From NCBI RefSeq assembly GCF_001425835.1, contig NZ_LMDP01000001.1, positions 931,476 through 995,475 on the forward strand: DNA of 64,000 nucleotides, given 5' to 3'. Below, piece after piece: positions 1 to 64,000 of this stretch. Both the position numbers and the translations under genes were made by a program. Within the stretch, counting starts at the first letter, position 1. Each line of letters starts with the position of its first letter. The notes under the pieces are model-generated. The model was not told the DNA's origin. It saw only the letters and a list, made by a program, of their open reading frames with translations, and did not search any database. Origin of the DNA: Afipia sp. Root123D2 (GTDB lineage: Bacteria > Pseudomonadota > Alphaproteobacteria > Rhizobiales > Xanthobacteraceae).

Positions 1-62
1 GCGACGCGGCGGCGCGCACGGATCAGTCTTTCGAGGGATGCGGGATTGGCCGGGTTATGCTT

Positions 63-133
63 TCGCTCGCCCTGTGTCCGAGCGAGGGGCTGTCTTCCTA
101 AGCGAGATGGCCGGGACAAGCCCGGCCATGACA
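63..133. repeat. Intergenic palindromic repeat, partial copy (family 1, copy A)
   Basis: Positions 107-129 form a perfect 9-bp inverted repeat around a 5-nt loop, with the ATGGCCGGG/CCCGGCCAT arms that recur in five other places in this window. A second small hairpin (63-69 pairing with 79-85) lies just to the left. Only the right half of the composite element is recognisable here. No gene is visible in positions 1-162. Confidence 0.7.
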
Positions 134-162
134 GATTCCTAACTATGCGTGGCTTCTGGCCC

Positions 163-363
163 TTACGCCGTGCGATAGAGCACGCGGAATCGCGGCGGTG
201 TCGGCTTCACCATGGTCTGCCCGGCCTCGGGCAGAATGGCGATGACCTGTTCGCCGGAAATGCCGCGCTCGGCGAGTGCGGTGTTGAGAGCCTCGATCCT
301 CGCTTCGGTGTAGACCTCGCCGACGACATCGGCGTTGTTCAAAGCGCGTTGCGGTGCAGCCAT
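163..363 (-). CDS. Small conserved-looking protein downstream of katA
   Basis: A 66-residue protein starting with ATG at 363, preceded by a good AGGAG ribosome-binding site 6 nt upstream; this start is chosen over a longer upstream frame because of that site. It lies 64 bp downstream of katA on the same strand, so it may be co-transcribed. The sequence has a helical, acidic N-terminal half (NNADVVGEVYTEARIEALN), an ISGEQVIAILPEAGQ segment and a basic C-terminus ending RFRVLYRTA. No signal peptide, membrane segment or metal-binding motif is seen. I do not recognise the family; the position suggests a link to peroxide stress, but that is inference from neighbourhood only. Confidence 0.6.
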   Translation of the reverse strand: MAAPQRALNNADVVGEVYTEARIEALNTALAERGISGEQVIAILPEAGQTMVKPTPPRFRVLYRTA

Positions 364-427
364 GATGTCACTCCTGGTGATGGGTTGAAGGCCGGCGGCG
401 CGACTACGCCGCCGGTGATGTGTGCGG

Positions 428-1897
428 TTACTCGGCTGCCTGAGCCGAGGGCAGGTCGGAGGCGGAGAGACCCATCCGGGTCGCGACGCCGATGCCGTAA
501 TCGGGGTCGGCACGATAAAAGTGCACCACCTGCCGCTTGACGATCTCCACCGGGACGCCGTCCATCGCCGCGGCGATGTTGTGGAACAATTGCTCTTTCT
601 GGTCGGCGCTCATCAGCCGGAACAGGTCGCCGGGCTGGCGATAGTCGTCATTGCCGTCGCGGTGGTTGTAGCGATCGGCGTTGCCGGAGATCTTCAGTGG
701 CGGTTCGCGGAAGCGCTCGTCCTGCGCCGGGCCGCCGACCGAATTCGGCTCGTAGTAGGCGTCCGGATTTGCGTGGCCGTGCAATTTCATCGCGCCGTCG
801 GCGTGATAGGTGTGCACCGGAGAGCGCGGCTTGTTGACCGGCAACTGCTCGGCGTTGACGCCGACGCGGTAGCGGTGCGCATCCGCGTAGGAGAAGATTC
901 GCGCCTGCAGCATCTTGTCCGGCGAATGGCCGACGCCGGGGACGACGTTGGCGGGAGAGAGCGCCGCCTGTTCGACCTCGGCGAAATAGTTCTCCGGGTT
1001 CTTGTTCAGTTCGAGCACGCCGACCTCGATCAGCGGGTAGTCCTTGTGCGGCCACACCTTGGTGAGGTCGAACGGGTTGTACCAGTGCTTGCCGACGTCG
1101 GCTTCCGGCATCACCTGAACGTAGAACGTCCATTTCGGGAAGTCGCTTTTCTCGATCGCCTCGTAGAGATCGCGCTGATGGGTTTCGCGGTCGTGCGCGA
1201 TCTTCTGCGCAGCCTCGCTGTTGGTCCAGTTCTTGATGCCCTGCTGGGACTTGAAATGGAATTTCACCCAGAAGCGCTCGTTCTTGTCGTTGATGAACGA
1301 ATAGGTGTGCGAGCCGAAGCCGTGGACGTGACGATAGCTCTGCGGCAGGCCGCGATCGGACATCAGGATCGTCACCTGATGCAGGCTTTCCGGCGACAGC
1401 GACCAGAAATCCCACATCGCGGTCGGCGAGCGCATGTTGGTGCGCGGGTGCCGCTTCTGGGTATGGATGAAATCGGGGAATTTCAGCGGATCGCGGACGA
1501 AGAACACCGGCGTGTTGTTGCCGACGATGTCCCAGTTGCCCTCCGACGTGTAGAAACGCAGCGCCCAGCCGCGCACGTCACGCTCGGCATCGGCCGCGCC
1601 GCGTTCGCCGGCGACGGTCGAGAAGCGCAGGAACGCCTCGGTCTTGGTGCCGGGCTTCAGGGCTGCAGCTTTCGAATATTTCGTGATGTCGTGGGTGATG
1701 GTCAGCGTGCCGTAAGCCGCGGAGCCCTTGGCATGAACGGTGCGCTCCGGAATCCGCTCGCGATTCTGGTGGGCGAGTTTTTCCAGCAGATGGAAGTCCT
1801 GCATCAGCACCGGGCCGAGGGGGCCCGCAGTCAGCGAATTCTGGTTGTCGGCAACCGGGGCACCGGACGCCGTGGTCATGGTCGGTTTTTTGGTCAT
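428..1897 (-). CDS. katA: Catalase KatA, monofunctional haem catalase
   Basis: A 489-residue small-subunit haem catalase that dismutates hydrogen peroxide in the cytoplasm. The active-site His is in RTVHAKG (about His55), the distal Asn is in VGNNTPVFF (about 127-128) and the proximal haem Tyr is in [14 protein letters not shown] (about Tyr336). Length and motifs fit typical bacterial small-subunit catalases. The start at 1897 is chosen because AAAGGAGAG lies just upstream; the frame stays open further upstream but that part is not catalase-like. It is divergent from oxyR across 97 bp, the classical arrangement for OxyR control of catalase. Confidence 0.96.
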
Positions 1898-1994
1898 GAG
1901 GCTCTCCTTTGCGGATTTAACGCAACGGTAGGAGGGCTTGTCGATCAGGTCTAATCGTATTAATAGCCATTCTAGATAAGAAAAACTGATCGAT
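1898..1994. promoter_or_regulatory. Shared katA-oxyR intergenic control region
   Basis: This 97-bp region must contain both divergent promoters. An AT-rich core at 1951-1966 begins CTA and ends TAG, and on the minus strand reads CTAT-N7-ATTAG, which resembles the inner half of an OxyR site (CTAT-N7-ATAG). The outer half-sites are poor matches, so the OxyR assignment rests mainly on gene order and on the regulator next door. Confidence 0.45.
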
Positions 1995-2897
1995 ATGGTT
2001 TCACTCAGGCAGCTCAAATACTTCGATGCCGTCGCCCGGACCTTGCATTTCGGCAGGGCAGCCGAGCTGTGCGCGATCACCCAGCCGGCGCTGTCCATGC
2101 AGGTTCAGGAATTCGAAAAGTTTCTCGGCGTGCAGCTTCTGGAACGCGGGCGCAACGGCGTGATGCTGACCGAGGGCGGCAAGGACATCGCGCAGCGCGC
2201 GGCGCGGGTGCTGGCCGACGTGCGAGACATTGTCGATGTCGCCCGGCGGCAGGGAGATGTGTTGTCCGGGCCGCTCAGCCTCGGGGTGATCCCCTCGATC
2301 GCGCCCTACATCCTTCCGCAGCTTCTGCCGGCGGTGCGGAGCGCGTTTCCCGATCTCGATCTCCATATCCGCGAGACCCAGACCCAGCTCCTGACCCGCG
2401 AATTGCTCGACGGCCAACTCGATCTGCTGCTGCTCGCGCTGCCCGTCGAGCATCCCGACATCGAAACCATCCGTCTGTTCGAGGATCGCTTCCTGCTGGC
2501 GATGGCAAAATCGCATCGCGTCTCCAACCGCGTGCGCGCGACGCCCGACCTGCTGAAGGGCGACCGTCTGCTGCTGCTGGAGGAGGGGCACTGCATGCGC
2601 GATCAGGCGCTGGCGTTCTGCAGCCTGCGGCGGATCGAAAGCATCAACACTTTCGGTGCGTCGTCGCTCTCGACTCTGGTGCAGATGGTGGTGAACGATC
2701 TCGGCATGACGCTGTTGCCTGAACTTGCCGTGCCGCTCGAGGCCAGGCGCGGCGAGATTCACCTGATGCGCTTCGCCGATCCCGAGCCCCAGCGCACCAT
2801 CGGATTGGCGTGGCGGCGCAGTTCGCCGCGCAAGCGCCACTTCGTCGAGCTCGGCAAGATGATCGAGGCGGCGAAGGCGGGATCGTCAAATGCATGA
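1995..2897 (+). CDS. oxyR: OxyR, hydrogen-peroxide-sensing LysR regulator
   Basis: A 300-residue LysR-type regulator. Residues 1-60 form the winged helix-turn-helix ([20 protein letters not shown]). The substrate-like domain carries the OxyR redox pair in [16 protein letters not shown], Cys200 and Cys209, matching Cys199/Cys208 of E. coli OxyR in sequence and spacing. It is therefore a peroxide sensor that switches by disulfide formation rather than by a small-molecule inducer. It is divergent from katA, its expected main target. The ATG at 1995 is the usual LysR start. Its 3' flank contains an inverted tRNA-Arg fragment. Confidence 0.95.
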
Positions 2898-2906
2898 TTC
2901 TGCAAG

Positions 2907-2938
2907 CGACCCTCGGAATCGAAATCCGATGCTCTATC
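2907..2938 (-). repeat. 32-nt perfect copy of the tRNA-Arg(TCG) anticodon region, inverted
   Basis: The minus strand of 2907-2938 is identical over 32 nt to positions 6269-6300 of the tRNA-Arg gene: the end of the D-arm, the whole anticodon arm and the variable loop. The flanking bases on both sides differ. It starts 9 bp after the oxyR stop codon, in the orientation opposite to the real tRNA. It cannot be a functional tRNA because both acceptor halves are missing. It may be a remnant of tRNA-targeted integration or a copy made by illegitimate recombination. Confidence 0.9.
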
Positions 2939-2968
2939 GAAGGTCATCTGTTGTCTGAGGTTTGGAAT

Positions 2969-3055
2969 CGTCATGCCCGAGCTCGTCCCGGGCATCCACG
3001 TATTCCTTTCAGAGCGGCCAAAACGTGGATGGCCGGAATAAATCCGGCCATGACG
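2969..3055. repeat. Intergenic palindromic repeat, full copy (family 1, copy B)
   Basis: An 87-bp composite palindrome that begins CGTCATG and ends CATGACG. It has a left hairpin (ATGCCCGAGctcgtcccGGGCAT), a central arm pair around CACGT/ACGTG and a right hairpin with GGCCGG-aataaa-TCCGGCC. It sits between the convergent oxyR and oxidoreductase genes, where such elements may also act as terminators. Confidence 0.85.
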
Positions 3056-3100
3056 CAGTCGCGGAGAGCACTCTCCTTTAATCGGTTTCCGAGGGGATGC

Positions 3101-3987
3101 TCACAAATCCGCGAACATCAGCGAGCGATGCGTCGCGGCACCGGCCATCGTGCCGTCGCCGACCGCGAGTGCGATATTGCCGGCCATTCGCGCGATATCG
3201 CCGCAGGCGAACACGCCGGGTACGGTGGTTTCCTTCATCGCATCGGTTTTCACCACCGGACCCATGGGGCCGTGATCGAAGTCGCAGCCGAGTTGTTCGG
3301 CGAGCGGATCGGCGCGGCTGATCCGCGTTATCGTGAACAGACCGTCGAGCGCAACGGCGCGCCCATCACTCAGTTCGACCGTCGCATGATCGCTGATCCG
3401 CGCAATCGGCTGGCGCTCCAGCGTGACGCCGCGCTTGCGCAGTTGCGCCATCTGCCCGTCGTCGGGCACGAACGCCTCGTTGAGGAACAGTGTTGTCTCG
3501 CCCCAGTCCGGTAACATCAGGGCGTGATGCATCGACAATTCGGACGAGGCGATGACGCCGATGCGGCCGCGCCTCAATTCGTAGCCGTGACAATAGGGGC
3601 AGTGGAACACGCTCTTGCCCCAGCGCTCGGCAAGCCCCGGCACGTCCGGCAACTGATCTCCAACGCCGGTGGCGAGAATCAGGCGCTGCGCTTGGTGGCT
3701 TTCATTTGCGGCCTCGACGGCAAATCCATCCGCGGTCTTGCGCGACGCGGCGGCGCGGGCGCAAGCCAGGTGACGCTCGGATAGACCAGCAATTGCGCGC
3801 GGGCCTCTGCGGTAATCGCACCAGGCGCGCGGCCGTCCTGGCCGAGGAAACCGTGAGAGCTTTCAGCGAAGCGATTGCGCCGCAGGCCTTCGTCGATCAC
3901 CAGAACGGAGCGGCGGGCGCGGGCGAGCTGCAGTCCTGCGGACAGGCCGGCATAACTGCCGCCCACGATGATGGCGTCATAGGTCAT
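3101..3987 (-). pseudogene. Thioredoxin-reductase-like FAD/NAD(P) oxidoreductase, frameshifted
   Basis: Two reading frames together make one protein of about 295 residues. The N-terminal part (3987 down to about 3760) has the FAD dinucleotide fold (DAIIVGGSYAGLSAGLQLARA). The rest (about 3760 down to 3101) has the redox motif HCPYCHGYE and a C-terminal FAD-binding segment VPGVFACGDIARM. The break lies in a GC-rich run around 3747-3770, and one base restores a continuous frame passing through RLILATGVGDQLPDVPGL. The ATG at 3987 overlaps the stop of the Rrf2 gene by 4 bp, so the two are an operon. It may be a recent pseudogene or a base-calling error. The likely role is reduction of a disulfide or small redox partner. 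Confidence 0.8.
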
Positions 3988-4439
3988 GTGCGTACTCTCG
4001 ATGTGTGGTTCTTGAATTTTGCGGCGCGGCGGCGATAGTCGTCGGTGAGCGCGGCGAGGGTAACGTCGCCGAGACGGCCGATCAGCAAGGCCTCGGCTTC
4101 CTGAAACGCACCGGTCAGCGATTGATTAACGGCCTGTTCGACGAGGCAGGGCGGGCCTTCGAGATGAATGCCGATCGCCAGCAACGCCGGCGAGCCCAGC
4201 GCCTCATAGATATCCTTCAGCGTCACCTTGGTGAGATCGCAGGCGATCTCCCAGCCACCGCCATGGCCCTTTTCGGAGCGCACGAAGCCGGCCTTGCGCA
4301 GGCCCGCCATGGTGCGGCGAACGACGACCGCGTTGGTGTTCATGCAGGTTGCGAGTTCCGCCGAGGTCATCGGCCGACTCTGGTCTGCCATATGAAGCAA
4401 GGCATGGAGTGTCGCTGAAAGTCTGCCGTCGCGTCTCAT
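3984..4439 (-). CDS. Rrf2-family transcriptional regulator
   Basis: A 151-residue Rrf2-type DNA-binding protein. The N-terminal winged helix (SATLHALLHMA, SAELATCMNTNAVVVRRTMAGLRKAGFV) is followed by the typical wing with GHGGGWEIA and the region VTLKDIYEALG. The three clustered cysteines of iron-sulfur members such as IscR are absent; only one Cys (PPCLVE) lies in that region, so it is probably not cluster-based. It overlaps the downstream oxidoreductase by 4 bp and probably regulates that gene and itself, in the manner of YwnA-like Rrf2 proteins paired with oxidoreductases. Confidence 0.88.
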   Translation of the reverse strand: MRRDGRLSATLHALLHMADQSRPMTSAELATCMNTNAVVVRRTMAGLRKAGFVRSEKGHGGGWEIACDLTKVTLKDIYEALGSPALLAIGIHLEGPPCLVEQAVNQSLTGAFQEAEALLIGRLGDVTLAALTDDYRRRAAKFKNHTSRVRT

Positions 4440-4458
4440 GTAACTTCATATGATACAT
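4438..4458. promoter_or_regulatory. Candidate Rrf2 operator (imperfect 21-bp palindrome)
   Basis: The sequence has ATGTA and TACAT ends separated by 11 nt and overlaps the Rrf2 start codon. Its size and position fit autoregulation by an Rrf2 protein. The inner bases are only partly symmetric, so this is tentative. Confidence 0.35.
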
Positions 4459-4594
4459 AAGAAGGCCTCCGTCAAGTGTGGAGCCGATATGACGGATATG
4501 CGGTGGGTTTCAGTTAAGCCGAGAGGAGTGGAGAGGGGGTGACACGCATCGTAGTGACCCCATCAACGACCCGCGTACCGGGCGGTTTTTCTGG

Positions 4595-4786
4595 TCAGCC
4601 GTGCATCGAGAATTGCTGCTGCTCACCGGCAGGCTTGTTCCCGTCCAGCCAGTCCTGCTCTTCGGCGAGCGCAAGCCAGGCCGCTTCCATGCGCTTGAAG
4701 CGCCTGAACGAGGCCTCGTCCTTGGCGCTTTCGGCCATCTGCATGCAGTTCACGGCGTTGCGCCGGAACGTGTCCGAATCCTTCAC
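4595..4786 (-). CDS. Small helical protein of unknown function
   Basis: A 63-residue protein with a GTG start at 4786 and a GGAG ribosome-binding site 8 nt upstream. It is rich in charged and aromatic residues (DTFRRNAVNCMQMAESAKDE, then RRFKRMEAAWLALAEEQDWL) and should fold as two short helices. It ends with a polar tail. Small proteins of this kind are common in this bacterial group, but I cannot name a function. It stands alone, with no operon partner visible. Confidence 0.65.
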   Translation of the reverse strand: MKDSDTFRRNAVNCMQMAESAKDEASFRRFKRMEAAWLALAEEQDWLDGNKPAGEQQQFSMHG

Positions 4787-4847
4787 GTCATTACTCCGGC
4801 ACTCCGGCCTGTTATCGGTTCGCTCAGGAGTGAATCTTGCCCCTCGG

Positions 4848-5135
4848 TCACGCGTTGCGTCCTTTGGGCGCGGGAGGAGTGGGCTTGTTTCCGGCTTTCG
4901 ACGGGGTGCTGCGCCGGACGGTGCGGACTTTGCTGATCTGAGAGACTTCCACCGGGCCGCTCTCGACAGCTCTCTCGATCACCACACGCATGGCGACGCG
5001 CTGTTCCATGCCGTCATACTTTACTTTGGGAGAGATTCCGGGAGATCTAGCGCCGTTGCCGGGGTGTCGAGGCGTTTCTCCGATCCGCCCGTTGGGCAGA
5101 CCCTCCATCTTCCCGAACCGGCGATCCCACGACAC
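4848..5135 (-). CDS. Possible small basic protein, doubtful
   Basis: A 95-residue open frame 78 bp downstream of the LuxR-type gene on the same strand. The middle part (MRVVIERAVESGPVEVSQIS) looks like plausible protein, while both ends are low-complexity and rich in Pro, Arg, Gly and Lys. No domain is recognisable and no strong ribosome-binding site is obvious. It may be a real orphan gene or noise; no competing frame on the other strand looks better. Confidence 0.3.
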   Translation of the reverse strand: MSWDRRFGKMEGLPNGRIGETPRHPGNGARSPGISPKVKYDGMEQRVAMRVVIERAVESGPVEVSQISKVRTVRRSTPSKAGNKPTPPAPKGRNA

Positions 5136-5213
5136 AACGCAACTCCTTGCTACCCAACGCCGATATCAATCGCGGGCAGGGCAAATCGTTCCGCCCAAAA
5201 TCGCGTGAGGGTC

Positions 5214-5945
5214 CTATGGGACGATGATCCGGTTGCGGATCGCAATCGCGACGGCGTGAGTGCGATTGGAGGCGCCGAGTTTCCGGGCCGCCGTCGTGAG
5301 ATGCTCTTCGACAGTGCGCTGTCCGATATGAAGAATGGCGCCGATCTCGTAAGCCGTCTTGCCCTGTGATGCCCAGGACAGGGTCTCACGCTCGCGCGGA
5401 GTCAGCCCGTAACTCGTTGCGGGTTGTGAATCCATAAGCGTGCATATGGCTTCAAAGGCGTAGAGCGACATGATGTGCAGCGCGGGCTTGCTGCGAAGAT
5501 TGAGATCGATGTTCTGCCCGCCGAGGGAGACGACAGCCTTGAATCCGCCGAGACCGTGGATCGGCGTGATGAAGCCCTTCGACATCCGGAAATCTGTGGC
5601 CCGATTCATGACCTCCGCCGCACGGGGTTCTTTGATCCGGTCGTAAGGCGCTTCCGCCCATTCGAAGGGCTGGGTCGTTCGCCGGCAGTGACGGACGACG
5701 GGGTCGTCGTGCTCGTAGTCATTTTGCGTGTAAAGATCGAACCATCCGGCAGGCCATCGCTTCGCCATCACCCGGGATGAAAAATCGCCGTTCGGATTGA
5801 GGGGCAGCCCGGCGACAATGATCGTTTCAAAACCGAAACGATTGAAGGCGCGCTCCGCGTCATCCATCACGCCGACAACCGTCGTGTGCCTGTTCAGCCC
5901 ATCGATGAAGTCGAAAGCATCCCGCCCGTAGTCTACGGCCACCAC
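5214..5945 (-). CDS. LuxR-type quorum-sensing regulator (solo)
   Basis: A 243-residue LuxR-family protein. Residues about 20-165 form an autoinducer-binding domain with the expected aromatic/acidic pattern W-x(3)-Y then DDP (PAGWFDLYTQNDYEHDDPVV), a later W (FEWAEAP) and SKGFITPIHG. The C-terminal 65 residues are a GerE-type helix-turn-helix (LTPRERETLSWASQGKTAYE, then RTVEEHLTTAARKLGASNR). The start is a GTG at 5945 with GAGGAG upstream. No acyl-homoserine-lactone synthase gene lies in the window, so it is a LuxR solo that may sense a signal made elsewhere in the genome or by neighbours. Confidence 0.9.
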   Translation of the reverse strand: MVAVDYGRDAFDFIDGLNRHTTVVGVMDDAERAFNRFGFETIIVAGLPLNPNGDFSSRVMAKRWPAGWFDLYTQNDYEHDDPVVRHCRRTTQPFEWAEAPYDRIKEPRAAEVMNRATDFRMSKGFITPIHGLGGFKAVVSLGGQNIDLNLRSKPALHIMSLYAFEAICTLMDSQPATSYGLTPRERETLSWASQGKTAYEIGAILHIGQRTVEEHLTTAARKLGASNRTHAVAIAIRNRIIVP

Positions 5946-6250
5946 CGTAACAACTCCTCAGCGTCCCGATTCCACCTAGAGTAGGTGAAGATTCTTGCGA
6001 CAGCGAGCGGTTTTCGCCGATTGGTCAGCACCGGCTTGTCGATAGCGGGAAAATTATCGTCGAAGTGAAAAGACTTTATACGGGTTGATGGGGGTACATG
6101 CGTGCGGTCCGTGCCTGATCGTAGCGCCCCCAATCGGTTCGGCACAGGTCGCCGGTCACTGTAACCGTGTGCACGTCCGGGTTGGTTCTGCGGTTTGCAG
6201 CCACCTCTGTGGTTGAAAACCATTGTCTTTTCATGGATAACCCGGGGGAC
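5946..6250. other. Intergenic region between luxR-type gene and tRNA-Arg
   Basis: This 305-bp region has no supported gene. It must carry the luxR-type promoter at its left end and the tRNA promoter at its right end. A small inverted repeat CGGT-N7-ACCG lies at 6153-6167. I see no convincing lux box. Confidence 0.5.
6213..6241 (+). promoter_or_regulatory. Putative sigma-70-type promoter of tRNA-Arg
   Basis: TTGAAA at 6213-6218 and GATAAC at 6236-6241 are separated by exactly 17 nt. The -10 hexamer ends 9 nt before the first base of the mature tRNA, which fits a very short leader. Confidence 0.5.
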
Positions 6251-6327
6251 GCGCTCCTAGCTCAGCTGGATAGAGCATCGGATTTCGATTCCGAGGGTCG
6301 GGAGTTCGAATCTCTCGGAGCGCGCCA
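6251..6327 (+). tRNA. tRNA-Arg (anticodon TCG)
   Basis: A complete cloverleaf: acceptor stem GCGCTCC pairing with GGAGCGC, D-arm with AGCTGGATA, anticodon stem TCGGA/TCCGA around loop TTTCGAT giving anticodon TCG (reads CGA), T-arm with TTCGAAT, discriminator G and an encoded CCA end. A 32-nt internal segment is duplicated in inverted orientation at 2907-2938. Confidence 0.97.
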
Positions 6328-6530
6328 CTTTCACGCCATTCCGGATAGAGCTTCGAGCCGTCGTGACCATCAATCGGTCCCTTGCTCGCGGGATTCTGTC
6401 AAACCCTCGTCGAGATTACGGAACTGGATCGTGATCCTTTCAGGGAGTGGCCAAGGGCGCATCGGGTCCCCTTGTGGCAGGCAAGCTCTGCCCTCGCGCT
6501 CCAGAATTGCACTCATCGGAATATGGCGAA

Positions 6531-6549
6531 AATTACGCCATGCGTAATT
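6531..6549. promoter_or_regulatory. 19-bp perfect palindrome upstream of the nitrilase gene
   Basis: AATTACGC and GCGTAATT flank the 3-nt spacer CAT, about 82 bp before the nitrilase start. Its size and symmetry suit a dimeric repressor or activator. The IclR-family gene at 9162-9920 is the natural candidate regulator. The rest of the 6328-6630 gap holds no supported gene. Confidence 0.55.
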
Positions 6550-6630
6550 CGTTTCGGCATTTGCACATGACTTATGTAGCGGCTTAGCGGAGGCTCCCGG
6601 CGTCATCCAGACTGAGAGGATAGGACGTCA

Positions 6631-7701
6631 ATGGATACCCTACCGAAATTCAAGGCCGCCGCCGTTCAGGCGGCTCCCTGCTTTCTAGATCGTGCTGCGA
6701 GCGTGGCGAAAGCCTGTCGTCTGATTGCGGAAGCGTCGAGCAATGGCGCCAACCTTGTCGTTTTCCCCGAAGTCTTCATACCGGGCTATCCCTATTGGAA
6801 CTGGTGCATGACGCCGCTGCAAGGCAGCGAATGGTTCAAGAAGCTGTGCCTGAGTTCGGTCGAGATGGACGGCCCGGAGATCGCTACCCTCTGCGGTGCG
6901 GCGCGTGCGGCAGACGCCTATGTCGTTATCGGCATCAACGAGCGAAGCCCGATCAGCACAGCGACGCTGTACAACACCAATATCATGATCTCGCCGCAGG
7001 GAAGTGTGATCGGCAAGCACCGCAAGCTCGTACCGACATTTGCCGAAAAGCTGACATGGGCGAGCGGTGACGGCAGCAGCATCCGCGTCTACGACACCGA
7101 GCTTGGCCGCGTAGGAATGCTCGCGTGCGGCGAAAACACCAATACTCTCGCGCGTTTTTCGTTGCTGGCACAGGGAGAAATGATTCACATCGCCAACTAC
7201 ATTGGCTTTCCGTTCGTGAAGGATTACGACATGCCGACGGCGATTCAGATTCGCGCCGGTGCACATTCCTTCGAAGGCAAGGTGTTCACCATCGTGTCGT
7301 GTTCGGCGATGTCACCGGAGATCGTCGACATGCTGGCGCTCGACGAGCCGATGCGTGCGATGCTGTCAGGAACGCCGGCTGCGTTCTCGGGAATTTACGG
7401 TCCGGATGGCCGACTGATCACCGAGCCGCTGATCGACGATGAGGGGATCGTCTACGCCGAACTCGATCTCGACCGTTGTATCGAGCCCAAGCAGTATCAT
7501 GACATCATCGGCCACTATAACCGCTTCGATATTTTCGAGCTGAGCGTCAACCGTACGCCGCAGTCAGCAGTGCGGCTGCATGGCGATGTAACCGAAACTG
7601 AATCCGGCGGGGACACGCCGAACACGAGAAGCGAAAACCTCAATATCGGGCCGCAGGGAAACACGATCGAACGGAAAGTCCACGCCGTGGACAGACGATA
7701 G
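6631..7701 (+). CDS. Nitrilase (carbon-nitrogen hydrolase)
   Basis: A 356-residue nitrilase that should hydrolyse an organic nitrile to the carboxylic acid and ammonia. The catalytic triad is visible: Glu47 in VVFPEVFIPG, Lys132 in HRKLVPT and Cys166 in MLACGENTNTLARF. The CGENTN context is typical of true nitrilases rather than amidases or cyanide hydratases, and a polar C-terminal tail of about 50 residues follows the core, as in helix-forming nitrilases. A GAGAGGAT ribosome-binding site precedes ATG 6631. The next gene, an MFS transporter, follows after 34 bp and is probably co-transcribed. The substrate is not determinable from the sequence. Confidence 0.93.
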   Translation: MDTLPKFKAAAVQAAPCFLDRAASVAKACRLIAEASSNGANLVVFPEVFIPGYPYWNWCMTPLQGSEWFKKLCLSSVEMDGPEIATLCGAARAADAYVVIGINERSPISTATLYNTNIMISPQGSVIGKHRKLVPTFAEKLTWASGDGSSIRVYDTELGRVGMLACGENTNTLARFSLLAQGEMIHIANYIGFPFVKDYDMPTAIQIRAGAHSFEGKVFTIVSCSAMSPEIVDMLALDEPMRAMLSGTPAAFSGIYGPDGRLITEPLIDDEGIVYAELDLDRCIEPKQYHDIIGHYNRFDIFELSVNRTPQSAVRLHGDVTETESGGDTPNTRSENLNIGPQGNTIERKVHAVDRR

Positions 7702-7735
7702 CAACGATGCATGGGTTATGAACGGGGGGACAAAC

Positions 7736-9031
7736 ATGTCGACTTATGCTGCGACGCAAGACAATGCGAGTATCCAATCTGTCAAGACGGTTGCCTTTGC
7801 AAGCCTGATCGGAACGGCGATCGAATGGTATGATTTTTTCATTTACGGGACGCTGAGTGCCATCGTTTTCAACAAGCTGTTCTTTCCGGCCGGCGACCCG
7901 GTGGTATCGGTGATGCTGGCATATGCGACATTCGCCGTCGGTTTCGTTGTGAGGCCGATCGGCGGCATCATTATCGGACATTTCGGTGATCGGATTGGCC
8001 GCAAGCCGCTGCTGGTTCTCACGCTGTCATTGATGGGCGTGGCAACCTTTCTGATCGGCTTGTTACCGACGTACGCCCAAATCGGTATTGCCGCGCCGGT
8101 GCTGCTGTTGTTGCTCCGCGTTGTTCAAGGTCTCGCGATGGGAGGCGAGTGGGGTGGCGCCGTTCTGATGGCATTCGAGTATTCGGATCGGAATACGCGT
8201 GCGCAATACGCCTGTTATCCGCAAATCGGGCTGGCGGTCGGCTTGTGTCTCGCGTCCGGCGTCATCACGTTGTTGTCGCTCGCCATGGACGACGCCGCAT
8301 TTCTGGCATGGGGCTGGCGCATTGCGTTTCTGCTCAGCGTATTCCTATTGGCGGTCGGCATGTTCATCCGGCTCAGGATTCTTGAAACGCCGGAGTTCCT
8401 GCGCGCCAAGGAGGGCATGAAGATCGCCAAGGCGCCCATCCTGGACGTCCTGCGTGACTACAAGCGCGATATTGTGCTTGGTTGGGGCGCTCGCCTGATC
8501 GATGGCATCGTGTTCGCCATCTACGCCATCTTCAGTGTCGGCTTTCTGGTTAATGCCGCCAAGATGCCGCGTACGACGGTTCTTACCGCCATCACCGTGG
8601 CCGCGCTGGCGCTGGCGGTCACGATTCCGTTCGCATCGATCTGGGCCGACCGGGTGGGCAAGCGTAAGCTTTACATCTGGTTCTCGTTGATCTGCGGAAT
8701 CGCGGGCTTCCCGATGCTTTGGCTGATGCAGTATTCCGGCAGCAGTTTCTGGGCGTCGGCCGCGATCGTTTTCGCGCTCGGCATCATCTACGCCCCGGTC
8801 TACGGGCCGCAGGCGGCGATCTTCTGCGAAATGTTCGATACGCCCGTCCGTTTCACCGGCATTTCCATCATCTACCAGATTGGGGCGATCATTTCGGTTT
8901 CGCTCACACCGCTGGTGGCGACCGCCTTGTTCGCATACGGCGGCAACACGCCGTGGCTGATCGCGACATATATGCTGGCGGCCGGCATTGTGAGCGCAAT
9001 CTGCGTCGGAATGATGCGGAAACCCTACTGA
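7736..9031 (+). CDS. MFS transporter of the metabolite:H+ symporter type
   Basis: A 431-residue membrane protein with about 12 hydrophobic segments. It opens with the MHS/ProP/ShiA-type signature (LIGTAIEWYDFFIYG) and carries the MFS loop motif GHFGDRIGRKPLL between helices 2 and 3 and GLAMGGEWGGAVLM in helix 4. Members take up organic acids or zwitterions with protons. I choose ATG 7736, preceded by GGGGGGAC, over an ATG 18 bp upstream. The context suggests import of a nitrile, or movement of the acid made by the nitrilase. A hairpin just after the stop may end this two-gene unit. Confidence 0.9.
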   Translation: MSTYAATQDNASIQSVKTVAFASLIGTAIEWYDFFIYGTLSAIVFNKLFFPAGDPVVSVMLAYATFAVGFVVRPIGGIIIGHFGDRIGRKPLLVLTLSLMGVATFLIGLLPTYAQIGIAAPVLLLLLRVVQGLAMGGEWGGAVLMAFEYSDRNTRAQYACYPQIGLAVGLCLASGVITLLSLAMDDAAFLAWGWRIAFLLSVFLLAVGMFIRLRILETPEFLRAKEGMKIAKAPILDVLRDYKRDIVLGWGARLIDGIVFAIYAIFSVGFLVNAAKMPRTTVLTAITVAALALAVTIPFASIWADRVGKRKLYIWFSLICGIAGFPMLWLMQYSGSSFWASAAIVFALGIIYAPVYGPQAAIFCEMFDTPVRFTGISIIYQIGAIISVSLTPLVATALFAYGGNTPWLIATYMLAAGIVSAICVGMMRKPY

Positions 9032-9047
9032 CGGCACATTGAAAACA

Positions 9048-9074
9048 GGGGCCGGCGTCACTGACGCCGGTCCC
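9048..9074 (+). terminator. Hairpin after the nitrilase-MFS unit
   Basis: A GC-rich hairpin, GGGGCCGGCG pairing with CGCCGGTCCC (one G-T pair) around a 7-nt loop, starts 17 bp after the MFS stop. It has no clear U-tract, so termination is probable but not certain. Confidence 0.5.
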
Positions 9075-9161
9075 TGACGTTGTTCGGAGTTGGGTCGCGT
9101 TGCGGTTTGCGCTAGGCTGACGGGGTTGCATCGCGTGAAGAAGGCAAACCGAACCCGCCCA

Positions 9162-9920
9162 ATGTCCGATCGCTATTCAGGGGTGAAGTCCGTCGACGTT
9201 GCTTGTCGCATCGTCGAGGCGTTTTCGAACGAAGGCCCGCGCCTTGCCCTGAAGGATTTGGCCAAGGCGGTGCGGATGCCGCCGAGCAAGGTCCATCGCT
9301 ATCTCGACAGCATGGTTCGTGGCGGCTTGATCGAGCAGGATACCGCAACCCGGCACTATACGCTCGGCCGTATCGCATTCGAAATCGGCCTGCGGGCCAT
9401 CGCGGCCCACGATCCGTTGCAGGCAGCGATCCGGGTGCAGCGCGAGCTGCGCGACGAGATCGATCAGTCGGTTGCACTTTCGGTATGGGGCAACAAGGGC
9501 CCAACCATCGTGCACGTCGAGGACAGCAGCCAGCCGGTCATCATGACCATGAAAGTCGGTGCTGTGCTTCCGACCCTGGCGACCGCGACCGGATTGGTGT
9601 TCTGTGCACTGATGCCGGCGGTCATCACCCGGCCGCTCATCGACGAAGCTTTTGCCGCGAGTGACCGTGCCGGCTCGATTGTTCGCAATCGTAAGGCTCT
9701 CAAGACTGCGCTTGACGAAATCAGGTCCACGCATTTCGCCATCAACCGGGGGCATTTGACCCCCCAGGTCTGTGCAATAGCGATCCCGTTTTTTGGCCGG
9801 AAGGACCAGCTCACAGCGGTACTGGCAGTGATTGCGCGGGATGAAGAGATCGACAGGAACAAGAGCCGCATCATCCAGTTCGTCCGCGATCGGTCCGCCA
9901 AGATACCCAGGACGATCTGA
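9162..9920 (+). CDS. IclR-family transcriptional regulator
   Basis: A 252-residue IclR-type regulator. Residues about 5-70 form the winged helix-turn-helix (VDVACRIVEAFSNEGPRLAL, then MPPSKVHRYLDSMVRGGLIE). The rest is the GAF-like effector domain (ALSVWGNKGPTIVHVEDSS, TGLVFCALMP). The start is uncertain: ATG 9162 gives the usual family length, while a GTG at 9135 would add nine residues; neither has a strong ribosome-binding site. It lies between the nitrilase-MFS unit and the ABC transporter operon, all on the plus strand, and probably controls one or both. The palindrome at 6531-6549 is a candidate site. Confidence 0.88.
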   Translation: MSDRYSGVKSVDVACRIVEAFSNEGPRLALKDLAKAVRMPPSKVHRYLDSMVRGGLIEQDTATRHYTLGRIAFEIGLRAIAAHDPLQAAIRVQRELRDEIDQSVALSVWGNKGPTIVHVEDSSQPVIMTMKVGAVLPTLATATGLVFCALMPAVITRPLIDEAFAASDRAGSIVRNRKALKTALDEIRSTHFAINRGHLTPQVCAIAIPFFGRKDQLTAVLAVIARDEEIDRNKSRIIQFVRDRSAKIPRTI

Positions 9921-10510
9921 TTGGCGCGTGGATCCGGTTTAACGACACCTTCCGCCGCCTGGATGAGGAGGGTGGCAACCGCGATCAACGTCGCGGACAG
10001 GGGAGTCTCACCAAGGCGGATCAGTCGCCGTGCGGGATCACCAAGGCGAAGTTCTGAGCGGGCCTGATATTTACCCGCATCTTATGCGTGCAACGAATTC
10101 CGCAAAACCTTTTCGAACTTGGTCCTTAGTCTGCTACCTGCGATATGAAGCCGCACTTTTGTGCGATGCGTCGACAGCGACCGCGATTAGCGGCCGACAA
10201 TTCTCCCCCAACATTGTCATTGTCGCGCGGTCATCGCTGATTTGGTGCATCGCACTCGTTTAAGACCAAGCAGCGAGACAATTCCGCACAACGTAGTGCA
10301 AAAAAATGGATTGCTGGCTGCGCAAACAAGTGGTCGCCTGACTGACTTAGTTGAGGTTGCGTGTTTCAGGTCCGCGCTCCGGGAATGTGGCGGCGAGCGG
10401 TTGCGGGATTTGAAGAAGCATTCTCCCTCGCTTGGCGCGGTTACTATTTTTCGGCCGGCGCTCCTGCCGGGAGAGATTGGTTTTCATTCGTGCACGGGTC
10501 GCATTCAGCC
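9921..10510. other. 590-bp region upstream of the ABC transporter operon
   Basis: No gene is supported here; open frames have no protein-like character. Base composition is less GC-rich than the flanking genes, which suits a promoter/operator region for the transporter operon starting at 10511. I see no strong palindrome. Confidence 0.5.
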
Positions 10511-11371
10511 ATGGTCGACACACTGCTGCTGCTATCCCTGAACGGATTGATCTGGGGCCTGATTATCGCGCTCATCGCGCTTGGCCTTTCGGTTATCTTT
10601 GGACTGCTGGACATCATCAACATCGCGCACGGCGATTTTTTTATGGTCGGGACCGTGCTGGCCTGGTTCGTGCTGGAGGCGACTGGAAATTTCTGGATCG
10701 GATTTCTCCTCGTCCCGCTGATCTGCCTCATTCTCGGCGCGCTGATCCAGCGCATTGTCATTCAGCCGATCCGCGGTGCCGCCGCGTTGTCGATCGTTGC
10801 GACGTTCGGTGTGTCGCTGATCCTCCAGGAAGTCGTGCGTATGACGTTCGGTGCGACGCCGCGCCGCATTCTGCCGCCGGTGGAAGGCACCATGCCGTTG
10901 TTTGGCATCCAGTACGACATCTACCGGCTCTATGCCGCCGGCTTCTCGATCGCTGCGCTGGCCGCGTTCTTCTTATTCCTGAACTACACCAAAATAGGAA
11001 CGTGGATGCGCGCGGTGCGGCATGATCGCGAAACGGCGACCGCGATGGGCATCCCTGCAAAGCTTGTCTACGTCATGACGTTTGCCATCGGTTTTGCGCT
11101 TGCCGGATTCGGCGGCGTCGTTGCCGCGCCGATTACGACGGTTGATTTCCGCGGCGGCGTCGACCTGCTGCCGGTTTGTTTCATCGCCGTCATCATCGGC
11201 GGTCTGGGAAATCTGCCGGGCACTGCCGCGGCGGCCATTCTTCTGGCGTTGATGGAAGGCGTCATTCAGAGCGTCGCCAATCCCACCGTCGCCCGGATTT
11301 CGTCGCTGGTGCTGATGAGCGCGGTATTGCTGCTGCGCCCGCAAGGCTTGTTCAAGGGGTTCGCCAAGTGA
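10511..11371 (+). CDS. Branched-chain-type ABC transporter permease (LivH-like)
   Basis: A 286-residue inner-membrane permease of the HAAT family, with about eight hydrophobic segments. Typical LivH features are LIALGLSVIFGLLDIINIAH near the N-terminus, LGALIQRIVIQPIRGAAALS in the middle and the coupling loop AVRHDRETATAMGIPA. ATG 10511 is chosen because this is where LivH proteins normally begin; the frame is open 150 bp further upstream but that part is not family-like. It overlaps the next permease by 4 bp (GTGA). It forms a heterodimer with the following LivM-like protein. The substrate is unknown and need not be an amino acid. Confidence 0.93.
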   Translation: MVDTLLLLSLNGLIWGLIIALIALGLSVIFGLLDIINIAHGDFFMVGTVLAWFVLEATGNFWIGFLLVPLICLILGALIQRIVIQPIRGAAALSIVATFGVSLILQEVVRMTFGATPRRILPPVEGTMPLFGIQYDIYRLYAAGFSIAALAAFFLFLNYTKIGTWMRAVRHDRETATAMGIPAKLVYVMTFAIGFALAGFGGVVAAPITTVDFRGGVDLLPVCFIAVIIGGLGNLPGTAAAAILLALMEGVIQSVANPTVARISSLVLMSAVLLLRPQGLFKGFAK

Positions 11372-12393
11372 CGCCGTCAACCAATCGCCGCGTCTGGATC
11401 GAGCGTGTCGTCATGCTCGTCAGCGCCGTGTTCTTGCTGACGGTGCCATGGACGGTCCCGATGCTGATCAACAGCTTCTGGGTCAGCGTTATTGCCGAGA
11501 TATTGATATGGTCGCTGTTTGCGGCCAGCACCAACCTTCTGTTCGGCTATGTCGGATTGTTGTCGTTCGGGCAGGCGCTGTTCTTCGGCTTCGGCATGTA
11601 CGGTGTCGGCATTGGCATCGATCATCTCGGCCTGTCGTTCTGGCCGGCCTTCGGCCTGGGAATCTTTGCTTCGATGGCCATGGCGCTGATCGCGGGCATT
11701 TTTGCCGTCCGTCTGACCTGGCATTATTTTGCGATTATTACGGTCGTCTTTTCGCTGATTTTCTATTTCCTTGCGGTGAGCATGAAATGGCTTACCGGCG
11801 GCGATGACGGCATCAACTTCGTCCTGCCGCCGACGTTTTCGTTCGGCTCCGCGCAGTGGAGTTTCGCCGATCCGAACTTTCAGTATTTCTTCATTCTCGC
11901 GACCGTGGCGATTTGCTTCTACTTGATGCACCTCGTTATCGGCAGTTCGCTCGGCAAGGCATTCATGGCCGTGCGGGAGAACGATGTGAGGGCGTCGCTG
12001 GTCGGCCTCAACGTCTATCTGGTGCGTCTGACCGCCTTTGTCATGGCCGGCTTTCTGGCCGGTGTTGCCGGCGCGTTGTTTGCCTTCTTCGGCCGTTACG
12101 CCTCGGCGTCCTACATGTTCTACCACGTCTCCGGCGAGGGATTGGTGTGGACCATTGTCGGCGGCGCCGGAACGCTGTTCGGCCCGGTGGTCGGCACGAC
12201 GCTGTTTATCATTATTCGCGAGGTGGTTTCGACGCACTGGGAGCATCACTCGCTGATCGTGGGTGTGCTGGCGATCCTCGCCGTCATCCTGGCGCCGAAG
12301 GGCATCGTCGGGCTTTGGCGCGACGGCCTTGATCGCATCACCGCGCCGCGCATGGATCGTCCTGCTCCGGCCAAATTACGGATCGAGTCATGA
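11368..12393 (+). CDS. Branched-chain-type ABC transporter permease (LivM-like)
   Basis: A 341-residue LivM-type permease with eight to ten hydrophobic segments, the family region FGYVGLLSFGQALFFGFGMY and the coupling loop MAVRENDVRASLVGLN. It starts at GTG 11368 inside the stop of the upstream gene and ends in a 4-bp overlap with the ATP-binding gene, so translation of the whole operon is coupled. The C-terminal tail (about 25 residues, Pro- and Arg-rich) is cytoplasmic. Confidence 0.93.
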   Translation: MTPSTNRRVWIERVVMLVSAVFLLTVPWTVPMLINSFWVSVIAEILIWSLFAASTNLLFGYVGLLSFGQALFFGFGMYGVGIGIDHLGLSFWPAFGLGIFASMAMALIAGIFAVRLTWHYFAIITVVFSLIFYFLAVSMKWLTGGDDGINFVLPPTFSFGSAQWSFADPNFQYFFILATVAICFYLMHLVIGSSLGKAFMAVRENDVRASLVGLNVYLVRLTAFVMAGFLAGVAGALFAFFGRYASASYMFYHVSGEGLVWTIVGGAGTLFGPVVGTTLFIIIREVVSTHWEHHSLIVGVLAILAVILAPKGIVGLWRDGLDRITAPRMDRPAPAKLRIES

Positions 12394-13169
12394 GCGAAGC
12401 GATCCTTAGAACCGAAAACCTCACCAAGAGATTCGGTGGCTTAATCGCCACGGACAATCTTAGCCTCAATCTGCCCAGCGGCCGCCTGCAGGCGATCATC
12501 GGTCCGAACGGCGCCGGCAAGACCACACTTTTCAATCTGATTTCCGGCCTGCTGAAAGCCGATAGTGGTCGCGTCTTCTTTCACGGTCGCGACATTACCG
12601 GCTTGCGTCCGCACGAGATCAGCCGGCTTGGCATCAAGCGGACGATGCAGATCAAGAGCGTGTTCAACCAACTGAGTGTCATGGAAAACCTGTGGATCAC
12701 GCGGCAAGCGACGCGGCGATTTTTGCATCCATTTCGTCCGGCGTCGCGTGACCGGGAGACGCGCGAGCGCGTTGACTACACGCTGGAGCAGGTTGGGATG
12801 ACCGGACTCGCCCATCGCATTGCGGGAACGCTATCCTACGGCGACGTCGCCATGCTGGAGATCGGCATGGCGTTGATTTCGGATCCACGTCTTTTGCTGC
12901 TCGATGAACCGATATGCGGGATGAGCCCGGCGGAGACCGAGCGCGCCGTTGCCAAAATCCGTGAACTTGCGCGCAAGATCGACATCATCATTATCGAACA
13001 CGACATGGAGGTGGTGTTCGGCATTGCCGATGACATCACCGTTCTGGCGCAAGGCGCCATCCTCATGACCGGCAGCCCCGAAGAAGTTGCGAACAACGAG
13101 CGTGTTCGCGAAGCCTATCTTGGTCGACCCGAAGATGAAGACTACATCGAGGAGGCCGAAAATGCTTAG
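12390..13169 (+). CDS. ABC transporter ATP-binding protein (LivG-like)
   Basis: A 259-residue ATPase of the LivG type. Walker A is GPNGAGKTT, the signature is the variant LSYGDVAMLEIG in place of LSGGQ (variants of this kind are usual in LivG), Walker B is RLLLLDEP and the switch His is in IIEHDMEVVF. It pairs with the LivF-like protein and powers the two permeases. It overlaps both neighbours (4 bp upstream, 8 bp downstream). The acidic C-terminal tail (RPEDEDYIEEAENA) extends past the usual LivG core. Confidence 0.93.
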   Translation: MSEAILRTENLTKRFGGLIATDNLSLNLPSGRLQAIIGPNGAGKTTLFNLISGLLKADSGRVFFHGRDITGLRPHEISRLGIKRTMQIKSVFNQLSVMENLWITRQATRRFLHPFRPASRDRETRERVDYTLEQVGMTGLAHRIAGTLSYGDVAMLEIGMALISDPRLLLLDEPICGMSPAETERAVAKIRELARKIDIIIIEHDMEVVFGIADDITVLAQGAILMTGSPEEVANNERVREAYLGRPEDEDYIEEAENA

Positions 13170-13860
13170 CCTCCAGAATGTTCACGTTCATATCGGTAAG
13201 TTGCACATTCTTCAGGGCGTGAATCTTGATATCAAGCCTGGCGAGTCGGCCGCGCTGCTGGGGCGTAACGGCGTCGGAAAAACCACGACGCTCCGCGCGA
13301 TCATGGGGCTCGCGCCCAAAAGCGGCGGATCGATTGAATTCGACGGCGTCGATCTGGCGCGTCTGGCGCCGCACAAGGTGCCGCGTACGGGAATTGGATA
13401 CGTCCCGCAGGGCCGCGGCATATTTCCCAATCTCTCGGTGTTTGAGAATCTGTGCATCGGGCTACCCGGCAAGCGCGACCTTGAGCGGGAAGATTACGTC
13501 TTCACCTGCTTTCCGCGCCTGAAAGAGCGGCTGAAGCAATCTGGAAACACGCTGTCCGGTGGCGAACAGCAGATGCTGGCCATCGCCCGCTGCCTGATGA
13601 TGCGCCCAAAACTCATCATTCTCGACGAACCGACGGAAGGCATCATGCCGCTGCTGGTGTCGCAGATTCGTCGCGAAATCTACCGCATCAACCAGGGTGG
13701 GGTGTCGATCTTGCTCGTCGAGCAAAACGTTGAAACCGCGCTCAAACTTTGCCCGCGGGTGTTCCTGATGGAGAAGGGCACCGTGGTCTATTCCGGCACG
13801 TCGCATGAATTGAAATCGCAGACCTCGATTGTGCATCGCTATCTTGGTTTATCGCGTTAA
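13162..13860 (+). CDS. ABC transporter ATP-binding protein (LivF-like)
   Basis: A 232-residue ATPase of the LivF type with Walker A GRNGVGKTT, signature TLSGGEQQMLAIAR, Walker B LIILDEPTEGIMP and switch His replaced by Gln in LLVEQNVE, as is normal for LivF. ATG 13162 overlaps the end of the LivG-like gene by 8 bp and has GAGGAGG just upstream. It is the second nucleotide-binding subunit of the importer. Confidence 0.93.
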   Translation: MLSLQNVHVHIGKLHILQGVNLDIKPGESAALLGRNGVGKTTTLRAIMGLAPKSGGSIEFDGVDLARLAPHKVPRTGIGYVPQGRGIFPNLSVFENLCIGLPGKRDLEREDYVFTCFPRLKERLKQSGNTLSGGEQQMLAIARCLMMRPKLIILDEPTEGIMPLLVSQIRREIYRINQGGVSILLVEQNVETALKLCPRVFLMEKGTVVYSGTSHELKSQTSIVHRYLGLSR

Positions 13861-13885
13861 TCCCGGCTTCCAAGGAGAGAATATC

Positions 13886-15163
13886 ATGGCCAAGAAATTG
13901 TCGCGCCGCAGCTTTCTCGGATGTGCTCTCGCGGGGGGAGCTGCGGCTGGTACCGCTAATCTGACCATCATGAGGGATGCCTTTGCGCAGTCCTCGGGAC
14001 CGCTCGTGATTGGCCACCATTGCGATATGACGGGGGTGATATCGTCGTGGGGTGTGTGGCATGACAAGGCGGCGCGCGCCGCCGCTGATATCATCAATCA
14101 GGGTGGCGGCATCGCCGGCCGTAAGGTCGTACTGGCCACCGAAGATACGGAATCCAATCCCGCGAGCGGCGCACGAAAGCTCAGGAACCTGATCCAGCGC
14201 GCCAATGCCGAGTTCGTCATTGGATCGGTCCACTCCGGGGTGATGCTCGCGGCGATCCCGATCGCGTCCGAATTGAAGACAATTTACTTTTCGACCGGCG
14301 AGGCGACCGAGGCAACGGGATCGAAAGGCACGCGCTATTCGTTCCGCACTGGTACGGACACTTACTCGATCGCCGCGGCAAGCATGCCGTGGTGCGTCGA
14401 AAACTTCGGCAAGGCCTGGTCGATCATTTATGCCGATTACGCCTGGGGGCAGAGCACCAACCAGGAATCGCGCGCCTTCATCGAAAAGGCGGGCGGCAAG
14501 ATCATCAACAGCATCGCTGTGCCGCTCGATACCAAGGACTTCGTGCCTTATCTGGCGCAGATTTCGGCCGACACCGAAGTGCTGTTGCCGGCCTTTATCG
14601 GCTCGCTATCGCTTGGCTTCTACACGCAGGCCAAGAGCATGGGTCTCGACAAGAAGATGAAGATGTTTTCATCGTCCGCGAGCATCGAGTCGATCGCTCC
14701 GGACGATATCCAGGGCGCCGCGGAAGGCGTCTACTTTTTCGAGAACTTCCCGCGCATGCTTTCGTCCAAGAACGACGAATACCACAAGGAATTCAACAAG
14801 CGGCTCAATATCGACGATATGGACGCCCGCCTGATTGGTGGTCAGGCGGTGATGGACAAGAGCCATTGCTGGCAGGCCTGGGAAGATCTGTTCGCGCTCA
14901 AGCAGGCGATCGAGAAGGCCGGCTACAAGACACGAAAGGATGTCGAGGGTGTCATCCAGGCGCTTGAAGGCATGGAGATGAAGAACTCGCTTGGGCATCC
15001 GCAGGGCGACAAGATGATCCGCAAGGAAGATCATGTCGGCATCATGGATTGCTATATTAGCCGCGTGGTGAATGGCAAGCTGGCGCTCCAGAAGCGCGTG
15101 CCGAAGGAGGACCTGCTGAAGAACATGCCGGTCCGCCATAATCTGTCGGCAATGCCGGTGTGA
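13886..15163 (+). CDS. Periplasmic substrate-binding protein of the ABC importer
   Basis: A 425-residue solute-binding protein of the Peripla_BP_6/amide-urea-branched-chain type. The N-terminus has a twin-arginine export signal, KKLSRRSFLGCALAGG, followed by a hydrophobic stretch and a cleavage-like AFAQS, so it is probably folded before export. The mature part begins PLVIGHHCDMTG. ATG 13886 has AAGGAGAG upstream and lies 25 bp after livF, making it the last gene of the five-gene transporter operon. The Tat signal is less common than Sec signals for this family. A strong hairpin follows. Confidence 0.92.
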   Translation: MAKKLSRRSFLGCALAGGAAAGTANLTIMRDAFAQSSGPLVIGHHCDMTGVISSWGVWHDKAARAAADIINQGGGIAGRKVVLATEDTESNPASGARKLRNLIQRANAEFVIGSVHSGVMLAAIPIASELKTIYFSTGEATEATGSKGTRYSFRTGTDTYSIAAASMPWCVENFGKAWSIIYADYAWGQSTNQESRAFIEKAGGKIINSIAVPLDTKDFVPYLAQISADTEVLLPAFIGSLSLGFYTQAKSMGLDKKMKMFSSSASIESIAPDDIQGAAEGVYFFENFPRMLSSKNDEYHKEFNKRLNIDDMDARLIGGQAVMDKSHCWQAWEDLFALKQAIEKAGYKTRKDVEGVIQALEGMEMKNSLGHPQGDKMIRKEDHVGIMDCYISRVVNGKLALQKRVPKEDLLKNMPVRHNLSAMPV

Positions 15164-15178
15164 TGCGTCAGGCGCGCT

Positions 15179-15208
15179 GGGTAATCGGCATAACGGTGCC
15201 GGTTACCC
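15179..15208. terminator. Bidirectional hairpin terminator between transporter operon and LysR gene
   Basis: GGGTAATCGGCA at 15179-15190 pairs with TGCCGGTTACCC at 15197-15208 (12 bp, one T-G pair, 6-nt loop). It lies between the convergent binding-protein and LysR stop codons. There is no U-tract. Confidence 0.55.
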
Positions 15209-15218
15209 GAGCGTGGTG

Positions 15219-16172
15219 TCAGAATTTCACGGCCGGAATCGTAACGGAGGGCTCTTCAAGCGACGGTGATTCTCCGAGCAGGAACTTTTCATCTGCGGCG
15301 AAGATGCGGGCAATTGCTTTGGCCGAGCGGCTGATGGTTTTCAAAACATGCTGATCGCGCCCCACCGACATCCAGACCGGACGCAGGCTGCGGATCTGAT
15401 CGGGTAAAACCCGAAACAGCCCGGCCTCTTCGCCGACAAATGTCGGAAGAACGACCAACCCGGCGCCGGCGATCGCGGCATTGCGCTGGGCGATCACGCT
15501 GTTGCTGCAAAATACCAGGTTCGCATTAGGAACGAGCTGCTCCAGCCATCTGACGGATTCGATGGTGATCATTTCGGGAATGTAACCGACGTAGCGATGC
15601 GACTCGAGTTCATCGCGGGATTTCGGCAGGCCATGATTCGCGCAATAACGTTTCGAACCATAAAGGTAGATTGCGGTTTCGCCGATCTGCTGGCTGATGA
15701 GGCCGGGAATCAATGGATCGAAAAAACTGAGGAAGATGTCGGTCTCTTTCTTCAGGAGGTCGACGATGTGCGGGTTGCTGAACAATTCGATGCGGATGCC
15801 GGCGTCATCCATCGTGATCTCCTGAATCCGCCGGGCGAGATATCCACTTGCCAGTCCTTCCATCGTTGCGACCCGAATGGTTCGGGTCTGCGTTCCGATG
15901 GTCCGCCCGAGTTCCTCGTTCAAGGCAGCGGCATGCACCTCCATCTGACGGATATGCTCAAAAAGCTGCTCGGTTTCCGGGCGTGGCCGGATGCCGCGAT
16001 TGGACCGGTCAAAAAGCCGTTGCTCGAGGATGAGTTCGACTTGTGCGACGCGCCGGGTGACCGTCGAGTGGTCGACCTTGAGAATTTTTGCGGCGGCATA
16101 AATGCTGCCCTGTCGCGCGACTTCGAGGACGACCCGCAGGTCGTCCCAGGCCAGCCTTTCCAGCTTCGACAT
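15219..16172 (-). CDS. LysR-family regulator next to the flavoprotein operon
   Basis: A 317-residue LysR-type regulator. The DNA-binding domain is WDDLRVVLEVARQGSIYAAA followed by LKVDHSTVTRRVAQVE, and the effector domain runs from about residue 95. GAGGAGGAA lies upstream of ATG 16172. It is divergent from the flavoprotein operon starting at 16461 and is the likely regulator of that operon, responding to its substrate or product. The HTH with DHSTVTRRV places it in the branch of LysR proteins that regulate catabolic genes. Confidence 0.9.
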   Translation of the reverse strand: MSKLERLAWDDLRVVLEVARQGSIYAAAKILKVDHSTVTRRVAQVELILEQRLFDRSNRGIRPRPETEQLFEHIRQMEVHAAALNEELGRTIGTQTRTIRVATMEGLASGYLARRIQEITMDDAGIRIELFSNPHIVDLLKKETDIFLSFFDPLIPGLISQQIGETAIYLYGSKRYCANHGLPKSRDELESHRYVGYIPEMITIESVRWLEQLVPNANLVFCSNSVIAQRNAAIAGAGLVVLPTFVGEEAGLFRVLPDQIRSLRPVWMSVGRDQHVLKTISRSAKAIARIFAADEKFLLGESPSLEEPSVTIPAVKF

Positions 16173-16460
16173 CTTAATTCCTCCTCGCCGGATATGCGTA
16201 ACATACGAAATTTACAAAGAATATTGCTGCAGGCCGATCGGGCGCGCGAATTGTCGCGGGCGGGCGCGTTGATCAACGCAAATGGCTTGTGCGGCCGGTC
16301 GCAAGCGAGCACTGGCGGGTGCATAAACGCCTAATGCGGCGCTCGCTATACCACACTAGGTTTTGCACAGGGCTGGCCGTTCTGATCATCAACCTTGTCA
16401 CGGGGCGAGGGTCCGGGGCGATACGAGTTTACCGCTCAGGCGCAGCAAGAGACCTGATCC
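16173..16460. promoter_or_regulatory. Divergent control region between LysR gene and flavoprotein operon
   Basis: A 288-bp region that must contain both promoters. A small symmetric core, CGTA-aca-TACG at 16197-16207, set in an AT-rich stretch just upstream of the LysR gene, is a candidate LysR box. No gene is visible. Confidence 0.4.
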
Positions 16461-18176
16461 ATGCAGATCATAACAACCGATGTTGTCGTTGTGGGTGGTG
16501 GCGCCGCCGGTTGCTATGCAGCGCTCGAATTGTCCCGGAAGAAAATCCAGTCGGTCATCGTCTGCAAGGGTCTCGTTGGCAAAAGCGGCGCGTCTCTTTT
16601 CGCCGGAAATCTCGTCATCGGTGGTGGATTGCTCGGCAACACGCCGGAACAGGCAAGTAACACGGCGGAATTTCTGATCAGGTATCACAACCAGTTTCTG
16701 ATCGACCAGAAATGGGCTAAACGCTGCGGTCAGTGGATCGAGAACGTCTACTATCCCGAGCTTGAGGAGGCCGGTCTCTATTTTCGCCGCGACGACGACG
16801 GCAACGTGGTGACCAATCCCGGAAAGATCCGAAGCGTTGCGGCGAACACGCAGGGCAATTCGGGCGTTCCGTTCATGGATCTGCGCCGCAAGCAGGTGAT
16901 GAAAGCCGGTATCCGCAGGCTCGAAGAAACGTCGGTCACATCGTTGCTGCGGCGTTCTGACGGCAGCGTGTGTGGGGTCTTCGCGGTCAATTGCATGACG
17001 GGCGAATACTCCGTCGTGCTGGGGCGTGCCGTCGTCCTGGCCACCGGTTATTCAGACCGTCTGCATATGCGATCGACAGGTACGCGCGAGATGTCAGGCG
17101 ACGGCATCGCAATGGCATGGCGGGCCGGGGCCAGTCTCGTCAATCTCGAGATGCAGTGGTGGCACACCAACGATGTTGCCCATCCACCGACCTGGCAACG
17201 CATCCAGATATATCCCAACCCCGTGCTTGGTTCGGATCACTCGGCGCGCATGGTGAATTCCTCCGGTGAGGAATTCTTCAATCAGCAGGTCGACGATCCG
17301 ATGGCGTTTGCGCCTTACACCGTTCAGCTCAAGGCGCTGGTGAAGCAGGTGCACGCAGGCAAGGCGCGTTACGATGGCGGCTATTTCGCCGGTTTCGATC
17401 ACGTCGATTCCAAGGAGATCGATGCCTACACGACCTATGGCAAGCCGTTCTATCAGCTTGGCCGGGAGCCCAAAAACGGACCGATCGAAACTGCCGTCAC
17501 AGCGCATTACCGGCAGGGCGGAATTCTGGTCGATAATTCGAACATGCGTTCTTCGGTGCCCGGGCTCTACGTCGCAGGTGGCGTTAGCGGACACAGCAAC
17601 GGACTGATCGCGCTGGTCACATTCGACGGAAAGACGGTTGCGGACGGCATTGCCGCCGATCTCGACCAGCTTCAACCCGCAACGCTTCCGGAAGACCAGG
17701 TCGAAGCGGAGCGGCTGCGCATTGAGGCCTTGCTGGCAATGCCCGGTGACGGATTTTCGCCGGTTGCCGTCAAGGAGCAGATCCGCCGCATCATGTGGGA
17801 GAAGGTGGGTGTCGAGAAAAATCTCGCCGGCCTCACCGGTGCACTGGAGGATCTCGATCGCCTTCGCACGTCGGTGCTGCCCAACATGAAGATCAAGAAC
17901 CGGACGAGGGTCGCGAACTATGAATGGCTGGACGTGATCGACGTTCACAACATGATCGACGCCGCGGAGCTGGTTATCCATTCGTCGATTGAGCGCCGCG
18001 AGAGCCGGGGTCCGTTCATGCGAACGGACTTCCCGGAAACCGACAATGAGAACTGGCTGGCAGCCAACATCATGGTCAAGACCGACAATGGGTTTCGATT
18101 CGAGCAACGTCCCTACGAACTGCCGTTCTATCAACCCGGTTTCGCTCGTCGCGACAACATGACGGTGCCGTGGTGA
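16461..18176 (+). CDS. Fumarate-reductase/succinate-dehydrogenase-like flavoprotein
   Basis: A 571-residue FAD flavoprotein of the FrdA/SdhA/AprA superfamily. It has the dinucleotide fold VVVVGGGAAGCYAALELSR (residues 8-26), the capping domain, a HYRQGGI segment (His349) and the C-terminal ERRESRGPFMRTDFPE block with the expected arginines. Differences matter: the QFHPTG active-site motif is replaced by QWWHTN (His235), and the Ser-His region that covalently binds FAD in membrane SdhA/FrdA is KSGASLFAGN with no His, so FAD is probably non-covalent. It is first in a three-gene operon with Fe-S and CCG proteins. It may oxidise or reduce a dicarboxylate or 2-enoate other than succinate/fumarate; the substrate is unknown. 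Confidence 0.88.
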   Translation: MQIITTDVVVVGGGAAGCYAALELSRKKIQSVIVCKGLVGKSGASLFAGNLVIGGGLLGNTPEQASNTAEFLIRYHNQFLIDQKWAKRCGQWIENVYYPELEEAGLYFRRDDDGNVVTNPGKIRSVAANTQGNSGVPFMDLRRKQVMKAGIRRLEETSVTSLLRRSDGSVCGVFAVNCMTGEYSVVLGRAVVLATGYSDRLHMRSTGTREMSGDGIAMAWRAGASLVNLEMQWWHTNDVAHPPTWQRIQIYPNPVLGSDHSARMVNSSGEEFFNQQVDDPMAFAPYTVQLKALVKQVHAGKARYDGGYFAGFDHVDSKEIDAYTTYGKPFYQLGREPKNGPIETAVTAHYRQGGILVDNSNMRSSVPGLYVAGGVSGHSNGLIALVTFDGKTVADGIAADLDQLQPATLPEDQVEAERLRIEALLAMPGDGFSPVAVKEQIRRIMWEKVGVEKNLAGLTGALEDLDRLRTSVLPNMKIKNRTRVANYEWLDVIDVHNMIDAAELVIHSSIERRESRGPFMRTDFPETDNENWLAANIMVKTDNGFRFEQRPYELPFYQPGFARRDNMTVPW

Positions 18177-18213
18177 ATGCGCGCCGAACACTGTCGATGT
18201 CTGGAGGTGCGCG

Positions 18214-19209
18214 ATGAACGTGCAGGTCGACGCGCGAAGTATCGGCAAGGCCGAGAATTTCGACGGGTTGCTGGCGCGCAACACACGGCTCCAGCCAGGC
18301 GATCCGGTGCATATTCGCGTTTTGCGGTTCGATGCCGATCATGCCGATCAATCCGGTTTTGAAAGTTTTGTGGTTCCCTACGATACCTCGATGCGCGTTC
18401 TGGATGCGCTCAACTATGTCGCGGAGCATTTCGCGACCGATCTGGCCTACCGCTGGCTATGTGGATCCAAGATGTGCGGCACCTGTGCCGTCCGCATGAA
18501 CGGACGGGAAGTGCTGGCGTGCTGGGAAAGCGTCGAGCCCGAAATGACGATCGAGCCGCTGCGCAATCTGCCGGTCATCCGCGATCTGGTGGTGGACCGG
18601 TCGCCGTATGAGGCGCGTGTCGCGAAATTCGAGCCCTGGCTTGAACGCTCGTCTGACTATGCCGGCTTTCCTGAACCGCTGTCGCACAAGGACATGAAGA
18701 ATGCGTCCAAAGCCTTGGATTGCATTAGCTGTATGTCGTGCTTTTCGGCCTGTCCCGTCGTCGGCCTCGGCGATCTCACGGATTTTGCGGGACCGGCGCC
18801 GCTGGTCCAACTGGCGCAAACAGCCCTCGATGTTCGGAACGACCCGAAGAAAGTAGCGAGCGCGCTCGAACATGCCGGAATTTTCAACTGCGTGTCCTGC
18901 TATAAATGTGAGGAAGTCTGCCCCGCCAAGATTCCGATCGTGACCCGGATCATCGAGCCTTTGAAGGCGAAGACCGCTGTCCTGGTTCCTCACGCCGCGC
19001 GGCATTCGATCGTGTTTCGGGCAATTATCGCCTCACGAGGACGGATCGACCCGAGCGAACTTGTGATGCGGGTTCAGGGCGCGAAAGTGTTGCTGCAGGT
19101 CGGGCGTGCGTTGCGGCTTCTGCTTCGCGGCAAGATCAATCCACTCAAAACTTTATTCGGGAAAAACGGGAGCGCAGCGAACGCGGCGTCCCGTATCCTC
19201 GATCGATAG
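18214..19209 (+). CDS. Fe-S electron-transfer subunit (SdhB/FrdB-like)
   Basis: A 331-residue SdhB-like protein. The N-terminal ferredoxin domain binds one 2Fe-2S cluster (CGSKMCGTC with Cys83, 88, 91 and Cys103). The C-terminal domain has two full four-Cys sets, CISCMSCFSACP (170, 173, 176, 180) and CVSCYKCEEVCP (226, 229, 232, 236). SdhB of respiratory complexes has one 4Fe-4S and one 3Fe-4S; the complete second set here suggests two 4Fe-4S clusters. About 65 residues follow the clusters, basic and partly amphipathic. It starts 37 bp after the flavoprotein and passes electrons between it and the HdrB-like subunit. Confidence 0.9.
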   Translation: MNVQVDARSIGKAENFDGLLARNTRLQPGDPVHIRVLRFDADHADQSGFESFVVPYDTSMRVLDALNYVAEHFATDLAYRWLCGSKMCGTCAVRMNGREVLACWESVEPEMTIEPLRNLPVIRDLVVDRSPYEARVAKFEPWLERSSDYAGFPEPLSHKDMKNASKALDCISCMSCFSACPVVGLGDLTDFAGPAPLVQLAQTALDVRNDPKKVASALEHAGIFNCVSCYKCEEVCPAKIPIVTRIIEPLKAKTAVLVPHAARHSIVFRAIIASRGRIDPSELVMRVQGAKVLLQVGRALRLLLRGKINPLKTLFGKNGSAANAASRILDR

Positions 19210-19220
19210 AAGGCTGCATC

Positions 19221-20081
19221 ATGAAATTCGCCTATTATCCCGGCTGTTCGGCGAAAAGCACTTGTGCCGAACTTAACGTGGCAATGCGTAAGGTTGCGGT
19301 CGCGCTTGATTTGCAGCTCACTGAGCTCGAGTCGGCTACCTGCACAGGAGCCCGCGAGATCAGGGCAATCGACCCTGTCGGATTCCTTGCGCTCAATGTG
19401 CGCATCCTCGCACTCGCCGAGCGGGATCAATTGCCGCTGATGACGATCTGCAATACCTGCACACTTAACCTTATCGACGCCAACGCGATTTTCGCAGAGG
19501 ACGCAGATCTTGCCCGGCAGGTGAATTTGCGGCTCGCCGAGGAAGGCCTTGAATATAAAGGCACGACCCGCGTCACCCATTTCTTGTGGGTGTTGTTTGA
19601 AGACATCGGCGCCGAGCGCCTTCGCGAACTCGTGGTCAACCCTCTGACCGGACTGTCGGTCGCGGCTTTTTATGGTTGCCACATTACGCGACCGCCGGGC
19701 AAATACGGCTTCATAGATTCCCGCAATAATCAATCGCTCGAGCAGCTCTCCATGTTACTTGGCTGCAAGCCGGTCGATTATACCGGCCGAACGGAGTGCT
19801 GTGGTTTTCATACCGCCGCTCATGACGAACGCATTTCGATCAAGCTGACGGGCCAGCACATCCAGTCGGCGAAAACCAACGGTGCAGACGCGATGGTGAC
19901 GCCATGCCCGCTGTGCCATACCGTGCTGGATAGTTTCCAGAAGGAAATTGAGAAGGATGCCGGCACCAAGCTGGACATGCCGGTTCTTCATCTCCCGCAA
20001 CTGGTGGGCCTTGCCCTCGGGATGTCGCATGAAGAGTTGCGCCTCGGCAGTCATGTTGTCTCGACGGAGGCTCTCAGGTAG
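19221..20081 (+). CDS. HdrB-like CCG-domain subunit (SdhE/heterodisulfide-reductase B type)
   Basis: A 286-residue protein with two cysteine-rich CCG domains, as in HdrB, thiol:fumarate reductase and type E succinate dehydrogenase. The second domain is complete (Cys153 in YGCHITRP, Cys193-Cys194 in ECCGFH, Cys229/232 in PCPLCH). The first has Cys9, Cys77 and Cys80, but the CC pair is reduced to TCTG (Cys41 only). It therefore probably binds one non-cubane cluster. It replaces the usual cytochrome b membrane anchor and probably hands electrons to or from quinone or a thiol carrier. It follows the Fe-S gene after 11 bp, and a terminator closes the operon. Confidence 0.88.
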   Translation: MKFAYYPGCSAKSTCAELNVAMRKVAVALDLQLTELESATCTGAREIRAIDPVGFLALNVRILALAERDQLPLMTICNTCTLNLIDANAIFAEDADLARQVNLRLAEEGLEYKGTTRVTHFLWVLFEDIGAERLRELVVNPLTGLSVAAFYGCHITRPPGKYGFIDSRNNQSLEQLSMLLGCKPVDYTGRTECCGFHTAAHDERISIKLTGQHIQSAKTNGADAMVTPCPLCHTVLDSFQKEIEKDAGTKLDMPVLHLPQLVGLALGMSHEELRLGSHVVSTEALR

Positions 20082-20113
20082 CCGCGTTCGCACCAGCGGG
20101 GAGGGACATTTTG

Positions 20114-20139
20114 CCGGCGTTCGCGCCGGAACTATTTTT
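20114..20139 (+). terminator. Rho-independent terminator of the flavoprotein operon
   Basis: CCGGCG and CGCCGG pair around the stable tetraloop TTCG, followed 5 nt later by TTTTT at 20135-20139. It begins 33 bp after the stop of the CCG-domain gene. The rest of the gap to 20351 shows no gene. Confidence 0.7.
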
Positions 20140-20351
20140 GGCCGATTTTGGTCGTTCTCACCGTCCGGGTGCTACAGGCCTCCAGGACGTACGTTCTGAT
20201 CGGACTGGGCGATCCGGATATGGCCAACGTGCTGGGGATGCAGCAATGGGAATGCTGTCCTGACCAGTGGTGGTGATGGCCGTCTCAAGTGACTATAGTG
20301 CGCTGATTATCCCGACCCGTGTCCCAAGGAAAATGGGCATGGAGTCCCTTG

Positions 20352-21131
20352 ATGGTCAGGTGCATGTCTAGTGTTTTGCGAGAACTTCCCGCCATAGCCA
20401 GAGGCGATGAACTGGCTTCTGCCAGCAAGATAGTTTTTGAACGCGCGGAAGTACGACGCGGAAGCCGCCAGCTTCTTTCGATCCCGGCGCTTCGCCTTGA
20501 TGCGCAGCGCATCGGCGTGATCGGCGACAACGGATCCGGCAAGAGCACGATGCTCCGCCTGATCAACGGGCTTCTCTTGCCGAGCAGTGGACGGATTGTC
20601 GTGGCGGGGCTCGATACGGCGCGTCATCGTAAGGAACTGCCGGCGCAGGTCGGTTTCGTATTTCAGAACCCGGACCATCAGCTTATTTTCCCGACGGTCG
20701 GCGAGGAGATCGCATTCGGACTGACCGAACGCGGGATGCCCGCCCGGCAGGCGCGAAATCAAGCGCTGACGCTGCTGGAGCAGCACGGCTGCACCGGATG
20801 GGTCGATCGCAATGTCAATGAGCTGTCCGGAGGCCAGAAGCAGCTTGTCTGCATTCTGGCGGTGCTCGCCACCGAGCCGTCGATCCTGCTGATGGACGAA
20901 CCCTTCTCGAGCCTCGATCTTCCGACCCGGCTGGTGCTTTCCCGCAAGATCATGAGGTTGCCGCAGCAGATCGTGATGGCGTCCCATGATCTCGACCTGC
21001 TCGCGCAGTTCGATCGGGTGATCTGGCTGGACGCGGGCTGCATTCGCGAGGATGGTTCACCTGCCGATGTGCTGCCGGCCTATCGTGAGCATGCAGCGAT
21101 GGCCGCTGAAGCGGATCTCGCCACGGTATGA
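20352..21131 (+). CDS. bioM: BioM, ATPase of the ECF biotin transporter
   Basis: A 259-residue energy-coupling-factor ATPase with Walker A GDNGSGKST, Q-loop VFQNPDHQLIFPTVGEEIAF (the ECF-type groove motif), signature ELSGGQKQL, Walker B ILLMDEP and switch His in MASHD. ATG 20352 is preceded by GGAG at 7 nt; a GTG at 20319 and an ATG at 20364 are less likely. It overlaps bioN by 4 bp. In this family BioM energises biotin uptake through BioN and BioY. No clear BioR-type box (TTAT-N2-ATAA) is visible upstream. Confidence 0.93.
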   Translation: MVRCMSSVLRELPAIARGDELASASKIVFERAEVRRGSRQLLSIPALRLDAQRIGVIGDNGSGKSTMLRLINGLLLPSSGRIVVAGLDTARHRKELPAQVGFVFQNPDHQLIFPTVGEEIAFGLTERGMPARQARNQALTLLEQHGCTGWVDRNVNELSGGQKQLVCILAVLATEPSILLMDEPFSSLDLPTRLVLSRKIMRLPQQIVMASHDLDLLAQFDRVIWLDAGCIREDGSPADVLPAYREHAAMAAEADLATV

Positions 21132-21754
21132 TGACCGACGGCCTCGCGCCAAAGACGTGGCTGCATCGCGTGCCCGCTGGCGTCAAGCTTGCGGGCCTTG
21201 CGCTGTTCAGCCTTGTGCTGCTGCCGGTCGATGACTGGCGGATATTGGCGGGCGTGTTGACGCTCGTTCTTGCAACCTATGCAGGCTTCGGGCGCCCGGG
21301 GCTCGCGCGGCTGGCATTGCTGCGGCCCCTGGTGCCGCTGCTTCTCATCATCGGCGGCGTTCAGGCGTTCTCAGGCGGCTGGCACGCGGGGGCTGTCGTC
21401 AGCCTGCGGTTGCTGACAATGCTTTTGCTCGCCGATCTCGTCAGCATGACCACCACGATGACCGCGTTGATGGACGTGCTCGCGCCGTTCTTCAGCCTGC
21501 TTCGTCCGCTTGGCGTCAATCCGCGCAAGATGGCGCTTGCGGTGGCGCTCGTCTTGCGCTTTGTCCCGGTTCTGCTGACGCGATGGCGTGCCCGCGAGGA
21601 GGCCTGGAAGGCGCGAACCCACCGTCGCGTTCCGGTGCGGCTGGTGGCTGTCTTCCTTGCCGATATTTTGCAACTCGCCGATCGGGTCGCGGAATCGCTC
21701 GATGCAAGGGGCTTCGATACGGCTGCCGCCGATCGTCAACGGAAGCTATCGTAG
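21128..21754 (+). CDS. bioN: BioN, transmembrane T component of the ECF biotin transporter
   Basis: A 208-residue membrane protein of the ECF T family with four to five hydrophobic segments. It carries the coupling motif with an ARG triplet in AESLDARGFD near the C-terminus and a matching basic stretch (TRWRAREEAWKARTH) before it, through which T components contact the ATPases. ATG 21128 overlaps bioM. It links the ATPase BioM to the biotin-binding BioY encoded next. Confidence 0.92.
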   Translation: MMTDGLAPKTWLHRVPAGVKLAGLALFSLVLLPVDDWRILAGVLTLVLATYAGFGRPGLARLALLRPLVPLLLIIGGVQAFSGGWHAGAVVSLRLLTMLLLADLVSMTTTMTALMDVLAPFFSLLRPLGVNPRKMALAVALVLRFVPVLLTRWRAREEAWKARTHRRVPVRLVAVFLADILQLADRVAESLDARGFDTAAADRQRKLS

Positions 21755-21764
21755 GAGAGATCAC

Positions 21765-22319
21765 GTGGAATCGCGAGCCATTGTCCGTATTGCCCTGATG
21801 GCGGCCGTCATCGGTGTGCTGGGAATGCTCCCCGGAGTGATGTTGCCGATCGCCATGGGCGTGCCGATCACGGCGCAGACCCTTGGAGTCATGCTGGCTG
21901 GAATTATCCTCGGTCCGCGCCACGGCGCACTGGCGGTGCTGCTGTTCCTGTTCGTGGTGTTGCTCGGCGCACCGTTGCTGTCGGGTGGTCGCGGCGGGCT
22001 CGGTGTGCTGTTCGGACCGTCGGTCGGCTTCCTGCTCGGCTTTATTCCCGCGGCATTTGTCGCGGGTCTCGCGATGGAGCGGTTGAAGGCCCTGCCAGTG
22101 TTCGCCGCAGCGCTCGTTGCCGCGGTCGTGGGCGGGATTGTGGTGGAATACGCTTGCGGTGTTTTCGGCTTGATGGTGATGGCGCGGATGAGCCTGCTGC
22201 AGGTGCTTGTCGCCACGGCCGTCTTCGTGCCGGGCGATCTTCTGAAGGCATTGGCGACGGCCTTCGTCGCAGAGGCTTCGTATCGTGGCTATCCGGCTGC
22301 GATCGCGAGCCGGACGTGA
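21765..22319 (+). CDS. bioY: BioY, biotin-binding S component
   Basis: A 184-residue protein of six hydrophobic segments with BioY-type sequence (GVPITAQTLGVMLAGIILG, the SGGRGGLGVLFGPSVGF segment, and VPGDLLKALATAFVA). It binds biotin at the membrane. GTG 21765 is chosen because GGAGAG stands 5 nt upstream, and the 10-bp gap to bioN fits an operon. Its stop overlaps the GTG start of the acyl-CoA ligase gene by 4 bp, so ligase translation is tied to the transporter. Confidence 0.94.
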   Translation: MESRAIVRIALMAAVIGVLGMLPGVMLPIAMGVPITAQTLGVMLAGIILGPRHGALAVLLFLFVVLLGAPLLSGGRGGLGVLFGPSVGFLLGFIPAAFVAGLAMERLKALPVFAAALVAAVVGGIVVEYACGVFGLMVMARMSLLQVLVATAVFVPGDLLKALATAFVAEASYRGYPAAIASRT

Positions 22320-23824
22320 CCGATCACCCAACCATCACGGCAACGCTTCCGAGACATGCGCGCGCGAGCCCCGACCGCATCGCGGTGATTTGCGATCGCC
22401 ACGCGATTACCTGGTGGGAGCTCGATCTGGCCGTGGATCGTCTCGCCGCTCACCTTGCGGCTGTCGTTCCGGCGGGACGTGGCGTTGCCTTGCATTTGCC
22501 GAACGGTCCGGCGCTGGCGCTGCTGTTTCTTGCCGCCGCGCGCGGGGGGCGGGAGGCGCAGGTCCTCGACCCCAATTGGCCGGTCGAGACGACGCGGCTT
22601 GCGCTCAGGGAGCTCTCGCCGGGTCTCGTGGTCAGTCATGATCCGGCGCTGGCCGGTGGGGCGGGTGCACTGGCCGTGATTGATGCCCACGGTCCGTTCG
22701 AGACTGTTGCGGATGCAATCGGGGCGAAATCCTCGTTCCAGTCGGTGCCGCAGCCCGATCCGTTGACGCCGTTCTATGTCGGGTTCACGTCGGGCTCGAC
22801 AGGTCTGCCGAAAGGATATCGACGCCACCATTCGTCGTGGGTCGAGAGCTTTCGGGCAGGGGACCGCGAGTTCGATATAAACGCGGATGATGTCGTGCTC
22901 GCCCCCGGCGCGCTGACGCACTCGCTGTTTCTTTACGGGCTTGCGCATGGATTGTACGTCGGTGCGACCGTCATCCTTTGCCGGCAGTTTCGCCCCAATC
23001 TGGTCTGCCGGCTGATTGCGACGCATCAGGCAAGCGTGCTCTATGGCGTGCCGACACAGCTTGAAATGATCGTCGACGCGGCCATGCGTGATAGCGCGCC
23101 ACCATTCGCGACGATGCGCTGGATTCTGTCGTCAGGCGCGAAATGGCAGGGCCGCGCGATGGACGATTTGCGGGACCATTTCCCAAGCGCGCGTTTCGCC
23201 GAATTCTACGGTGCTTCCGAATTGAGTTTCGTTACGGTTGTGAAGGATGATGAGGATGTGCCGCCCGATTCGGTCGGGCGGGCATTTTCCGGCGTCGATC
23301 TCTCGATCCGGGACCATCTCGGGCGCCGACTGCCGTCGGGTGAGGCCGGGCAGGTGTTCGTGGCCAGTCCCTTCGTTTTCATCGACTACGCCTGTGGGAA
23401 TACAACGGCGCTCTTGCGCGATGGTGACGCGGTGTCCGTCGGTGACATCGGCGTTCTCGATGAACGCGGCTATCTCCGGCTTGTTGGCCGCGCCAGCCGG
23501 ATGATCATTACGTCCGGCAAGAACGTGCATCCGGAAGAGATCGAGCGCGTGCTTGAGAGCCACCCCGCGGTGACGGCGGCGGCGGTGCTGGGCGTCGACG
23601 ATGATCGCCGGGGCGAGCGGCTTCTGGCGCTGCTCAAACTCCATCCGGAGATGTCCGTTGCTTCGTCCGACCTGATCGGCCATGCCCGCAGCCGTCTACC
23701 GTCCTACAAGATACCGCGCCGGTTCGCGCTGCCGCCGAAGTGGCCGTTGACGTCGTCCGGCAAAAACGATTTTCAGGCGCTGCGCAGCATTTGGGACAGC
23801 GACGTGTGCGAGGCGCTCCCGTGA
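22316..23824 (+). CDS. Acyl-CoA ligase (AMP-forming) in the biotin operon
   Basis: A 502-residue member of the AMP-dependent acyl-CoA synthetase family. The adenylate-forming loop is FTSGSTGLPKGYRR, the hinge region is VGDIGVLDERGYLRLVGR, SGKNVHPEEIERVLE follows, and the C-terminal catalytic Lys is in PLTSSGKNDF. It would activate a carboxylic acid to its CoA thioester. It is fused by 4-bp overlaps to bioY upstream and the thiolase downstream. The arrangement recalls B. subtilis yhfT, next to the BioY paralogue yhfU. Plausible substrates are biotin, a biotin side-chain derivative or a pimelate-like acid; none is proven. Confidence 0.88.
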   Translation: MTDHPTITATLPRHARASPDRIAVICDRHAITWWELDLAVDRLAAHLAAVVPAGRGVALHLPNGPALALLFLAAARGGREAQVLDPNWPVETTRLALRELSPGLVVSHDPALAGGAGALAVIDAHGPFETVADAIGAKSSFQSVPQPDPLTPFYVGFTSGSTGLPKGYRRHHSSWVESFRAGDREFDINADDVVLAPGALTHSLFLYGLAHGLYVGATVILCRQFRPNLVCRLIATHQASVLYGVPTQLEMIVDAAMRDSAPPFATMRWILSSGAKWQGRAMDDLRDHFPSARFAEFYGASELSFVTVVKDDEDVPPDSVGRAFSGVDLSIRDHLGRRLPSGEAGQVFVASPFVFIDYACGNTTALLRDGDAVSVGDIGVLDERGYLRLVGRASRMIITSGKNVHPEEIERVLESHPAVTAAAVLGVDDDRRGERLLALLKLHPEMSVASSDLIGHARSRLPSYKIPRRFALPPKWPLTSSGKNDFQALRSIWDSDVCEALP

Positions 23825-24948
23825 CCGCCGCTTATCTCGTCGCCGCGCGCCGCACCGGCGTCGCGCCGCGCAACGGTGCGTTCAAGGCGGTGGAAGCCGA
23901 CGAACTCGGCGAAGCGCCGATCCGTGCCGTCTTGTCCGATTGCGGCATTGCGCCGGATGCGATCGATGACGTGATCTTCGGCAACGCGCTGTATGGCGGC
24001 GGCAATCCGGTGCGGCTTGCCGCACTGCGCGCGGGACTGCCGGATCGTGTTCCGGCACTGACCATCGACAGTCAATGCTGCGGCGGGCTCGATGCGATCA
24101 TGATGGCTGCGGACCGGGTCACCAGCGGTGGCGCGGATGCTGTCATCGCGGGAGGCGTCGAAAGTTTCAGCCGCGCGCCACTGCGTGCGCGACGGCCGCG
24201 CCATGCCGGCGAGGCCCCGCAGCCGTATGACAGGCCGCCCTTCGCGCCGTGGCCCGAGCGCGATCCGGATATGATCGCCGCCGCCGCGGTGCTCGCCGAA
24301 ACATTCGGCATCTCGCGGACGAGGCAGGATGCGTTCGCGATCGCAAGCCACCGTAAGGCGATCGAAAATCCTCCCGGCTCCGGCGAGATCGTGCCGCTGG
24401 CGGGATTGTCGCGCGATGCCTTTCCCCGTGCGCTGACCGAAGCGCTGTGTTCGCGTTTGCCGCCGATCGCAGGCGATGAGGTGTCCGGCGTGACGCGCGC
24501 GACAGTCGCGGTCGAGGCCGACGCCGCCGCCGCCCTGCTGGTGGTGTCCGAAACGATGCTGCGGCGTCTCAATGTGGGGCGGCCGTTGCGGATCATGGCC
24601 GCAACCCGATGCGGTGACGATCCGGCAATGCCCGGCGCCGCGCCGATCCGCGCGGCCAAAAAGCTTCTCGCAGGGCAGCGGGTTGCTCCGGAGGCGATCG
24701 CCGTCGCCGAGATCATGGAAGCCTTTGCCGCGCAGGCAATCGCCTGTGCAGAGGGGATCGGCGTGGCGTCATCGGCGCTCAACCGGAGCGGTGGCGGATT
24801 GGCGCGCGGCCATCCGATCGGTGCATCCGGCGCAATCCTTGCGGTGCGGTTGTGGCATGAAATGCAGAAGGAGGAGCCGGGAGCGCTGGGGCTGGCGGCG
24901 ATTGCCGCTGCCGGCGGACTCGGCAGCGCGCTGCTCGTGACGATATGA
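23821..24948 (+). CDS. Thiolase-like acyltransferase in the biotin operon, C-terminal Cys missing
   Basis: A 375-residue thiolase-family protein. The nucleophile is present in DSQCCGGLDAI (Cys86), and the oxyanion/base motif GGGLARGHPIGASGA is intact (His331). The C-terminal catalytic Cys, normally in a CxGGGxG motif, is Ala362 in GLAAIAAAGGLGSA. Without it, normal thiolysis or Claisen condensation is doubtful. The start is a GTG at 23821 inside the ligase stop. It parallels yhfS of Bacillus by position. It could be a thiolase-like protein with altered chemistry or a partner in a complex with the hydratase gene. Confidence 0.85.
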   Translation: MTAAYLVAARRTGVAPRNGAFKAVEADELGEAPIRAVLSDCGIAPDAIDDVIFGNALYGGGNPVRLAALRAGLPDRVPALTIDSQCCGGLDAIMMAADRVTSGGADAVIAGGVESFSRAPLRARRPRHAGEAPQPYDRPPFAPWPERDPDMIAAAAVLAETFGISRTRQDAFAIASHRKAIENPPGSGEIVPLAGLSRDAFPRALTEALCSRLPPIAGDEVSGVTRATVAVEADAAAALLVVSETMLRRLNVGRPLRIMAATRCGDDPAMPGAAPIRAAKKLLAGQRVAPEAIAVAEIMEAFAAQAIACAEGIGVASSALNRSGGGLARGHPIGASGAILAVRLWHEMQKEEPGALGLAAIAAAGGLGSALLVTI

Positions 24949-24964
24949 CGAAAGGCAGGCTGAG

Positions 24965-25471
24965 ATGAGTGAAGCCGGGCACGATCATGCATCGCCGATC
25001 GTGAGCACGCCTCTGCACGTCGCCAAGGCGATCGAGCTTGCTGCCTGCGTCGGCCGCGAATTTGCGCCGGGCCGCTGGCTTTCGGTGACGCAGGACGAGA
25101 TCGATCGTTTCGTCGCTCTAACGGGTGATCAAAACTGGATTCATACGGATGCCGCGCGTGCGGCGCGTGAGCTGCCGGCGGCGAAGACGATCGTGCCGGG
25201 CCAATTGCTGCTGGCTCTTGTCCCGAGGCTGCTTCAGGAAGCCTGTGTGGTGACGGGCGGCGCGCAAGGCCGGGTGGCTGCGATCCGCGCCGTTCGATTT
25301 CGCCATGCGGTTCACCCCGGCGATGCGTTTCGGCTGCGAGCGCGATTGACGCTGGTCGAGCGGCGTCCGCGTTTCGTGCAGGTGGACGCTGCATGCGATC
25401 TCGAACTGATGTCCGGACAGAGGGCGCTGACATCGCAACGCACCGATGTCTTTTCTAGTGAAACAACATAG
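24965..25471 (+). CDS. MaoC-like (R)-hydratase/dehydratase
   Basis: A 168-residue single hot-dog protein of the MaoC family. The catalytic Asp/His signature is GDQNWIHTD (Asp55, His60) followed by AARAARELPAAKTIVPGQLLLAL. Such enzymes add or remove water at the 2-3 bond of an acyl-CoA. The gene starts 16 bp after the thiolase and is the last of the six-gene bioMNY operon. Together, ligase, hydratase and thiolase resemble part of a beta-oxidation or chain-building path dedicated to a biotin-related acid. Confidence 0.85.
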   Translation: MSEAGHDHASPIVSTPLHVAKAIELAACVGREFAPGRWLSVTQDEIDRFVALTGDQNWIHTDAARAARELPAAKTIVPGQLLLALVPRLLQEACVVTGGAQGRVAAIRAVRFRHAVHPGDAFRLRARLTLVERRPRFVQVDAACDLELMSGQRALTSQRTDVFSSETT

Positions 25472-25824
25472 CGCGGTGCAAACTGGGATCGAACTGGCCG
25501 TGCATTTCGGACGAGGGCGCACGAACGCTCGCCCCGCGATGTGGCTGAATGTCCCGAACAAGCGTCTCGCCGCCGATGCCACCTGTCGTCAGGCGCGCAA
25601 ACTGTGCCTGACTGAGATGCAGCACCGTCTGGTGAGCGCCGTCCATAGCATTTGCCGATGGCCTTCGCCGCAGCGTCCAAAGATGCCGCTGTCCGCCAGC
25701 TGACATCCAACGCCCGCAGCCAATCTGTCGCCCAGGGGCTGACCGGCTCTGGCATTCCCGCTTTCCGTCCCCACATCAAAAACAGGCCGCCTGCAATTCG
25801 GCCTGCTCTTAGCAGGGGCACGCG
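25472..25824. other. Gap between biotin operon and arginase gene, with hairpin
   Basis: No gene is supported in this 353-bp stretch. A perfect 7-bp hairpin (CAGGCCG and CGGCCTG around 9 nt) lies at 25783-25805, just before the arginase ribosome-binding site. It may end upstream transcription or shape the arginase leader; there is no U-tract. Confidence 0.45.
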
Positions 25825-26721
25825 ATGCTCTACGGCCTCGGGACAAATTCGCGGACGCAAACCATCGCTGCGGTGGAAGTGGCGGTCGGGGCGGGTGCGA
25901 AGGATTCCGGTTGCCGCGATGGGCCCGCCGGGTTTCGGCAACAGGCGGAGGCGGAATTGCGTGCGCGCGGCGTCACGCTGACGTGGCGTCACATGCCGCA
26001 GAGCCTGCGCGACGCCGGGGCGTCGCCGCTCGACGTGGTGGCGTCCACGGCGCGCTGGACCGCCCGCGTCACCCGGAATTTCGTCACCAAGGACAATCGC
26101 TTTCTTGTGGTCGGCGGCGATCATTCCTGCGCGGTCGGCACCTGGAGCGGTGCCGCCGATGCGCTGCGGCCATCGGGTGCGCTCGGGCTGATCTGGATCG
26201 ACGCCCACATGGACATGCACGTTCCGGAGACCAGCCATAGCGGGGCCATTAACGGAATGCCGGTAGCGGCGCTGCTCGGTTACGGTGCGCCGCAGCTGAC
26301 CTCGGTTGCGCACAGGGGTGCTGCGATTGATCCGCGTCACCTGTGCCTGATCGGCGCGCGGAGCTTCGAGCCCGAGGAGGCCGCGTTCGGGCAGCGCCAT
26401 GGCGTGCGCGTCATCGATATGCCGGAGGTGCAGCGGCGCGGCGTCAAGGCCGTGCTCGCGGAGGCGCACGCAATCGCCGCGAGCGGGACCGCCGGCTACG
26501 GCGTGTCGCTCGACCTCGATGCGTTCGATCCTGTCGAAGCGCCCGGCGTTGGCACGCCGGCGCCTGACGGCATTCGCGCGGCGGATTTCCTCGCGCCGTG
26601 GAGCGAACTGATCAAGGATCCAGCCTGCGTCGGCATCGAGATCGTCGAATACAATCCGGCGCTCGACCGCGACGGGCGCACCGCGCGGCTGATGCAGGAT
26701 TTGGTGATGGCTTGGGTCTGA
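25825..26721 (+). CDS. Arginase/ureohydrolase family enzyme
   Basis: A 298-residue binuclear-manganese hydrolase of the arginase family. The metal ligands are visible in GGDHS (97-101), DAHMDMH (126-132) and SLDLDAFDP (Asp230, Asp232), with the late Glu in GIEIVEYNP. AHMDMHVPETSHSGAINGMP matches true arginases, which split arginine to ornithine and urea, better than agmatinases. ATG 25825 has AGGGG 6 nt upstream. Its stop overlaps the P450 start by one base, so the two are co-translated. A metabolic link with the P450 is not obvious. Confidence 0.9.
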   Translation: MLYGLGTNSRTQTIAAVEVAVGAGAKDSGCRDGPAGFRQQAEAELRARGVTLTWRHMPQSLRDAGASPLDVVASTARWTARVTRNFVTKDNRFLVVGGDHSCAVGTWSGAADALRPSGALGLIWIDAHMDMHVPETSHSGAINGMPVAALLGYGAPQLTSVAHRGAAIDPRHLCLIGARSFEPEEAAFGQRHGVRVIDMPEVQRRGVKAVLAEAHAIAASGTAGYGVSLDLDAFDPVEAPGVGTPAPDGIRAADFLAPWSELIKDPACVGIEIVEYNPALDRDGRTARLMQDLVMAWV

Positions 26722-28076
26722 TGGCGGGAGTGCACAAACTGCCCGATATGCGCAACGTTGCTCCGGGGACGTCGCAAATTCCCGAGTCGATCAGCAATCT
26801 GATCGTCTCGCCGCAAGCCTACGCGCGCCAAAAAAATCTTCTGTCCGCCTTCCGCCAATTGCGTGAAACCAATCCGGTTGGCCGCGTTGATATCCGGGAT
26901 TTTGACCCGTTCTGGGCGGTGACCCGGCACGCCGACATTCTGGCTGTGAGCCGCCGGCATGACGTCTTCCACAATGGAGATCGCGCAACCGCGCTGGTGC
27001 CTCGTGCCACCGATGAAAAGATTCGCGCGCTGACCCGTGGCAGTCCGCATCTTATTCGGACTCCGGTCCATATGGACGCGCCCGATCATCCCGCGTATCG
27101 CGCGCTCACCCAGGCCTGGTTCACAAGGCAGAGCATCCATTCAATGGAGCAACGCATCCGCGGCCTCGCACGCCGATGCCTTGACCGGATGGTGGCATTG
27201 GAGAGCCAGTGCGAGTTCGTCAACGATGTCGCGCGTCCATTCCCGCTCAAGGTAATGCTGAGCATTCTGGGAATTTCCGAGGAGGATACCGAGCAGGTGC
27301 TCGGCCTCACCGAGACGTTTTTTCGCAGTCAGGATGACAATGACGGGATGCCGACGGACCTTGTCCGCGATCCGGCGCGGCACGCAGAGCATCTTTTCGA
27401 GGTGTTGTCTGCTTTTCGCGCTTACTTCAAGCCGCTGATCAAGGCGCGGATCGCTGCGCCGCGCGACGATGTGCTGACCGCAATCGCGCATGCCGAAATC
27501 GATGGGCAGCCCATTCGCCCCTTCGAGGCGATCAGCTATCTGCTGATCCTCGCGACAGCCGGACATCACACCACGTCATCCTCGATCGCGGGCGGAGTCT
27601 GGGGACTATGTCAGTATCCGCACGAGTTCAGGAAGGCGGTATCGGATCGCGGTCTGATCCCCGGTCTGGTCGAGGAGGCGGTGCGCTGGACGACACCCGT
27701 TCAACATTTCATGCGGACGGCCGTGCGGGATACCGAAGTCGGTGGGCGCCGGATCGTTGCGGGAGACTGGCTGATGCTCTGCTATTTGTCGGGCACTCGC
27801 GACGAAGCCGTTTTCGACGAGCCCGACCGCTTTCGGATCGATCGCGGCTCCGCATCGCATGTTTCATTCGGCCATGGAGTCCACGTCTGCCTTGGTCAGC
27901 ACCTGGCGCGGTTCGAGATGCGTATTTTCTTCGAGGAGATGCTGTCCGTCATCGACGAGATCGAGTTGTGCGGCGAGCCTCGGCGCTGCGCGTCGGTGTT
28001 CGTCGGCGGCCCCACGCACGTGCCGGTGCGATACAAATTGAAACGTCAATCAGCCGCTCGTCATGACGTGCGGTAA
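26721..28076 (+). CDS. Cytochrome P450 with unusual I-helix
   Basis: A 451-residue soluble bacterial P450. The haem Cys is Cys390 in FGHGVHVCLGQHLARFE, and the ExxR pair is E319/R322 in EEAVR. The I-helix reads AGHHTT (280-285) where most P450s have AG-x-D/E-T; the acidic residue used for proton delivery is His283. That could mean altered oxygen activation or peroxide-type use. No ferredoxin or reductase gene is adjacent. The ATG overlaps the arginase stop, and an internal ATG at 26748 is a possible alternative. Its end overlaps the convergent cyclase gene by 16 bp. Confidence 0.92.
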   Translation: MAGVHKLPDMRNVAPGTSQIPESISNLIVSPQAYARQKNLLSAFRQLRETNPVGRVDIRDFDPFWAVTRHADILAVSRRHDVFHNGDRATALVPRATDEKIRALTRGSPHLIRTPVHMDAPDHPAYRALTQAWFTRQSIHSMEQRIRGLARRCLDRMVALESQCEFVNDVARPFPLKVMLSILGISEEDTEQVLGLTETFFRSQDDNDGMPTDLVRDPARHAEHLFEVLSAFRAYFKPLIKARIAAPRDDVLTAIAHAEIDGQPIRPFEAISYLLILATAGHHTTSSSIAGGVWGLCQYPHEFRKAVSDRGLIPGLVEEAVRWTTPVQHFMRTAVRDTEVGGRRIVAGDWLMLCYLSGTRDEAVFDEPDRFRIDRGSASHVSFGHGVHVCLGQHLARFEMRIFFEEMLSVIDEIELCGEPRRCASVFVGGPTHVPVRYKLKRQSAARHDVR

Positions 28077-31000
28077 GCGGAGCCGCCGGCACTTGTAAAG
28101 TCCGTGGGCGGCGCCGGCATTCTAAGGCTGGAGTAGAGCGCGGTGGCCGCGCTGCGAAGCCGGTCGCCGTCGCTTGAGCGGCCCAACAGGAAGCAGGCCT
28201 GCGCAAGGCCGTTCTGGCAATGCGCCATTTCGGGCCGCAGACCGAGGTCGGAGGCAATCTGAAGCGCTTCAAGATAATAGGCTTCGGCCGTCTCGTGACG
28301 GTCGCTGCACTGACAGGCGTCGCCCATCAGACGTCGCGCCGAAGCTTCGACGGCGCGATAGTGATGGCTGGAAGCCAGATCGATTGCGTCTTTTGCCTGC
28401 TCGGTGACGCCTTGCGTGCGCCCCGCCATCAGATTGGCGAAGCCGAGATAGACCGTTGACCACGCCACGCCATAGGGAAACTTCGCCGATTTGGAGTACT
28501 CGACAGCCTTGGTCAGGAGTTCGATGCCCTCGTCGAAGCGCCCGGCCAAGGCGTAGGTGTGCCCCAGACTCGTCGAAATGACCGGAATGAGAAAGCTGAT
28601 CCGGGCGGTGCGGCAGATATGATAGCCGTGCTCCAGCAAGCTCAGCGCGCGGGGCGGATTCCCCTGATGGGCCTGCACGAAACCGGCGTACCAGTGGGCG
28701 AGGGCCATATCGTAGGGACGGCCGGCCTCATCGGCGATCGCGCAGGCCTGTTGCGCGGTCTTTTCGGCGTCGGCGAAGTCGCCGATATAGGCCTGTGATG
28801 CGGCCAGCATGCCGAGCCATAGCACTGAGCTGGTTCCGGTTGTTCCGATCCGCTCGAGGCGCAGCGGCCCTGTGGTCCAGGATCGGTTGTCTTGCAGGAG
28901 CGCGAGGGATTTCCGGAAATTTCCGCGCCACATATAGGCCTGTCCGAGAAACGAACTCGCCGACAGTGCGAGGCGGCTGTCCTTGATGTCTCGCGCAATC
29001 TCGAGGCCCCGTTCGCCGCACTGGATGCTCGCTTCCAGATCTCCCTGCCAGTTGTGGACGAAAGTCTGGGCGACGCTGATGGCTGCAAGGCGAGGGCGAT
29101 CGTCGATCGAGATTGCCAGCGCCTCGGCTTCACGCAGGTAAGTTTCAAGGGCGGCATACTCGGTGGTTGCTCCGAAGATCATCCTCAGGCCGAGGCGGAC
29201 ATCGATTCCCGTCTGCACACGCGCGCGATCCTGCGGCAGATGTGTCAGCGCCAGAAGCGCCTGTTCAAAAAAGATGCGCGCCTCATGATAGGCTGAAAGC
29301 TCCAGAGCCTTGCCGCCGGCCTGGCGTGCATAGGTCAGCGCCTCTTCCCACAACTCGCCGGCCAGAGCATGGTGGGTCAGGCTCTCGGCCATCTCCGCGA
29401 GATTGCCGCGATACTGGGACTCGATAGCCCTGACGATCTGGCCATGCAGATTCCGGCGCGTTTTCGACAGCAGGCTGCCATAGGCGACCTCATGCGTCAG
29501 GGCGTGCTTGAACCGGAATTGAAACGAGGTCGTGTTTGGGACCTGATAGAGAAAATCGGAACCCTGCAGGTCCGCGAGCAATGTTCGCAGTTCGTGGCCA
29601 TCGATACCGGCGATCCTCTCCAGCAACGTCACTTGAACATCGGCGCCGATCACGGACGCCGTTTGCAGCAGGTCTCTTTGCGCGGGGATGAGGCGGTCGA
29701 TGCGGCTTGCAAGAACCGCCTGAACGGTTTCGGGAATCCGGATGTCATGTAATTCCCGGGAAAGCTTGTAATTCCCGATACGCCCGCGCAGCACGCCTCC
29801 TTCCACCAGCGAACGGATCGTTTCCTCGATGAACAACGGAATTCCATCAGTGCGCTGGACGATGAGTTCGCGAAGCTGTCCGTTGGCTTCGTCGTTCCCG
29901 AGGACGCTCCGCACCAGTTGATCGGCAGCCGCTTGCGGAAGCGCATCGATCTGAATCTCGCGATAGTATTCTTTCCCCGCCCATTTGTGCGTGTACTCGG
30001 GCCGGTAGGTGAGAACGATCAGCAGATGGCTGGTCTCAATTCCGTTTGCGATCTCTTCCAGCAGGCTGCGGGTTTCGGCGTCGGTCCATTGCATGTCCTC
30101 GAACCACAGAAGCAAGGGACGAACAGCGGCGGCGCTCAGGATCAGGTTCTTTGCGGCAGCCAGAATTCGCTGCCGTCGCGCGGCCGGCTCGAGCGACTGC
30201 CACGCGGCGTCCTTGACGGGGATGTCGAGAAGCGACTGGATTGCCGGTAGCGCCAGGGCGAGATCCTCGCCGAGCGCGGAAATCTTTGCGCGGATGCGTC
30301 GATCGGCTTCATCGGAGGGGGCCTGTTCTGGAATTTCGCACCAGGCCCGGATCAGATTGGAAAACGCGAGGTATGGCGTATTCCTTGTATAGGACGCCGT
30401 CGTGGCCCTGAGGACGGTCCATGCCGAAGATTCCGGCAGATGCAGCACCTCATGCACCAGTCTCGATTTTCCGGCGCCGGGCTCGCCAACCACGCCGACG
30501 AGTTTGCCATGGCCTTCGGAAGCCACTCGCATCGTCTCGCGCAGAACAGCCAGTTCGGCGTCGCGGCTGACAAATTGAGTGAGCCCCCTTGCCGCAGCGA
30601 CCTCCCAGCGTGTGCGGGCAGATGTGTGGCCGGTGATTTCGAACAGATTGAGCGGCTCGCGAAAACCCTTCACCGGAACAAGGCCGAGCGGCCGGGCTTC
30701 GATCAGGCCCTCTGCCAGCCGCACGACATCGGCGGTGCAGTAGATGCTTCCCGGCGTCGCCATCTGCTCCATCCGGGCGGCCAGATGAACTGTGGCTCCG
30801 ATGGCGTCGTAGTCGACGGAGAGGTCCGTATTGATGGCCCGGACCAGAACTTCTCCGGCGTGCAGGCCGACGCGAATGGCCGGTTGGGTATCCGATGCCA
30901 CGCGTAACGCATTCTGCATATCGAGCGCCGCATAAGCGGCCCGGACCGCACTGTCCTCATAAGCCAGCGGGGCGCCGAACAGCGCCATGATGCCATCACC

Positions 31001-31420
31001 CTCGATGCGGTTGATGGTTCCTTCATAGCGATGCACGGCATCGATCATGATCTGGAGAGTTGGACGGAGGCGTTCCTCGACCTGCTCGGGGTCGAGATCC
31101 TGTATGAGACTGGTCGATCCCTTCATGTCCGCAAAAAGAACAGTGACCTGCTTGCGCTCGCCTTCGATGGCGGCGCGCGATTCAAGAAGGCGTTTTGCCA
31201 GATGCTGCGGTGGATTCACCGGCGCGGCGATGACGTCTCTGTCGTCACTCGTCGGGTACAAGCGCTCCGGGCTGCGATCCGAACCGCAGGATTCGCAGAA
31301 CCGGCTCGATCGCGCGACCGATGCTCCGCACACTGCGCATCGTTCGCTCAGCGGCGCGCCACAACTCCCACAGAATTGGGCTTGAGGGGAATTTCTGGCG
31401 CCGCACTCCGCGCAGACCAT
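28061..31420 (-). CDS. Zinc-ribbon / class III cyclase / AAA ATPase / TPR signalling protein
   Basis: A 1119-residue multidomain protein. Residues 1-46 carry two zinc ribbons (Cys3, 6, 17, 20 and Cys28, 31, 42, 45). About 90-265 is a class III nucleotide cyclase with metal-binding Asp98 (LFADMKGST) and Asp142 (IEGDGIMALFG). About 285-600 is an AAA/STAND-type ATPase with Walker A VGEPGAGKSR (311-320) and a DNA-helicase-like Walker B region LLLWFEDMQWTD. The rest is tandem TPR-like helices. This architecture is widespread in rhizobial genomes and suggests ligand- or protein-gated cAMP synthesis. GGAGG precedes ATG 31420, which is chosen over a frame open 81 bp upstream. Confidence 0.93.
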   Translation of the reverse strand: MVCAECGARNSPQAQFCGSCGAPLSERCAVCGASVARSSRFCESCGSDRSPERLYPTSDDRDVIAAPVNPPQHLAKRLLESRAAIEGERKQVTVLFADMKGSTSLIQDLDPEQVEERLRPTLQIMIDAVHRYEGTINRIEGDGIMALFGAPLAYEDSAVRAAYAALDMQNALRVASDTQPAIRVGLHAGEVLVRAINTDLSVDYDAIGATVHLAARMEQMATPGSIYCTADVVRLAEGLIEARPLGLVPVKGFREPLNLFEITGHTSARTRWEVAAARGLTQFVSRDAELAVLRETMRVASEGHGKLVGVVGEPGAGKSRLVHEVLHLPESSAWTVLRATTASYTRNTPYLAFSNLIRAWCEIPEQAPSDEADRRIRAKISALGEDLALALPAIQSLLDIPVKDAAWQSLEPAARRQRILAAAKNLILSAAAVRPLLLWFEDMQWTDAETRSLLEEIANGIETSHLLIVLTYRPEYTHKWAGKEYYREIQIDALPQAAADQLVRSVLGNDEANGQLRELIVQRTDGIPLFIEETIRSLVEGGVLRGRIGNYKLSRELHDIRIPETVQAVLASRIDRLIPAQRDLLQTASVIGADVQVTLLERIAGIDGHELRTLLADLQGSDFLYQVPNTTSFQFRFKHALTHEVAYGSLLSKTRRNLHGQIVRAIESQYRGNLAEMAESLTHHALAGELWEEALTYARQAGGKALELSAYHEARIFFEQALLALTHLPQDRARVQTGIDVRLGLRMIFGATTEYAALETYLREAEALAISIDDRPRLAAISVAQTFVHNWQGDLEASIQCGERGLEIARDIKDSRLALSASSFLGQAYMWRGNFRKSLALLQDNRSWTTGPLRLERIGTTGTSSVLWLGMLAASQAYIGDFADAEKTAQQACAIADEAGRPYDMALAHWYAGFVQAHQGNPPRALSLLEHGYHICRTARISFLIPVISTSLGHTYALAGRFDEGIELLTKAVEYSKSAKFPYGVAWSTVYLGFANLMAGRTQGVTEQAKDAIDLASSHHYRAVEASARRLMGDACQCSDRHETAEAYYLEALQIASDLGLRPEMAHCQNGLAQACFLLGRSSDGDRLRSAATALYSSLRMPAPPTDFTSAGGSAYRTS

Positions 31421-31607
31421 AGAGCCTCCGGCCTCTGAGAAGTATCTAAACTTCTGCAGCGGAAATGAACTCGGTCGAAATCTCCTCAGCCAGACAAGCA
31501 ATCTAGCTCAAATCGAAACGATCGTGCACCCTTTCTTGCTTGCGTTATGTTTTGCGCTTACCGTCGATGACTATTGAAAATGTCCTGACATCCAAGGGAG
31601 GCTTTCG

Positions 31608-32066
31608 ATGGGTTTCGCTTATCGCAAACAGATCCCAGGGAAAGCAGACATCAACGAGACCTTTTCGAAAAAGAATCTCACACGCACAAAAAAATTATAC
31701 GAAAAGCTCGCCAAGTCTGGCCAGTACCGCTTTGGAGACCTGACGGCGTCGTTCTGCGGCCTCGACCAGAACCAGGAGAATGTCTGGCTCAAGGAGGTCG
31801 CCGATTTTTATCCGCCCGATGTTCAACGTGAAATTATAAGAACTATCGATGCAGCGTTGCTTCACAAGGATGACAAGGGCGCCGAAGTCCCCGTGCCGGT
31901 CGAATTCCGCTGGGGCGGCGAATTGTCAGACGGAAAGACGCAGGGCATCAGAGCCACATACGATCCTTCGGGGCCGTCATATCTGATCGAGATTGTCGGC
32001 TATCCAAGTCCGCTGAGATCGCTGCTGTCGGCTCGCGGCGCAGGCGACGCCGAAGAGGCTGACTAG
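31608..32066 (+). CDS. Hypothetical protein between two cyclase genes
   Basis: A 152-residue soluble protein with GGGAGG upstream of ATG 31608 and a strong terminator 18 bp after its stop, so it is a single-gene unit. The N-terminal half is basic and helical (SKKNLTRTKKLYEKLAKSGQ). The C-terminal half looks like a small beta-rich domain (VPVEFRWGGELSDGKTQGI, PSYLIEIVGYPSP). I do not recognise the family. Position between two nucleotide cyclases hints at, but does not prove, a signalling role. Confidence 0.75.
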   Translation: MGFAYRKQIPGKADINETFSKKNLTRTKKLYEKLAKSGQYRFGDLTASFCGLDQNQENVWLKEVADFYPPDVQREIIRTIDAALLHKDDKGAEVPVPVEFRWGGELSDGKTQGIRATYDPSGPSYLIEIVGYPSPLRSLLSARGAGDAEEAD

Positions 32067-32084
32067 TAACGCTTCCTGAGCCGC

Positions 32085-32117
32085 AACGCGCCCGAAGCGC
32101 CGGGCGCGTTTATTTTT
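32085..32117 (+). terminator. Rho-independent terminator
   Basis: AACGCGCCC and GGGCGCGTT form a perfect 9-bp stem around an 8-nt loop, followed by TATTTTTG. It ends the hypothetical gene at 31608-32066. Confidence 0.85.
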
Positions 32118-32300
32118 GAAAGTGGATACCGTCACTCTCGGCCCGAAATGCGACGACGCTGATGCACAGGGCAATGAGGGCGAACAGGAAGCCGACACCG
32201 CAGCTCACGACGATCAACTGCAATCCGTCGCTGCTCGCGAAACTGCGTGAGATGAAATCCTGAATCGTCGCGGCGGCGCATGGCCGATGATACTCACATG
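32118..32300 (-). pseudogene. Remnant of a DUF2189-type membrane protein
   Basis: The minus strand encodes IQDFISRSFASSDGLQLIVV followed by a hydrophobic helix and CISVVAF. This strongly resembles the first transmembrane block of DUF2189 integral membrane proteins. The similarity stops right after SVVAF and the frame ends at 32110, while full proteins have about 250 residues with more helices. Upstream sequence has no clear start. I read it as a decayed fragment; a short single-helix protein is the alternative. Confidence 0.4.
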
Positions 32301-32378
32301 GATCCCGTTCGCAGTTGGCAACCCAGACCACGATGCCGCGCGATGCGGACGCGGTCGCGTGCTGCACTTGGCTCCAGC

Positions 32379-34199
32379 CTAGGCGATGCGGTCGGGCGCC
32401 GCGAGCGCCTGATGACCAGCGCCCACATGCTGCCCGATCCCGATGACAGCGGCAAAGACAGGAACGGGCTGGTCGAAACCCTTCAGGGTCCGCGGATCCA
32501 GTTGAACGAGAGACACGTGCGTGCCGATCGCGTAGGCCGCGACGCTATCAATAAGAATCTCGGTATCTTCCGCGCTCGAACACAAGCGCGATGCGAGGTT
32601 CACGACGTTGCCGATCGCGCTGTAATCGAGGCGGCTTTCGGAGCCGATCCGCCCGACCGTGGCGGGCCCCATGGCCAGCCCGATGCCGAAGCCAAGCCGG
32701 TGGTTCAGCGCGCGCCAGCCGACCAGCAGTTTCTGCACGCTCATTTGCATGTCGCTCGCCATGTGGACAGCGCGCAATGCCGGATCCGTACAGGACACCG
32801 GCGCGTTGACCAGCACCATCGCGCCATCGCCGGTGAAGTTGACGAGCGTCGCTCCATGGGCGCTGACCACTCTTTCCACCGCGTCGTAATATTCGCGCAG
32901 CACACCCATGAGGGTTTCGGGTTCGGCCTGGGCCGAGAAGGCGGTGAAGCCCCGCAGATCACAGAACACCACGACGACTTCGACGCGCCGCCCATCGAGA
33001 ACGCTGTCGTCGCCGGTGCGGTCGACCAGTTCGGCCACTTGCGGCGCAAGAAAGCGCTTGAGCCTGCTGATGCGTTCGGAGCGCTCCTGTGAGATCGCCA
33101 GTTCGCTCGCCATCTCGTTGAATCGGGTCGCCAGCCGCTCGAATTCGTCACCTGTTGTGATGTCGATGCGGTGGTCGAACTGTCCCGCGCCGATGCGGGC
33201 GACGCCGTCCTCCAGCAGGCGTATCGGTCCAATCATGCGCTGGGTCAGCCAGTAGGCGAGTGTTGCTGCAAGGGCAGCGCCGGCCACGAGCAGCGCGGCC
33301 GTGCGCCAAAGCGCGGCATAGATCGGCGCGAAGGCTTCGGTGAGCGGCTGCTTGACGATGACGCTCCAGTCGACGCCGGGAACCTGCGCCATCGCCGCCA
33401 ACACCTTGTTGCCGGAGATGTCCTGACCCATGGCCGCCTGACCGGGGCGGGCGAGAAGAACATTCCGCAAGATTTGGAGCGGTCGCTGTTCGGCTTCGTC
33501 GGCCCGCAGGACGAGGCTGATGTCCGGATCTGCAACGAGGCGGCCGGGCCGATCCAGCACGAATGCTTCGCCGGTTTGTCCGACCCGGATCCCCGAGATC
33601 ACCTCCCAGATGAACTTGAGATTGACCGCGGCAACAGCCACGCCATCGGCTGGGCGGTTGCCCGCGATTGCGATGGTCATGAAGGGTTCGGAGCCGTCGT
33701 GGAATGTGACGGGTCCGAACCAGATCCGGTCTAGGCGGGCTCCCGCCACGGCGGGTTTTGCGGAATGGTCGTCACCGCTCTCGATCCTGTTCAGGCCGAT
33801 GCGCGATACGAAAAGGCGCTCCTTTCCGGCGGCATCGACCAGACTGAGGCTTTCGACGGCGGGGACCTGACGCAGCAGGCGCATGGCGTCGAGCCTGTGC
33901 CTGTCGCCGGTGTTATCCGGCCATGGCAACTGCACAGTCCAGCCGAGTTGATCCCGGATTCCCTCGATGAAGTCGTGGATCTTCACGGACGCGAACCGGG
34001 CTTCCGCGTTCAGCAGATCGTTCAGCCTGGCGCGCTGGTCGTGATAGCCGAACCACGCCTCGCTTCCGCCCGCGATCAGAAGCGGCACGACGGTTGCCGC
34101 AAAGAGCGTGCGAAAGTATTTCTTGAACAGTGACGTGCGTGGGACGACGAGCGGATCAGACATCGTGTTGTCTCGCGAGACGGCCGCCCTCCAGATCAT
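32379..34199 (-). CDS. Membrane Cache-HAMP-class III adenylate/guanylate cyclase
   Basis: A 606-residue membrane cyclase. A transmembrane segment near residue 30-50 and another near 305-325 (LLVAGAALAATLAYWL) bracket a periplasmic Cache-like sensor domain. A HAMP linker (RLLEDGVARIGAGQFDHRID) leads to the catalytic domain with FCDLRGFTAF and FTGDGAMVL metal sites and the substrate region DYSAIGNVVNLASRL. It makes a cyclic nucleotide in response to an external signal. The ATG at 34199 overlaps the stop of the binding-protein gene by 4 bp, implying coupled expression; ATG 34163 is an alternative start. Confidence 0.92.
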   Translation of the reverse strand: MIWRAAVSRDNTMSDPLVVPRTSLFKKYFRTLFAATVVPLLIAGGSEAWFGYHDQRARLNDLLNAEARFASVKIHDFIEGIRDQLGWTVQLPWPDNTGDRHRLDAMRLLRQVPAVESLSLVDAAGKERLFVSRIGLNRIESGDDHSAKPAVAGARLDRIWFGPVTFHDGSEPFMTIAIAGNRPADGVAVAAVNLKFIWEVISGIRVGQTGEAFVLDRPGRLVADPDISLVLRADEAEQRPLQILRNVLLARPGQAAMGQDISGNKVLAAMAQVPGVDWSVIVKQPLTEAFAPIYAALWRTAALLVAGAALAATLAYWLTQRMIGPIRLLEDGVARIGAGQFDHRIDITTGDEFERLATRFNEMASELAISQERSERISRLKRFLAPQVAELVDRTGDDSVLDGRRVEVVVVFCDLRGFTAFSAQAEPETLMGVLREYYDAVERVVSAHGATLVNFTGDGAMVLVNAPVSCTDPALRAVHMASDMQMSVQKLLVGWRALNHRLGFGIGLAMGPATVGRIGSESRLDYSAIGNVVNLASRLCSSAEDTEILIDSVAAYAIGTHVSLVQLDPRTLKGFDQPVPVFAAVIGIGQHVGAGHQALAAPDRIA

Positions 34200-35170
34200 T
34201 CGATCACCGTGTCCGCGCTGCTCAGTATCGAGGGCGGGAACGAGATGTTGAGGGCGCTGGCCGCCTTCAGATTGATGAACAGTTCGACCTTGGTGACCCG
34301 CTGCACCGGCAAATCGGACGGCTTCTCGCCCTTGAGGATACGGCCGGCGTACATTCCCGAGTGACGGTGCGACTGATGGAAATCGCCGCCGTAGCTCATC
34401 AGGCCGCCGGCAAGCGGGAAATCGCGCGATTGCGTCATCGCGGGTACGGCATGGCGAACCGCGAGCGCGGCAAGCTGCGGGCTGCGGTAAGCGAAATAGG
34501 GATCGGAGCTGAAGACCAATCCGCCCGCCCGCATTTCACGCACCGCCGCGAACATGCCATCGAACTCCTGTTCGGAACTGGCTTTCAGGACAACAAGCTC
34601 AAGTCCGAGGTCTGTCGCCGCGGTCTGGAGGTTCGCCAGTTGCGAGTTCGAGGTCGGGCTTGTCGGATTGATGGCCGCCGCGAAGACGTTGGTGTCCAGA
34701 CGCACCTCATGCAAGAACTCCAGCCGCTTGCGCGAGACCTCGACACTCAGGCTCGACACGCCGGTGAGATTGCCTCTTGGCCGGGACAGGTTGTCCACCA
34801 CGCCGAGTGTAATGGGATTGCCGCCCATCTCGAAAACAATCGGGATCGTCGTCGTCGCCGATTTTGCCGCGAGCGCAACTTCTGCGCCGCCCGCTGCGAC
34901 GATCACGTTCACCGGACGGCCGGCGAGATCCTTTGCGAGCGCCGGCAGCCGGCTGTATTGACCTTCACCCCAGCGAAATTCGATCGCGACATTATGCCCC
35001 TCGGTGTAACCGGTTTCCCCGAGGCCTTCGCGGAAAGCCTTGAGACGGCTGGCGTAGCGTTCCGGGTTTTCGGAGCCGAGATAACCGATGACCGGCATGG
35101 TCTGGGCACGGGCCGGGACCATCCATGCCATGGCACCGCCGGCGAGTGCGATGAAATCGCGCCGCCTCAT
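34196..35170 (-). CDS. Periplasmic binding protein (TrpX/ABC_sub_bind type) paired with a cyclase
   Basis: A 324-residue periplasmic binding protein of the ABC_sub_bind (PF04392-like) type. It begins with a twin-arginine-like signal, MRRRDFIALAGGAMAW, ending in PARAQ. The core has the features VIGYLGSENPERYASRLKAF and PIVFEMGGNPITLGVVDNLS. No permease or ATPase gene is nearby; instead its stop overlaps the start of the membrane cyclase. It probably presents a ligand to the cyclase sensor domain instead of serving transport. The start at 35170 is set by the signal sequence; the ribosome-binding site is weak. Confidence 0.88.
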   Translation of the reverse strand: MRRRDFIALAGGAMAWMVPARAQTMPVIGYLGSENPERYASRLKAFREGLGETGYTEGHNVAIEFRWGEGQYSRLPALAKDLAGRPVNVIVAAGGAEVALAAKSATTTIPIVFEMGGNPITLGVVDNLSRPRGNLTGVSSLSVEVSRKRLEFLHEVRLDTNVFAAAINPTSPTSNSQLANLQTAATDLGLELVVLKASSEQEFDGMFAAVREMRAGGLVFSSDPYFAYRSPQLAALAVRHAVPAMTQSRDFPLAGGLMSYGGDFHQSHRHSGMYAGRILKGEKPSDLPVQRVTKVELFINLKAASALNISFPPSILSSADTVIE

Positions 35171-35411
35171 TCGATCGGCGGTTTCGGCCAACGCGCGAGG
35201 CACGCAACGCAAGGTTGTCTCTCCATCCAACCGACGCCGCCCAGTCACTCGGCCGCAGCATATCCTTGTTGTCCCGGTTACGGAACTGCCGGCTCGGTCG
35301 CTCAAGCGGATGTTTGCGATATGGCGGGTTTTGCCCGGCCTATGGCATTTCGGGCGGGGCCGTCCGGCGTATTGTGGAGGCGGGGCAAATCGCCGTGGCC
35401 AGGATGTGACT

Positions 35412-36557
35412 ATGAGGATGAAAGTTCTGCTGTGGAGTCTCACCGGAGCTGTCGCTGTTTTCGCGGCGTTCGGCGCAACGTGGCTTCTGTCGTTGCCCTC
35501 ATCTCCGGCCGCGACGTCGCCGCCGCCTATCGCGCAGGACGAAGCGGATGCCATGCGCGCGGCCTTGAAGCCCAGGCGTTCGCGGCCGCTGATCGCGATT
35601 ATCGGCATCAATGATGCTACCGAGACGACGGACTACGTCATGCCTTACGGCATTCTCCGGCGTGCCGACGTCGCGGACGTTGTGGCGCTGGCGACAGGGC
35701 CCGGCCCGGTGAAACTGTATCCCGCGTTGACGGTCGAGCCGGATGCGACGATCGCCGATTTCGACGCGCGGCATCCGCAAGGGGCTGACTATGTGATCGT
35801 GCCTGCCATGAGCCGGGATGACGACCCGGCCGCGCTCGCATGGATCCGGGCGCAGGCCGCCAAGGGCGCCATGGTCATCGGTGTTTGCGCGGGCGCCAAG
35901 GTCGTCGGCGAGGCGGGGCTGCTCGATGGCAAGCGGGCGACAACCCACTGGTACTATCTCAAGGAATTGCGAAAGGAGCATCCATCGATCCGGTATGTCG
36001 CGGACCGGAGGCTGGTGGCGGATCAGGGCGTTGCAACGACAACCGGCATCAGCGCGTCGATGCCGATGTCGCTGATTCTGATCGAGGCCATCGCCGGGCG
36101 CGGCAAAGCCGAGGATGTCGCCCGCAGTCTCGGCCTGACGCATTGGGACGAGAGGCACGACAGCAGCGCCTTCAAATTTACACGGCCATTCGCCCTGACG
36201 GCGATCGCCAACACGCTCGCGTTCTGGAATCGCGAACAGTTCGGCATTGAACTGGTTCGCGGCATCGACGAGGTGTCGCTTGCGCTGGTCGCGGATGCAT
36301 GGTCGCGAACCTATCGCTCGCGCGCGGTGACGCTTGCCCGTACCGCGGATGCGCAGCCGACCCTGAGCGGCCTTCGCGTTCTCCCTGATCGGGTTGTGAC
36401 GGAGGAATCCGGCCTGCGTCTCCGGCCGATCGGGGATCGGAAGCCGGCCACAGCACTGGACGAAACTCTTCAAGCGATCTCGGCCCGCTACGGGCCGCAC
36501 ACGGGTGATCTCGTCGCGATGCAGCTCGAGTATCCGGCGCGGCAAACATTCCGGTGA
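35412..36557 (+). CDS. Membrane-anchored DJ-1/PfpI family protein
   Basis: A 381-residue protein with one N-terminal hydrophobic segment (VLLWSLTGAVAVFAAFGATW) followed by a Pro/Ala-rich linker and a class I glutamine-amidotransferase-like DJ-1/PfpI domain. The nucleophile elbow is VIGVCAGAKVVGEAGLLDGK (Cys159). Unlike the common GlxA-type regulators it lacks a C-terminal AraC helix-turn-helix; residues after 250 form an extra helical domain I do not recognise. It is divergent from the binding-protein/cyclase pair across 241 bp. The role could be periplasmic glyoxal-type or amide chemistry, but this is open. Confidence 0.82.
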   Translation: MRMKVLLWSLTGAVAVFAAFGATWLLSLPSSPAATSPPPIAQDEADAMRAALKPRRSRPLIAIIGINDATETTDYVMPYGILRRADVADVVALATGPGPVKLYPALTVEPDATIADFDARHPQGADYVIVPAMSRDDDPAALAWIRAQAAKGAMVIGVCAGAKVVGEAGLLDGKRATTHWYYLKELRKEHPSIRYVADRRLVADQGVATTTGISASMPMSLILIEAIAGRGKAEDVARSLGLTHWDERHDSSAFKFTRPFALTAIANTLAFWNREQFGIELVRGIDEVSLALVADAWSRTYRSRAVTLARTADAQPTLSGLRVLPDRVVTEESGLRLRPIGDRKPATALDETLQAISARYGPHTGDLVAMQLEYPARQTFR

Positions 36558-36639
36558 CGACTGACAGTCGTCGCGGCGACCGATCGCAGCAGCGTCTTTC
36601 GCCGACGTGACGATGTTCAGGAGGGGCGCGCCGGTTTCA

Positions 36640-36790
36640 CTCCAGATCGAAATCAGCGGTTGCGGCTTGTCATCCTCGGCTCGGGTGAGAACGCCGTACT
36701 CGGCTGCAAGAAAGTCGAGCAGCGCACGCACCGACGGCAGCAATCCTCTCCGGGTCGGGAATACGGCGTGGACTATTCCCGCTCTAACAA
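36640..36790 (-). pseudogene. LysR regulator remnant (C-terminal fragment)
   Basis: The minus strand at about 36693-36788 encodes VVRAGIVHAVFPTRRGLLPS followed by VRALLDFLAAEYG, which is the conserved C-terminal end of many LysR regulators (VFPSRRGLLPSVRAFIDFLA type). Nothing resembling the DNA-binding domain or the rest of the effector domain is present. The surrounding 36558-36876 region has no other gene. It is a relic of a deleted LysR gene. Confidence 0.6.
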
Positions 36791-36876
36791 CTGCGCCGCG
36801 TGAGCAATACAATTCCAGCGGCGAACAGATATGACGTAATCGCCAGACTGTGCCACAGACTATCAATCCGGCATTT

Positions 36877-37569
36877 TTAGCTCACGCGGCGCGGTCCGGG
36901 CGCGAACGGGCTGAGCCCGAGCCATTGCTGCATCGCCTGCGCAATCCGTGGATCGCCGTCGATCTCAAGCCGGCCGGCTTCGACCTCCTTGCGCACCGCC
37001 GTCAGCCCCATCCAGATCGCGGTCATGCTGCGCAACGAGCCGGTGACGAGCAGATCGATCTCGAAGCCCGGATCGAATCCGCACAGGTCGACTGCGCCGG
37101 CGTCGACCACCAGCCACCAGTTCTGCTGCGCGGGCTGCAATTCGGGATAGCGGAATTGAATCGTGCAGCGCTTCGGCGGCAACGGCTGGGGGCTGAGGTG
37201 GCGGCGCATGTCCCACATCAAGAGCGACGGATCGAGATTCTTGAGCGACAGCCGCGATTCAATCCAGCGCTGTCCCCAGAAGCCGAAGCCCAGAATGAGC
37301 GGGCGCAATTCCTCGCCGGCTTCGGTCAGGTGATATTCGGTGCTGCCGTTCGTGTTGCGTGTCGCGTGGATGACGCCGGCGCGCTCCAGTTCCTTGAGCC
37401 GCTTCGACAACAGCGCGGGCGACATTCGCGGCACGCCGCGGCGCAGTTCGTTGAAATGCGTCGTGCCGCACAGCAGTTCGCGGATCACAAGCGTCGTCCA
37501 TCGCGTGCACAGGATTTCGGCGGTCATCGCCACCGGACAGAACTGCCAGTATCCACCGCGATCTTCCAT
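36877..37569 (-). CDS. HxlR-family regulator with SCP2-like C-terminal domain
   Basis: A 230-residue protein. Residues 1-105 form the HxlR winged helix (YWQFCPVAMTAEILCTRWTT, then MSPALLSKRLKELERAGVI), including the conserved N-terminal Cys that senses redox or electrophiles in some members. The remaining 120 residues resemble an SCP2/sterol-carrier-like domain, a known extension in longer HxlR proteins. I choose ATG 37569; a GTG nine bases upstream is equally open. It is divergent from the acyl-CoA-dehydrogenase-like gene and probably controls it. Confidence 0.87.
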   Translation of the reverse strand: MEDRGGYWQFCPVAMTAEILCTRWTTLVIRELLCGTTHFNELRRGVPRMSPALLSKRLKELERAGVIHATRNTNGSTEYHLTEAGEELRPLILGFGFWGQRWIESRLSLKNLDPSLLMWDMRRHLSPQPLPPKRCTIQFRYPELQPAQQNWWLVVDAGAVDLCGFDPGFEIDLLVTGSLRSMTAIWMGLTAVRKEVEAGRLEIDGDPRIAQAMQQWLGLSPFAPGPRRVS

Positions 37570-37709
37570 TGAGGTCACCCGAGTGGCTGTGTGCGCAAGA
37601 CTAATGCAAAAGAGCTATCCCCGGAAAGGGCGGCAGTACAGTTCGTGAACTGGACGCGGACCCTGCCGACGCCGATCTTCCGCCCATCAGCATAGATGGG
37701 AGGACAATC

Positions 37710-38882
37710 ATGCTCGGAACAGTGAAATCAATATCGCCCGCGGATGCAGGTGCGACATTCGACCGCGCTGGCACTGCCGTCAAAGTTGTACGCGAGATCG
37801 CGCCGATACTCGCGGAGCGCGCATCGCGGTGCGACGAAACCGACAGTTTCGTCGCCGAGAACTATCTGCTGCTGAAGGAATCCGGCCTGGTCACGGCGGG
37901 CGTGCCGTATGAACTAGGCGGTGGCGGCGCCGACGTCGCGGAATTGGCCGAGATGCTGCGCATCATGGCTCATGCCTGCGGCTCGACCGCGCTGGCGTTC
38001 TCGATGCACACCCACCAGGTCGCGATTCCGGCGTGGCGCTGGCGTCACCAGAAAGTGACCGCTGTCGAGCCTCTGCTCAAGCGCATCGTCGCCGAACGGC
38101 TGATCCTGCTGTCGAGCGGCGGCTCGGACTGGATCGGCGGATCGGGCAAGGCGACCAAGGTCGAGGGCGGCTATCGCATCTCGGCGCGCAAGGTGTTCAC
38201 CTCAGGCGCGCCGGCGGGCGATCTCTTGATGACCGGCGCGATCACGGAAACCGGCGAGGGCACCGCGGTGATTCATTTCGCCGCACCGATGAAAGCGCCG
38301 GAAGTCACCGTCACCGATACCTGGCACGCGCTCGGCATGCGCGGCACCGGCTCGCACGATGTGGTGATCGAGAATCTGTTCATTCCCGATGCTGGAGTTT
38401 CGCTCACGCGCAGGGCCGGCGAGTGGCATCCGCTTTTCCAGATCATCGCGACAACCGCGTTTCCGCTGATCTACGCGGTCTATCTCGGCATTGCCGAACA
38501 CGCGCGCGATCTGGCGATCGACCTTGCGAAGCGCAAGCCGCCGACCTCGTACGGCCTCGATCTCGCCGGGCGGATGGAGACCGCGCTGCGCGCCGCGCGG
38601 CTCGCCCATCGCTGGATGGTCGAGGTCATGGAGCGGAATGCGCCGTCGGCGGGCAGCGTCAACGACATGATGATCGGGCGTTCGCTGGTTGCCGAGAACG
38701 CCATCCGGACCGTCGAACTGGCGCTCGAACTGGCGGGCGGGGCGGGCTTCTATCGCCGCAACGGACTGGAGCGGTGCTTCCGCGACATTCAGGCCGCCCG
38801 GTTCCATCCGCTGCAACAGGGACCGCAGGCGCATTATGCCGGCGCGATGGCGCTCGGGCTGCCGGTGGCGACGGTGTTCTGA
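37710..38882 (+). CDS. Acyl-CoA dehydrogenase-family flavoenzyme
   Basis: A 390-residue protein with the ACAD three-domain fold (ESGLVTAGVPYELGGGGADV in the N-terminal helical domain, ARKVFTSGAPAGDLLM in the beta domain, ELAGGAGFYRRNGLERCFRD in the C-terminal domain). The usual catalytic Glu near the C-terminal end is not visible; the region reads FRDIQAARFHPLQQGPQ, more like the flavin monooxygenase-type ACAD relatives. It may therefore be an oxygenase or a dehydrogenase with its base elsewhere. GGGAGG precedes ATG 37710. It is divergent from the HxlR regulator. Confidence 0.85.
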   Translation: MLGTVKSISPADAGATFDRAGTAVKVVREIAPILAERASRCDETDSFVAENYLLLKESGLVTAGVPYELGGGGADVAELAEMLRIMAHACGSTALAFSMHTHQVAIPAWRWRHQKVTAVEPLLKRIVAERLILLSSGGSDWIGGSGKATKVEGGYRISARKVFTSGAPAGDLLMTGAITETGEGTAVIHFAAPMKAPEVTVTDTWHALGMRGTGSHDVVIENLFIPDAGVSLTRRAGEWHPLFQIIATTAFPLIYAVYLGIAEHARDLAIDLAKRKPPTSYGLDLAGRMETALRAARLAHRWMVEVMERNAPSAGSVNDMMIGRSLVAENAIRTVELALELAGGAGFYRRNGLERCFRDIQAARFHPLQQGPQAHYAGAMALGLPVATVF

Positions 38883-38961
38883 GCGGGGCGGCGGAAACCT
38901 CTCGTTAACGCCACGGACACCCCGCGATTTTGACGAGAGCCGATCATGGTACGTTGAGGCC

Positions 38962-39165
38962 ATGATCAGCCTCGTCAAAGTCTCCGATGTTCTGGCCGTG
39001 ACCGCGCAAGCCGCGGGCCGCGCGCCGCAGACCATCGACACGCAGGACGACAAGGCAACCGCCTATTGGGCGGGGCGATTCAACGTGTCGTCGGAAGCCC
39101 TGTTTGCTGCGATTCAGGAAGTCGGCCCGTCGGTCGCCGCGATCCGGCGTCATCTGAACAAGTAA
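38962..39165 (+). CDS. DUF3606-type small protein
   Basis: A 67-residue protein whose C-terminal half matches the DUF3606 pattern: DDKATAYWAGRFNVSSEALF followed by AAIQEVGPSVAAIRRHL. These small proteins are common in Nitrobacteraceae genomes and have no assigned role. The ATG at 38962 has GAGG unusually close (2 nt spacing), so the true start or expression signal is uncertain. Confidence 0.7.
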   Translation: MISLVKVSDVLAVTAQAAGRAPQTIDTQDDKATAYWAGRFNVSSEALFAAIQEVGPSVAAIRRHLNK

Positions 39166-39386
39166 GCCGGCACGTCACATCGCGTGTGCGTCGGCTCACG
39201 CGGCTCGCTGAAACCTCCCATCCGCCACGATTTGGCCATCCCTGCGGGTGCGAATGGGCCGTGCCCGGCGTTGGCCGGGCCGGCCGTCATGCTTAACGAA
39301 TTGCAAACACAGTAACGCCAGAGTTCTGCCGTTAGGTGGCAGCCGATTCACGCCCGCCAACGACCCAACAGGTTCCCGAACGTTCG

Positions 39387-39833
39387 ATGCGTGCTCTGCT
39401 TCTGTCCCTCATCGCGATGCTGTTGCTGGCGGCAGGCCCGGCGCGCGCCGACCTGCGTATCACCCGCGACCATGGCGGCTACGTCGAGGAGTACAAGGCG
39501 AAGTACGAGCGCATCCGCAAGCGCGGCGAGCGGGTGATCATCGACGGCATCTGCAACTCGGCCTGCACCATGGTGTTCGGCATCGTGCCGCTGAGCAAGA
39601 TCTGCGTCACGCCGCGCGCCAGCCTCGGCTTTCATCAGGCCTATTACGACAAGGCCTATACGTTCGGCATCAAGGTCACGACCGCCGCCGGCACCTCTGA
39701 CCTGATGACGTATTACACGCCGGCGATCAAATCGTGGATCGCGCGTCATGGCGGCCTCACGCCGGAAATGAAAAAGGTCAAGAACGGCCCCGATCTGTGG
39801 CGGATCGCCGACCCGTGCCCGGAAGATTTCTGA
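39387..39833 (+). CDS. Secreted ClpP/crotonase-like small protein of unknown role
   Basis: A 148-residue protein with a clear Sec signal peptide (MRALLLSLIAMLLLAAGPARA). The mature part resembles predicted periplasmic proteins related to ClpP/crotonase folds: a RGERVIIDGICNSACTMVFG segment in which the Ser of NSACT sits at the expected nucleophile position, and CVTPRASLGFHQAYY, which supplies a His. It is about the length of one such domain. The peptidase or hydrolase activity is inferred. It stands alone between small genes. Confidence 0.75.
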   Translation: MRALLLSLIAMLLLAAGPARADLRITRDHGGYVEEYKAKYERIRKRGERVIIDGICNSACTMVFGIVPLSKICVTPRASLGFHQAYYDKAYTFGIKVTTAAGTSDLMTYYTPAIKSWIARHGGLTPEMKKVKNGPDLWRIADPCPEDF

Positions 39834-39911
39834 CGCTTTTCACTCTTCCTGCAACGCGACGGAAAGCATACCCTGCGCCGGATATTTCCTGCGCCGGGGT
39901 TTTCAGCATCC

Positions 39912-40766
39912 ATGCGCGAAATTGTCGTTTCCGGTTTGATTTTTGTCGGTCTGGTCGCGGCTTCCCTGGGAAGCCTCGTCCTTTATTCGAAGCTTCCGCC
40001 GCAACATCGTCAGGACGATACGCAAAGCGTCGTCCGGGCCATCGCCAATATCTTCGTGGTGATGACTTCGCTCGTGCTCGGGCTGATGCTCAACTCGTCC
40101 AAAGGCACCTTCGAGGCGGTCGATCACAACGTCCACACGATCTCGACCGACATCATCCTGCTCGACCGGTGGCTTCGCCTGTACGGTCCCGATGCCGACG
40201 AGGCGCGGCAGCGGCTGCTGGCTTACACCGAGCAGACGGCGTCCCGCATGCGCAACAGCACCCCGCTGGTTGTTGACCGGACGCGCGAAAGTCTGATCGA
40301 TGCGGTTGGTCACGGTCTGCGGGCGATGAAGCCGGCGGACGCCGAGCACGTCGCGCGGTGGAGCGACGCGATCCAGCAGTTTCACAAGATCGTCGAACTG
40401 CACTGGATTTTGGTCGAGCAGTCGGAAGGCATGCTGCCGTGGCCGATCATCTCGCTGATGGTGGCGTGGCTGCTGTTGATCTTTGCGAGTTTCGGCTATC
40501 GCGCGCCGCGGAACGCGGTGGTCGTCGCCAGCTTCATCATGTCCGCCGCGCTGATCGCGGGCGCCATTTATCTCATCATTGACATGAACGTGCCGTTCCG
40601 GGGCCCGATCCAGGTCTCGCCTGCGCCCGTTGCAGCGGGCGATCGTGGAAATGCAGCGTTGAAGCTGCGGCGCCGGGTGCCGGTCGCGCTTGCCTGCGCG
40701 GGCAGGGTATGCTGCAACGAGCATCCTCATATGTCCGGAATTGATCCGTGCCGTCTCTGTCCCTGA
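39912..40766 (+). CDS. DUF4239 membrane protein with probable C-terminal frameshift
   Basis: A 284-residue open frame encoding a DUF4239 (bestrophin-like) membrane protein: hydrophobic segments at the N-terminus, around residues 42-62, and two near 175-220, with a helical soluble part between. The family end PFRGPIQVSPAP is present, but the frame then continues as unrelated Arg- and Cys-rich sequence. In the adjacent frame the natural ending LQRAIVEMQR and a stop at 40660-40662 are found, so one extra base near 40625-40636 probably shifts the frame. The extension produces the 19-bp overlap with the glycosyltransferase gene. Confidence 0.78.
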   Translation: MREIVVSGLIFVGLVAASLGSLVLYSKLPPQHRQDDTQSVVRAIANIFVVMTSLVLGLMLNSSKGTFEAVDHNVHTISTDIILLDRWLRLYGPDADEARQRLLAYTEQTASRMRNSTPLVVDRTRESLIDAVGHGLRAMKPADAEHVARWSDAIQQFHKIVELHWILVEQSEGMLPWPIISLMVAWLLLIFASFGYRAPRNAVVVASFIMSAALIAGAIYLIIDMNVPFRGPIQVSPAPVAAGDRGNAALKLRRRVPVALACAGRVCCNEHPHMSGIDPCRLCP

Positions 40767-41512
40767 TCGTCATCACAAAGAACGAGGAAGCCGCGATCGC
40801 GCGCTGCCTCGGGTCGGTGGCGTTTGCCGACGAGATCATCGTGGTGGACAGCGGCAGCACCGACCGCACGGTGGAAATCGCGCGCGGCCTCGGTGCGCGG
40901 GTCACCGTCACGGCGGACTGGCCCGGCTTCGGGGCGCAGAAGAATCGCGCGCTGGATCTCGCGCAAAGCGACTGGGTGCTGTCGCTCGACGCCGACGAAT
41001 GGATCGACCCGCAATTCATCGCGGGCATCCGGCAGGCGATCGCCGATCCCGCCGCGCCGGACGCCTATCGCACGTCGCGGCGCTCGCGTTTTTGCGGGCG
41101 CGTCGTCAATCATTGCGGCTGGTCGCCGGACTATGTGGTCCGCCTGTTTCGCCGCGGCCGGGCACGGTTCTCCGACGATCTGGTCCACGAGCGTCTGGTC
41201 GTCGATGGTGCCGTTGGCAAGATCGACGCCCTGATCGATCACGATTCCATCGAGTCCTGGGCCGATGCCGAGGACAAGATCGAGCGCTATTCGATCGCGG
41301 CGGGGCAGCAGATCGCCGCGCGCGGCCGCAAGAGTTCGGCGCTGCGGGCCTTGCTGCACGGGTGGGGCGCGTTCGTCAAAACGCTGGTGTTTCGCGCGGG
41401 CTTTCTCGACGGCGCGACCGGCTGGCAGGTCGCGCGCTACAATCGTCTTTACACCGAAGCGAAATGGCGCCGCGCCGCCGAACTCGCGGCGGCGGCAAAG
41501 CGCGCGCGCTGA
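40748..41512 (+). CDS. Family 2 glycosyltransferase (lipopolysaccharide core type)
   Basis: A 254-residue GT-A glycosyltransferase of the WaaE/KdtX-like group. It begins LSLIVITKNEEAAIARCLGS and has IIVVDSGSTDRTVEIA, GFGAQKNRALDLAQ and the DxD-type LSLDADEWI. The C-terminal helices (AEDKIERYSIAAGQQIAARG) are usual for the group. It probably adds a sugar to the lipopolysaccharide core on the cytoplasmic face of the membrane. The start is GTG 40748. It is tail-to-tail with the formaldehyde dehydrogenase gene, only 4 bp apart. Confidence 0.88.
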   Translation: MPSLSLIVITKNEEAAIARCLGSVAFADEIIVVDSGSTDRTVEIARGLGARVTVTADWPGFGAQKNRALDLAQSDWVLSLDADEWIDPQFIAGIRQAIADPAAPDAYRTSRRSRFCGRVVNHCGWSPDYVVRLFRRGRARFSDDLVHERLVVDGAVGKIDALIDHDSIESWADAEDKIERYSIAAGQQIAARGRKSSALRALLHGWGAFVKTLVFRAGFLDGATGWQVARYNRLYTEAKWRRAAELAAAAKRAR

Positions 41513-41516
41513 CGGG

Positions 41517-42644
41517 CTAGAACGTCACCACGCCGCGGATCGATTCCCCGCGCTTCATCAGGTCGAACGCCTTGTTGATGTCATTGAGCGGCATCACGTG
41601 GGTAATCATCGGATCGATCTGGATCTTGCCCTGCATGTACCAGTCGACGATCTTCGGCACGTCGGTGCGGCCGCGCGCGCCGCCGAACGCGGTGCCTTTC
41701 CAGACCCGTCCGGTGACAAGCTGGAACGGACGGGTGGAGATTTCAGCGCCGGAAGGCGCGACGCCGATCACGATCGATTGGCCCCAGCCGCGATGACAGG
41801 CCTCCAGCGCCTGCCGCATCACCGTGACGTTGCCGGTGCAATCGAACGTATAGTCCGCGCCGCCGATCTGGTCGGCACCGGACTTGGTCATGTCGACGAG
41901 GTAGGGAACGAGGTCCTTGCCGACCTCCTTCGGGTTGACGAAATGCGTCATGCCGAAACGTTCGCCCCACGCCTTGCGGTCGTTGTTGATATCGACGCCG
42001 ATGATCATGTCGGCGCCGGCGAGGCGCAGGCCCTGCAGCACGTTGAGGCCGATACCGCCGAGGCCGAACACGATCGCCTTCGCGCCTTGCTCGACCTTGG
42101 CGGTGTTGATCACCGCGCCGATGCCGGTGGTGACGCCGCAGCCGATGTAGCAAACCTTGTCGAACGGTGCGTCCTCGCGGATTTTCGCCACCGCGATTTC
42201 CGGCAGCACGGTGTAGTTCGCGAACGTCGATGTGCCCATGTAGTGGTGGATCGGCTTGCCGCCCATCGAGAACCGCGAGGTGCCGTCCGGCATCAGGCCC
42301 TGGCCCTGCGTGGCGCGGATCGCGGTGCAGAGATTGGTCTTGCGCGACAGGCATGACGGGCACTGGCGGCATTCCGGCGTGTACAGCGGAATGACGTGAT
42401 CGCCTTTCTTCACGCTGGTGACGCCGGGGCCGGTCTCGACCACGACGCCCGCGCCCTCATGACCGAGGATGGCGGGAAACAGCCCTTCGGGATCGGCACC
42501 GGACAGCGAGAATTCGTCGGTGTGGCAGACGCCGGTCGCCTTGATCTCGACCATCACTTCGCCCTCGCGCGGGCCTTCGAGCTGAACGGTGGTGATTTCC
42601 AGTGGCTTGCCTGCGGCAATGGCGACGGCGGCGCGAACGTCCAT
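41517..42644 (-). CDS. frmA: S-(hydroxymethyl)glutathione dehydrogenase / class III alcohol dehydrogenase
   Basis: A 375-residue zinc alcohol dehydrogenase of class III that oxidises S-hydroxymethylglutathione in formaldehyde detoxification, and can reduce S-nitrosoglutathione. Catalytic zinc ligands are in ATGVCHTDEFS and GHEGAG, the structural zinc is bound by the four Cys of PECRQCPSCLSRKTNLC, and the NAD-binding motif is FGLGGIGLNVLQG. The start at 42644 has GAGGA 8 nt upstream. It is a monocistronic gene, divergent from the EamA exporter. Confidence 0.95.
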   Translation of the reverse strand: MDVRAAVAIAAGKPLEITTVQLEGPREGEVMVEIKATGVCHTDEFSLSGADPEGLFPAILGHEGAGVVVETGPGVTSVKKGDHVIPLYTPECRQCPSCLSRKTNLCTAIRATQGQGLMPDGTSRFSMGGKPIHHYMGTSTFANYTVLPEIAVAKIREDAPFDKVCYIGCGVTTGIGAVINTAKVEQGAKAIVFGLGGIGLNVLQGLRLAGADMIIGVDINNDRKAWGERFGMTHFVNPKEVGKDLVPYLVDMTKSGADQIGGADYTFDCTGNVTVMRQALEACHRGWGQSIVIGVAPSGAEISTRPFQLVTGRVWKGTAFGGARGRTDVPKIVDWYMQGKIQIDPMITHVMPLNDINKAFDLMKRGESIRGVVTF

Positions 42645-42779
42645 GGTGATATCCTCGTAATGTCGGTGGGGCCGCAGCCGGAGAGGGCGGCGGAGATGCT
42701 TGTTATGTGATTGCGCGCGAGTGGACCCGCGCAATTGACGATTGTGGCCCAGCATACGTTCGGGCAATCAGGTCCGCAA

Positions 42780-43682
42780 ATGAATCAGGATGTCACACTT
42801 GAGCGGGTTTTGCCGCGGGCGGCGCCCGCGATTTTTGTTGTGCTGTGGAGCAGCGGCTTCATCGCCACCAAATATGCGCTGGCCGGTGCCGAGCCGCTGA
42901 CCTTCCTGTTCATCCGCATGGCCGCGGTGGTGCTGCTGATGGCGATCATCATCGCGATCGCGCGTCCCAAATGGCCGAACCGTGTCGACACATGGCACAG
43001 CGTGGTCGCCGGGCTTCTGGTCCATGGCTTCTATCTCGCGGGCACCGCGATCGCGATCTATCACTCGGTCCCGGCGGGGCTGTCGGCGCTGATCCCAGGC
43101 CTGCAACCGATCCTGACCTCGACGCTAGCCAATCGTTTTCTCGGTGAGCGCGTCACGCCGCTGCAATGGCTCGGCCTGCTGCTCGGGCTGTCCGGTGTGC
43201 TGCTGGTGCTGCATACGCGCCAGATGTCCGGGCAACTCGGTTGGGGCTGGCTCGGTACCTGCGTCTCGCTGATCAGCATCACGCTCGGCACACTTTATCA
43301 GAAGCGGTACTGCAGCCGCATCGACTGGCGCACCGGCAACCTGATCCAGTTCGTTGCCGCGGGCTGTCTCTACGCTGTCGGCGCATACCTGTTCGAAACG
43401 CGGCAGATTGTGTGGTCGTGGGAATTCGTGCTCGGCGTCGGCTGGCTGGCGATCGCGCTGTCGATGGGCTCCATCGGATTGCTGTACTGGCTGATCCGTC
43501 ACAACGGCACGACGCAGGTGGCGAGCCTGTTCTATCTGGTGCCGGTGGTGACGGCGCTGATGGCCTTCGTGCTGTTCGACGAACGCGTCGGCTGGCTCGG
43601 CATTGTCGGCATGGCGATCTGTGCGGCGGGTGTGTTTCTGGTCAACAAGCCGGCGAAGGTCGAGGTTTCGCCGGGGAGTTAG
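42780..43682 (+). CDS. EamA/DMT-family transporter
   Basis: A 300-residue inner-membrane protein with ten hydrophobic segments in two EamA repeats (FVVLWSSGFIATKYALAGAE in the first, VASLFYLVPVVTALMAFVLF in the second). Such proteins export amino acids or other small metabolites; the substrate is unknown. ATG 42780 fits the usual N-terminus and has AGG upstream. A hairpin-rich repeat follows the stop. Confidence 0.88.
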   Translation: MNQDVTLERVLPRAAPAIFVVLWSSGFIATKYALAGAEPLTFLFIRMAAVVLLMAIIIAIARPKWPNRVDTWHSVVAGLLVHGFYLAGTAIAIYHSVPAGLSALIPGLQPILTSTLANRFLGERVTPLQWLGLLLGLSGVLLVLHTRQMSGQLGWGWLGTCVSLISITLGTLYQKRYCSRIDWRTGNLIQFVAAGCLYAVGAYLFETRQIVWSWEFVLGVGWLAIALSMGSIGLLYWLIRHNGTTQVASLFYLVPVVTALMAFVLFDERVGWLGIVGMAICAAGVFLVNKPAKVEVSPGS

Positions 43683-43687
43683 GGCAG

Positions 43688-43815
43688 AGTGCCCCGGACG
43701 CGGTGCGGTGTTCTTCACACCGCTCCGCTGATCCGGGGCCGTTCCAAACTCTGAGTGTGGAATGGTCCCGGTTCTGCGAAGCAGCGTTACACGCTGCGTC
43801 GCGCCCGGGACACAA
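43688..43815. repeat. Second intergenic palindromic repeat (family 2)
   Basis: Two adjacent hairpins. The first (about 43691-43740) pairs GCCCCGGACGCGG with the CCGCTGATCCGGGGC side around CGGTGTTCTTCACACCG. The second (about 43764-43812) pairs GTCCCGG with CCGGGAC and has an inner AGCAGCGTTACACGCTGC hairpin. It sits between the convergent EamA and photolyase genes and may act as a terminator. The sequence style matches dispersed elements known from Bradyrhizobium-type genomes. Confidence 0.7.
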
Positions 43816-43821
43816 AAGTTC

Positions 43822-45263
43822 TCACTCCCGCGTCTTTTTGTATGCCGCCAGCGCGCGTTCGCGCGCCGCCTTGTGATCGACGATCGGCGCAGGATAGGTC
43901 TCGCCGAGGGTAATGTTGGCCGCGGCCAACTCCATCGGCGTCGCCTCCCATGGCTTGTGGATCAGCGGCGGCGGCAGGTGCTCAAGCTGCGGCACCCAGC
44001 GCGCGACATACGCGCCATCGGGATCGAACTTCTCGCCTTGCAGGATCGGATTGAACACCCGGAAGTAGGGCGCGGCGTCGGCACCTGAGCCCGCGACCCA
44101 TTGCCAGTTGGCGGGATTGCTGCCGGCATCCGCATCGACCAGCGTGTCCCAGAACCACGCTTCGCCGGCGCGCCAGTCGATCAAGAGATGCTTGACCAGA
44201 AACGATGCCACCACCATGCGCACGCGATTGTGCATCACGCCGGTGTGCCACAGTTCGCGCATACCGGCATCGACGATGGGATAGCCGGTCAGGCCGCGTT
44301 GCCACGCACGCAGCGCCTTGGCATCGCGCCGCCACGGAAAACCGTCGAACGTTTCCTGCAGATTGCGTGTGTGCAGATCTGGATGATCGAACAGCAGATG
44401 GCGGCAGAATTCGCGCCAGCCCAACTCGCTAAGAAACTTGTCGATGTCGCGCGACAGCGCCGGTTTGCGGTCGGCCGCGAAGCGGGCAGCGTGATAAATC
44501 CGGCGTGGCGAGATTTCGCCGAAGCGCAGATGCGGTGACAGCCGCGAGGTCGCCTCGCGATCCGGCCGGTCGCGGTCGGCTGCGTAACCCTTGATGCCGT
44601 GTTCAAGGAATCGCCAAGCTGCGCGCGTGCCGCTGCTTCGCCCGGTGTCCATGTGGCGCGTAACCCGCCCGCCCAGTCGGGCTTTGACGGTTCGAGATGC
44701 CAATCATCGAGGTCATCGCTGGCGACACCGTTCATCGCCGGAAACTTTTTTGGCGCGGGCAGCGGTGAGGGCGGATCGCCGAGGCTGAGCACGCGCTTCC
44801 AGAACGGCGTGAACACCCGCAGGCCACGGCCCTCCTTGTTGCGGATGCGCTCGGGGGGCGCCAGCAAATCGCCGGGAAAAGTCTCGTGCCGCACACCGAT
44901 GCTGGCGAGTGCCTCAGCGACGCGGCGTTCACGCGTGGCCTGCGCCGGGACGTGGCTCGCGTTCCAGAAAACAGCAGCGGCCTGCGTTTCGCGCGCAAGG
45001 TTTTCGATGATCGCGGCGGATTCGCCTTTGCGCAGGACGAGGCGTTGTCCGAGCGACCTCAGGTTTTCGTCGAGCGTGCGCAGCGATTGCGCCAGCCACC
45101 ACCGCGCCGCCCCGCCGAGCGACCGGGCCTTGGGAGCCTCGTCGTCAAGCACATACAGGCAGATCACCGGCGCGCCGGTCTTTGACGCGGCATGCAGGGC
45201 GGGATGATCGGAGAGGCGGAGATCGTCGCGAAACCAGACGATGACGGGAGCGGGCGCTGTCAT
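43822..45263 (-). pseudogene. phrB: Deoxyribodipyrimidine photolyase, frameshifted
   Basis: Two frames together encode a normal-length (about 480 residues) class I CPD photolyase that would repair UV dimers using FAD and light. The N-terminal part begins VIVWFRDDLRLSDHPALH, and the C-terminal part has SELGWREFCRHLLFDHPDL, WQRGLTGYPIVDAGMREL, HNRVRMVVASFLVKHLL and NWQWVAGSGADAAPYFRVFN. The break is near 44605-44615, where GEAAARAQLGD meets the FLEHGIKGY frame, and one missing base explains it. Everything else is well conserved, so this is either a very recent mutation or a base-calling error. Confidence 0.88.
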
Positions 45264-45338
45264 CCGCGCATTTAGCCTGAGTGCGCGCGGCGTGTCTGTA
45301 CATCAAAGAGAGTTCCGCGGGATGAGGAAGCGCAACAA

Positions 45339-45369
45339 AAAAGGGACGCCGCAGCGTCCCTTTTGTTTC
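45339..45369 (-). terminator. Rho-independent terminator of the peroxiredoxin gene
   Basis: AAAAGGGACGC and GCGTCCCTTTT form a perfect 11-bp stem with the 4-nt loop CGCA. Read on the minus strand it is followed by a T-rich run. It lies 17 bp after the peroxiredoxin stop and may serve both directions. Confidence 0.85.
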
Positions 45370-45385
45370 TGGCTGAGATGCGCGC

Positions 45386-46045
45386 TCAGTTCGGCTGCGG
45401 CACGATACGGATATACGGCTTCGGCGACTTCCAGCCGTTCGGATACTTCTCCTTGGCCTGCTCGTTGGTGACCGAGCCGGAGATGATCACGTCCTCGCCC
45501 TGTTTCCAGTTCGCCGGCGTCGAGACGTTGTGCTTGGCGGTGAGCTGCAGGGAGTCGATCGCGCGAACGATCTCATCGAAGTTGCGGCCGGTGCTCATCG
45601 GATAGGCCAGCGCGAGCTTCACCTTCTTGTCCGGACCGATGACGAACACGGTGCGTACCGTGGCATTGTCGGCCGGAGTGCGGCCGTCCGACGTGCCGCC
45701 GGTGTCGGCGGGGAGCATGTTGTAGAGCTTGGAGATCTTGAGGTCGGTATCGCCGATCATCGGGTAGTTCGGGGCGGTGCCGACGACATCCTTGATGTCA
45801 TCGCCCCACGCCTTGTGCTGGGCCACCGGATCGACGCTCAGGCCGATCAGCTTGACGCCGCGCTTGTCGAACTCCGGCTTCATGCGGGCGAGGGTGCCGA
45901 GTTCGGTGGTGCAAACCGGGGTGAAGTCCTTCGGGTGCGAAAACAGCAACGCCCAGCTATTGCCGATCCAGTCGTGGAAATGGATGTGTCCTTCGGTGGT
46001 GTCCGCTTCGAAATCGGGGGCCACCGCGCCAATCTGGAGTGTCAT
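45386..46045 (-). CDS. 1-Cys peroxiredoxin (Prx6 type)
   Basis: A 219-residue peroxiredoxin that reduces hydrogen peroxide and alkyl peroxides in the cytoplasm. The peroxidatic Cys is in FTPVCTTELG, preceded by the family segment WALLFSHPKD. The long C-terminal part (NWKQGEDVIISGSVTNEQAK) is typical of the Prx6/1-Cys group; no resolving Cys in the usual position is seen. GAGGCGAG lies upstream of the ATG. It is a single gene closed by a strong terminator. Confidence 0.93.
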   Translation of the reverse strand: MTLQIGAVAPDFEADTTEGHIHFHDWIGNSWALLFSHPKDFTPVCTTELGTLARMKPEFDKRGVKLIGLSVDPVAQHKAWGDDIKDVVGTAPNYPMIGDTDLKISKLYNMLPADTGGTSDGRTPADNATVRTVFVIGPDKKVKLALAYPMSTGRNFDEIVRAIDSLQLTAKHNVSTPANWKQGEDVIISGSVTNEQAKEKYPNGWKSPKPYIRIVPQPN

Positions 46046-46415
46046 GGTCTCGCCTCATATCGTTTGGGGAAGCACTTAAATCGCAGGCAGATATAGCCAT
46101 GCCGCAGTGAGAACGGAACCGCGCCGGAAAAAGGACAATATCCTTCTCCGGACCGGGGCATGATCAGTCAATTTATCCCCATTTTGAAGTGATCCCGGAA
46201 CGGGACAACTGCGCGCAATCGTGAGCGGTGCCGCAAAGAATCCTTCGATGCGCCGCAACGCCGCCGGGCCGCACTGCGACATCGTTGAACCTGCGGTGGT
46301 TTCGCTGCGACCTATCGGCACCACCGCGGAAAGATCGGGCCGTTAAGCCCAATCTTTAACGAATCATTTAACCCCGCATGAAAATGCTGCGGGATATAGA
46401 AACGAGTAAAGTACC
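46046..46415. promoter_or_regulatory. 370-bp gap with two leader hairpins upstream of the next gene
   Basis: No gene is supported. Close to the next start are an imperfect hairpin (AAAGATcGGGC with GCCCaATCTTT, 46330-46357) and a second one (CCCGCA with TGCGGG, 46373-46393). The second ends 22 bp before ATG 46416. They may form a structured leader or be the end of an upstream transcript; neither matches a riboswitch I know. Confidence 0.35.
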
Positions 46416-47015
46416 ATGACCGCCGCCTTGACGACGCTCACCCAACGATCCCTGTCCACCCTGCTGCCGTTCATTGAATCCCCGTCGATCGCCGATGGCG
46501 CCGTCGCGGCGCGCGCGCTCGGCCTGGTTCGGGACGGAGTCATCACCGGGGAAGGACCGACCACGGCGGGCCGGGTTCATTTTTCGCGGTCGCTCGATGC
46601 CGCCGACGCCGACTGGTGCGCGCGCATTCTGATGTCCGCGCCGGTCGCCGATCAGCCGGTCACCCGGGCCGAGGCCGAAGCGCTGTTCCAGATCAACGAG
46701 GCCGCGTCCGAGCGCAGCGACGACGGCCGCTTCGACGACCTGCTCGCCAAGGCGGTGGTGCATCACGCCGCGTCCGCATCGGGCCTGCCGGTGCCGCCGC
46801 GCCATGTCGCGCTGTCGCCCGACACCTCGATCGAGAGCTGGGCGCCGACCAAGGCGGTCGGGGTCAACACCGAAGTGCTGGAATGGATTTCGGGCCAGAT
46901 GCGCGGCAAGCGCCGCAGTAATCGCGCGTTCGCTATGATGGGGATTCTTCTGGTCGGCGCCGCGACGCTGCCGGTGGTCCAGACTCTGCCGAACGTCATC
47001 GATCTCGGGATGTAA
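46416..47015 (+). CDS. Unknown protein with C-terminal membrane anchor
   Basis: A 199-residue protein. The body is soluble and helical, with VTRAEAEALFQINEAASERS followed by DDGRFDDLLAKAVVHHAASA, a pattern reminiscent of small TerB/EF-like helical domains. Near the end a hydrophobic stretch (FAMMGILLVGAATLPVV) predicts a single membrane helix. There is no signal peptide, so most of the protein should be cytoplasmic. I do not recognise a named family. It is a single gene between two intergenic elements. Confidence 0.75.
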   Translation: MTAALTTLTQRSLSTLLPFIESPSIADGAVAARALGLVRDGVITGEGPTTAGRVHFSRSLDAADADWCARILMSAPVADQPVTRAEAEALFQINEAASERSDDGRFDDLLAKAVVHHAASASGLPVPPRHVALSPDTSIESWAPTKAVGVNTEVLEWISGQMRGKRRSNRAFAMMGILLVGAATLPVVQTLPNVIDLGM

Positions 47016-47060
47016 GGGGCGGACCTCGCCGCAATCCTAAAGGCCATTACGTGCTTAGAA

Positions 47061-47149
47061 TGTCATGCCCGGCCTTGTGCCGGGCATCTCGCTTAGGTGG
47101 GCACCACGCGTCCCTGATCGGGATGGCCGGAACAAGTCCGGCCATGATA
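47061..47149. repeat. Intergenic palindromic repeat, full copy (family 1, copy C)
   Basis: A composite element with left hairpin ATGCCCGGccttgtgCCGGGCAT and right hairpin ATGGCCGGAacaagTCCGGCCAT, separated by about 40 bp. It lies between convergent genes. Confidence 0.85.
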
Positions 47150-47163
47150 ATCGGGGCTAATCT

Positions 47164-49023
47164 CTACTTCACACCCGCCGACTTCGGCCCATTAATGCCG
47201 ACTGTGCGGCCGGGAAATCCGGCGACATCGAAATAGCGCTGCTTCTCCACCCGCTGGAAGTGCAGCACTGTGCGCAAGCCGTTCGCCGCCGGTCTGGAGG
47301 CGATGGTGCCGGTGAATGCCTTCGGCGTCGTACCGTTGGGCAGTGCCTCGGTCATCACCCGGCCGATCAGCGGGCCTTTGTGCGGCGGACGCAGCCCCAT
47401 CACCTTCATCAGCGTCATGCCGACGTCGGCGTTGCTGACCGGCAGCGGATCGGCATAGCCGGTTTTGAAATCCGGCCCGATCGCGGCCATGAAGTTCATG
47501 GTGTCGGCGCGGCTGAAATTGCCGTGCATGCCCTGGCCCTGCTGGAGGCCGGTGTCGGCCACCACCACGGTGCACAGGATCGGTTCATCGCAGCCGGTGG
47601 CATACGAGCGGAAGTTGACCACGATCGCCGGGTTCGGCGTCAGCGCGCGGCCGGCGAGGTTGATGCGCGACAGCGGCAACGTGCCGGGGAAGCTGCCGAG
47701 ATCGTCGTGAACGAAGAGGCCGCTGACGTAATCCTGCGCGAGCAGGGCGTCGATGACCTTGCGCGTCAGCCTGCGATCCTTGCTCGGCACGTACACGAGG
47801 TCCGAGCCGCCATTGGCTGCGACGATGATATCGGGCTTCGCCGGATTCTTGCCGATCAGCCCGTTGCCGGCGCGCGGATGGGCGTTGTCCGCGACCGCCG
47901 CATTGCCTCGATCGGGATCGGCCAGCGGTAAGTCGAGCGCATGCGCGAGATCGAGCGCGAGGAAGCCGGGCGGCAAATCGCCACGGCGGACATTCGCGTA
48001 GGTGCGCTTCGCCGCCGGCGAGGTCGAACTTTCCTTGGAGATGGTCGAGAAGCCGTGGTCGGCGGAAACGACAATATTGGTGGTCGCCTCAAGGCCAAGC
48101 TCGCGCAGCGCCTGACGCAGTTGCGCGAGGTTGTCGTCGGCATTTTTAATGGCGGCGAGCGAGGTCGGGCCGTTGATGCCGGGCGTCACCTTGCCGAAGC
48201 TGTCGCCCTGATTGTGTTGGGTGCCGTCGGGGTCGCGCGACCACAGCACCAGCACGAACGGCTTGTTGCGCGCCTTGAACTTCGGAAGGATCACCTTGGT
48301 GACGGCGTCGGTGAAATATTTCTGCTGGATCACATTCGCGGTGGTCGCGCCGGGCTTCTCGAAATTGCCGGCATTGCCGTTGTCGCCGGGATTCTTGCCG
48401 CGGGCGGGCGTGACGAGCGGAAGCCCGGATTCGCTCAGGGCGGACTTGACGTCGTCGGACAGCGGAATGCCGAGCGGCTTGCCGTCCTTCATCGCGCCGG
48501 TCTGGTCGTCGATGATAATGGTTTGACTGCCGGTGCGCGCGGTGTGGTCGAACACCAGCGTCGGGCCGAGCTTGCCGACGGCGGCGGTGCTGTAGCCTTC
48601 GCGGCGCGCGGCGGCGAGAATCGATTCCTCATCGAGAAAGTTGCCGTGATAGTGCTCGTCGACGTCGCCCATCACCGGGTCGCTCTCGAGGAACGGCGTC
48701 ACGCTGCCGCCGGCCGCGCCGACCGGATAGCCGGAATAGATCGTGTTGCTGAACACGCCGGTGTCGCCGAGGTAATGGCCGGTCGCCATGCCCGAGGCGT
48801 TCGGCATGGTGAAGGTCGGAAACAGTGCGTGCGGATTCTTGAAATTCACGCCCTGATCGCGCAGCGCAGCCATTGCCGGCGCGGTTTCGGGGGTGACTTT
48901 CAGCGCCCGCAACCCGTCGGGAACGAACAGAATGAGGTTGTGGGGGGCGGCATTGGCGGCGAGGGCCGGCAGGGCCGAACATATCAGGAATCCGATGGAA
49001 ACGGCGGTGGTTTTGTGGCGCAT
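47164..49023 (-). CDS. Secreted alkaline-phosphatase-superfamily phosphodiesterase
   Basis: A 619-residue exported protein with a Sec signal (VSIGFLICSALPALAANA). The catalytic domain belongs to the type I phosphodiesterase/nucleotide pyrophosphatase group: LILFVPDGLRA supplies the first metal Asp, FPTFTMPNASGMATGHYLGD the nucleophilic Thr region, WSRDPDGTQHNQGD and VSADHGFSTI the later Asp/His metal ligands. It probably hydrolyses phosphodiesters or nucleotides in the periplasm, perhaps for phosphate supply. It is a single gene, divergent from the carboxylase gene; no pho box was identified. Confidence 0.9.
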   Translation of the reverse strand: MRHKTTAVSIGFLICSALPALAANAAPHNLILFVPDGLRALKVTPETAPAMAALRDQGVNFKNPHALFPTFTMPNASGMATGHYLGDTGVFSNTIYSGYPVGAAGGSVTPFLESDPVMGDVDEHYHGNFLDEESILAAARREGYSTAAVGKLGPTLVFDHTARTGSQTIIIDDQTGAMKDGKPLGIPLSDDVKSALSESGLPLVTPARGKNPGDNGNAGNFEKPGATTANVIQQKYFTDAVTKVILPKFKARNKPFVLVLWSRDPDGTQHNQGDSFGKVTPGINGPTSLAAIKNADDNLAQLRQALRELGLEATTNIVVSADHGFSTISKESSTSPAAKRTYANVRRGDLPPGFLALDLAHALDLPLADPDRGNAAVADNAHPRAGNGLIGKNPAKPDIIVAANGGSDLVYVPSKDRRLTRKVIDALLAQDYVSGLFVHDDLGSFPGTLPLSRINLAGRALTPNPAIVVNFRSYATGCDEPILCTVVVADTGLQQGQGMHGNFSRADTMNFMAAIGPDFKTGYADPLPVSNADVGMTLMKVMGLRPPHKGPLIGRVMTEALPNGTTPKAFTGTIASRPAANGLRTVLHFQRVEKQRYFDVAGFPGRTVGINGPKSAGVK

Positions 49024-49181
49024 GGTGGAAGAGCCTTTTTGCTATCAAAAGCAGGGCTTGGCTTGGCGCCGAATGTGTAGTTTCTGGCCGCGACAGATTT
49101 GTTACAACCAGCCGTTCATGGCACATTATCCACCAACGGTCCGCCAATCCGGCCCCCCATCCAGGTGTAAGTCAGCTCCGC

Positions 49182-51197
<2,016 letters not shown>

Positions 51198-51206
51198 GGT
51201 GTCCCC

Positions 51207-52085
51207 ATGCAATGGCGTCATCGCCGGGAGAGCTTGCGGGCAATTCTCGCCGGGTCGCTGTGCGTGCGGCCGGCATCGGTGTATGACGCGATCTCGGCGC
51301 GCATTGCCGAAGACCTCGGTTTCGAGATGGGCATGTTCGGCGGTTCGACCGCGTCGCTTGCCGTGCTGGGCGATCCCGACCTGGTGCTGATCACACTGAC
51401 GGAACTTGCCGAACAGGTGCGCCGGATGTCGCGCGCCGGTGCGCTTCCGGTGCTGGTCGATGCCGACCACGGCTACGGCAATGCGCTCAATGTCCGCCGC
51501 ACGGTACAGGAACTGGAAGCGGCCGGCGCGGCAGGCCTGACCATCGAGGACACGCTGCTGCCGCAGGCTTATGGCGCGGCCGGGCCGCAACTGATCTCGA
51601 TCGAGGAGGGCATCGGCAAGATGAAGGCCGCCCTCGATGCGCGCTGCGATCCCGGACTGGTGATCATGGGGCGAACCGGAACGCGCGGCGGCGGTCCCGC
51701 AGCGGCGGCCCTCAACGACGCCATCGCGCGGGCCAAGGCCTATGAGGCGGCGGGCGTCGATGCGCTGTTCTTCACCGGCCTCAAGACCCGCGCCGAACTG
51801 CAGGCGATCGCATCGGCGACGACGCTGCCGATCGCGCTGGGCAATACAGAGGGCGAACTCGCCGACATGGATTTTCTCGCCAGCCAGCGCGTGCGCATCG
51901 CCCATCAGGGCCATGCGCCGTTCGCCGCCGCGACGCAGGCGGTGTACGATACGCTGAAGGCGCTGCGCGACGGTGTTGCGCCGAAGGATCTCAAGGGCCT
52001 GCCGTCCCGCGATCTCACCGCGCGCCTGACGCGCGAGGATGACGTGAATGCGCGTGCCGCCGCAACGCTCGGCCTGAAGACGTAA
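51207..52085 (+). CDS. Oxaloacetate decarboxylase-like enzyme (isocitrate lyase/PEP mutase family)
   Basis: A 292-residue (beta/alpha)8 enzyme of the PEP mutase/isocitrate lyase superfamily. The family signatures are CVRPASVYDAISARIAEDLG, MGMFGGSTASLAVLG and the metal-binding VLVDADHGYGNALNV. The sequence is closest in style to the PA4872-type oxaloacetate decarboxylases rather than to methylisocitrate lyase, since the Cys-containing KKCGH loop is absent. GAGG precedes the ATG, and the gene follows pccA by 9 bp, implying shared carbon metabolism around oxaloacetate and propionyl-CoA. Confidence 0.87.
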   Translation: MQWRHRRESLRAILAGSLCVRPASVYDAISARIAEDLGFEMGMFGGSTASLAVLGDPDLVLITLTELAEQVRRMSRAGALPVLVDADHGYGNALNVRRTVQELEAAGAAGLTIEDTLLPQAYGAAGPQLISIEEGIGKMKAALDARCDPGLVIMGRTGTRGGGPAAAALNDAIARAKAYEAAGVDALFFTGLKTRAELQAIASATTLPIALGNTEGELADMDFLASQRVRIAHQGHAPFAAATQAVYDTLKALRDGVAPKDLKGLPSRDLTARLTREDDVNARAAATLGLKT

Positions 52086-52106
52086 CGGCAATCATCGGAG
52101 ACTGCG

Positions 52107-52475
52107 ATGAGCGATGTCATCCGCCACGTCGTCATTCACGGCAGGGTGCAGGGCGTCGGCTTTCGCTACTGGACCGAGGATGCCGCGCATCGCCATGGCG
52201 TCGGCGGCTGGGTGCGCAACCGCCGCGACGGCACGGTGGAAGCGGTGTTCGCCGGATCGTCCGCCGCGGTGGCGGCGATGATCGCCGACTGCAAACAAGG
52301 TCCGTCCTCGGCACGCGTCACGCGCATCGATGAAAGCGACGGCAGCGCGCAGGATCTGAATCTGCGCCCGGCAGTTTCACGGACGCGGCAGTTGCAGTTG
52401 TCATGGCCGGGCTTGTCCCGGCCATCCACGTCTTTTTCTGCAGCAGCTTCGCTAGGTCGTGGATGGCCGGAATAA
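52107..52475 (+). CDS. acyP: Acylphosphatase with repeat-derived C-terminal extension
   Basis: The first 95 residues or so form an acylphosphatase that hydrolyses acyl phosphates: IHGRVQGVGFRYWTEDAAHR has the phosphate-loop and catalytic Arg, and GGWVRNRRDGTVEAVFAG the catalytic Asn. Normal family members end near there. Here the last 25 residues (LSWPGLSRPSTSFSAAASLG...) are encoded by the intergenic palindrome at 52400-52488, and the stop codon lies inside it. The start is ATG 52107, 21 bp after the upstream gene. The tail is probably unstructured. Confidence 0.9.
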   Translation: MSDVIRHVVIHGRVQGVGFRYWTEDAAHRHGVGGWVRNRRDGTVEAVFAGSSAAVAAMIADCKQGPSSARVTRIDESDGSAQDLNLRPAVSRTRQLQLSWPGLSRPSTSFSAAASLGRGWPE

Positions 52476-52488
52476 ATCCGGCCATGAC
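52400..52488. repeat. Intergenic palindromic repeat overlapping acyP (family 1, copy D)
   Basis: An 89-bp full copy starting GTCATGG and ending CCATGAC. It has hairpins GTCATGGCCGGGcttgtcCCGGCCAT and ATGGCCGGAataaaTCCGGCCAT and a middle pair of CCACG and CGTGG arms. It overlaps the last 76 bp of the acylphosphatase frame and supplies its TAA stop. Confidence 0.88.
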
Positions 52489-52532
52489 GGTTCAGAGAGT
52501 GAGTCGCACGCATCTCATCGTCGTCTCAGTCA

Positions 52533-53438
52533 CTATCGCTGCCTCTGCGCGCAAACCTCTTTGGCAATTGCGACGAAACGCGCGGCGAGTGGAGACAGGT
52601 TGCCGTCCCGCCATGCCAGCGCGATATCCAGCGTCGCCGCCGTGTCCTCGATCTCGACCGCCTTGATTCCGGGCGGCAGCGTCGAAACGAACGAGGCATC
52701 GAGGATCGTGCATCCGAAGCCGGATTGGACGAGTTGCAGGAGCACCGGAAGGTCGTCGGCTTCCTCCGCGATGTTGAGAGACAGTCCATACGTTCCGATC
52801 AGGTCGTTGACCAGCGAACGGAAGCCGCGCCAGCGGCTGGCCGTGCCGATCACGATCGGCGCCGTCACCAGCGTTTCGAGCGAGATCGAGCGGTGCCGCG
52901 CCCAGGGATGGCGCGCGGGAACGAGCGCGATCAGGCGTTCTTTCGAGATCGGAATGTTCTTCTGCGGCGGCGTCGAGACAACGGACATGATGAAGCCGAG
53001 ATCGATCGTACCCTCCTCGAAAGCCGTCGCCTGTTCGGACGAGGCCAGAAGCCGCAGCCCGACCTGGGCGTCGGGATACTGCTTGCGGAATTCGATGATG
53101 ATGTCGGGCATCGGGCCGGTCGCGGCGAACGTTGAATACCCCACCATGATGGTGCCGCTGAACCCCTGCGCCACCTTGCGGGCGTGGGTGAGGGCGCGCG
53201 TCAGGCGCTGCATCGCTTCAGTGGCGTCGCGGTAGAGCGTTTCGCCGGCGGGCGTCAGGGTCACGCGCCGGGTGGTCCGTTCGAACAGCGCAAAGCCGAG
53301 TTGCTGTTCAAGCTGGCGGATGCTGCGGCTGAGCGCCGGCTGGGCGATCCCGATCTGCTCGGCCGCTTTCCGGAAGCTGAGGGTTTCGCCGACCGCCAGG
53401 AAGTACTGCATCCTGGCATGCAACGCGTGATGGATCAT
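52533..53438 (-). CDS. LysR-family regulator divergent from gamma-glutamyltransferase
   Basis: A 301-residue LysR-type protein with DNA-binding segment MQYFLAVGETLSFRKAAEQI followed by IAQPALSRSIRQLEQQLG, and a full effector domain. The frame starts with ATG at 53438. A perfect palindrome 13 bp upstream is a likely operator. The divergent genes are a gamma-glutamyltransferase-like enzyme and a periplasmic binding protein, its likely targets. The effector is unknown. Confidence 0.9.
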   Translation of the reverse strand: MIHHALHARMQYFLAVGETLSFRKAAEQIGIAQPALSRSIRQLEQQLGFALFERTTRRVTLTPAGETLYRDATEAMQRLTRALTHARKVAQGFSGTIMVGYSTFAATGPMPDIIIEFRKQYPDAQVGLRLLASSEQATAFEEGTIDLGFIMSVVSTPPQKNIPISKERLIALVPARHPWARHRSISLETLVTAPIVIGTASRWRGFRSLVNDLIGTYGLSLNIAEEADDLPVLLQLVQSGFGCTILDASFVSTLPPGIKAVEIEDTAATLDIALAWRDGNLSPLAARFVAIAKEVCAQRQR

Positions 53439-53450
53439 GTCCCGGCTGTT

Positions 53451-53465
53451 TATTGATGCTCAATA
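53451..53465. promoter_or_regulatory. Palindromic operator candidate for the LysR protein
   Basis: TATTGA and TCAATA flank the 3-nt spacer TGC, giving a perfect 15-bp palindrome with the T-N11-A form of LysR boxes. It lies 13 bp upstream of the LysR start and about 155 bp upstream of the transferase gene, in a locally AT-rich patch. Confidence 0.6.
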
Positions 53466-53621
53466 GGCATTAATTGGTCCTGAAATGGTATTGGACGGGT
53501 ATCAATGTGATCTGTCAAATCGAAAGCGTCGCCAGCCGATCCGCCGGGACTGGAGGCATGGCCGGAGGCGGCTGCCGCCTCATGACACGACACGCACGAA
53601 CCAGTGACAGGGAAGAACGGA

Positions 53622-55235
53622 ATGCCGAAAGCAAAAGCCATGATCGTCGCAGCCCAGGCCGAAGCGGCCGAAGCGGGGGCCTTGATGCTCGAGGCTGGCG
53701 GCAACGCCGTCGATGCGGCGATCGCCTGTGCGCTGGTGCAGGGCGTCGTCGATCCGCTGATGACCGGCATTGCGGGATTCGGCAGCGCCGGCATCTATTT
53801 TCCGTCGCGGAATTTTCACCAGTATCTCGACTTCCATGCTCCGGCGCCGGCGGCGGCGCGCCCCGACATGTGGGAGAGCCAGATCGAAGGCGAGGCGCGG
53901 GACGGCTACGGCTTCATCCTGAAGGGCAAGGTCAACGATCTCGGCTACCAGTCGGCCTGCGTGCCGGCATCGCTCAAGGCCTACTTCGAGGCGCATGCGA
54001 AATTCGGCGTGCTGCCGTGGCGCGACATCGTCGCGCCTGCCATCGGATGGGCGGAGCGCGGCTGGATGGTGCGCCCGCATGTGGAATTCTTCTGGTCCGA
54101 TCCCGGCATGATGGGCCGGGCCTCCGGTCTGGAGCGCCTGTCGTTCTCGGCCTCAGGACGCAAGCTCTATTGCCGTGAGGACGGCACCGCCAAGAAAGTT
54201 GGCGACCTCGTTCAGAATCCCGACTACGCCAACACGCTGCGGATGATCGCCGACGGCGGCTCGGACATCTTCTACAAGGGTGAACTCGGCCAGCGCATCG
54301 CGCGCGACATGCGCGAGCACGGTGGTCTCATCACCGCCGAGGATCTCGCGAGCTATCAGCCGAAGTGGCTCGATCCGCTGCGCGGCAGCTATCGCGGTTA
54401 CGACATCACCACCAACCACCCTCCGGGCGGCGGCGTGATGCTGATCGAGATGCTCAACATCCTCGAGCGGTTCGACCTTGCCGGAATCGGCCACAACACG
54501 CCCGAATATTTGCGGGTGGTGTGCGAGGCGATGAAGCGCGCCACCGTCGACAAGGATACGTCGGTCGGCGATCCGGCGTTCTACGACGTTCCGATGGCGC
54601 GGCTGACCTCGAAGGACTACGCCGCGTCGATGGCGACGGACATCGTGGCGCACATCAAGGCCAATGTGCCGCGATTCAACTCCGGCTTTCCGTCAAAGGA
54701 CACCACGCAGGTGTGCGTCGTCGATCGCGACGGCAACTGCGTGACCATGACCCACTCGCTCGGCATGCCCTCCGGCGTCATCACCGACGGGCTCGGCTTC
54801 TTCTATAACGGCTGCATGGCGGTGTTCGATCCGCGTCCGGGCCGCGCCGGCAGCATTGCGCCCGGCAAGGCGCGCTTCACCTCGGTGTGCCCGTCGATCA
54901 TTTTCCGCGACGGCAAGCCTTATGTCGTGATCGGCGCGCCCGGCGCGACGCAGATCGCCATGGGCGTGCTGCAGGCGATCCTCAACGTGCTCGACTTCGG
55001 CATGACCATGACCGAGGCGGTGAGCGCACCGCGCTTCTCGTCGACCAGCAACGCGATCGACGTCTCGAACCGCATCATTCACGGCACCACGCAAAAACTC
55101 GAAGCAGAGGGCTACGAAGTGATCCGCAGCCCGCAGACCTTCGGCTTTGCCGCCGTGCACGGCATTCGCATCGACGGTGACCGTCTCGATGGCGGCGCCG
55201 ATCCCGGCCACGACGGCATCGCGCTGGCGGTTTGA
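53622..55235 (+). CDS. Gamma-glutamyltransferase-family hydrolase without export signal
   Basis: A 537-residue Ntn-hydrolase of the gamma-glutamyltransferase family. The autoprocessing nucleophile is the first Thr of KDTTQVCVVDRDGNCVTMTH (about Thr361). N-terminal family sequence is AAEAGALMLEAGGNAVDAAI, and GFGSAGIYF and HPPGGGVMLIEML are conserved. Classical Ggt enzymes are exported, but no signal peptide is visible here; the protein begins MPKAKAMIVAAQ. It is probably cytoplasmic and may act on a gamma-glutamyl or similar amide brought in by transport. ATG 53622 is chosen; a GTG at 53604 is possible. The binding-protein gene follows after 34 bp. Confidence 0.9.
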   Translation: MPKAKAMIVAAQAEAAEAGALMLEAGGNAVDAAIACALVQGVVDPLMTGIAGFGSAGIYFPSRNFHQYLDFHAPAPAAARPDMWESQIEGEARDGYGFILKGKVNDLGYQSACVPASLKAYFEAHAKFGVLPWRDIVAPAIGWAERGWMVRPHVEFFWSDPGMMGRASGLERLSFSASGRKLYCREDGTAKKVGDLVQNPDYANTLRMIADGGSDIFYKGELGQRIARDMREHGGLITAEDLASYQPKWLDPLRGSYRGYDITTNHPPGGGVMLIEMLNILERFDLAGIGHNTPEYLRVVCEAMKRATVDKDTSVGDPAFYDVPMARLTSKDYAASMATDIVAHIKANVPRFNSGFPSKDTTQVCVVDRDGNCVTMTHSLGMPSGVITDGLGFFYNGCMAVFDPRPGRAGSIAPGKARFTSVCPSIIFRDGKPYVVIGAPGATQIAMGVLQAILNVLDFGMTMTEAVSAPRFSSTSNAIDVSNRIIHGTTQKLEAEGYEVIRSPQTFGFAAVHGIRIDGDRLDGGADPGHDGIALAV

Positions 55236-55269
55236 CGCCGGACCATTGGAATTCAGAGGAGGGACTATA

Positions 55270-56484
55270 GTGAGAACACGTTTGTTGGGAATGATCGCGG
55301 CGGCCTTGATGGCATCCAGTGCCGTGGCGCATGCACAGATCTCGGGCGACGCCGTGAGGATCGGGGTGCTGACCGATCACTCGGGCGGCTTCGCCTATCT
55401 GGTCGGCAAGCATTCGGTCGAGGCGACCCAGATGGCGGTCGACGATTTCGGCGGCAAGGTGCTCGGCAAGCCGATCGAGGTGATCACCGCCGATCACCAG
55501 AACAAGGCGGACATTGCCGCCACGCTGACCCGCAAGTGGTTCGATACCGAAGGCGTCGATACCGTCACCGACGTTGCCGGTTCGGCCGTCGCATTGGCGG
55601 CGCAGGAAGTTGCGCGCTCGCGCAACAAGGTGCTGCTGATTTCGGGCGCGGCCACCACCGAACTGACCGGCAAGGCGTGCTCGGCGACCACCTCGCAATG
55701 GAGCTACGACACCTATGCCTTCGCCAAGGGCACCGCGAGTCAGGTGACGAAGCAGGGCGGCAACAGCTGGTTCTTCCTGACCAGCGATTATGCCTTCGGC
55801 CACTCGCTGCAGAAGGACGCCAGCCACTTCGTCGAGCAGAACGGCGGCAAGGTGCTCGGCAGCGTGCGCTTCCCGTTCGGTTCGCCGGATTTCTCGTCGT
55901 ATCTTCTGCAGGCGCAGGCCTCGAAGGCCAAGGTCATCGGTCTTGCGATGTCGGGCGCCGATCTTCTCTCGTCGATCAAGCAGGCGCGCGAATTCGGCAT
56001 CGTCCAGTCGGGCCAGAGTCTCGCCAGCCTCGTGATCTACATCAATGACATCGAAGGCCTCGGGCTCGACGTGGCGCAGGGTCTGACGCTGACGACGAGT
56101 TTCTACTGGGATGCGAACGAGGAGACGCGCGCCTGGTCGAAGCGCTTCATGGAGCGTTCGAACGGCTTCATCCCGAACCTGATCACCGCCGGCACCTATG
56201 CCTCGGTGCTGCACTATCTCAAGGCGGTGGAGGCCGCCGGCACCGACGAGGGCAAGGCGGTGGCCGCCAAGATGAAGGAAATGCCGGTCAACGACTTCTA
56301 CAACAAGAATGTGCAGATCCGCGCTGATGGCCGCGTCATGCACAGGACCTTCCTGATGAGGGTGAAGTCACCGGCGGAATCGAAGTATCGCGGCGACTTC
56401 TACAACGTGCTCGCTGAAATGTCGGGCGAGGAATCCTTCAAGCCGCTGTCGGAAAGCCAGTGTCCGCTGGTGGCGGCGAAGTAG
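55270..56484 (+). CDS. Periplasmic binding protein (branched-chain amino acid type), orphan
   Basis: A 404-residue Peripla_BP_6 binding protein with a Sec signal peptide (LLGMIAAALMASSAVAHAQ) and a mature start VRIGVLTDHSGGFAYLVGKH. GTG 55270 has GGAGGG 7 nt upstream. It follows the gamma-glutamyltransferase-like gene and would recognise its substrate. No permease or ATPase gene accompanies it, so it must use a transporter encoded elsewhere or serve as a sensor. Confidence 0.9.
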   Translation: MRTRLLGMIAAALMASSAVAHAQISGDAVRIGVLTDHSGGFAYLVGKHSVEATQMAVDDFGGKVLGKPIEVITADHQNKADIAATLTRKWFDTEGVDTVTDVAGSAVALAAQEVARSRNKVLLISGAATTELTGKACSATTSQWSYDTYAFAKGTASQVTKQGGNSWFFLTSDYAFGHSLQKDASHFVEQNGGKVLGSVRFPFGSPDFSSYLLQAQASKAKVIGLAMSGADLLSSIKQAREFGIVQSGQSLASLVIYINDIEGLGLDVAQGLTLTTSFYWDANEETRAWSKRFMERSNGFIPNLITAGTYASVLHYLKAVEAAGTDEGKAVAAKMKEMPVNDFYNKNVQIRADGRVMHRTFLMRVKSPAESKYRGDFYNVLAEMSGEESFKPLSESQCPLVAAK

Positions 56485-56531
56485 GGCACGGAACGGATGG
56501 CACCCCGTGCGGTGCTTCTGTATTCCTCAAT

Positions 56532-56560
56532 GTCATGGCCGGAATAAATCCGGCCATGAC
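56532..56560. repeat. Intergenic palindromic repeat, half copy (family 1, copy E)
   Basis: A perfect hairpin GTCATGGCCGG-aataaat-CCGGCCATGAC, the right-hand unit of the longer element. It lies between the binding-protein gene and a convergent LysR gene. Confidence 0.85.
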
Positions 56561-56632
56561 GCGTTGATGGATACGTGCCTTATTTCATTGATCGCTGTTT
56601 GATTCAGACTCTCAGGATGAGGAACGCGGCAC

Positions 56633-57487
56633 TCACGCCGCCAGCGCGACTTTGCGGAACGCGGCCGCAATCGTGCGTAGTGCCGCGAGCTTGACGGCAT
56701 CGCTGACCTTCGAGTGCAGCATCACCTTCGACGAGCCGAGCTTCGGCAGCCGATAGGCCGCGCCGACATCGACGACGCCCGGCGGCGCGATCCGCCGCGC
56801 CAGTGGCGCGACGCCGAGCCCGGCCTGCGCCGCCGCGGCAACGGCAACCATGCCGCCGCCGCTGAACGCTTCCGTCCATTTGATGCCGGCCTTGTCGAGT
56901 GCGTGGGTCGCCAGCGCGCGCACGCCGCAGGGCGGGGCCAGTGTCGCAAGCCGCAGCGGCGCGCCGGGATAACGGACCAGGGAGGGCGAAGCGAACCAGC
57001 CGAAGTCATCGTCGGCAAGCTTCTCGCCGCCGCGCCGGCCGGCTTCCTGACGCACGATCACGGCATCGAGTTTTCCGGCGTCGAACATCCGCAGCATCTC
57101 GCTGGAAAATCCCACCGTCACCGCGATGGTCAGCGACGGCGCCAGTGTCGCGAGTTGCTGCATGATTGCCACCAGTTCGGGCCCGGCGGCATGATCGCTG
57201 ATGCCGAGGGTGAGTTGCTGGCGCACCGCCTGCGTGCCGCTGAGCGCACGGTCGTGCGCTTCCATCAGTGCGCGGGCATGTTCGCGAAACGCGACTCCAT
57301 CGCCGGTGAGGCGCACCGCGCGGGGTGAGCGTTCGACCAGCCGCTTGCCGAGCGCGGCTTCGAGCCGTTGCAATTTCATGCTGACGGCGGCCTGCGTGGT
57401 GCCGCTGGCCTCCGCCGCGCGGGTGAAGTTCTGCAATTCGGCGACCAGCAGGAACGCCTGGACACTGGAGAGATCGAGCGGGGTCAT
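56633..57487 (-). CDS. LysR-family regulator divergent from a tautomerase gene
   Basis: A 284-residue LysR-type regulator: SSVQAFLLVAELQNFTRAAE with TTQAAVSMKLQRLEAALGKR forms the winged helix, and the effector domain follows with a Cys in LAPPCGVRALATHALD. I choose ATG 57487 (MTPLDLSS) as start; the frame is open 24 bp further. It is divergent from the tautomerase-family gene over about 110 bp that include palindromic AT-rich sequence, so it is the probable regulator of that gene. Confidence 0.88.
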   Translation of the reverse strand: MTPLDLSSVQAFLLVAELQNFTRAAEASGTTQAAVSMKLQRLEAALGKRLVERSPRAVRLTGDGVAFREHARALMEAHDRALSGTQAVRQQLTLGISDHAAGPELVAIMQQLATLAPSLTIAVTVGFSSEMLRMFDAGKLDAVIVRQEAGRRGGEKLADDDFGWFASPSLVRYPGAPLRLATLAPPCGVRALATHALDKAGIKWTEAFSGGGMVAVAAAAQAGLGVAPLARRIAPPGVVDVGAAYRLPKLGSSKVMLHSKVSDAVKLAALRTIAAAFRKVALAA

Positions 57488-57504
57488 GGCATCATCACTA
57501 TATG

Positions 57505-57529
57505 TTATCATTGATATTCGATATGATAA
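57505..57529. promoter_or_regulatory. AT-rich palindromic operator candidate
   Basis: TTATCAT and ATGATAA flank 11 nt, between the divergent LysR and tautomerase genes. Overlapping partial repeats of GATAT/ATATC occur across 57511-57536. It has the spacing of a LysR box. Confidence 0.5.
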
Positions 57530-57598
57530 GATATCAAAATGATGGGTCCGGGTCTAGCTTCCGGTCATGCCCCAACGGGCCTCGACAGGAGAACGACC

Positions 57599-58027
57599 AT
57601 GCCTCTCATCACCGTTCGCTACACCACGCAGCGCCAGTCCGGCACGCTGAAGGCCGACATCGCCGAATCCGTCAGCCAGCTCGCCGCGCAGATTTTGCAC
57701 AAGGACCCGAAGGTCACCGCCGTGATCGTCGACTCCGCCGATCCGGCCGACTGGTTCGCCGGCGGCAAGTCGCTCGCGGAGCAGAAGCTCGCGAGTTTCT
57801 GGCTCGACATCCGCATCGTCGACGGCACCAACAGCAAGGACGAGAAGGCCGACTACATCACCGCCGTCTACAAGCGGATGGTGGAGCTGCTGGGGCCGCT
57901 GCATACCGAGAGCTACGTCCATGTCCACGACGTGCGCGCGGACGCCTACGGCTTCGGCGGCGTGACGCAGGAGCGGCGCTATATCGCGCGCAAGCTGTGG
58001 GTGCCGCCGTATCAGCTCGCGGTGTGA
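57599..58027 (+). CDS. Tautomerase-superfamily protein (4-oxalocrotonate tautomerase-like)
   Basis: A 142-residue protein that begins MPLITVRY, so Pro becomes the N-terminal residue after Met removal, as in the catalytic Pro1 tautomerases. The length fits the longer, fused-type members of the superfamily; HVHDVRADAYGFGGVTQERR is characteristic of that group. It may tautomerise or hydrate an unsaturated carbonyl compound. AGGAG precedes ATG 57599. The divergent LysR gene probably regulates it. Confidence 0.87.
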   Translation: MPLITVRYTTQRQSGTLKADIAESVSQLAAQILHKDPKVTAVIVDSADPADWFAGGKSLAEQKLASFWLDIRIVDGTNSKDEKADYITAVYKRMVELLGPLHTESYVHVHDVRADAYGFGGVTQERRYIARKLWVPPYQLAV

Positions 58028-58073
58028 GGGCGGATCGCAACGCGCGACGTGATGTCGCCATGTGTCTCAGGAT

Positions 58074-58160
58074 GTCATGGCCGGATTTATTCCGGCCATC
58101 CCGCTTGGGGACGCACCGTGCCAGCCTCATTGTCATCACCGGCACAAGGCCGGTGATGAC
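58074..58160. repeat. Intergenic palindromic repeat, variant copy (family 1, copy F)
   Basis: A composite of GTCATGGCCGG-atttat-TCCGGCCAT (58074-58099) and a diverged second hairpin GTCATCACCGG-cacaagg-CCGGTGATGAC (58132-58160). The second hairpin has compensated base changes relative to the other copies. It lies between the convergent tautomerase and lipB genes. Confidence 0.85.
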
Positions 58161-58212
58161 AATCGAACGTGCTGTTGAGTGCGTGCCTGGTCGCGCGACA
58201 AGTGTAACCCGC

Positions 58213-58941
58213 TCACTCAGCTGCCGCTGTTGCACCCGCCGGCTCCAGCGCGCCGAACACCTCGTCGAACGCCTGCTTCAGCGCGACATCGACATCCGTC
58301 ATCGTCACCGGCAGGCCGAGATCGACCAGGCTGGTGACGCCGTGGCGCGGATCGGCGACGCCGCACGGCACGATGCCTCCGAAGTGGGAGAGGTCCGGCT
58401 CGACGTTGATGGCGATGCCGTGCATCGACACCCAGCGCTTCAGCCGGACGCCGATAGCGGCGATCTTGTCCTCGTGCTGCGCGCCCTTGTCGGGCCGGGC
58501 GACCCAGACGCCGACGCGGTCCTCGCGTCGTTCGCCCTGCACATTGAAGGCGGCCAGCGTCCGGATGATCAGTTCCTCGAGGCTCGCGACATAGGCCCGC
58601 ACGTCGGGCCGCCGCCGCTTGAGGTCGATCATTAGGTAGACCACCCGCTGGCCGGGGCCGTGATAGGTGAACTGGCCGCCGCGCCCGGTGGCGAATACTG
58701 GAAAACGCGGATCGATCAGGTCGGCATCCTTGGCGCTGGTGCCCGAGGTATAAAGTGGCGGGTGCTCCAGCAGCCAGACCAGTTCCGGCGCGGTGCCGGC
58801 CGCGATCGCCGCCGCGCGGGCCTCCATGGCGGCCACGGCCTCGGGGTAGGGAACCGGCGAATCCGACACACGCCACTCGACGGAACCCGCCGCCGGGGCC
58901 GAAAAGGGCTTTAAAGCAAGGTTTTGGCGGGCGTTAACCAT
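58213..58941 (-). CDS. lipB: LipB, octanoyl-[ACP]:protein octanoyltransferase
   Basis: A 242-residue lipoate-protein ligase B family enzyme that moves octanoyl from acyl carrier protein to lipoyl domains, the first step of lipoate synthesis. The catalytic Lys is in [12 protein letters not shown] and the catalytic Cys in [29 protein letters not shown] is the family substrate loop. The long N-terminal part (about 30 residues before VPYPEAV) is common in alphaproteobacterial LipB. It is divergent from the FliN-like gene. Confidence 0.95.
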
Positions 58942-58981
58942 TGGGTAACCATAAGCGTGGTGATGTCTCTGGCAACATCAT

Positions 58982-59242
58982 GTGTGGGCGAAAACTCCAG
59001 TGCCAACCCTCGATAAAGTCTCGGTCGACCTGATGGTGGTGCTTGGCACCACCTCGATGCCGATCCATCAGGTGATGCGGCTCAGCCGCGGCGCCATCAT
59101 CGAACTCGACGCGACCGAACAGGACGAGGTCAAGGTTCTCGCCAACAACCTGCCGATCGCAAGCGGGGTGGTGACCGTGAACCGCAACCGCATCGCGGTC
59201 GAAGTCAAGCAAATGTTGCCGAAATCTCCTGACCACAGATAG
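58982..59242 (+). CDS. fliN: FliN-like flagellar motor switch domain protein
   Basis: An 86-residue protein covering one SpoA/FliN domain: DKVSVDLMVVLGTTSMPIHQ, then RLSRGAIIELDATEQDEVKV, NNLPIASGVVTVNRNRIAVE. It fits the C-terminal domain of FliN, which forms the C-ring of the flagellar motor. No other flagellar gene is in the window, so it may be a stand-alone paralogue. The start is uncertain: GTG 58982 is used here, and GTG 58997-59000 region is possible; ribosome-binding sites are weak. Confidence 0.8.
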   Translation: MWAKTPVPTLDKVSVDLMVVLGTTSMPIHQVMRLSRGAIIELDATEQDEVKVLANNLPIASGVVTVNRNRIAVEVKQMLPKSPDHR

Positions 59243-59327
59243 GTTTGCGGGAGAGGCTGCGAGGCCTTGTCCCTCCATCGCCGATTTGTTACATGGGCGC
59301 CGCTGGTGCCGGTTCGGTGTCAGTTTA

Positions 59328-59412
59328 GCGCTCGTGGCGGAATTGGTAGACGCGCTGCCTTGAGGTGGCAGTCCGTAACAGGGTGGGGGTTCGAGTCCCT
59401 CCGAGCGCACCA
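59328..59412 (+). tRNA. tRNA-Leu (anticodon GAG)
   Basis: A complete class II tRNA: acceptor GCGCTCG pairing with CGAGCGC, D-arm GGAATTGGTAGAC, anticodon stem CTGCC/GGCAG around loop TTGAGGT giving GAG (reads CUC/CUU), long variable arm, T-arm with TTCGAGT, discriminator A and encoded CCA. Confidence 0.97.
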
Positions 59413-59740
59413 CCTCGCAAAATCAGCATTGATATTATTCAGTTTTCGGCTCTCGCGCCCGCACCTCGTGGATGGGTGCGAGGACGATGGTTTCCGTTTC
59501 GCTTCTCGACAGCGATCCTATTGGATCGGCCGTGATTCGAGAGCGGCCGCAGTCCGCCGTCGTTCGTAGATTTTGGTCCAGCTCATCCTGATCGTCCTGT
59601 CGGTCGGGTTTCCATTCCGCCGCGCTTGAACCTATCCCGAAGTATGGATGGTCCTATTCGTCGGCCCAATCGATCGCAGACACGCTCCAACGTAGCGTCG
59701 TCCATGCCGTGCGTAAGGCGGCGATTGGAAGGAGAAAAAC
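59413..59740. other. Gap after tRNA-Leu
   Basis: No supported gene in 328 bp. A small hairpin CGCACC/GGTGCG lies at 59460-59480. The right end carries the AAGGAG ribosome-binding site of the next gene. No integrase or att-like repeat of the tRNA end was found. Confidence 0.5.
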
Positions 59741-60661
59741 ATGAGTCTGGATATGACCGTGCCCGCCCCGGGTAAATCGAAGCCTGAAGAATTGGTTCCG
59801 TCGCGCTACGCGCTAAAGATCGGTGACATCGACGTGATGGTCGTCAGCGATGGTGTGCTGCCGCTCCCGACCAAAATGTTGGGATACAATGCCGATCCTG
59901 CTGTTCGGTCGGCTTGGCTCAACGAGATGTTCCTGCCGCAGGATGCCTTCGACTGGGCGCTGAACGTGGTTGTGGTGCGCAGCGGCGGCAAGACTATTCT
60001 GATCGACGCCGGACTGGGAGCCGACCCGGATTTGCATCTGCCGCGGGCAGGGCAAGTGATCAGGCGGCTGGAAGCCGCCGGTATCGATCTTGCGTCCGTG
60101 ACCGACGTGGTGTTGACCCACATGCACATGGACCACGTTGGCGGGCTTCTCGTCGACGGGGTGAAGGAGCGGCTCCGTCCGGACCTGCGTATCCATGTGG
60201 CAGCGGCCGAGGTCAAGTTCTGGGAAGCGCCCGATTTCTCCCACACCGACATGCCGCAGGGATTTCCGGACGCGCTGCGATCGACTGCCAAACGGTTCGT
60301 GAACGCGTACCACAATCAATTGCAGCAGTTCGATGAGGAGCATGAGGTGGCGCCGGGCGTGGTCGTCCATCGCACGGGCGGTCACACGCCAGGGCACGCC
60401 GTGGTTCGTCTCACGTCAGGTGGGGATCGGATGATGTTCGCCGGCGACGCTGTTTTTGCCGTCGGATTCGACCACCCCGATTGGCATAACGGCTTTGAGC
60501 ACGATCCTGAAGAAGCGACCCGGGTGCGGGTCGATCTGTTGCGGGAGCTCGCGGAGACGGGGTCGCTTCTGGTGGCCACCCATATGCCGTTCCCGTCGAT
60601 CGGCCGGGTGGCAGTCGACGGCGATACCTTTCGTTTCGTCCCCATCTTCTGGGATTACTGA
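59741..60661 (+). CDS. Metallo-beta-lactamase-fold hydrolase
   Basis: A 306-residue MBL-fold protein. Metal ligands are in THMHMDHVGG, the later His is in TGGHTPGHAV, and Asp in MFAGDAVFAV, followed by a His in ATHMPFPSIG. The sequence style matches the AHL-lactonase/quinolone-hydrolase-like branch, though the substrate cannot be read from sequence. No signal peptide is present. AAGGAG precedes ATG 59741, and a terminator hairpin follows. With a LuxR solo in the same window, signal degradation is one possibility. Confidence 0.88.
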   Translation: MSLDMTVPAPGKSKPEELVPSRYALKIGDIDVMVVSDGVLPLPTKMLGYNADPAVRSAWLNEMFLPQDAFDWALNVVVVRSGGKTILIDAGLGADPDLHLPRAGQVIRRLEAAGIDLASVTDVVLTHMHMDHVGGLLVDGVKERLRPDLRIHVAAAEVKFWEAPDFSHTDMPQGFPDALRSTAKRFVNAYHNQLQQFDEEHEVAPGVVVHRTGGHTPGHAVVRLTSGGDRMMFAGDAVFAVGFDHPDWHNGFEHDPEEATRVRVDLLRELAETGSLLVATHMPFPSIGRVAVDGDTFRFVPIFWDY

Positions 60662-60700
60662 TTTCTGTGAAGGTTCGTTTCGAACCACGTTGTGTGACCT

Positions 60701-60730
60701 TCAGGGCTGGCCTCAATTGGCCGGCCCTGA
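60701..60730 (+). terminator. Hairpin terminator after the MBL hydrolase
   Basis: TCAGGGCTGGCC pairs with GGCCGGCCCTGA (12 bp, one T-G pair) around the 6-nt loop TCAATT. It starts 40 bp after the stop, and a short T-containing run follows. Confidence 0.6.
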
Positions 60731-60820
60731 TTGTGCGTTATCGCGAGGATGCGCTTGCCGGCGCGAGCATCGGCGATCGACATTTCATTTCTAGAATCGT
60801 TGTTTCGGTGGGCGCCTGCC

Positions 60821-61849
60821 ATGTTGGGCGATGACCGCTTCCTTCAGCTTGCCCTGATAAACGGTCTGGGAATTGCCGGCATCGTCGTCTGGCACCTTCA
60901 GGGCATAAGCCGCCCGACGGGCCGTCTGATGGTCCAGATGCTGTTTTTCATCGGCATGAGCCTCGTATTTTACGTCGGCCACATCGCGCCATATCAGTCC
61001 GATAGCATCTACACCCAGGGGTTTGCGGCGCTGGTCTCCAAATCGGCGAGGATCTTGTGGTGGACTCATCTCGCGTGGACCATCATCGGTGTCATCCACA
61101 TCTATGTCAGGCTCAATCGAAAACCGCGTGAAGCACATCTCATCCAGGATATGGCCATCGCCGTTATCTATCTCGGCGTGGCGCTCTCGGTGGTCGGTTT
61201 CGTTTTCGAAGTGCCGATCGGTACCTTGGTCACGACCTCCGGCGTTGTCGCCATTATTCTGGGCCTGGCGTTACAGAATACGCTCGGCGACGTCTTTTCC
61301 GGAATCGCGCTGACGCTCGGAAGGGCCTATGCGATAGGAGACTGGGTCCAGTTGAGCGACGGGACCGAGGGCCGGGTGACCGAAACCAACTGGCGCTCCA
61401 CCAATCTGCTGACCGCTGCGCATGATGTCGTGGTGTTGCCGAACAGCGTTCTGGCAAGGCAGGGCGTGACCAATCGCAGCCGCCCTGACGAGACTCACCA
61501 GATTGCGTTGAGCGTGCGCGTCGCCGCCACGCAGCGGCCGCGGCGTGTCGAGGAAATCATGTGGTCTGTACTGCAGGCCAGTAGCCGTATTGTGAAAAAT
61601 CCCCCGCCCGTCGTCGTCCTGAAGACAATCGACGCGATCGCAATCGAAGTCGAATTGCACTTTCGGGTCGACAGCCTCGCCATCGGAACGTTAGCCAAGA
61701 ACGAGATCGTCGATCTCCTCTATGACAAATGCAGAACAAGCGGTCTTCCGCTGGCTTTTCCGGCCGAAAGTCTTGTCTTCCTTCCGACATTTGGGACAGC
61801 CGGCCTGAGCAGCGACGAGCAACTGCCTGACGCGGCCGCGAAGGTCTAA
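60821..61849 (+). CDS. MscS-family mechanosensitive channel
   Basis: A 342-residue membrane protein. Four hydrophobic N-terminal segments lead to the MscS pore helix and beta domain: TTSGVVAIILGLALQNTLGD followed by VFSGIALTLGRAYAIGDWVQ and LPNSVLARQGVTNRSRP. It should open under membrane tension and release solutes during osmotic downshock. ATG 60821 is preferred because a terminator ends at 60730, leaving room for a promoter; coding-like sequence (ISFLESLFRWAPA) upstream keeps ATG 60749 possible. Confidence 0.85.
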   Translation: MLGDDRFLQLALINGLGIAGIVVWHLQGISRPTGRLMVQMLFFIGMSLVFYVGHIAPYQSDSIYTQGFAALVSKSARILWWTHLAWTIIGVIHIYVRLNRKPREAHLIQDMAIAVIYLGVALSVVGFVFEVPIGTLVTTSGVVAIILGLALQNTLGDVFSGIALTLGRAYAIGDWVQLSDGTEGRVTETNWRSTNLLTAAHDVVVLPNSVLARQGVTNRSRPDETHQIALSVRVAATQRPRRVEEIMWSVLQASSRIVKNPPPVVVLKTIDAIAIEVELHFRVDSLAIGTLAKNEIVDLLYDKCRTSGLPLAFPAESLVFLPTFGTAGLSSDEQLPDAAAKV

Positions 61850-61912
61850 CAAACGTGAGCTACAAAGCCGCTTGTCGCAGCCGCCCGACCTGGCATGCAA
61901 TAGCGAGAAAAA

Positions 61913-61950
61913 CGACGGCCGGCCTCGACATGGGAAAAGGCCGGCCGTCG
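61913..61950. terminator. Large hairpin between convergent genes
   Basis: CGACGGCCGGCC and GGCCGGCCGTCG pair perfectly over 12 bp around a 14-nt loop containing GGGAAAA. It lies 63 bp after the channel stop, between convergent genes, and probably terminates both transcripts. No U-tract is present. Confidence 0.6.
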
Positions 61951-62070
61951 CGGTGGACCGGGCGCTGAGGGGGACGCCCGTCGCACAACCTCGCGCCTGT
62001 GTGCGGCCGCGAGGATTGGTCGATCGAACGCACATTTGTGCATTCGATCCGATGAGTTTGACGCGCGTGC

Positions 62071-63276
62071 TTACACTTCCGTTACATGCTCCGGATCGGC
62101 CGAGGCCAGTGCCGCGGCGCGCTCGGCTTTCGGCGGATAGATCCAGACCGTGTTGATTTCCTGCTTGGTCTTTTTCGCCTTCGCGCCGACCATCTCCACC
62201 TTGCGTTCCCAACCGCGAGTGAACAGCGCACCGGCTTCGCCAAGATCGAGGCAAGTGACATAGCCTTCCTGGTGATAGGGCCGCGTCGGAACGCCCACCA
62301 ATTCGGCGGCCGCATTGTTGCCCGCGAAGGCACCCATCCGCGTCGCGTGCTGGCATGACATCAGCGCGTAGTTTCCGACGCCGTCGCACGCTGCGCGTGC
62401 CGCATCGCCCGTCGCGAAGACAGCAGGCACGGAAGCGACCCGGAGACGGTTATCGACGAGAAGCCGGCCAAAATTATCGCGTTCAGCTGGAATTTGTGTT
62501 GTGAGCGGATTGGCGCGCATACCGGCAGCCCAGATAACAGTCGCGCTTTCGATACGCTCGCCGTTGGTAAGCGTGACACCGGACTTGTCCAGTGTTGCGA
62601 CGCCGGCTCCGAGGCGGGTCTCGATGCCGAGCATGCGAAGGGCTTCCTCTATGATGGGACGAGCACCGGCTCCCATGTCCGGAGCAATCGCCTCGTTCCG
62701 TCCGACGATGATAACGCGCGGTGAGGCATCCTTCCCAAGGATGGCGCGAAGCCGTGCAGGCATCTCCGTGGCAACCTCGATGCCGGTAAACCCGCCGCCC
62801 GCAACAACGATGGTATCGCGCATTTCCGAGACGGGCCATTTTGGGAGATCATGCAGATGGCGGTCGAGGGCAATGGCGTCACCGAGCTGATCGACGCTGA
62901 ATCCATGCTCGGCGAGGCCCGGAATATTCGGGCGGAACAGACGGCTGCCAGTGGCGATCACCAGGCGATGATAGGGGACCGTCTTGCGGTCGCCTTTGAC
63001 GCCGACGACGCTGACGGTCCGGGCCCTGCTGTCGATGTTGTCGACTGTGCCCTGCACGTAGACCACGTTGACGGCATTGAGCACGTCCAGCAGCGGTGCC
63101 GTCAGGGTTTCCGGCTTCGGCTCATAAAGCCGCGGACGAACCACCAGCGTCGGCTCCGGTGCGACCAGTGCGATCTCGAGTTCTTCGGGCGAAACGCCTT
63201 CGATGTCCCGCAAGCGGGCGGCGGACAGTGCCGCATACATTCCGGCGAAGCCGGCACCTACAATAACGAGTCTCAT
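62071..63276 (-). CDS. NDH-2-like FAD-dependent NAD(P)H oxidoreductase
   Basis: A 401-residue two-dinucleotide-fold flavoprotein. The FAD site is RLVIVGAGFAGMYAALSA, the NAD(P)H site is TIVVAGGGFTGIEVATEMPA, and VFATGDAARAA is the C-terminal FAD contact. It resembles type II NADH dehydrogenases, but the C-terminal membrane-binding helices are not obvious, so it may be a soluble quinone or nitroreductase-like relative. GGAG stands 8 nt before the ATG. It lies upstream of an alpha/beta hydrolase on the same strand. Confidence 0.88.
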   Translation of the reverse strand: MRLVIVGAGFAGMYAALSAARLRDIEGVSPEELEIALVAPEPTLVVRPRLYEPKPETLTAPLLDVLNAVNVVYVQGTVDNIDSRARTVSVVGVKGDRKTVPYHRLVIATGSRLFRPNIPGLAEHGFSVDQLGDAIALDRHLHDLPKWPVSEMRDTIVVAGGGFTGIEVATEMPARLRAILGKDASPRVIIVGRNEAIAPDMGAGARPIIEEALRMLGIETRLGAGVATLDKSGVTLTNGERIESATVIWAAGMRANPLTTQIPAERDNFGRLLVDNRLRVASVPAVFATGDAARAACDGVGNYALMSCQHATRMGAFAGNNAAAELVGVPTRPYHQEGYVTCLDLGEAGALFTRGWERKVEMVGAKAKKTKQEINTVWIYPPKAERAAALASADPEHVTEV

Positions 63277-63399
63277 GTTTTCTACTCCGTGGTTTGTAGA
63301 TCAGGTGGAGTTTGGAAGGTCCGCGCGTCATCGTTGCCGCTCCTGATGAGCGGAGAGAGACAGTCATCGCGACGCGCGGAATTCGGAGTGCTGTGCCGT

Positions 63400-64000
63400 C
63401 TAGGCCTTGATGAAGGTCAGAATGTCGGCATTGACGATATCGGCGTGGGTCGTGCAGATACCGTGCGGTAACTTTTCGTAGATCTTGAGCTTGCTGTTCT
63501 GCAGGAGCTTCGCCGACAGGGGTGCAGAGTTGCCGACCGGAACGATTTGATCGTCATCACCATGCAGCACCAGTGCTGGTAAGGTGATGCTCTTCAGGTC
63601 CTCGGTGAAGTCGGTCTCTGAAAAGGCCTTGATGCCGTCGTACTGCGCTTTCGCGCTTCCTGTCATGCTCTGGCGCCACCAGTTCCAGATGACAGCCCGC
63701 GAAGGTTTGGCATTGGGGCGATTATAGCCAAAAAACGGACCACTCGCGCAATCCAAATAGAACTGCGAGCGATTGGCCGCAAGTTCGGTGCGAATCCCAT
63801 CGAACGCTCCGATGGGCAGGCCCCCGGGATTTGCAGGGGTCTTCAGCATCAACGGCGGAACGGCCGAGATCAGGACGAGCTTGGCAACGCGGCCTTTGCC
63901 ATGGCGTGCAACATAGCGGGCTGCCTCGCCGCCGCCGGTGGAGTGGCCGATGTGGATCGTATTGCGCAGATCTAGATGTTCGACCAGCGCGGCCACGTCC
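63400..64000 (-). CDS. Alpha/beta hydrolase (chloroperoxidase-like), truncated by window edge
   Basis: The last 200 or so residues of an alpha/beta hydrolase that continues beyond the right end. The nucleophile elbow is [20 protein letters not shown], the acid is in [12 protein letters not shown] and the catalytic His in [15 protein letters not shown]. The sequence is typical of the cofactor-free haloperoxidase/perhydrolase or arylesterase group. The true start lies outside the window; the internal Met at 63996 is not the start. It is co-directional with the NDH-2-like gene. Confidence 0.88.

Follow-up and report, generated by a model that had tools for sequence, protein, structure and literature searches.

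A biotin-transporter operon with an acyl ligase and a residue-depleted thiolase points to possible chemical handling of imported biotin

Six genes in one operon

The window is a 64,000-nucleotide stretch of the Afipia sp. Root123D2 genome, and between positions 20352 and 25471 it holds six ORFs on the + strand in the order bioM-bioN-bioY-ligase-thiolase-MaoC (Table 1). A first-pass annotation had described these genes as linked by overlaps or short gaps, and we found this to be so. At three of the five junctions the genes overlap through ATGA/GTGA (the bioN start overlaps the bioM stop, and the bioY/ligase and ligase/thiolase junctions are both GTGA); the other two are gaps of 10 bp, from bioN to the GTG start codon of bioY, and of 16 bp, from the thiolase gene to MaoC. 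All six genes are under purifying selection, with dN/dS of 0.05-0.16 against three relatives.

By Pfam, the A, T and BioY S components of a BioMNY ECF transporter are all present and contiguous. The best NCBIfam model for bioM is an ECF ATPase, with a score below the cut-off of that model. The same three genes encode the alphaproteobacterial BioMNY ECF transporter, but in the window three enzyme genes follow them in the operon.

Table 1. Genes of the operon and residues of the thiolase-like protein, in window positions
Feature	Position	Strand	Basis
bioM, ECF-type ABC ATPase (A component)	20352..21131	+	Pfam ABC_tran 95.5 bits; dN/dS 0.11-0.16
bioN, ECF transmembrane T component	21128..21754	+	Pfam CbiQ 48.5 bits; dN/dS 0.10-0.14
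bioY, biotin S component	21765..22319	+	Pfam BioY 122 bits; PDB 4dve BioY E 8e-24; dN/dS 0.05-0.07
AMP-forming acyl ligase, YhfT/PRK07638-like	22316..23824	+	Pfam AMP-binding and AMP-binding_C; NCBIfam NF005797
Thiolase-like protein, 375 aa	23821..24948	+	Pfam Thiolase_N and Thiolase_C; residue motif comparison
Cys86-Cys87: thiolase nucleophile (Cys89 equivalent) and second Cys	24076..24081	+	residue alignment
Met299 at the Asn316 position of the NEAF motif	24715..24717	+	residue alignment
His331 of the GHP motif (His348 equivalent), kept	24811..24813	+	His in 79/79 rows covering the site
Ala362 at the Claisen-base Cys378 position	24904..24906	+	residue alignment
MaoC-family hydratase-like protein, optional operon member	24965..25471	+	Pfam MaoC_dehydratas 54 bits

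Recurrence of the module and biotin supply of its carriers

Among named genomes we examined the 80 top relatives of the ligase, one locus each. In 70 of these loci bioY immediately precedes the ligase gene, and in 76 it lies somewhere in the examined locus. The thiolase gene lies directly downstream of the ligase in 69, and 63 of the 71 loci that have both enzymes show ATGA/GTGA at the end of the ligase gene. An order-level sample of 199 genomes has the ligase (E <= 1e-60) in 11, the window genome included, and in 10 of these bioY lies beside it and the thiolase after it; G023, with a ligase-thiolase pair and no bioY, is counted among the 189 non-module genomes. BioY was present in all 49 named module genomes searched, compared with 127 of the 199 in the order sample. 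The bioY-ligase-thiolase arrangement is a recurring unit, beyond chance, and the tight coupling to a biotin transporter that had been claimed for the window holds across genomes.

Membership of the module varies. Seven Ancylobacter genomes keep bioMNY and the ligase without the module thiolase; hence, the ligase and the transporter form the core. Roseibium L100 was dropped as a further case of thiolase loss, a partial thiolase match lying directly behind its ligase. Locus L070 has no thiolase in the examined stretch and its bioY is ~4 kb from the ligase, and the ligase-thiolase pairs of L055, L091 and L092 have no bioY in the examined stretch, with BioY elsewhere in those genomes. MaoC is optional and lies outside the core: it is present in 18 of the 80 named loci (a separate gene after the thiolase in 17, a thiolase fusion in L053) and was found in none of the 10 other order-sample loci in which it was sought. 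The six-gene unit first proposed thus stands for the coupling of bioY, ligase and thiolase and falls for MaoC as a core member. The Asp and His of the MaoC D-x4-H motif, which we take to be its working residues, are kept in all 18 rows printed. On a quick ligase tree, thiolase presence requires at least two changes and MaoC at least six (5 and 3 loci set aside, respectively).

We found no bioB over the cut-off (225 bits) in the window genome or in seven of the nine other module genomes of the order sample, where genomes scored as bioB-lacking show weak matches of 22-43 bits. Two of 10 module genomes have bioB in this sample, compared with 68 of 189 others (Fisher p 0.50). For the named genomes, 50 of the 80 loci were chosen, with few Ancylobacter, and 49 were searched for bioB and BioY, MAGs of unknown completeness among them; 23 of the 49, close relatives of the window among them, have bioB and 26 lack it. 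Hence, the module is no mark of auxotrophy, and the co-occurrence with bioB that the first-pass annotation had asked about showed no association either way. No bioF match over the cut-off occurred in 36 genomes tested, and 34 of them have matches below it; the sole match in the window genome is 5-aminolevulinate synthase.

An old idea for the Bacillus operon yhfUTS, offered for the window operon too, is that it provides biotin synthesis with a pimelate-type precursor. The ligase belongs to a suitable general class, but the missing bioB (in the window genome and in the 26 named genomes) and the bioF result, with its one checked sub-cut-off match, both speak against this idea. Since the window genome lacks bioB and bioF, pimelate supply is excluded there, barring an assembly gap, and we consider it very improbable overall.

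The module bioY is the only BioY found in the window genome. Likewise, 20 of the 26 bioB-lacking named module genomes have one BioY, in all 20 inside the examined locus of the ligase, as do seven of the eight bioB-lacking module genomes of the order sample (window genome included). With neither bioB nor bioF in the window genome and this as its one BioY, BioMNY probably imports biotin itself, by elimination in an importer search for BioY. We also compared the module BioYs with 30 other BioYs at ligand-contact positions; the Arg chosen from 4dve, which we take to contact the ligand, is absent from the printed rows of both sets.

A biotin protein ligase of the BirA type was found over the cut-off in all 10 module genomes tested. 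This speaks against the module ligase standing in for that enzyme, which we regard as extremely improbable, even though both form acyl-adenylates and YhfT, the B. subtilis relative of the module ligase, reportedly stops at the adenylate (PMC10988940, as excerpted).

The ligase and its thiolase-like partner

The best model for the window ligase is PRK07638 (NF005797), at 366 bits, below the cut-off of 518; the next best model reaches 247 bits, and the next best protein of the window genome reaches 246 bits on NF005797. We found the C-terminal Lys, presumably catalytic, in 90 of 90 rows. The A8 position, which we take to be the hinge of these ANL enzymes, is Arg in 89 of the 90, with Asp in L111; it is Asp in seven and Glu in one of eight other ligases of the window genome. 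The A8 glycine loop was not used as a sign of lost CoA binding, the same change occurring in an ordinary ligase. For B. subtilis YhfT, the closest studied relative, a fatty acyl ligase activity is described that ended at acyl-adenylates, with no CoA thioesters formed; surfactin fell in its knockout (available text of PMC10988940).

The thiolase-like protein has an incomplete set of the residues Cys89, Asn316, His348 and Cys378: the Cys and the His are kept, Asn316 is replaced by Met and Cys378 by Ala. The nucleophile Cys is present in 82 of 82 module rows and the second Cys (Cys87) in 78. Among the 79 rows covering the two other sites, the NEAF Asn is lost in 76 (Met in 72, His in 4, Asn in 3) and Cys378 has a Cys equivalent in none. 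In the same comparison, 11 of 11 ordinary thiolases keep both Cys378 and the NEAF Asn, a further candidate (L163, 140 aa) having been dropped as too short before the count. Cys378 is the base of the Zoogloea thiolase (PMC3406046, in the part available), and the closest solved relatives of the window protein are biosynthetic thiolases. On NF005212 (PRK06690) the window protein scores 244 bits, below the cut-off of 498, and two other thiolases of the window genome outscore it (265 and 248 bits). In a quick, unrooted thiolase tree it falls with the module rows, set off by a branch with SH-aLRT 99. With a midpoint root used for reading groups, L022 and L111 lie nearer the ordinary thiolases (support 81-85) and L021 lies beside the remaining 32 module rows (support 81), which stand together at 100.

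Another residue could stand in for Cys378, the candidate being Cys87. The protein would then be a normal thiolase with a substitute base, and the presence of a second Cys after the nucleophile in nearly all rows agrees with this. However, neither Cys87 nor Cys378 is present in L021, L022 or L111 (the Peribacillus YhfS-type protein), Cys87 is replaced by Ser in L068, and the NEAF Asn is lost as well in 76 of 79 rows; we consider a substitute base improbable.

The first-pass annotation had drawn a parallel to the BirA-regulated yhfUTS operon of Bacillus; this yhfU(bioY)-yhfT-yhfS type belongs to the BirA regulon of Bacillus and Staphylococcus. The Peribacillus locus L111 has this BioY-ligase-thiolase order, and its ligase (564 bits) and thiolase pass the NCBIfam cut-offs of PRK07638 and PRK06690, which one of 14 control genomes also does in each search. 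The window and L111 both carry BioY, a ligase and a Cys378-less thiolase in order, and the best model of the window ligase is that of the Peribacillus enzyme. The window operon departs from the yhfUTS type in carrying bioMN itself, in having Met in place of the NEAF Asn and a second Cys at the thiolase active site, and in its optional MaoC; its ligase and its thiolase both score below the NCBIfam cut-offs. Because the Peribacillus locus has the same gene order, the comparison is valid at the family level, and at that level the parallel is supported.

Neighbouring genes and regulation

At the 80 loci we collected ORFs on the operon strand that lie no more than 120 bp from either end of the operon (37 downstream, 36 upstream), left out two downstream ORFs that belong to the module and scanned the 71 neighbours with Pfam; many had no match. 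DeoR-type regulators make up 19 of 35 downstream neighbours, and TetR-type regulators 8 and aldo/keto reductases 3 of 36 upstream neighbours. Pantothenate genes lie directly upstream in four Bradyrhizobium loci (panC) and three Microvirga loci (panD); pantothenate genes feed CoA, which agrees with the reading preferred below. In L044, bioM is closely preceded by two further AMP-ligase genes. By Pfam, none of the 71 neighbours belongs to an acyl-CoA, hydroxyacyl-CoA or short-chain dehydrogenase family, and none to a family of fatty-acid synthesis or beta-oxidation.

A BioR box, whose consensus we take to be TTATNNATAA, was sought upstream of the first bio gene. With up to one mismatch, none lies within 300 bp upstream of the window operon; the only exact match was in L038, and L040, L042, L111 and L112 have one-mismatch matches. 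Alignment of 17 upstream stretches made no common operator visible. A BioR site is likewise absent at A. tumefaciens bioMNY and Paracoccus bioMNY2, according to the portion of PMC4554459 at hand.

These data bear on a cycle in which ligase, hydratase and thiolase would act together, either to shorten the side chain of biotin or its vitamers by beta-oxidation, one of the options named in the first-pass annotation, or in reverse to lengthen shortened norbiotins again. A ligase, a MaoC-type hydratase and a thiolase-fold protein do share one operon, MaoC follows the thiolase or is fused to it at the 18 loci counted above, and the three aldo/keto reductases upstream fit as well. This reading is weakened by the loss of Cys378 in 79 of 79 rows, by the lack of dehydrogenase families among the neighbours, by the Ancylobacter genomes without module thiolase and by the 62 of 80 loci in which MaoC was not found; breaking down a vitamin that the cell cannot make would also be self-defeating. 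We regard such a cycle as quite unlikely.

Alternatively, the enzymes may salvage fatty acids in biotin shortage: with acetyl-CoA carboxylase short of biotin, a co-regulated ligase would activate exogenous or recycled fatty acids and the thiolase would serve lipid metabolism, biotin being the signal and not the substrate. In agreement with this, B. subtilis YhfT is counted with the fatty acyl-CoA ligases that influence surfactin, where single knockouts reduce it by 38-55% (PMC10988940, excerpt), BirA with biotin represses S. aureus yhfS-yhfT (PMC6391492 and PMC7235819, both as excerpted), and L044 has its additional AMP-ligase genes. However, 70 of 80 loci have bioY directly before the ligase, none of the 71 neighbours scanned with Pfam belongs to a fatty-acid family, the thiolase lacks the Claisen base and the 300 bp upstream of the window operon hold no BioR box with up to one mismatch, so that biotin control of this operon is putative. 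Fatty-acid salvage is unlikely in our judgement, though it is the main alternative.

Taken together, the acid-activating ligase and the residue-depleted thiolase point to an undescribed handling of imported biotin, not to ordinary fatty-acid breakdown. BioMNY would bring biotin into the cell, and the ligase may adenylate the side-chain carboxyl of biotin or of a ring-intact relative, passing the acyl group to CoA or directly to a thiol. Judging by its residues, the thiolase-like protein would receive this group on Cys86 and transfer or release it, presumably making or breaking no C-C bond by the normal thiolase mechanism. MaoC, where present, may work on the same thioester. The most likely role would be retention or salvage of scarce biotin compounds.

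The general form of this proposal, an operon that imports biotin and chemically handles the import through a carboxyl-activating ligase and an acyl-Cys transferase, is our preferred reading, held tentatively and at somewhat short of even confidence. A more specific form makes the ligase a biotin(-vitamer) activating enzyme and its partner a biotinyl-Cys transferase, the two acting as an acyl relay by which imported biotin is captured on a path separate from that of biotin protein ligase, and which is shared in two forms by Alphaproteobacteria and Bacillota; this we consider decidedly unlikely as it stands. The activity proposed for the ligase is, we take it, EC 6.2.1.11 (biotin-CoA ligase), for which we know of no assigned gene. 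Literature searches listed no paper combining bioMNY, biotin and thiolase, and for biotinyl-CoA nothing useful for the module. Against the preferred reading stand the ligase-thiolase pairs without nearby bioY (L055, L091, L092), bioB in 23 of 49 named module genomes, Cys87 as a candidate replacement for Cys378, and the description of YhfT as a fatty acyl ligase stopping at adenylates (PMC10988940, in part). For the acyl transfer there is a model in PhlC of the Pseudomonas protegens acyltransferase, a member of the thiolase superfamily that has a conserved His and transfers acyl groups by way of its Cys (PMC6392133, available portion); unlike in that system, no PhlB-like (DUF35) Pfam match occurs among the six operon proteins.

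The BirA-controlled yhfT and yhfS carry only putative roles in the available text of PMC7235819, PMC6391492 and PMC10988940. In many Alphaproteobacteria, including genomes seemingly unable to make biotin, we found a related ligase-thiolase pair in company with a dedicated ECF transporter for biotin, and we found that the thiolase partner has lost a residue required for thiolase chemistry. New here is a 'thiolase' that has the nucleophilic Cys and the GHP His without the base Cys378 and mostly without the NEAF Asn. For bioB-lacking carriers, the pimelate reading is removed and the beta-oxidation reading weakened, and the yhfT/yhfS question is narrowed to points that enzyme assays can address.

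Operon architecture and recurrence

As the first-pass annotation held, the six genes of the operon are tightly coupled: bioN, the ligase and the thiolase each begin at an ATGA/GTGA overlap with the stop codon of the gene before, and gaps of 10 bp and 16 bp precede bioY and maoC, respectively. All six are under purifying selection (dN/dS 0.05–0.16 against three relatives).

Coordinates of the operon, its flanks and variant loci in other genomes
Sequence	Coordinates	Feature	Remark
Window	13829–15163	Periplasmic binding protein	Ahead of the next entry; translation read by eye
Window	16461–20081	Fumarate-reductase-like flavoprotein, iron-sulfur protein, cysteine-rich heterodisulfide-reductase-like protein	Same strand, directly upstream of operon; translations read by eye
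Window	20352–25471	bioM, bioN, bioY, AMP-forming ligase, thiolase-like gene, MaoC-family gene	Single strand
Window	25825–28076	Arginase-family gene, then ORF resembling cytochrome P450	Same strand, downstream of operon; P450 by eye
L022 (genome G023)	9047–12180	Thioesterase-like gene, ligase, thiolase without Cys378	Thioesterase by reading
L051	4523–6001	Tandem BioY genes between bioN and ligase	
L068	4896–6001	Tandem BioY genes between bioN and ligase	
L053 (Microvirga tunisiensis)	7404–9026	In-frame thiolase-MaoC fusion	540 aa

Among 199 genomes drawn from the order, we found the ligase (E ≤ 1e-60) in 11, the window's own included, and in 10 of these 11 bioY adjoins the ligase and a thiolase lies behind it. 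At the eleventh locus (L022), bioY was not found within 18.8 kb of locus sequence; its gene set may be related to the module and serve a different function. Named genomes were scanned with ten ligases, yielding 262 relatives; the 80 that matched the window ligase most closely were retained, which biases the set towards close relatives. In these best 80 of 262, profile searches showed that bioY immediately precedes the ligase in 70 loci and lies somewhere in the locus in 76, and that a thiolase immediately follows the ligase in 69. The first BioY of the tandem pairs has lost the Asp of the PGD motif; it may be an additional S component that binds a different ligand.

The proposed parallel with yhfUTS of Bacillus was borne out by a Peribacillus locus (L111), which has the order bioY-ligase-thiolase and whose ligase (564 bits, PRK07638) and thiolase (592 bits, PRK06690) exceed the NCBIfam cut-offs. 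One of 14 control genomes exceeded the cut-off in each search; it is presumably B. subtilis, which is among the matching controls. In contrast, both window proteins fall below these cut-offs: PRK07638 is the best model of the ligase at 366 bits (cut-off 518; next model 247), and the thiolase, with 244 bits in PRK06690, is not a close member, two other thiolases of the genome scoring higher. The window operon also differs in adding a dedicated transporter. In S. aureus, yhfS-yhfT is reported to be repressed by BirA and biotin (PMC6391492, PMC7235819).

The thiolase-like protein and optional partners

In the Zoogloea thiolase, Cys378 is described as the base responsible for removing the substrate proton, and Asn316 and His348 as forming the oxyanion hole (PMC3406046). 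Compared with solved thiolases, the window protein retains the nucleophile (Cys86) and the GHP His, with Met replacing the NEAF Asn and Ala replacing Cys378. Across 82 module-type proteins (L022 among them; three sequences are truncated), we found the nucleophile in 82/82, the GHP His in 79/79, the Cys378 equivalent in 0/79 and the NEAF Asn in 3/79 (Met in 72, His in 4); a second Cys directly follows the nucleophile in 78/82. For comparison, we took 11 ordinary thiolases encoded by the window genome, by Peribacillus and by Ancylobacter/Roseibium genomes; every one of them retains both Cys378 and the NEAF Asn. Hence, with Cys378 and the Asn lost and the nucleophile and His retained, we infer from these residues that the protein would lack normal Claisen chemistry and transfer acyl groups via Cys86. 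A likeness to this proposed role is PhlC, a thiolase-superfamily protein described as able to work as an acyltransferase (PMC6392133).

In a quick unrooted tree with ordinary thiolases, the 35 module-type proteins all lie to the same side of one branch (SH-aLRT 99), with 32 grouped at support 100; L021, L022 and L111 fall outside this group, the last two nearer the ordinary thiolases. Seven Ancylobacter loci retain bioMNY-ligase with a DeoR-like gene directly behind the ligase, and the best thiolase in each of these genomes is of the ordinary type with Cys378. MaoC is a separate gene in 17 of the best 80 of 262 loci, and its presence on the ligase tree requires at least six changes. Since it is fused to the thiolase in L053, MaoC probably works together with the thiolase-like protein.

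Pfam scanning covered 71 genes that lie on the operon strand no more than 120 bp from its ends (35 downstream, 36 upstream). No acyl-CoA, hydroxyacyl-CoA or short-chain dehydrogenase was found among them; regulators gave the most matches (DeoR in 19/35 downstream, TetR in 8/36 upstream), and three upstream genes encode aldo/keto reductases. Just upstream of bioM lies panC (pantoate-beta-alanine ligase) in four Bradyrhizobium loci (L038, L039, L040, L042) and panD (aspartate decarboxylase) in three Microvirga loci (L050, L053, L058; two share one genome). Both enzymes make pantothenate, the CoA precursor; hence, their position gives a slight indication of CoA as a co-substrate.

Biotin supply and the proposed pathway

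The window genome (99.93% complete) has neither bioB nor bioF above cut-off. Its single bioF-like match (358 bits, below cut-off) was identified as 5-aminolevulinate synthase (689 bits, cut-off 339). The genome carries biotin protein ligase and one BioY, that of the window. In the order sample, bioB is missing from 8 of 10 module genomes (the window's own among them), and 7 of those 8 have a single BioY. Among the 26 named module genomes that lack bioB, 20 have a single BioY, which in all 20 shares the ligase locus. Hence, as the sole BioY in bioB-less genomes (the search covered the BioY family), the window BioMNY probably imports biotin. Precursors upstream of BioB would therefore be useless to these cells, which argues against the earlier suggestion of pimelate-type supply.

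A caveat is that the module shows no association with bioB: the frequency of bioB did not differ significantly between module and other genomes of the order sample (p 0.50), and 23 of the 49 named module genomes carry it, among them those of the close window relatives L034, L035, L036, L037 and L043. Two order genomes (G195, G146) have three BioYs each, with BioY beside bioB and no bioF above cut-off, as if imported dethiobiotin were used.

The C-terminal Lys of the ligase is retained in 90/90 aligned rows, and the hinge position is Arg in 89/90, in place of the Asp (7) or Glu (1) found in the other ligases of the genome. According to a review, YhfT forms acyl-adenylate as sole product, without a CoA thioester, and is linked to surfactin (PMC10988940). 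Stopping at the adenylate fits a non-CoA acceptor, but it also fits a ligase that serves fatty acids, a rival reading that we consider unlikely. In the pathway we favor, BioMNY probably imports biotin, the substrate of the ligase would be biotin or a relative whose ring is intact, the thiolase-like protein would be acylated on Cys86 and pass the group on, and MaoC would modify the thioester. The window operon is real and conserved, a yhfUTS variant that combines its own transporter with a thiolase in which the catalytic base is lost.
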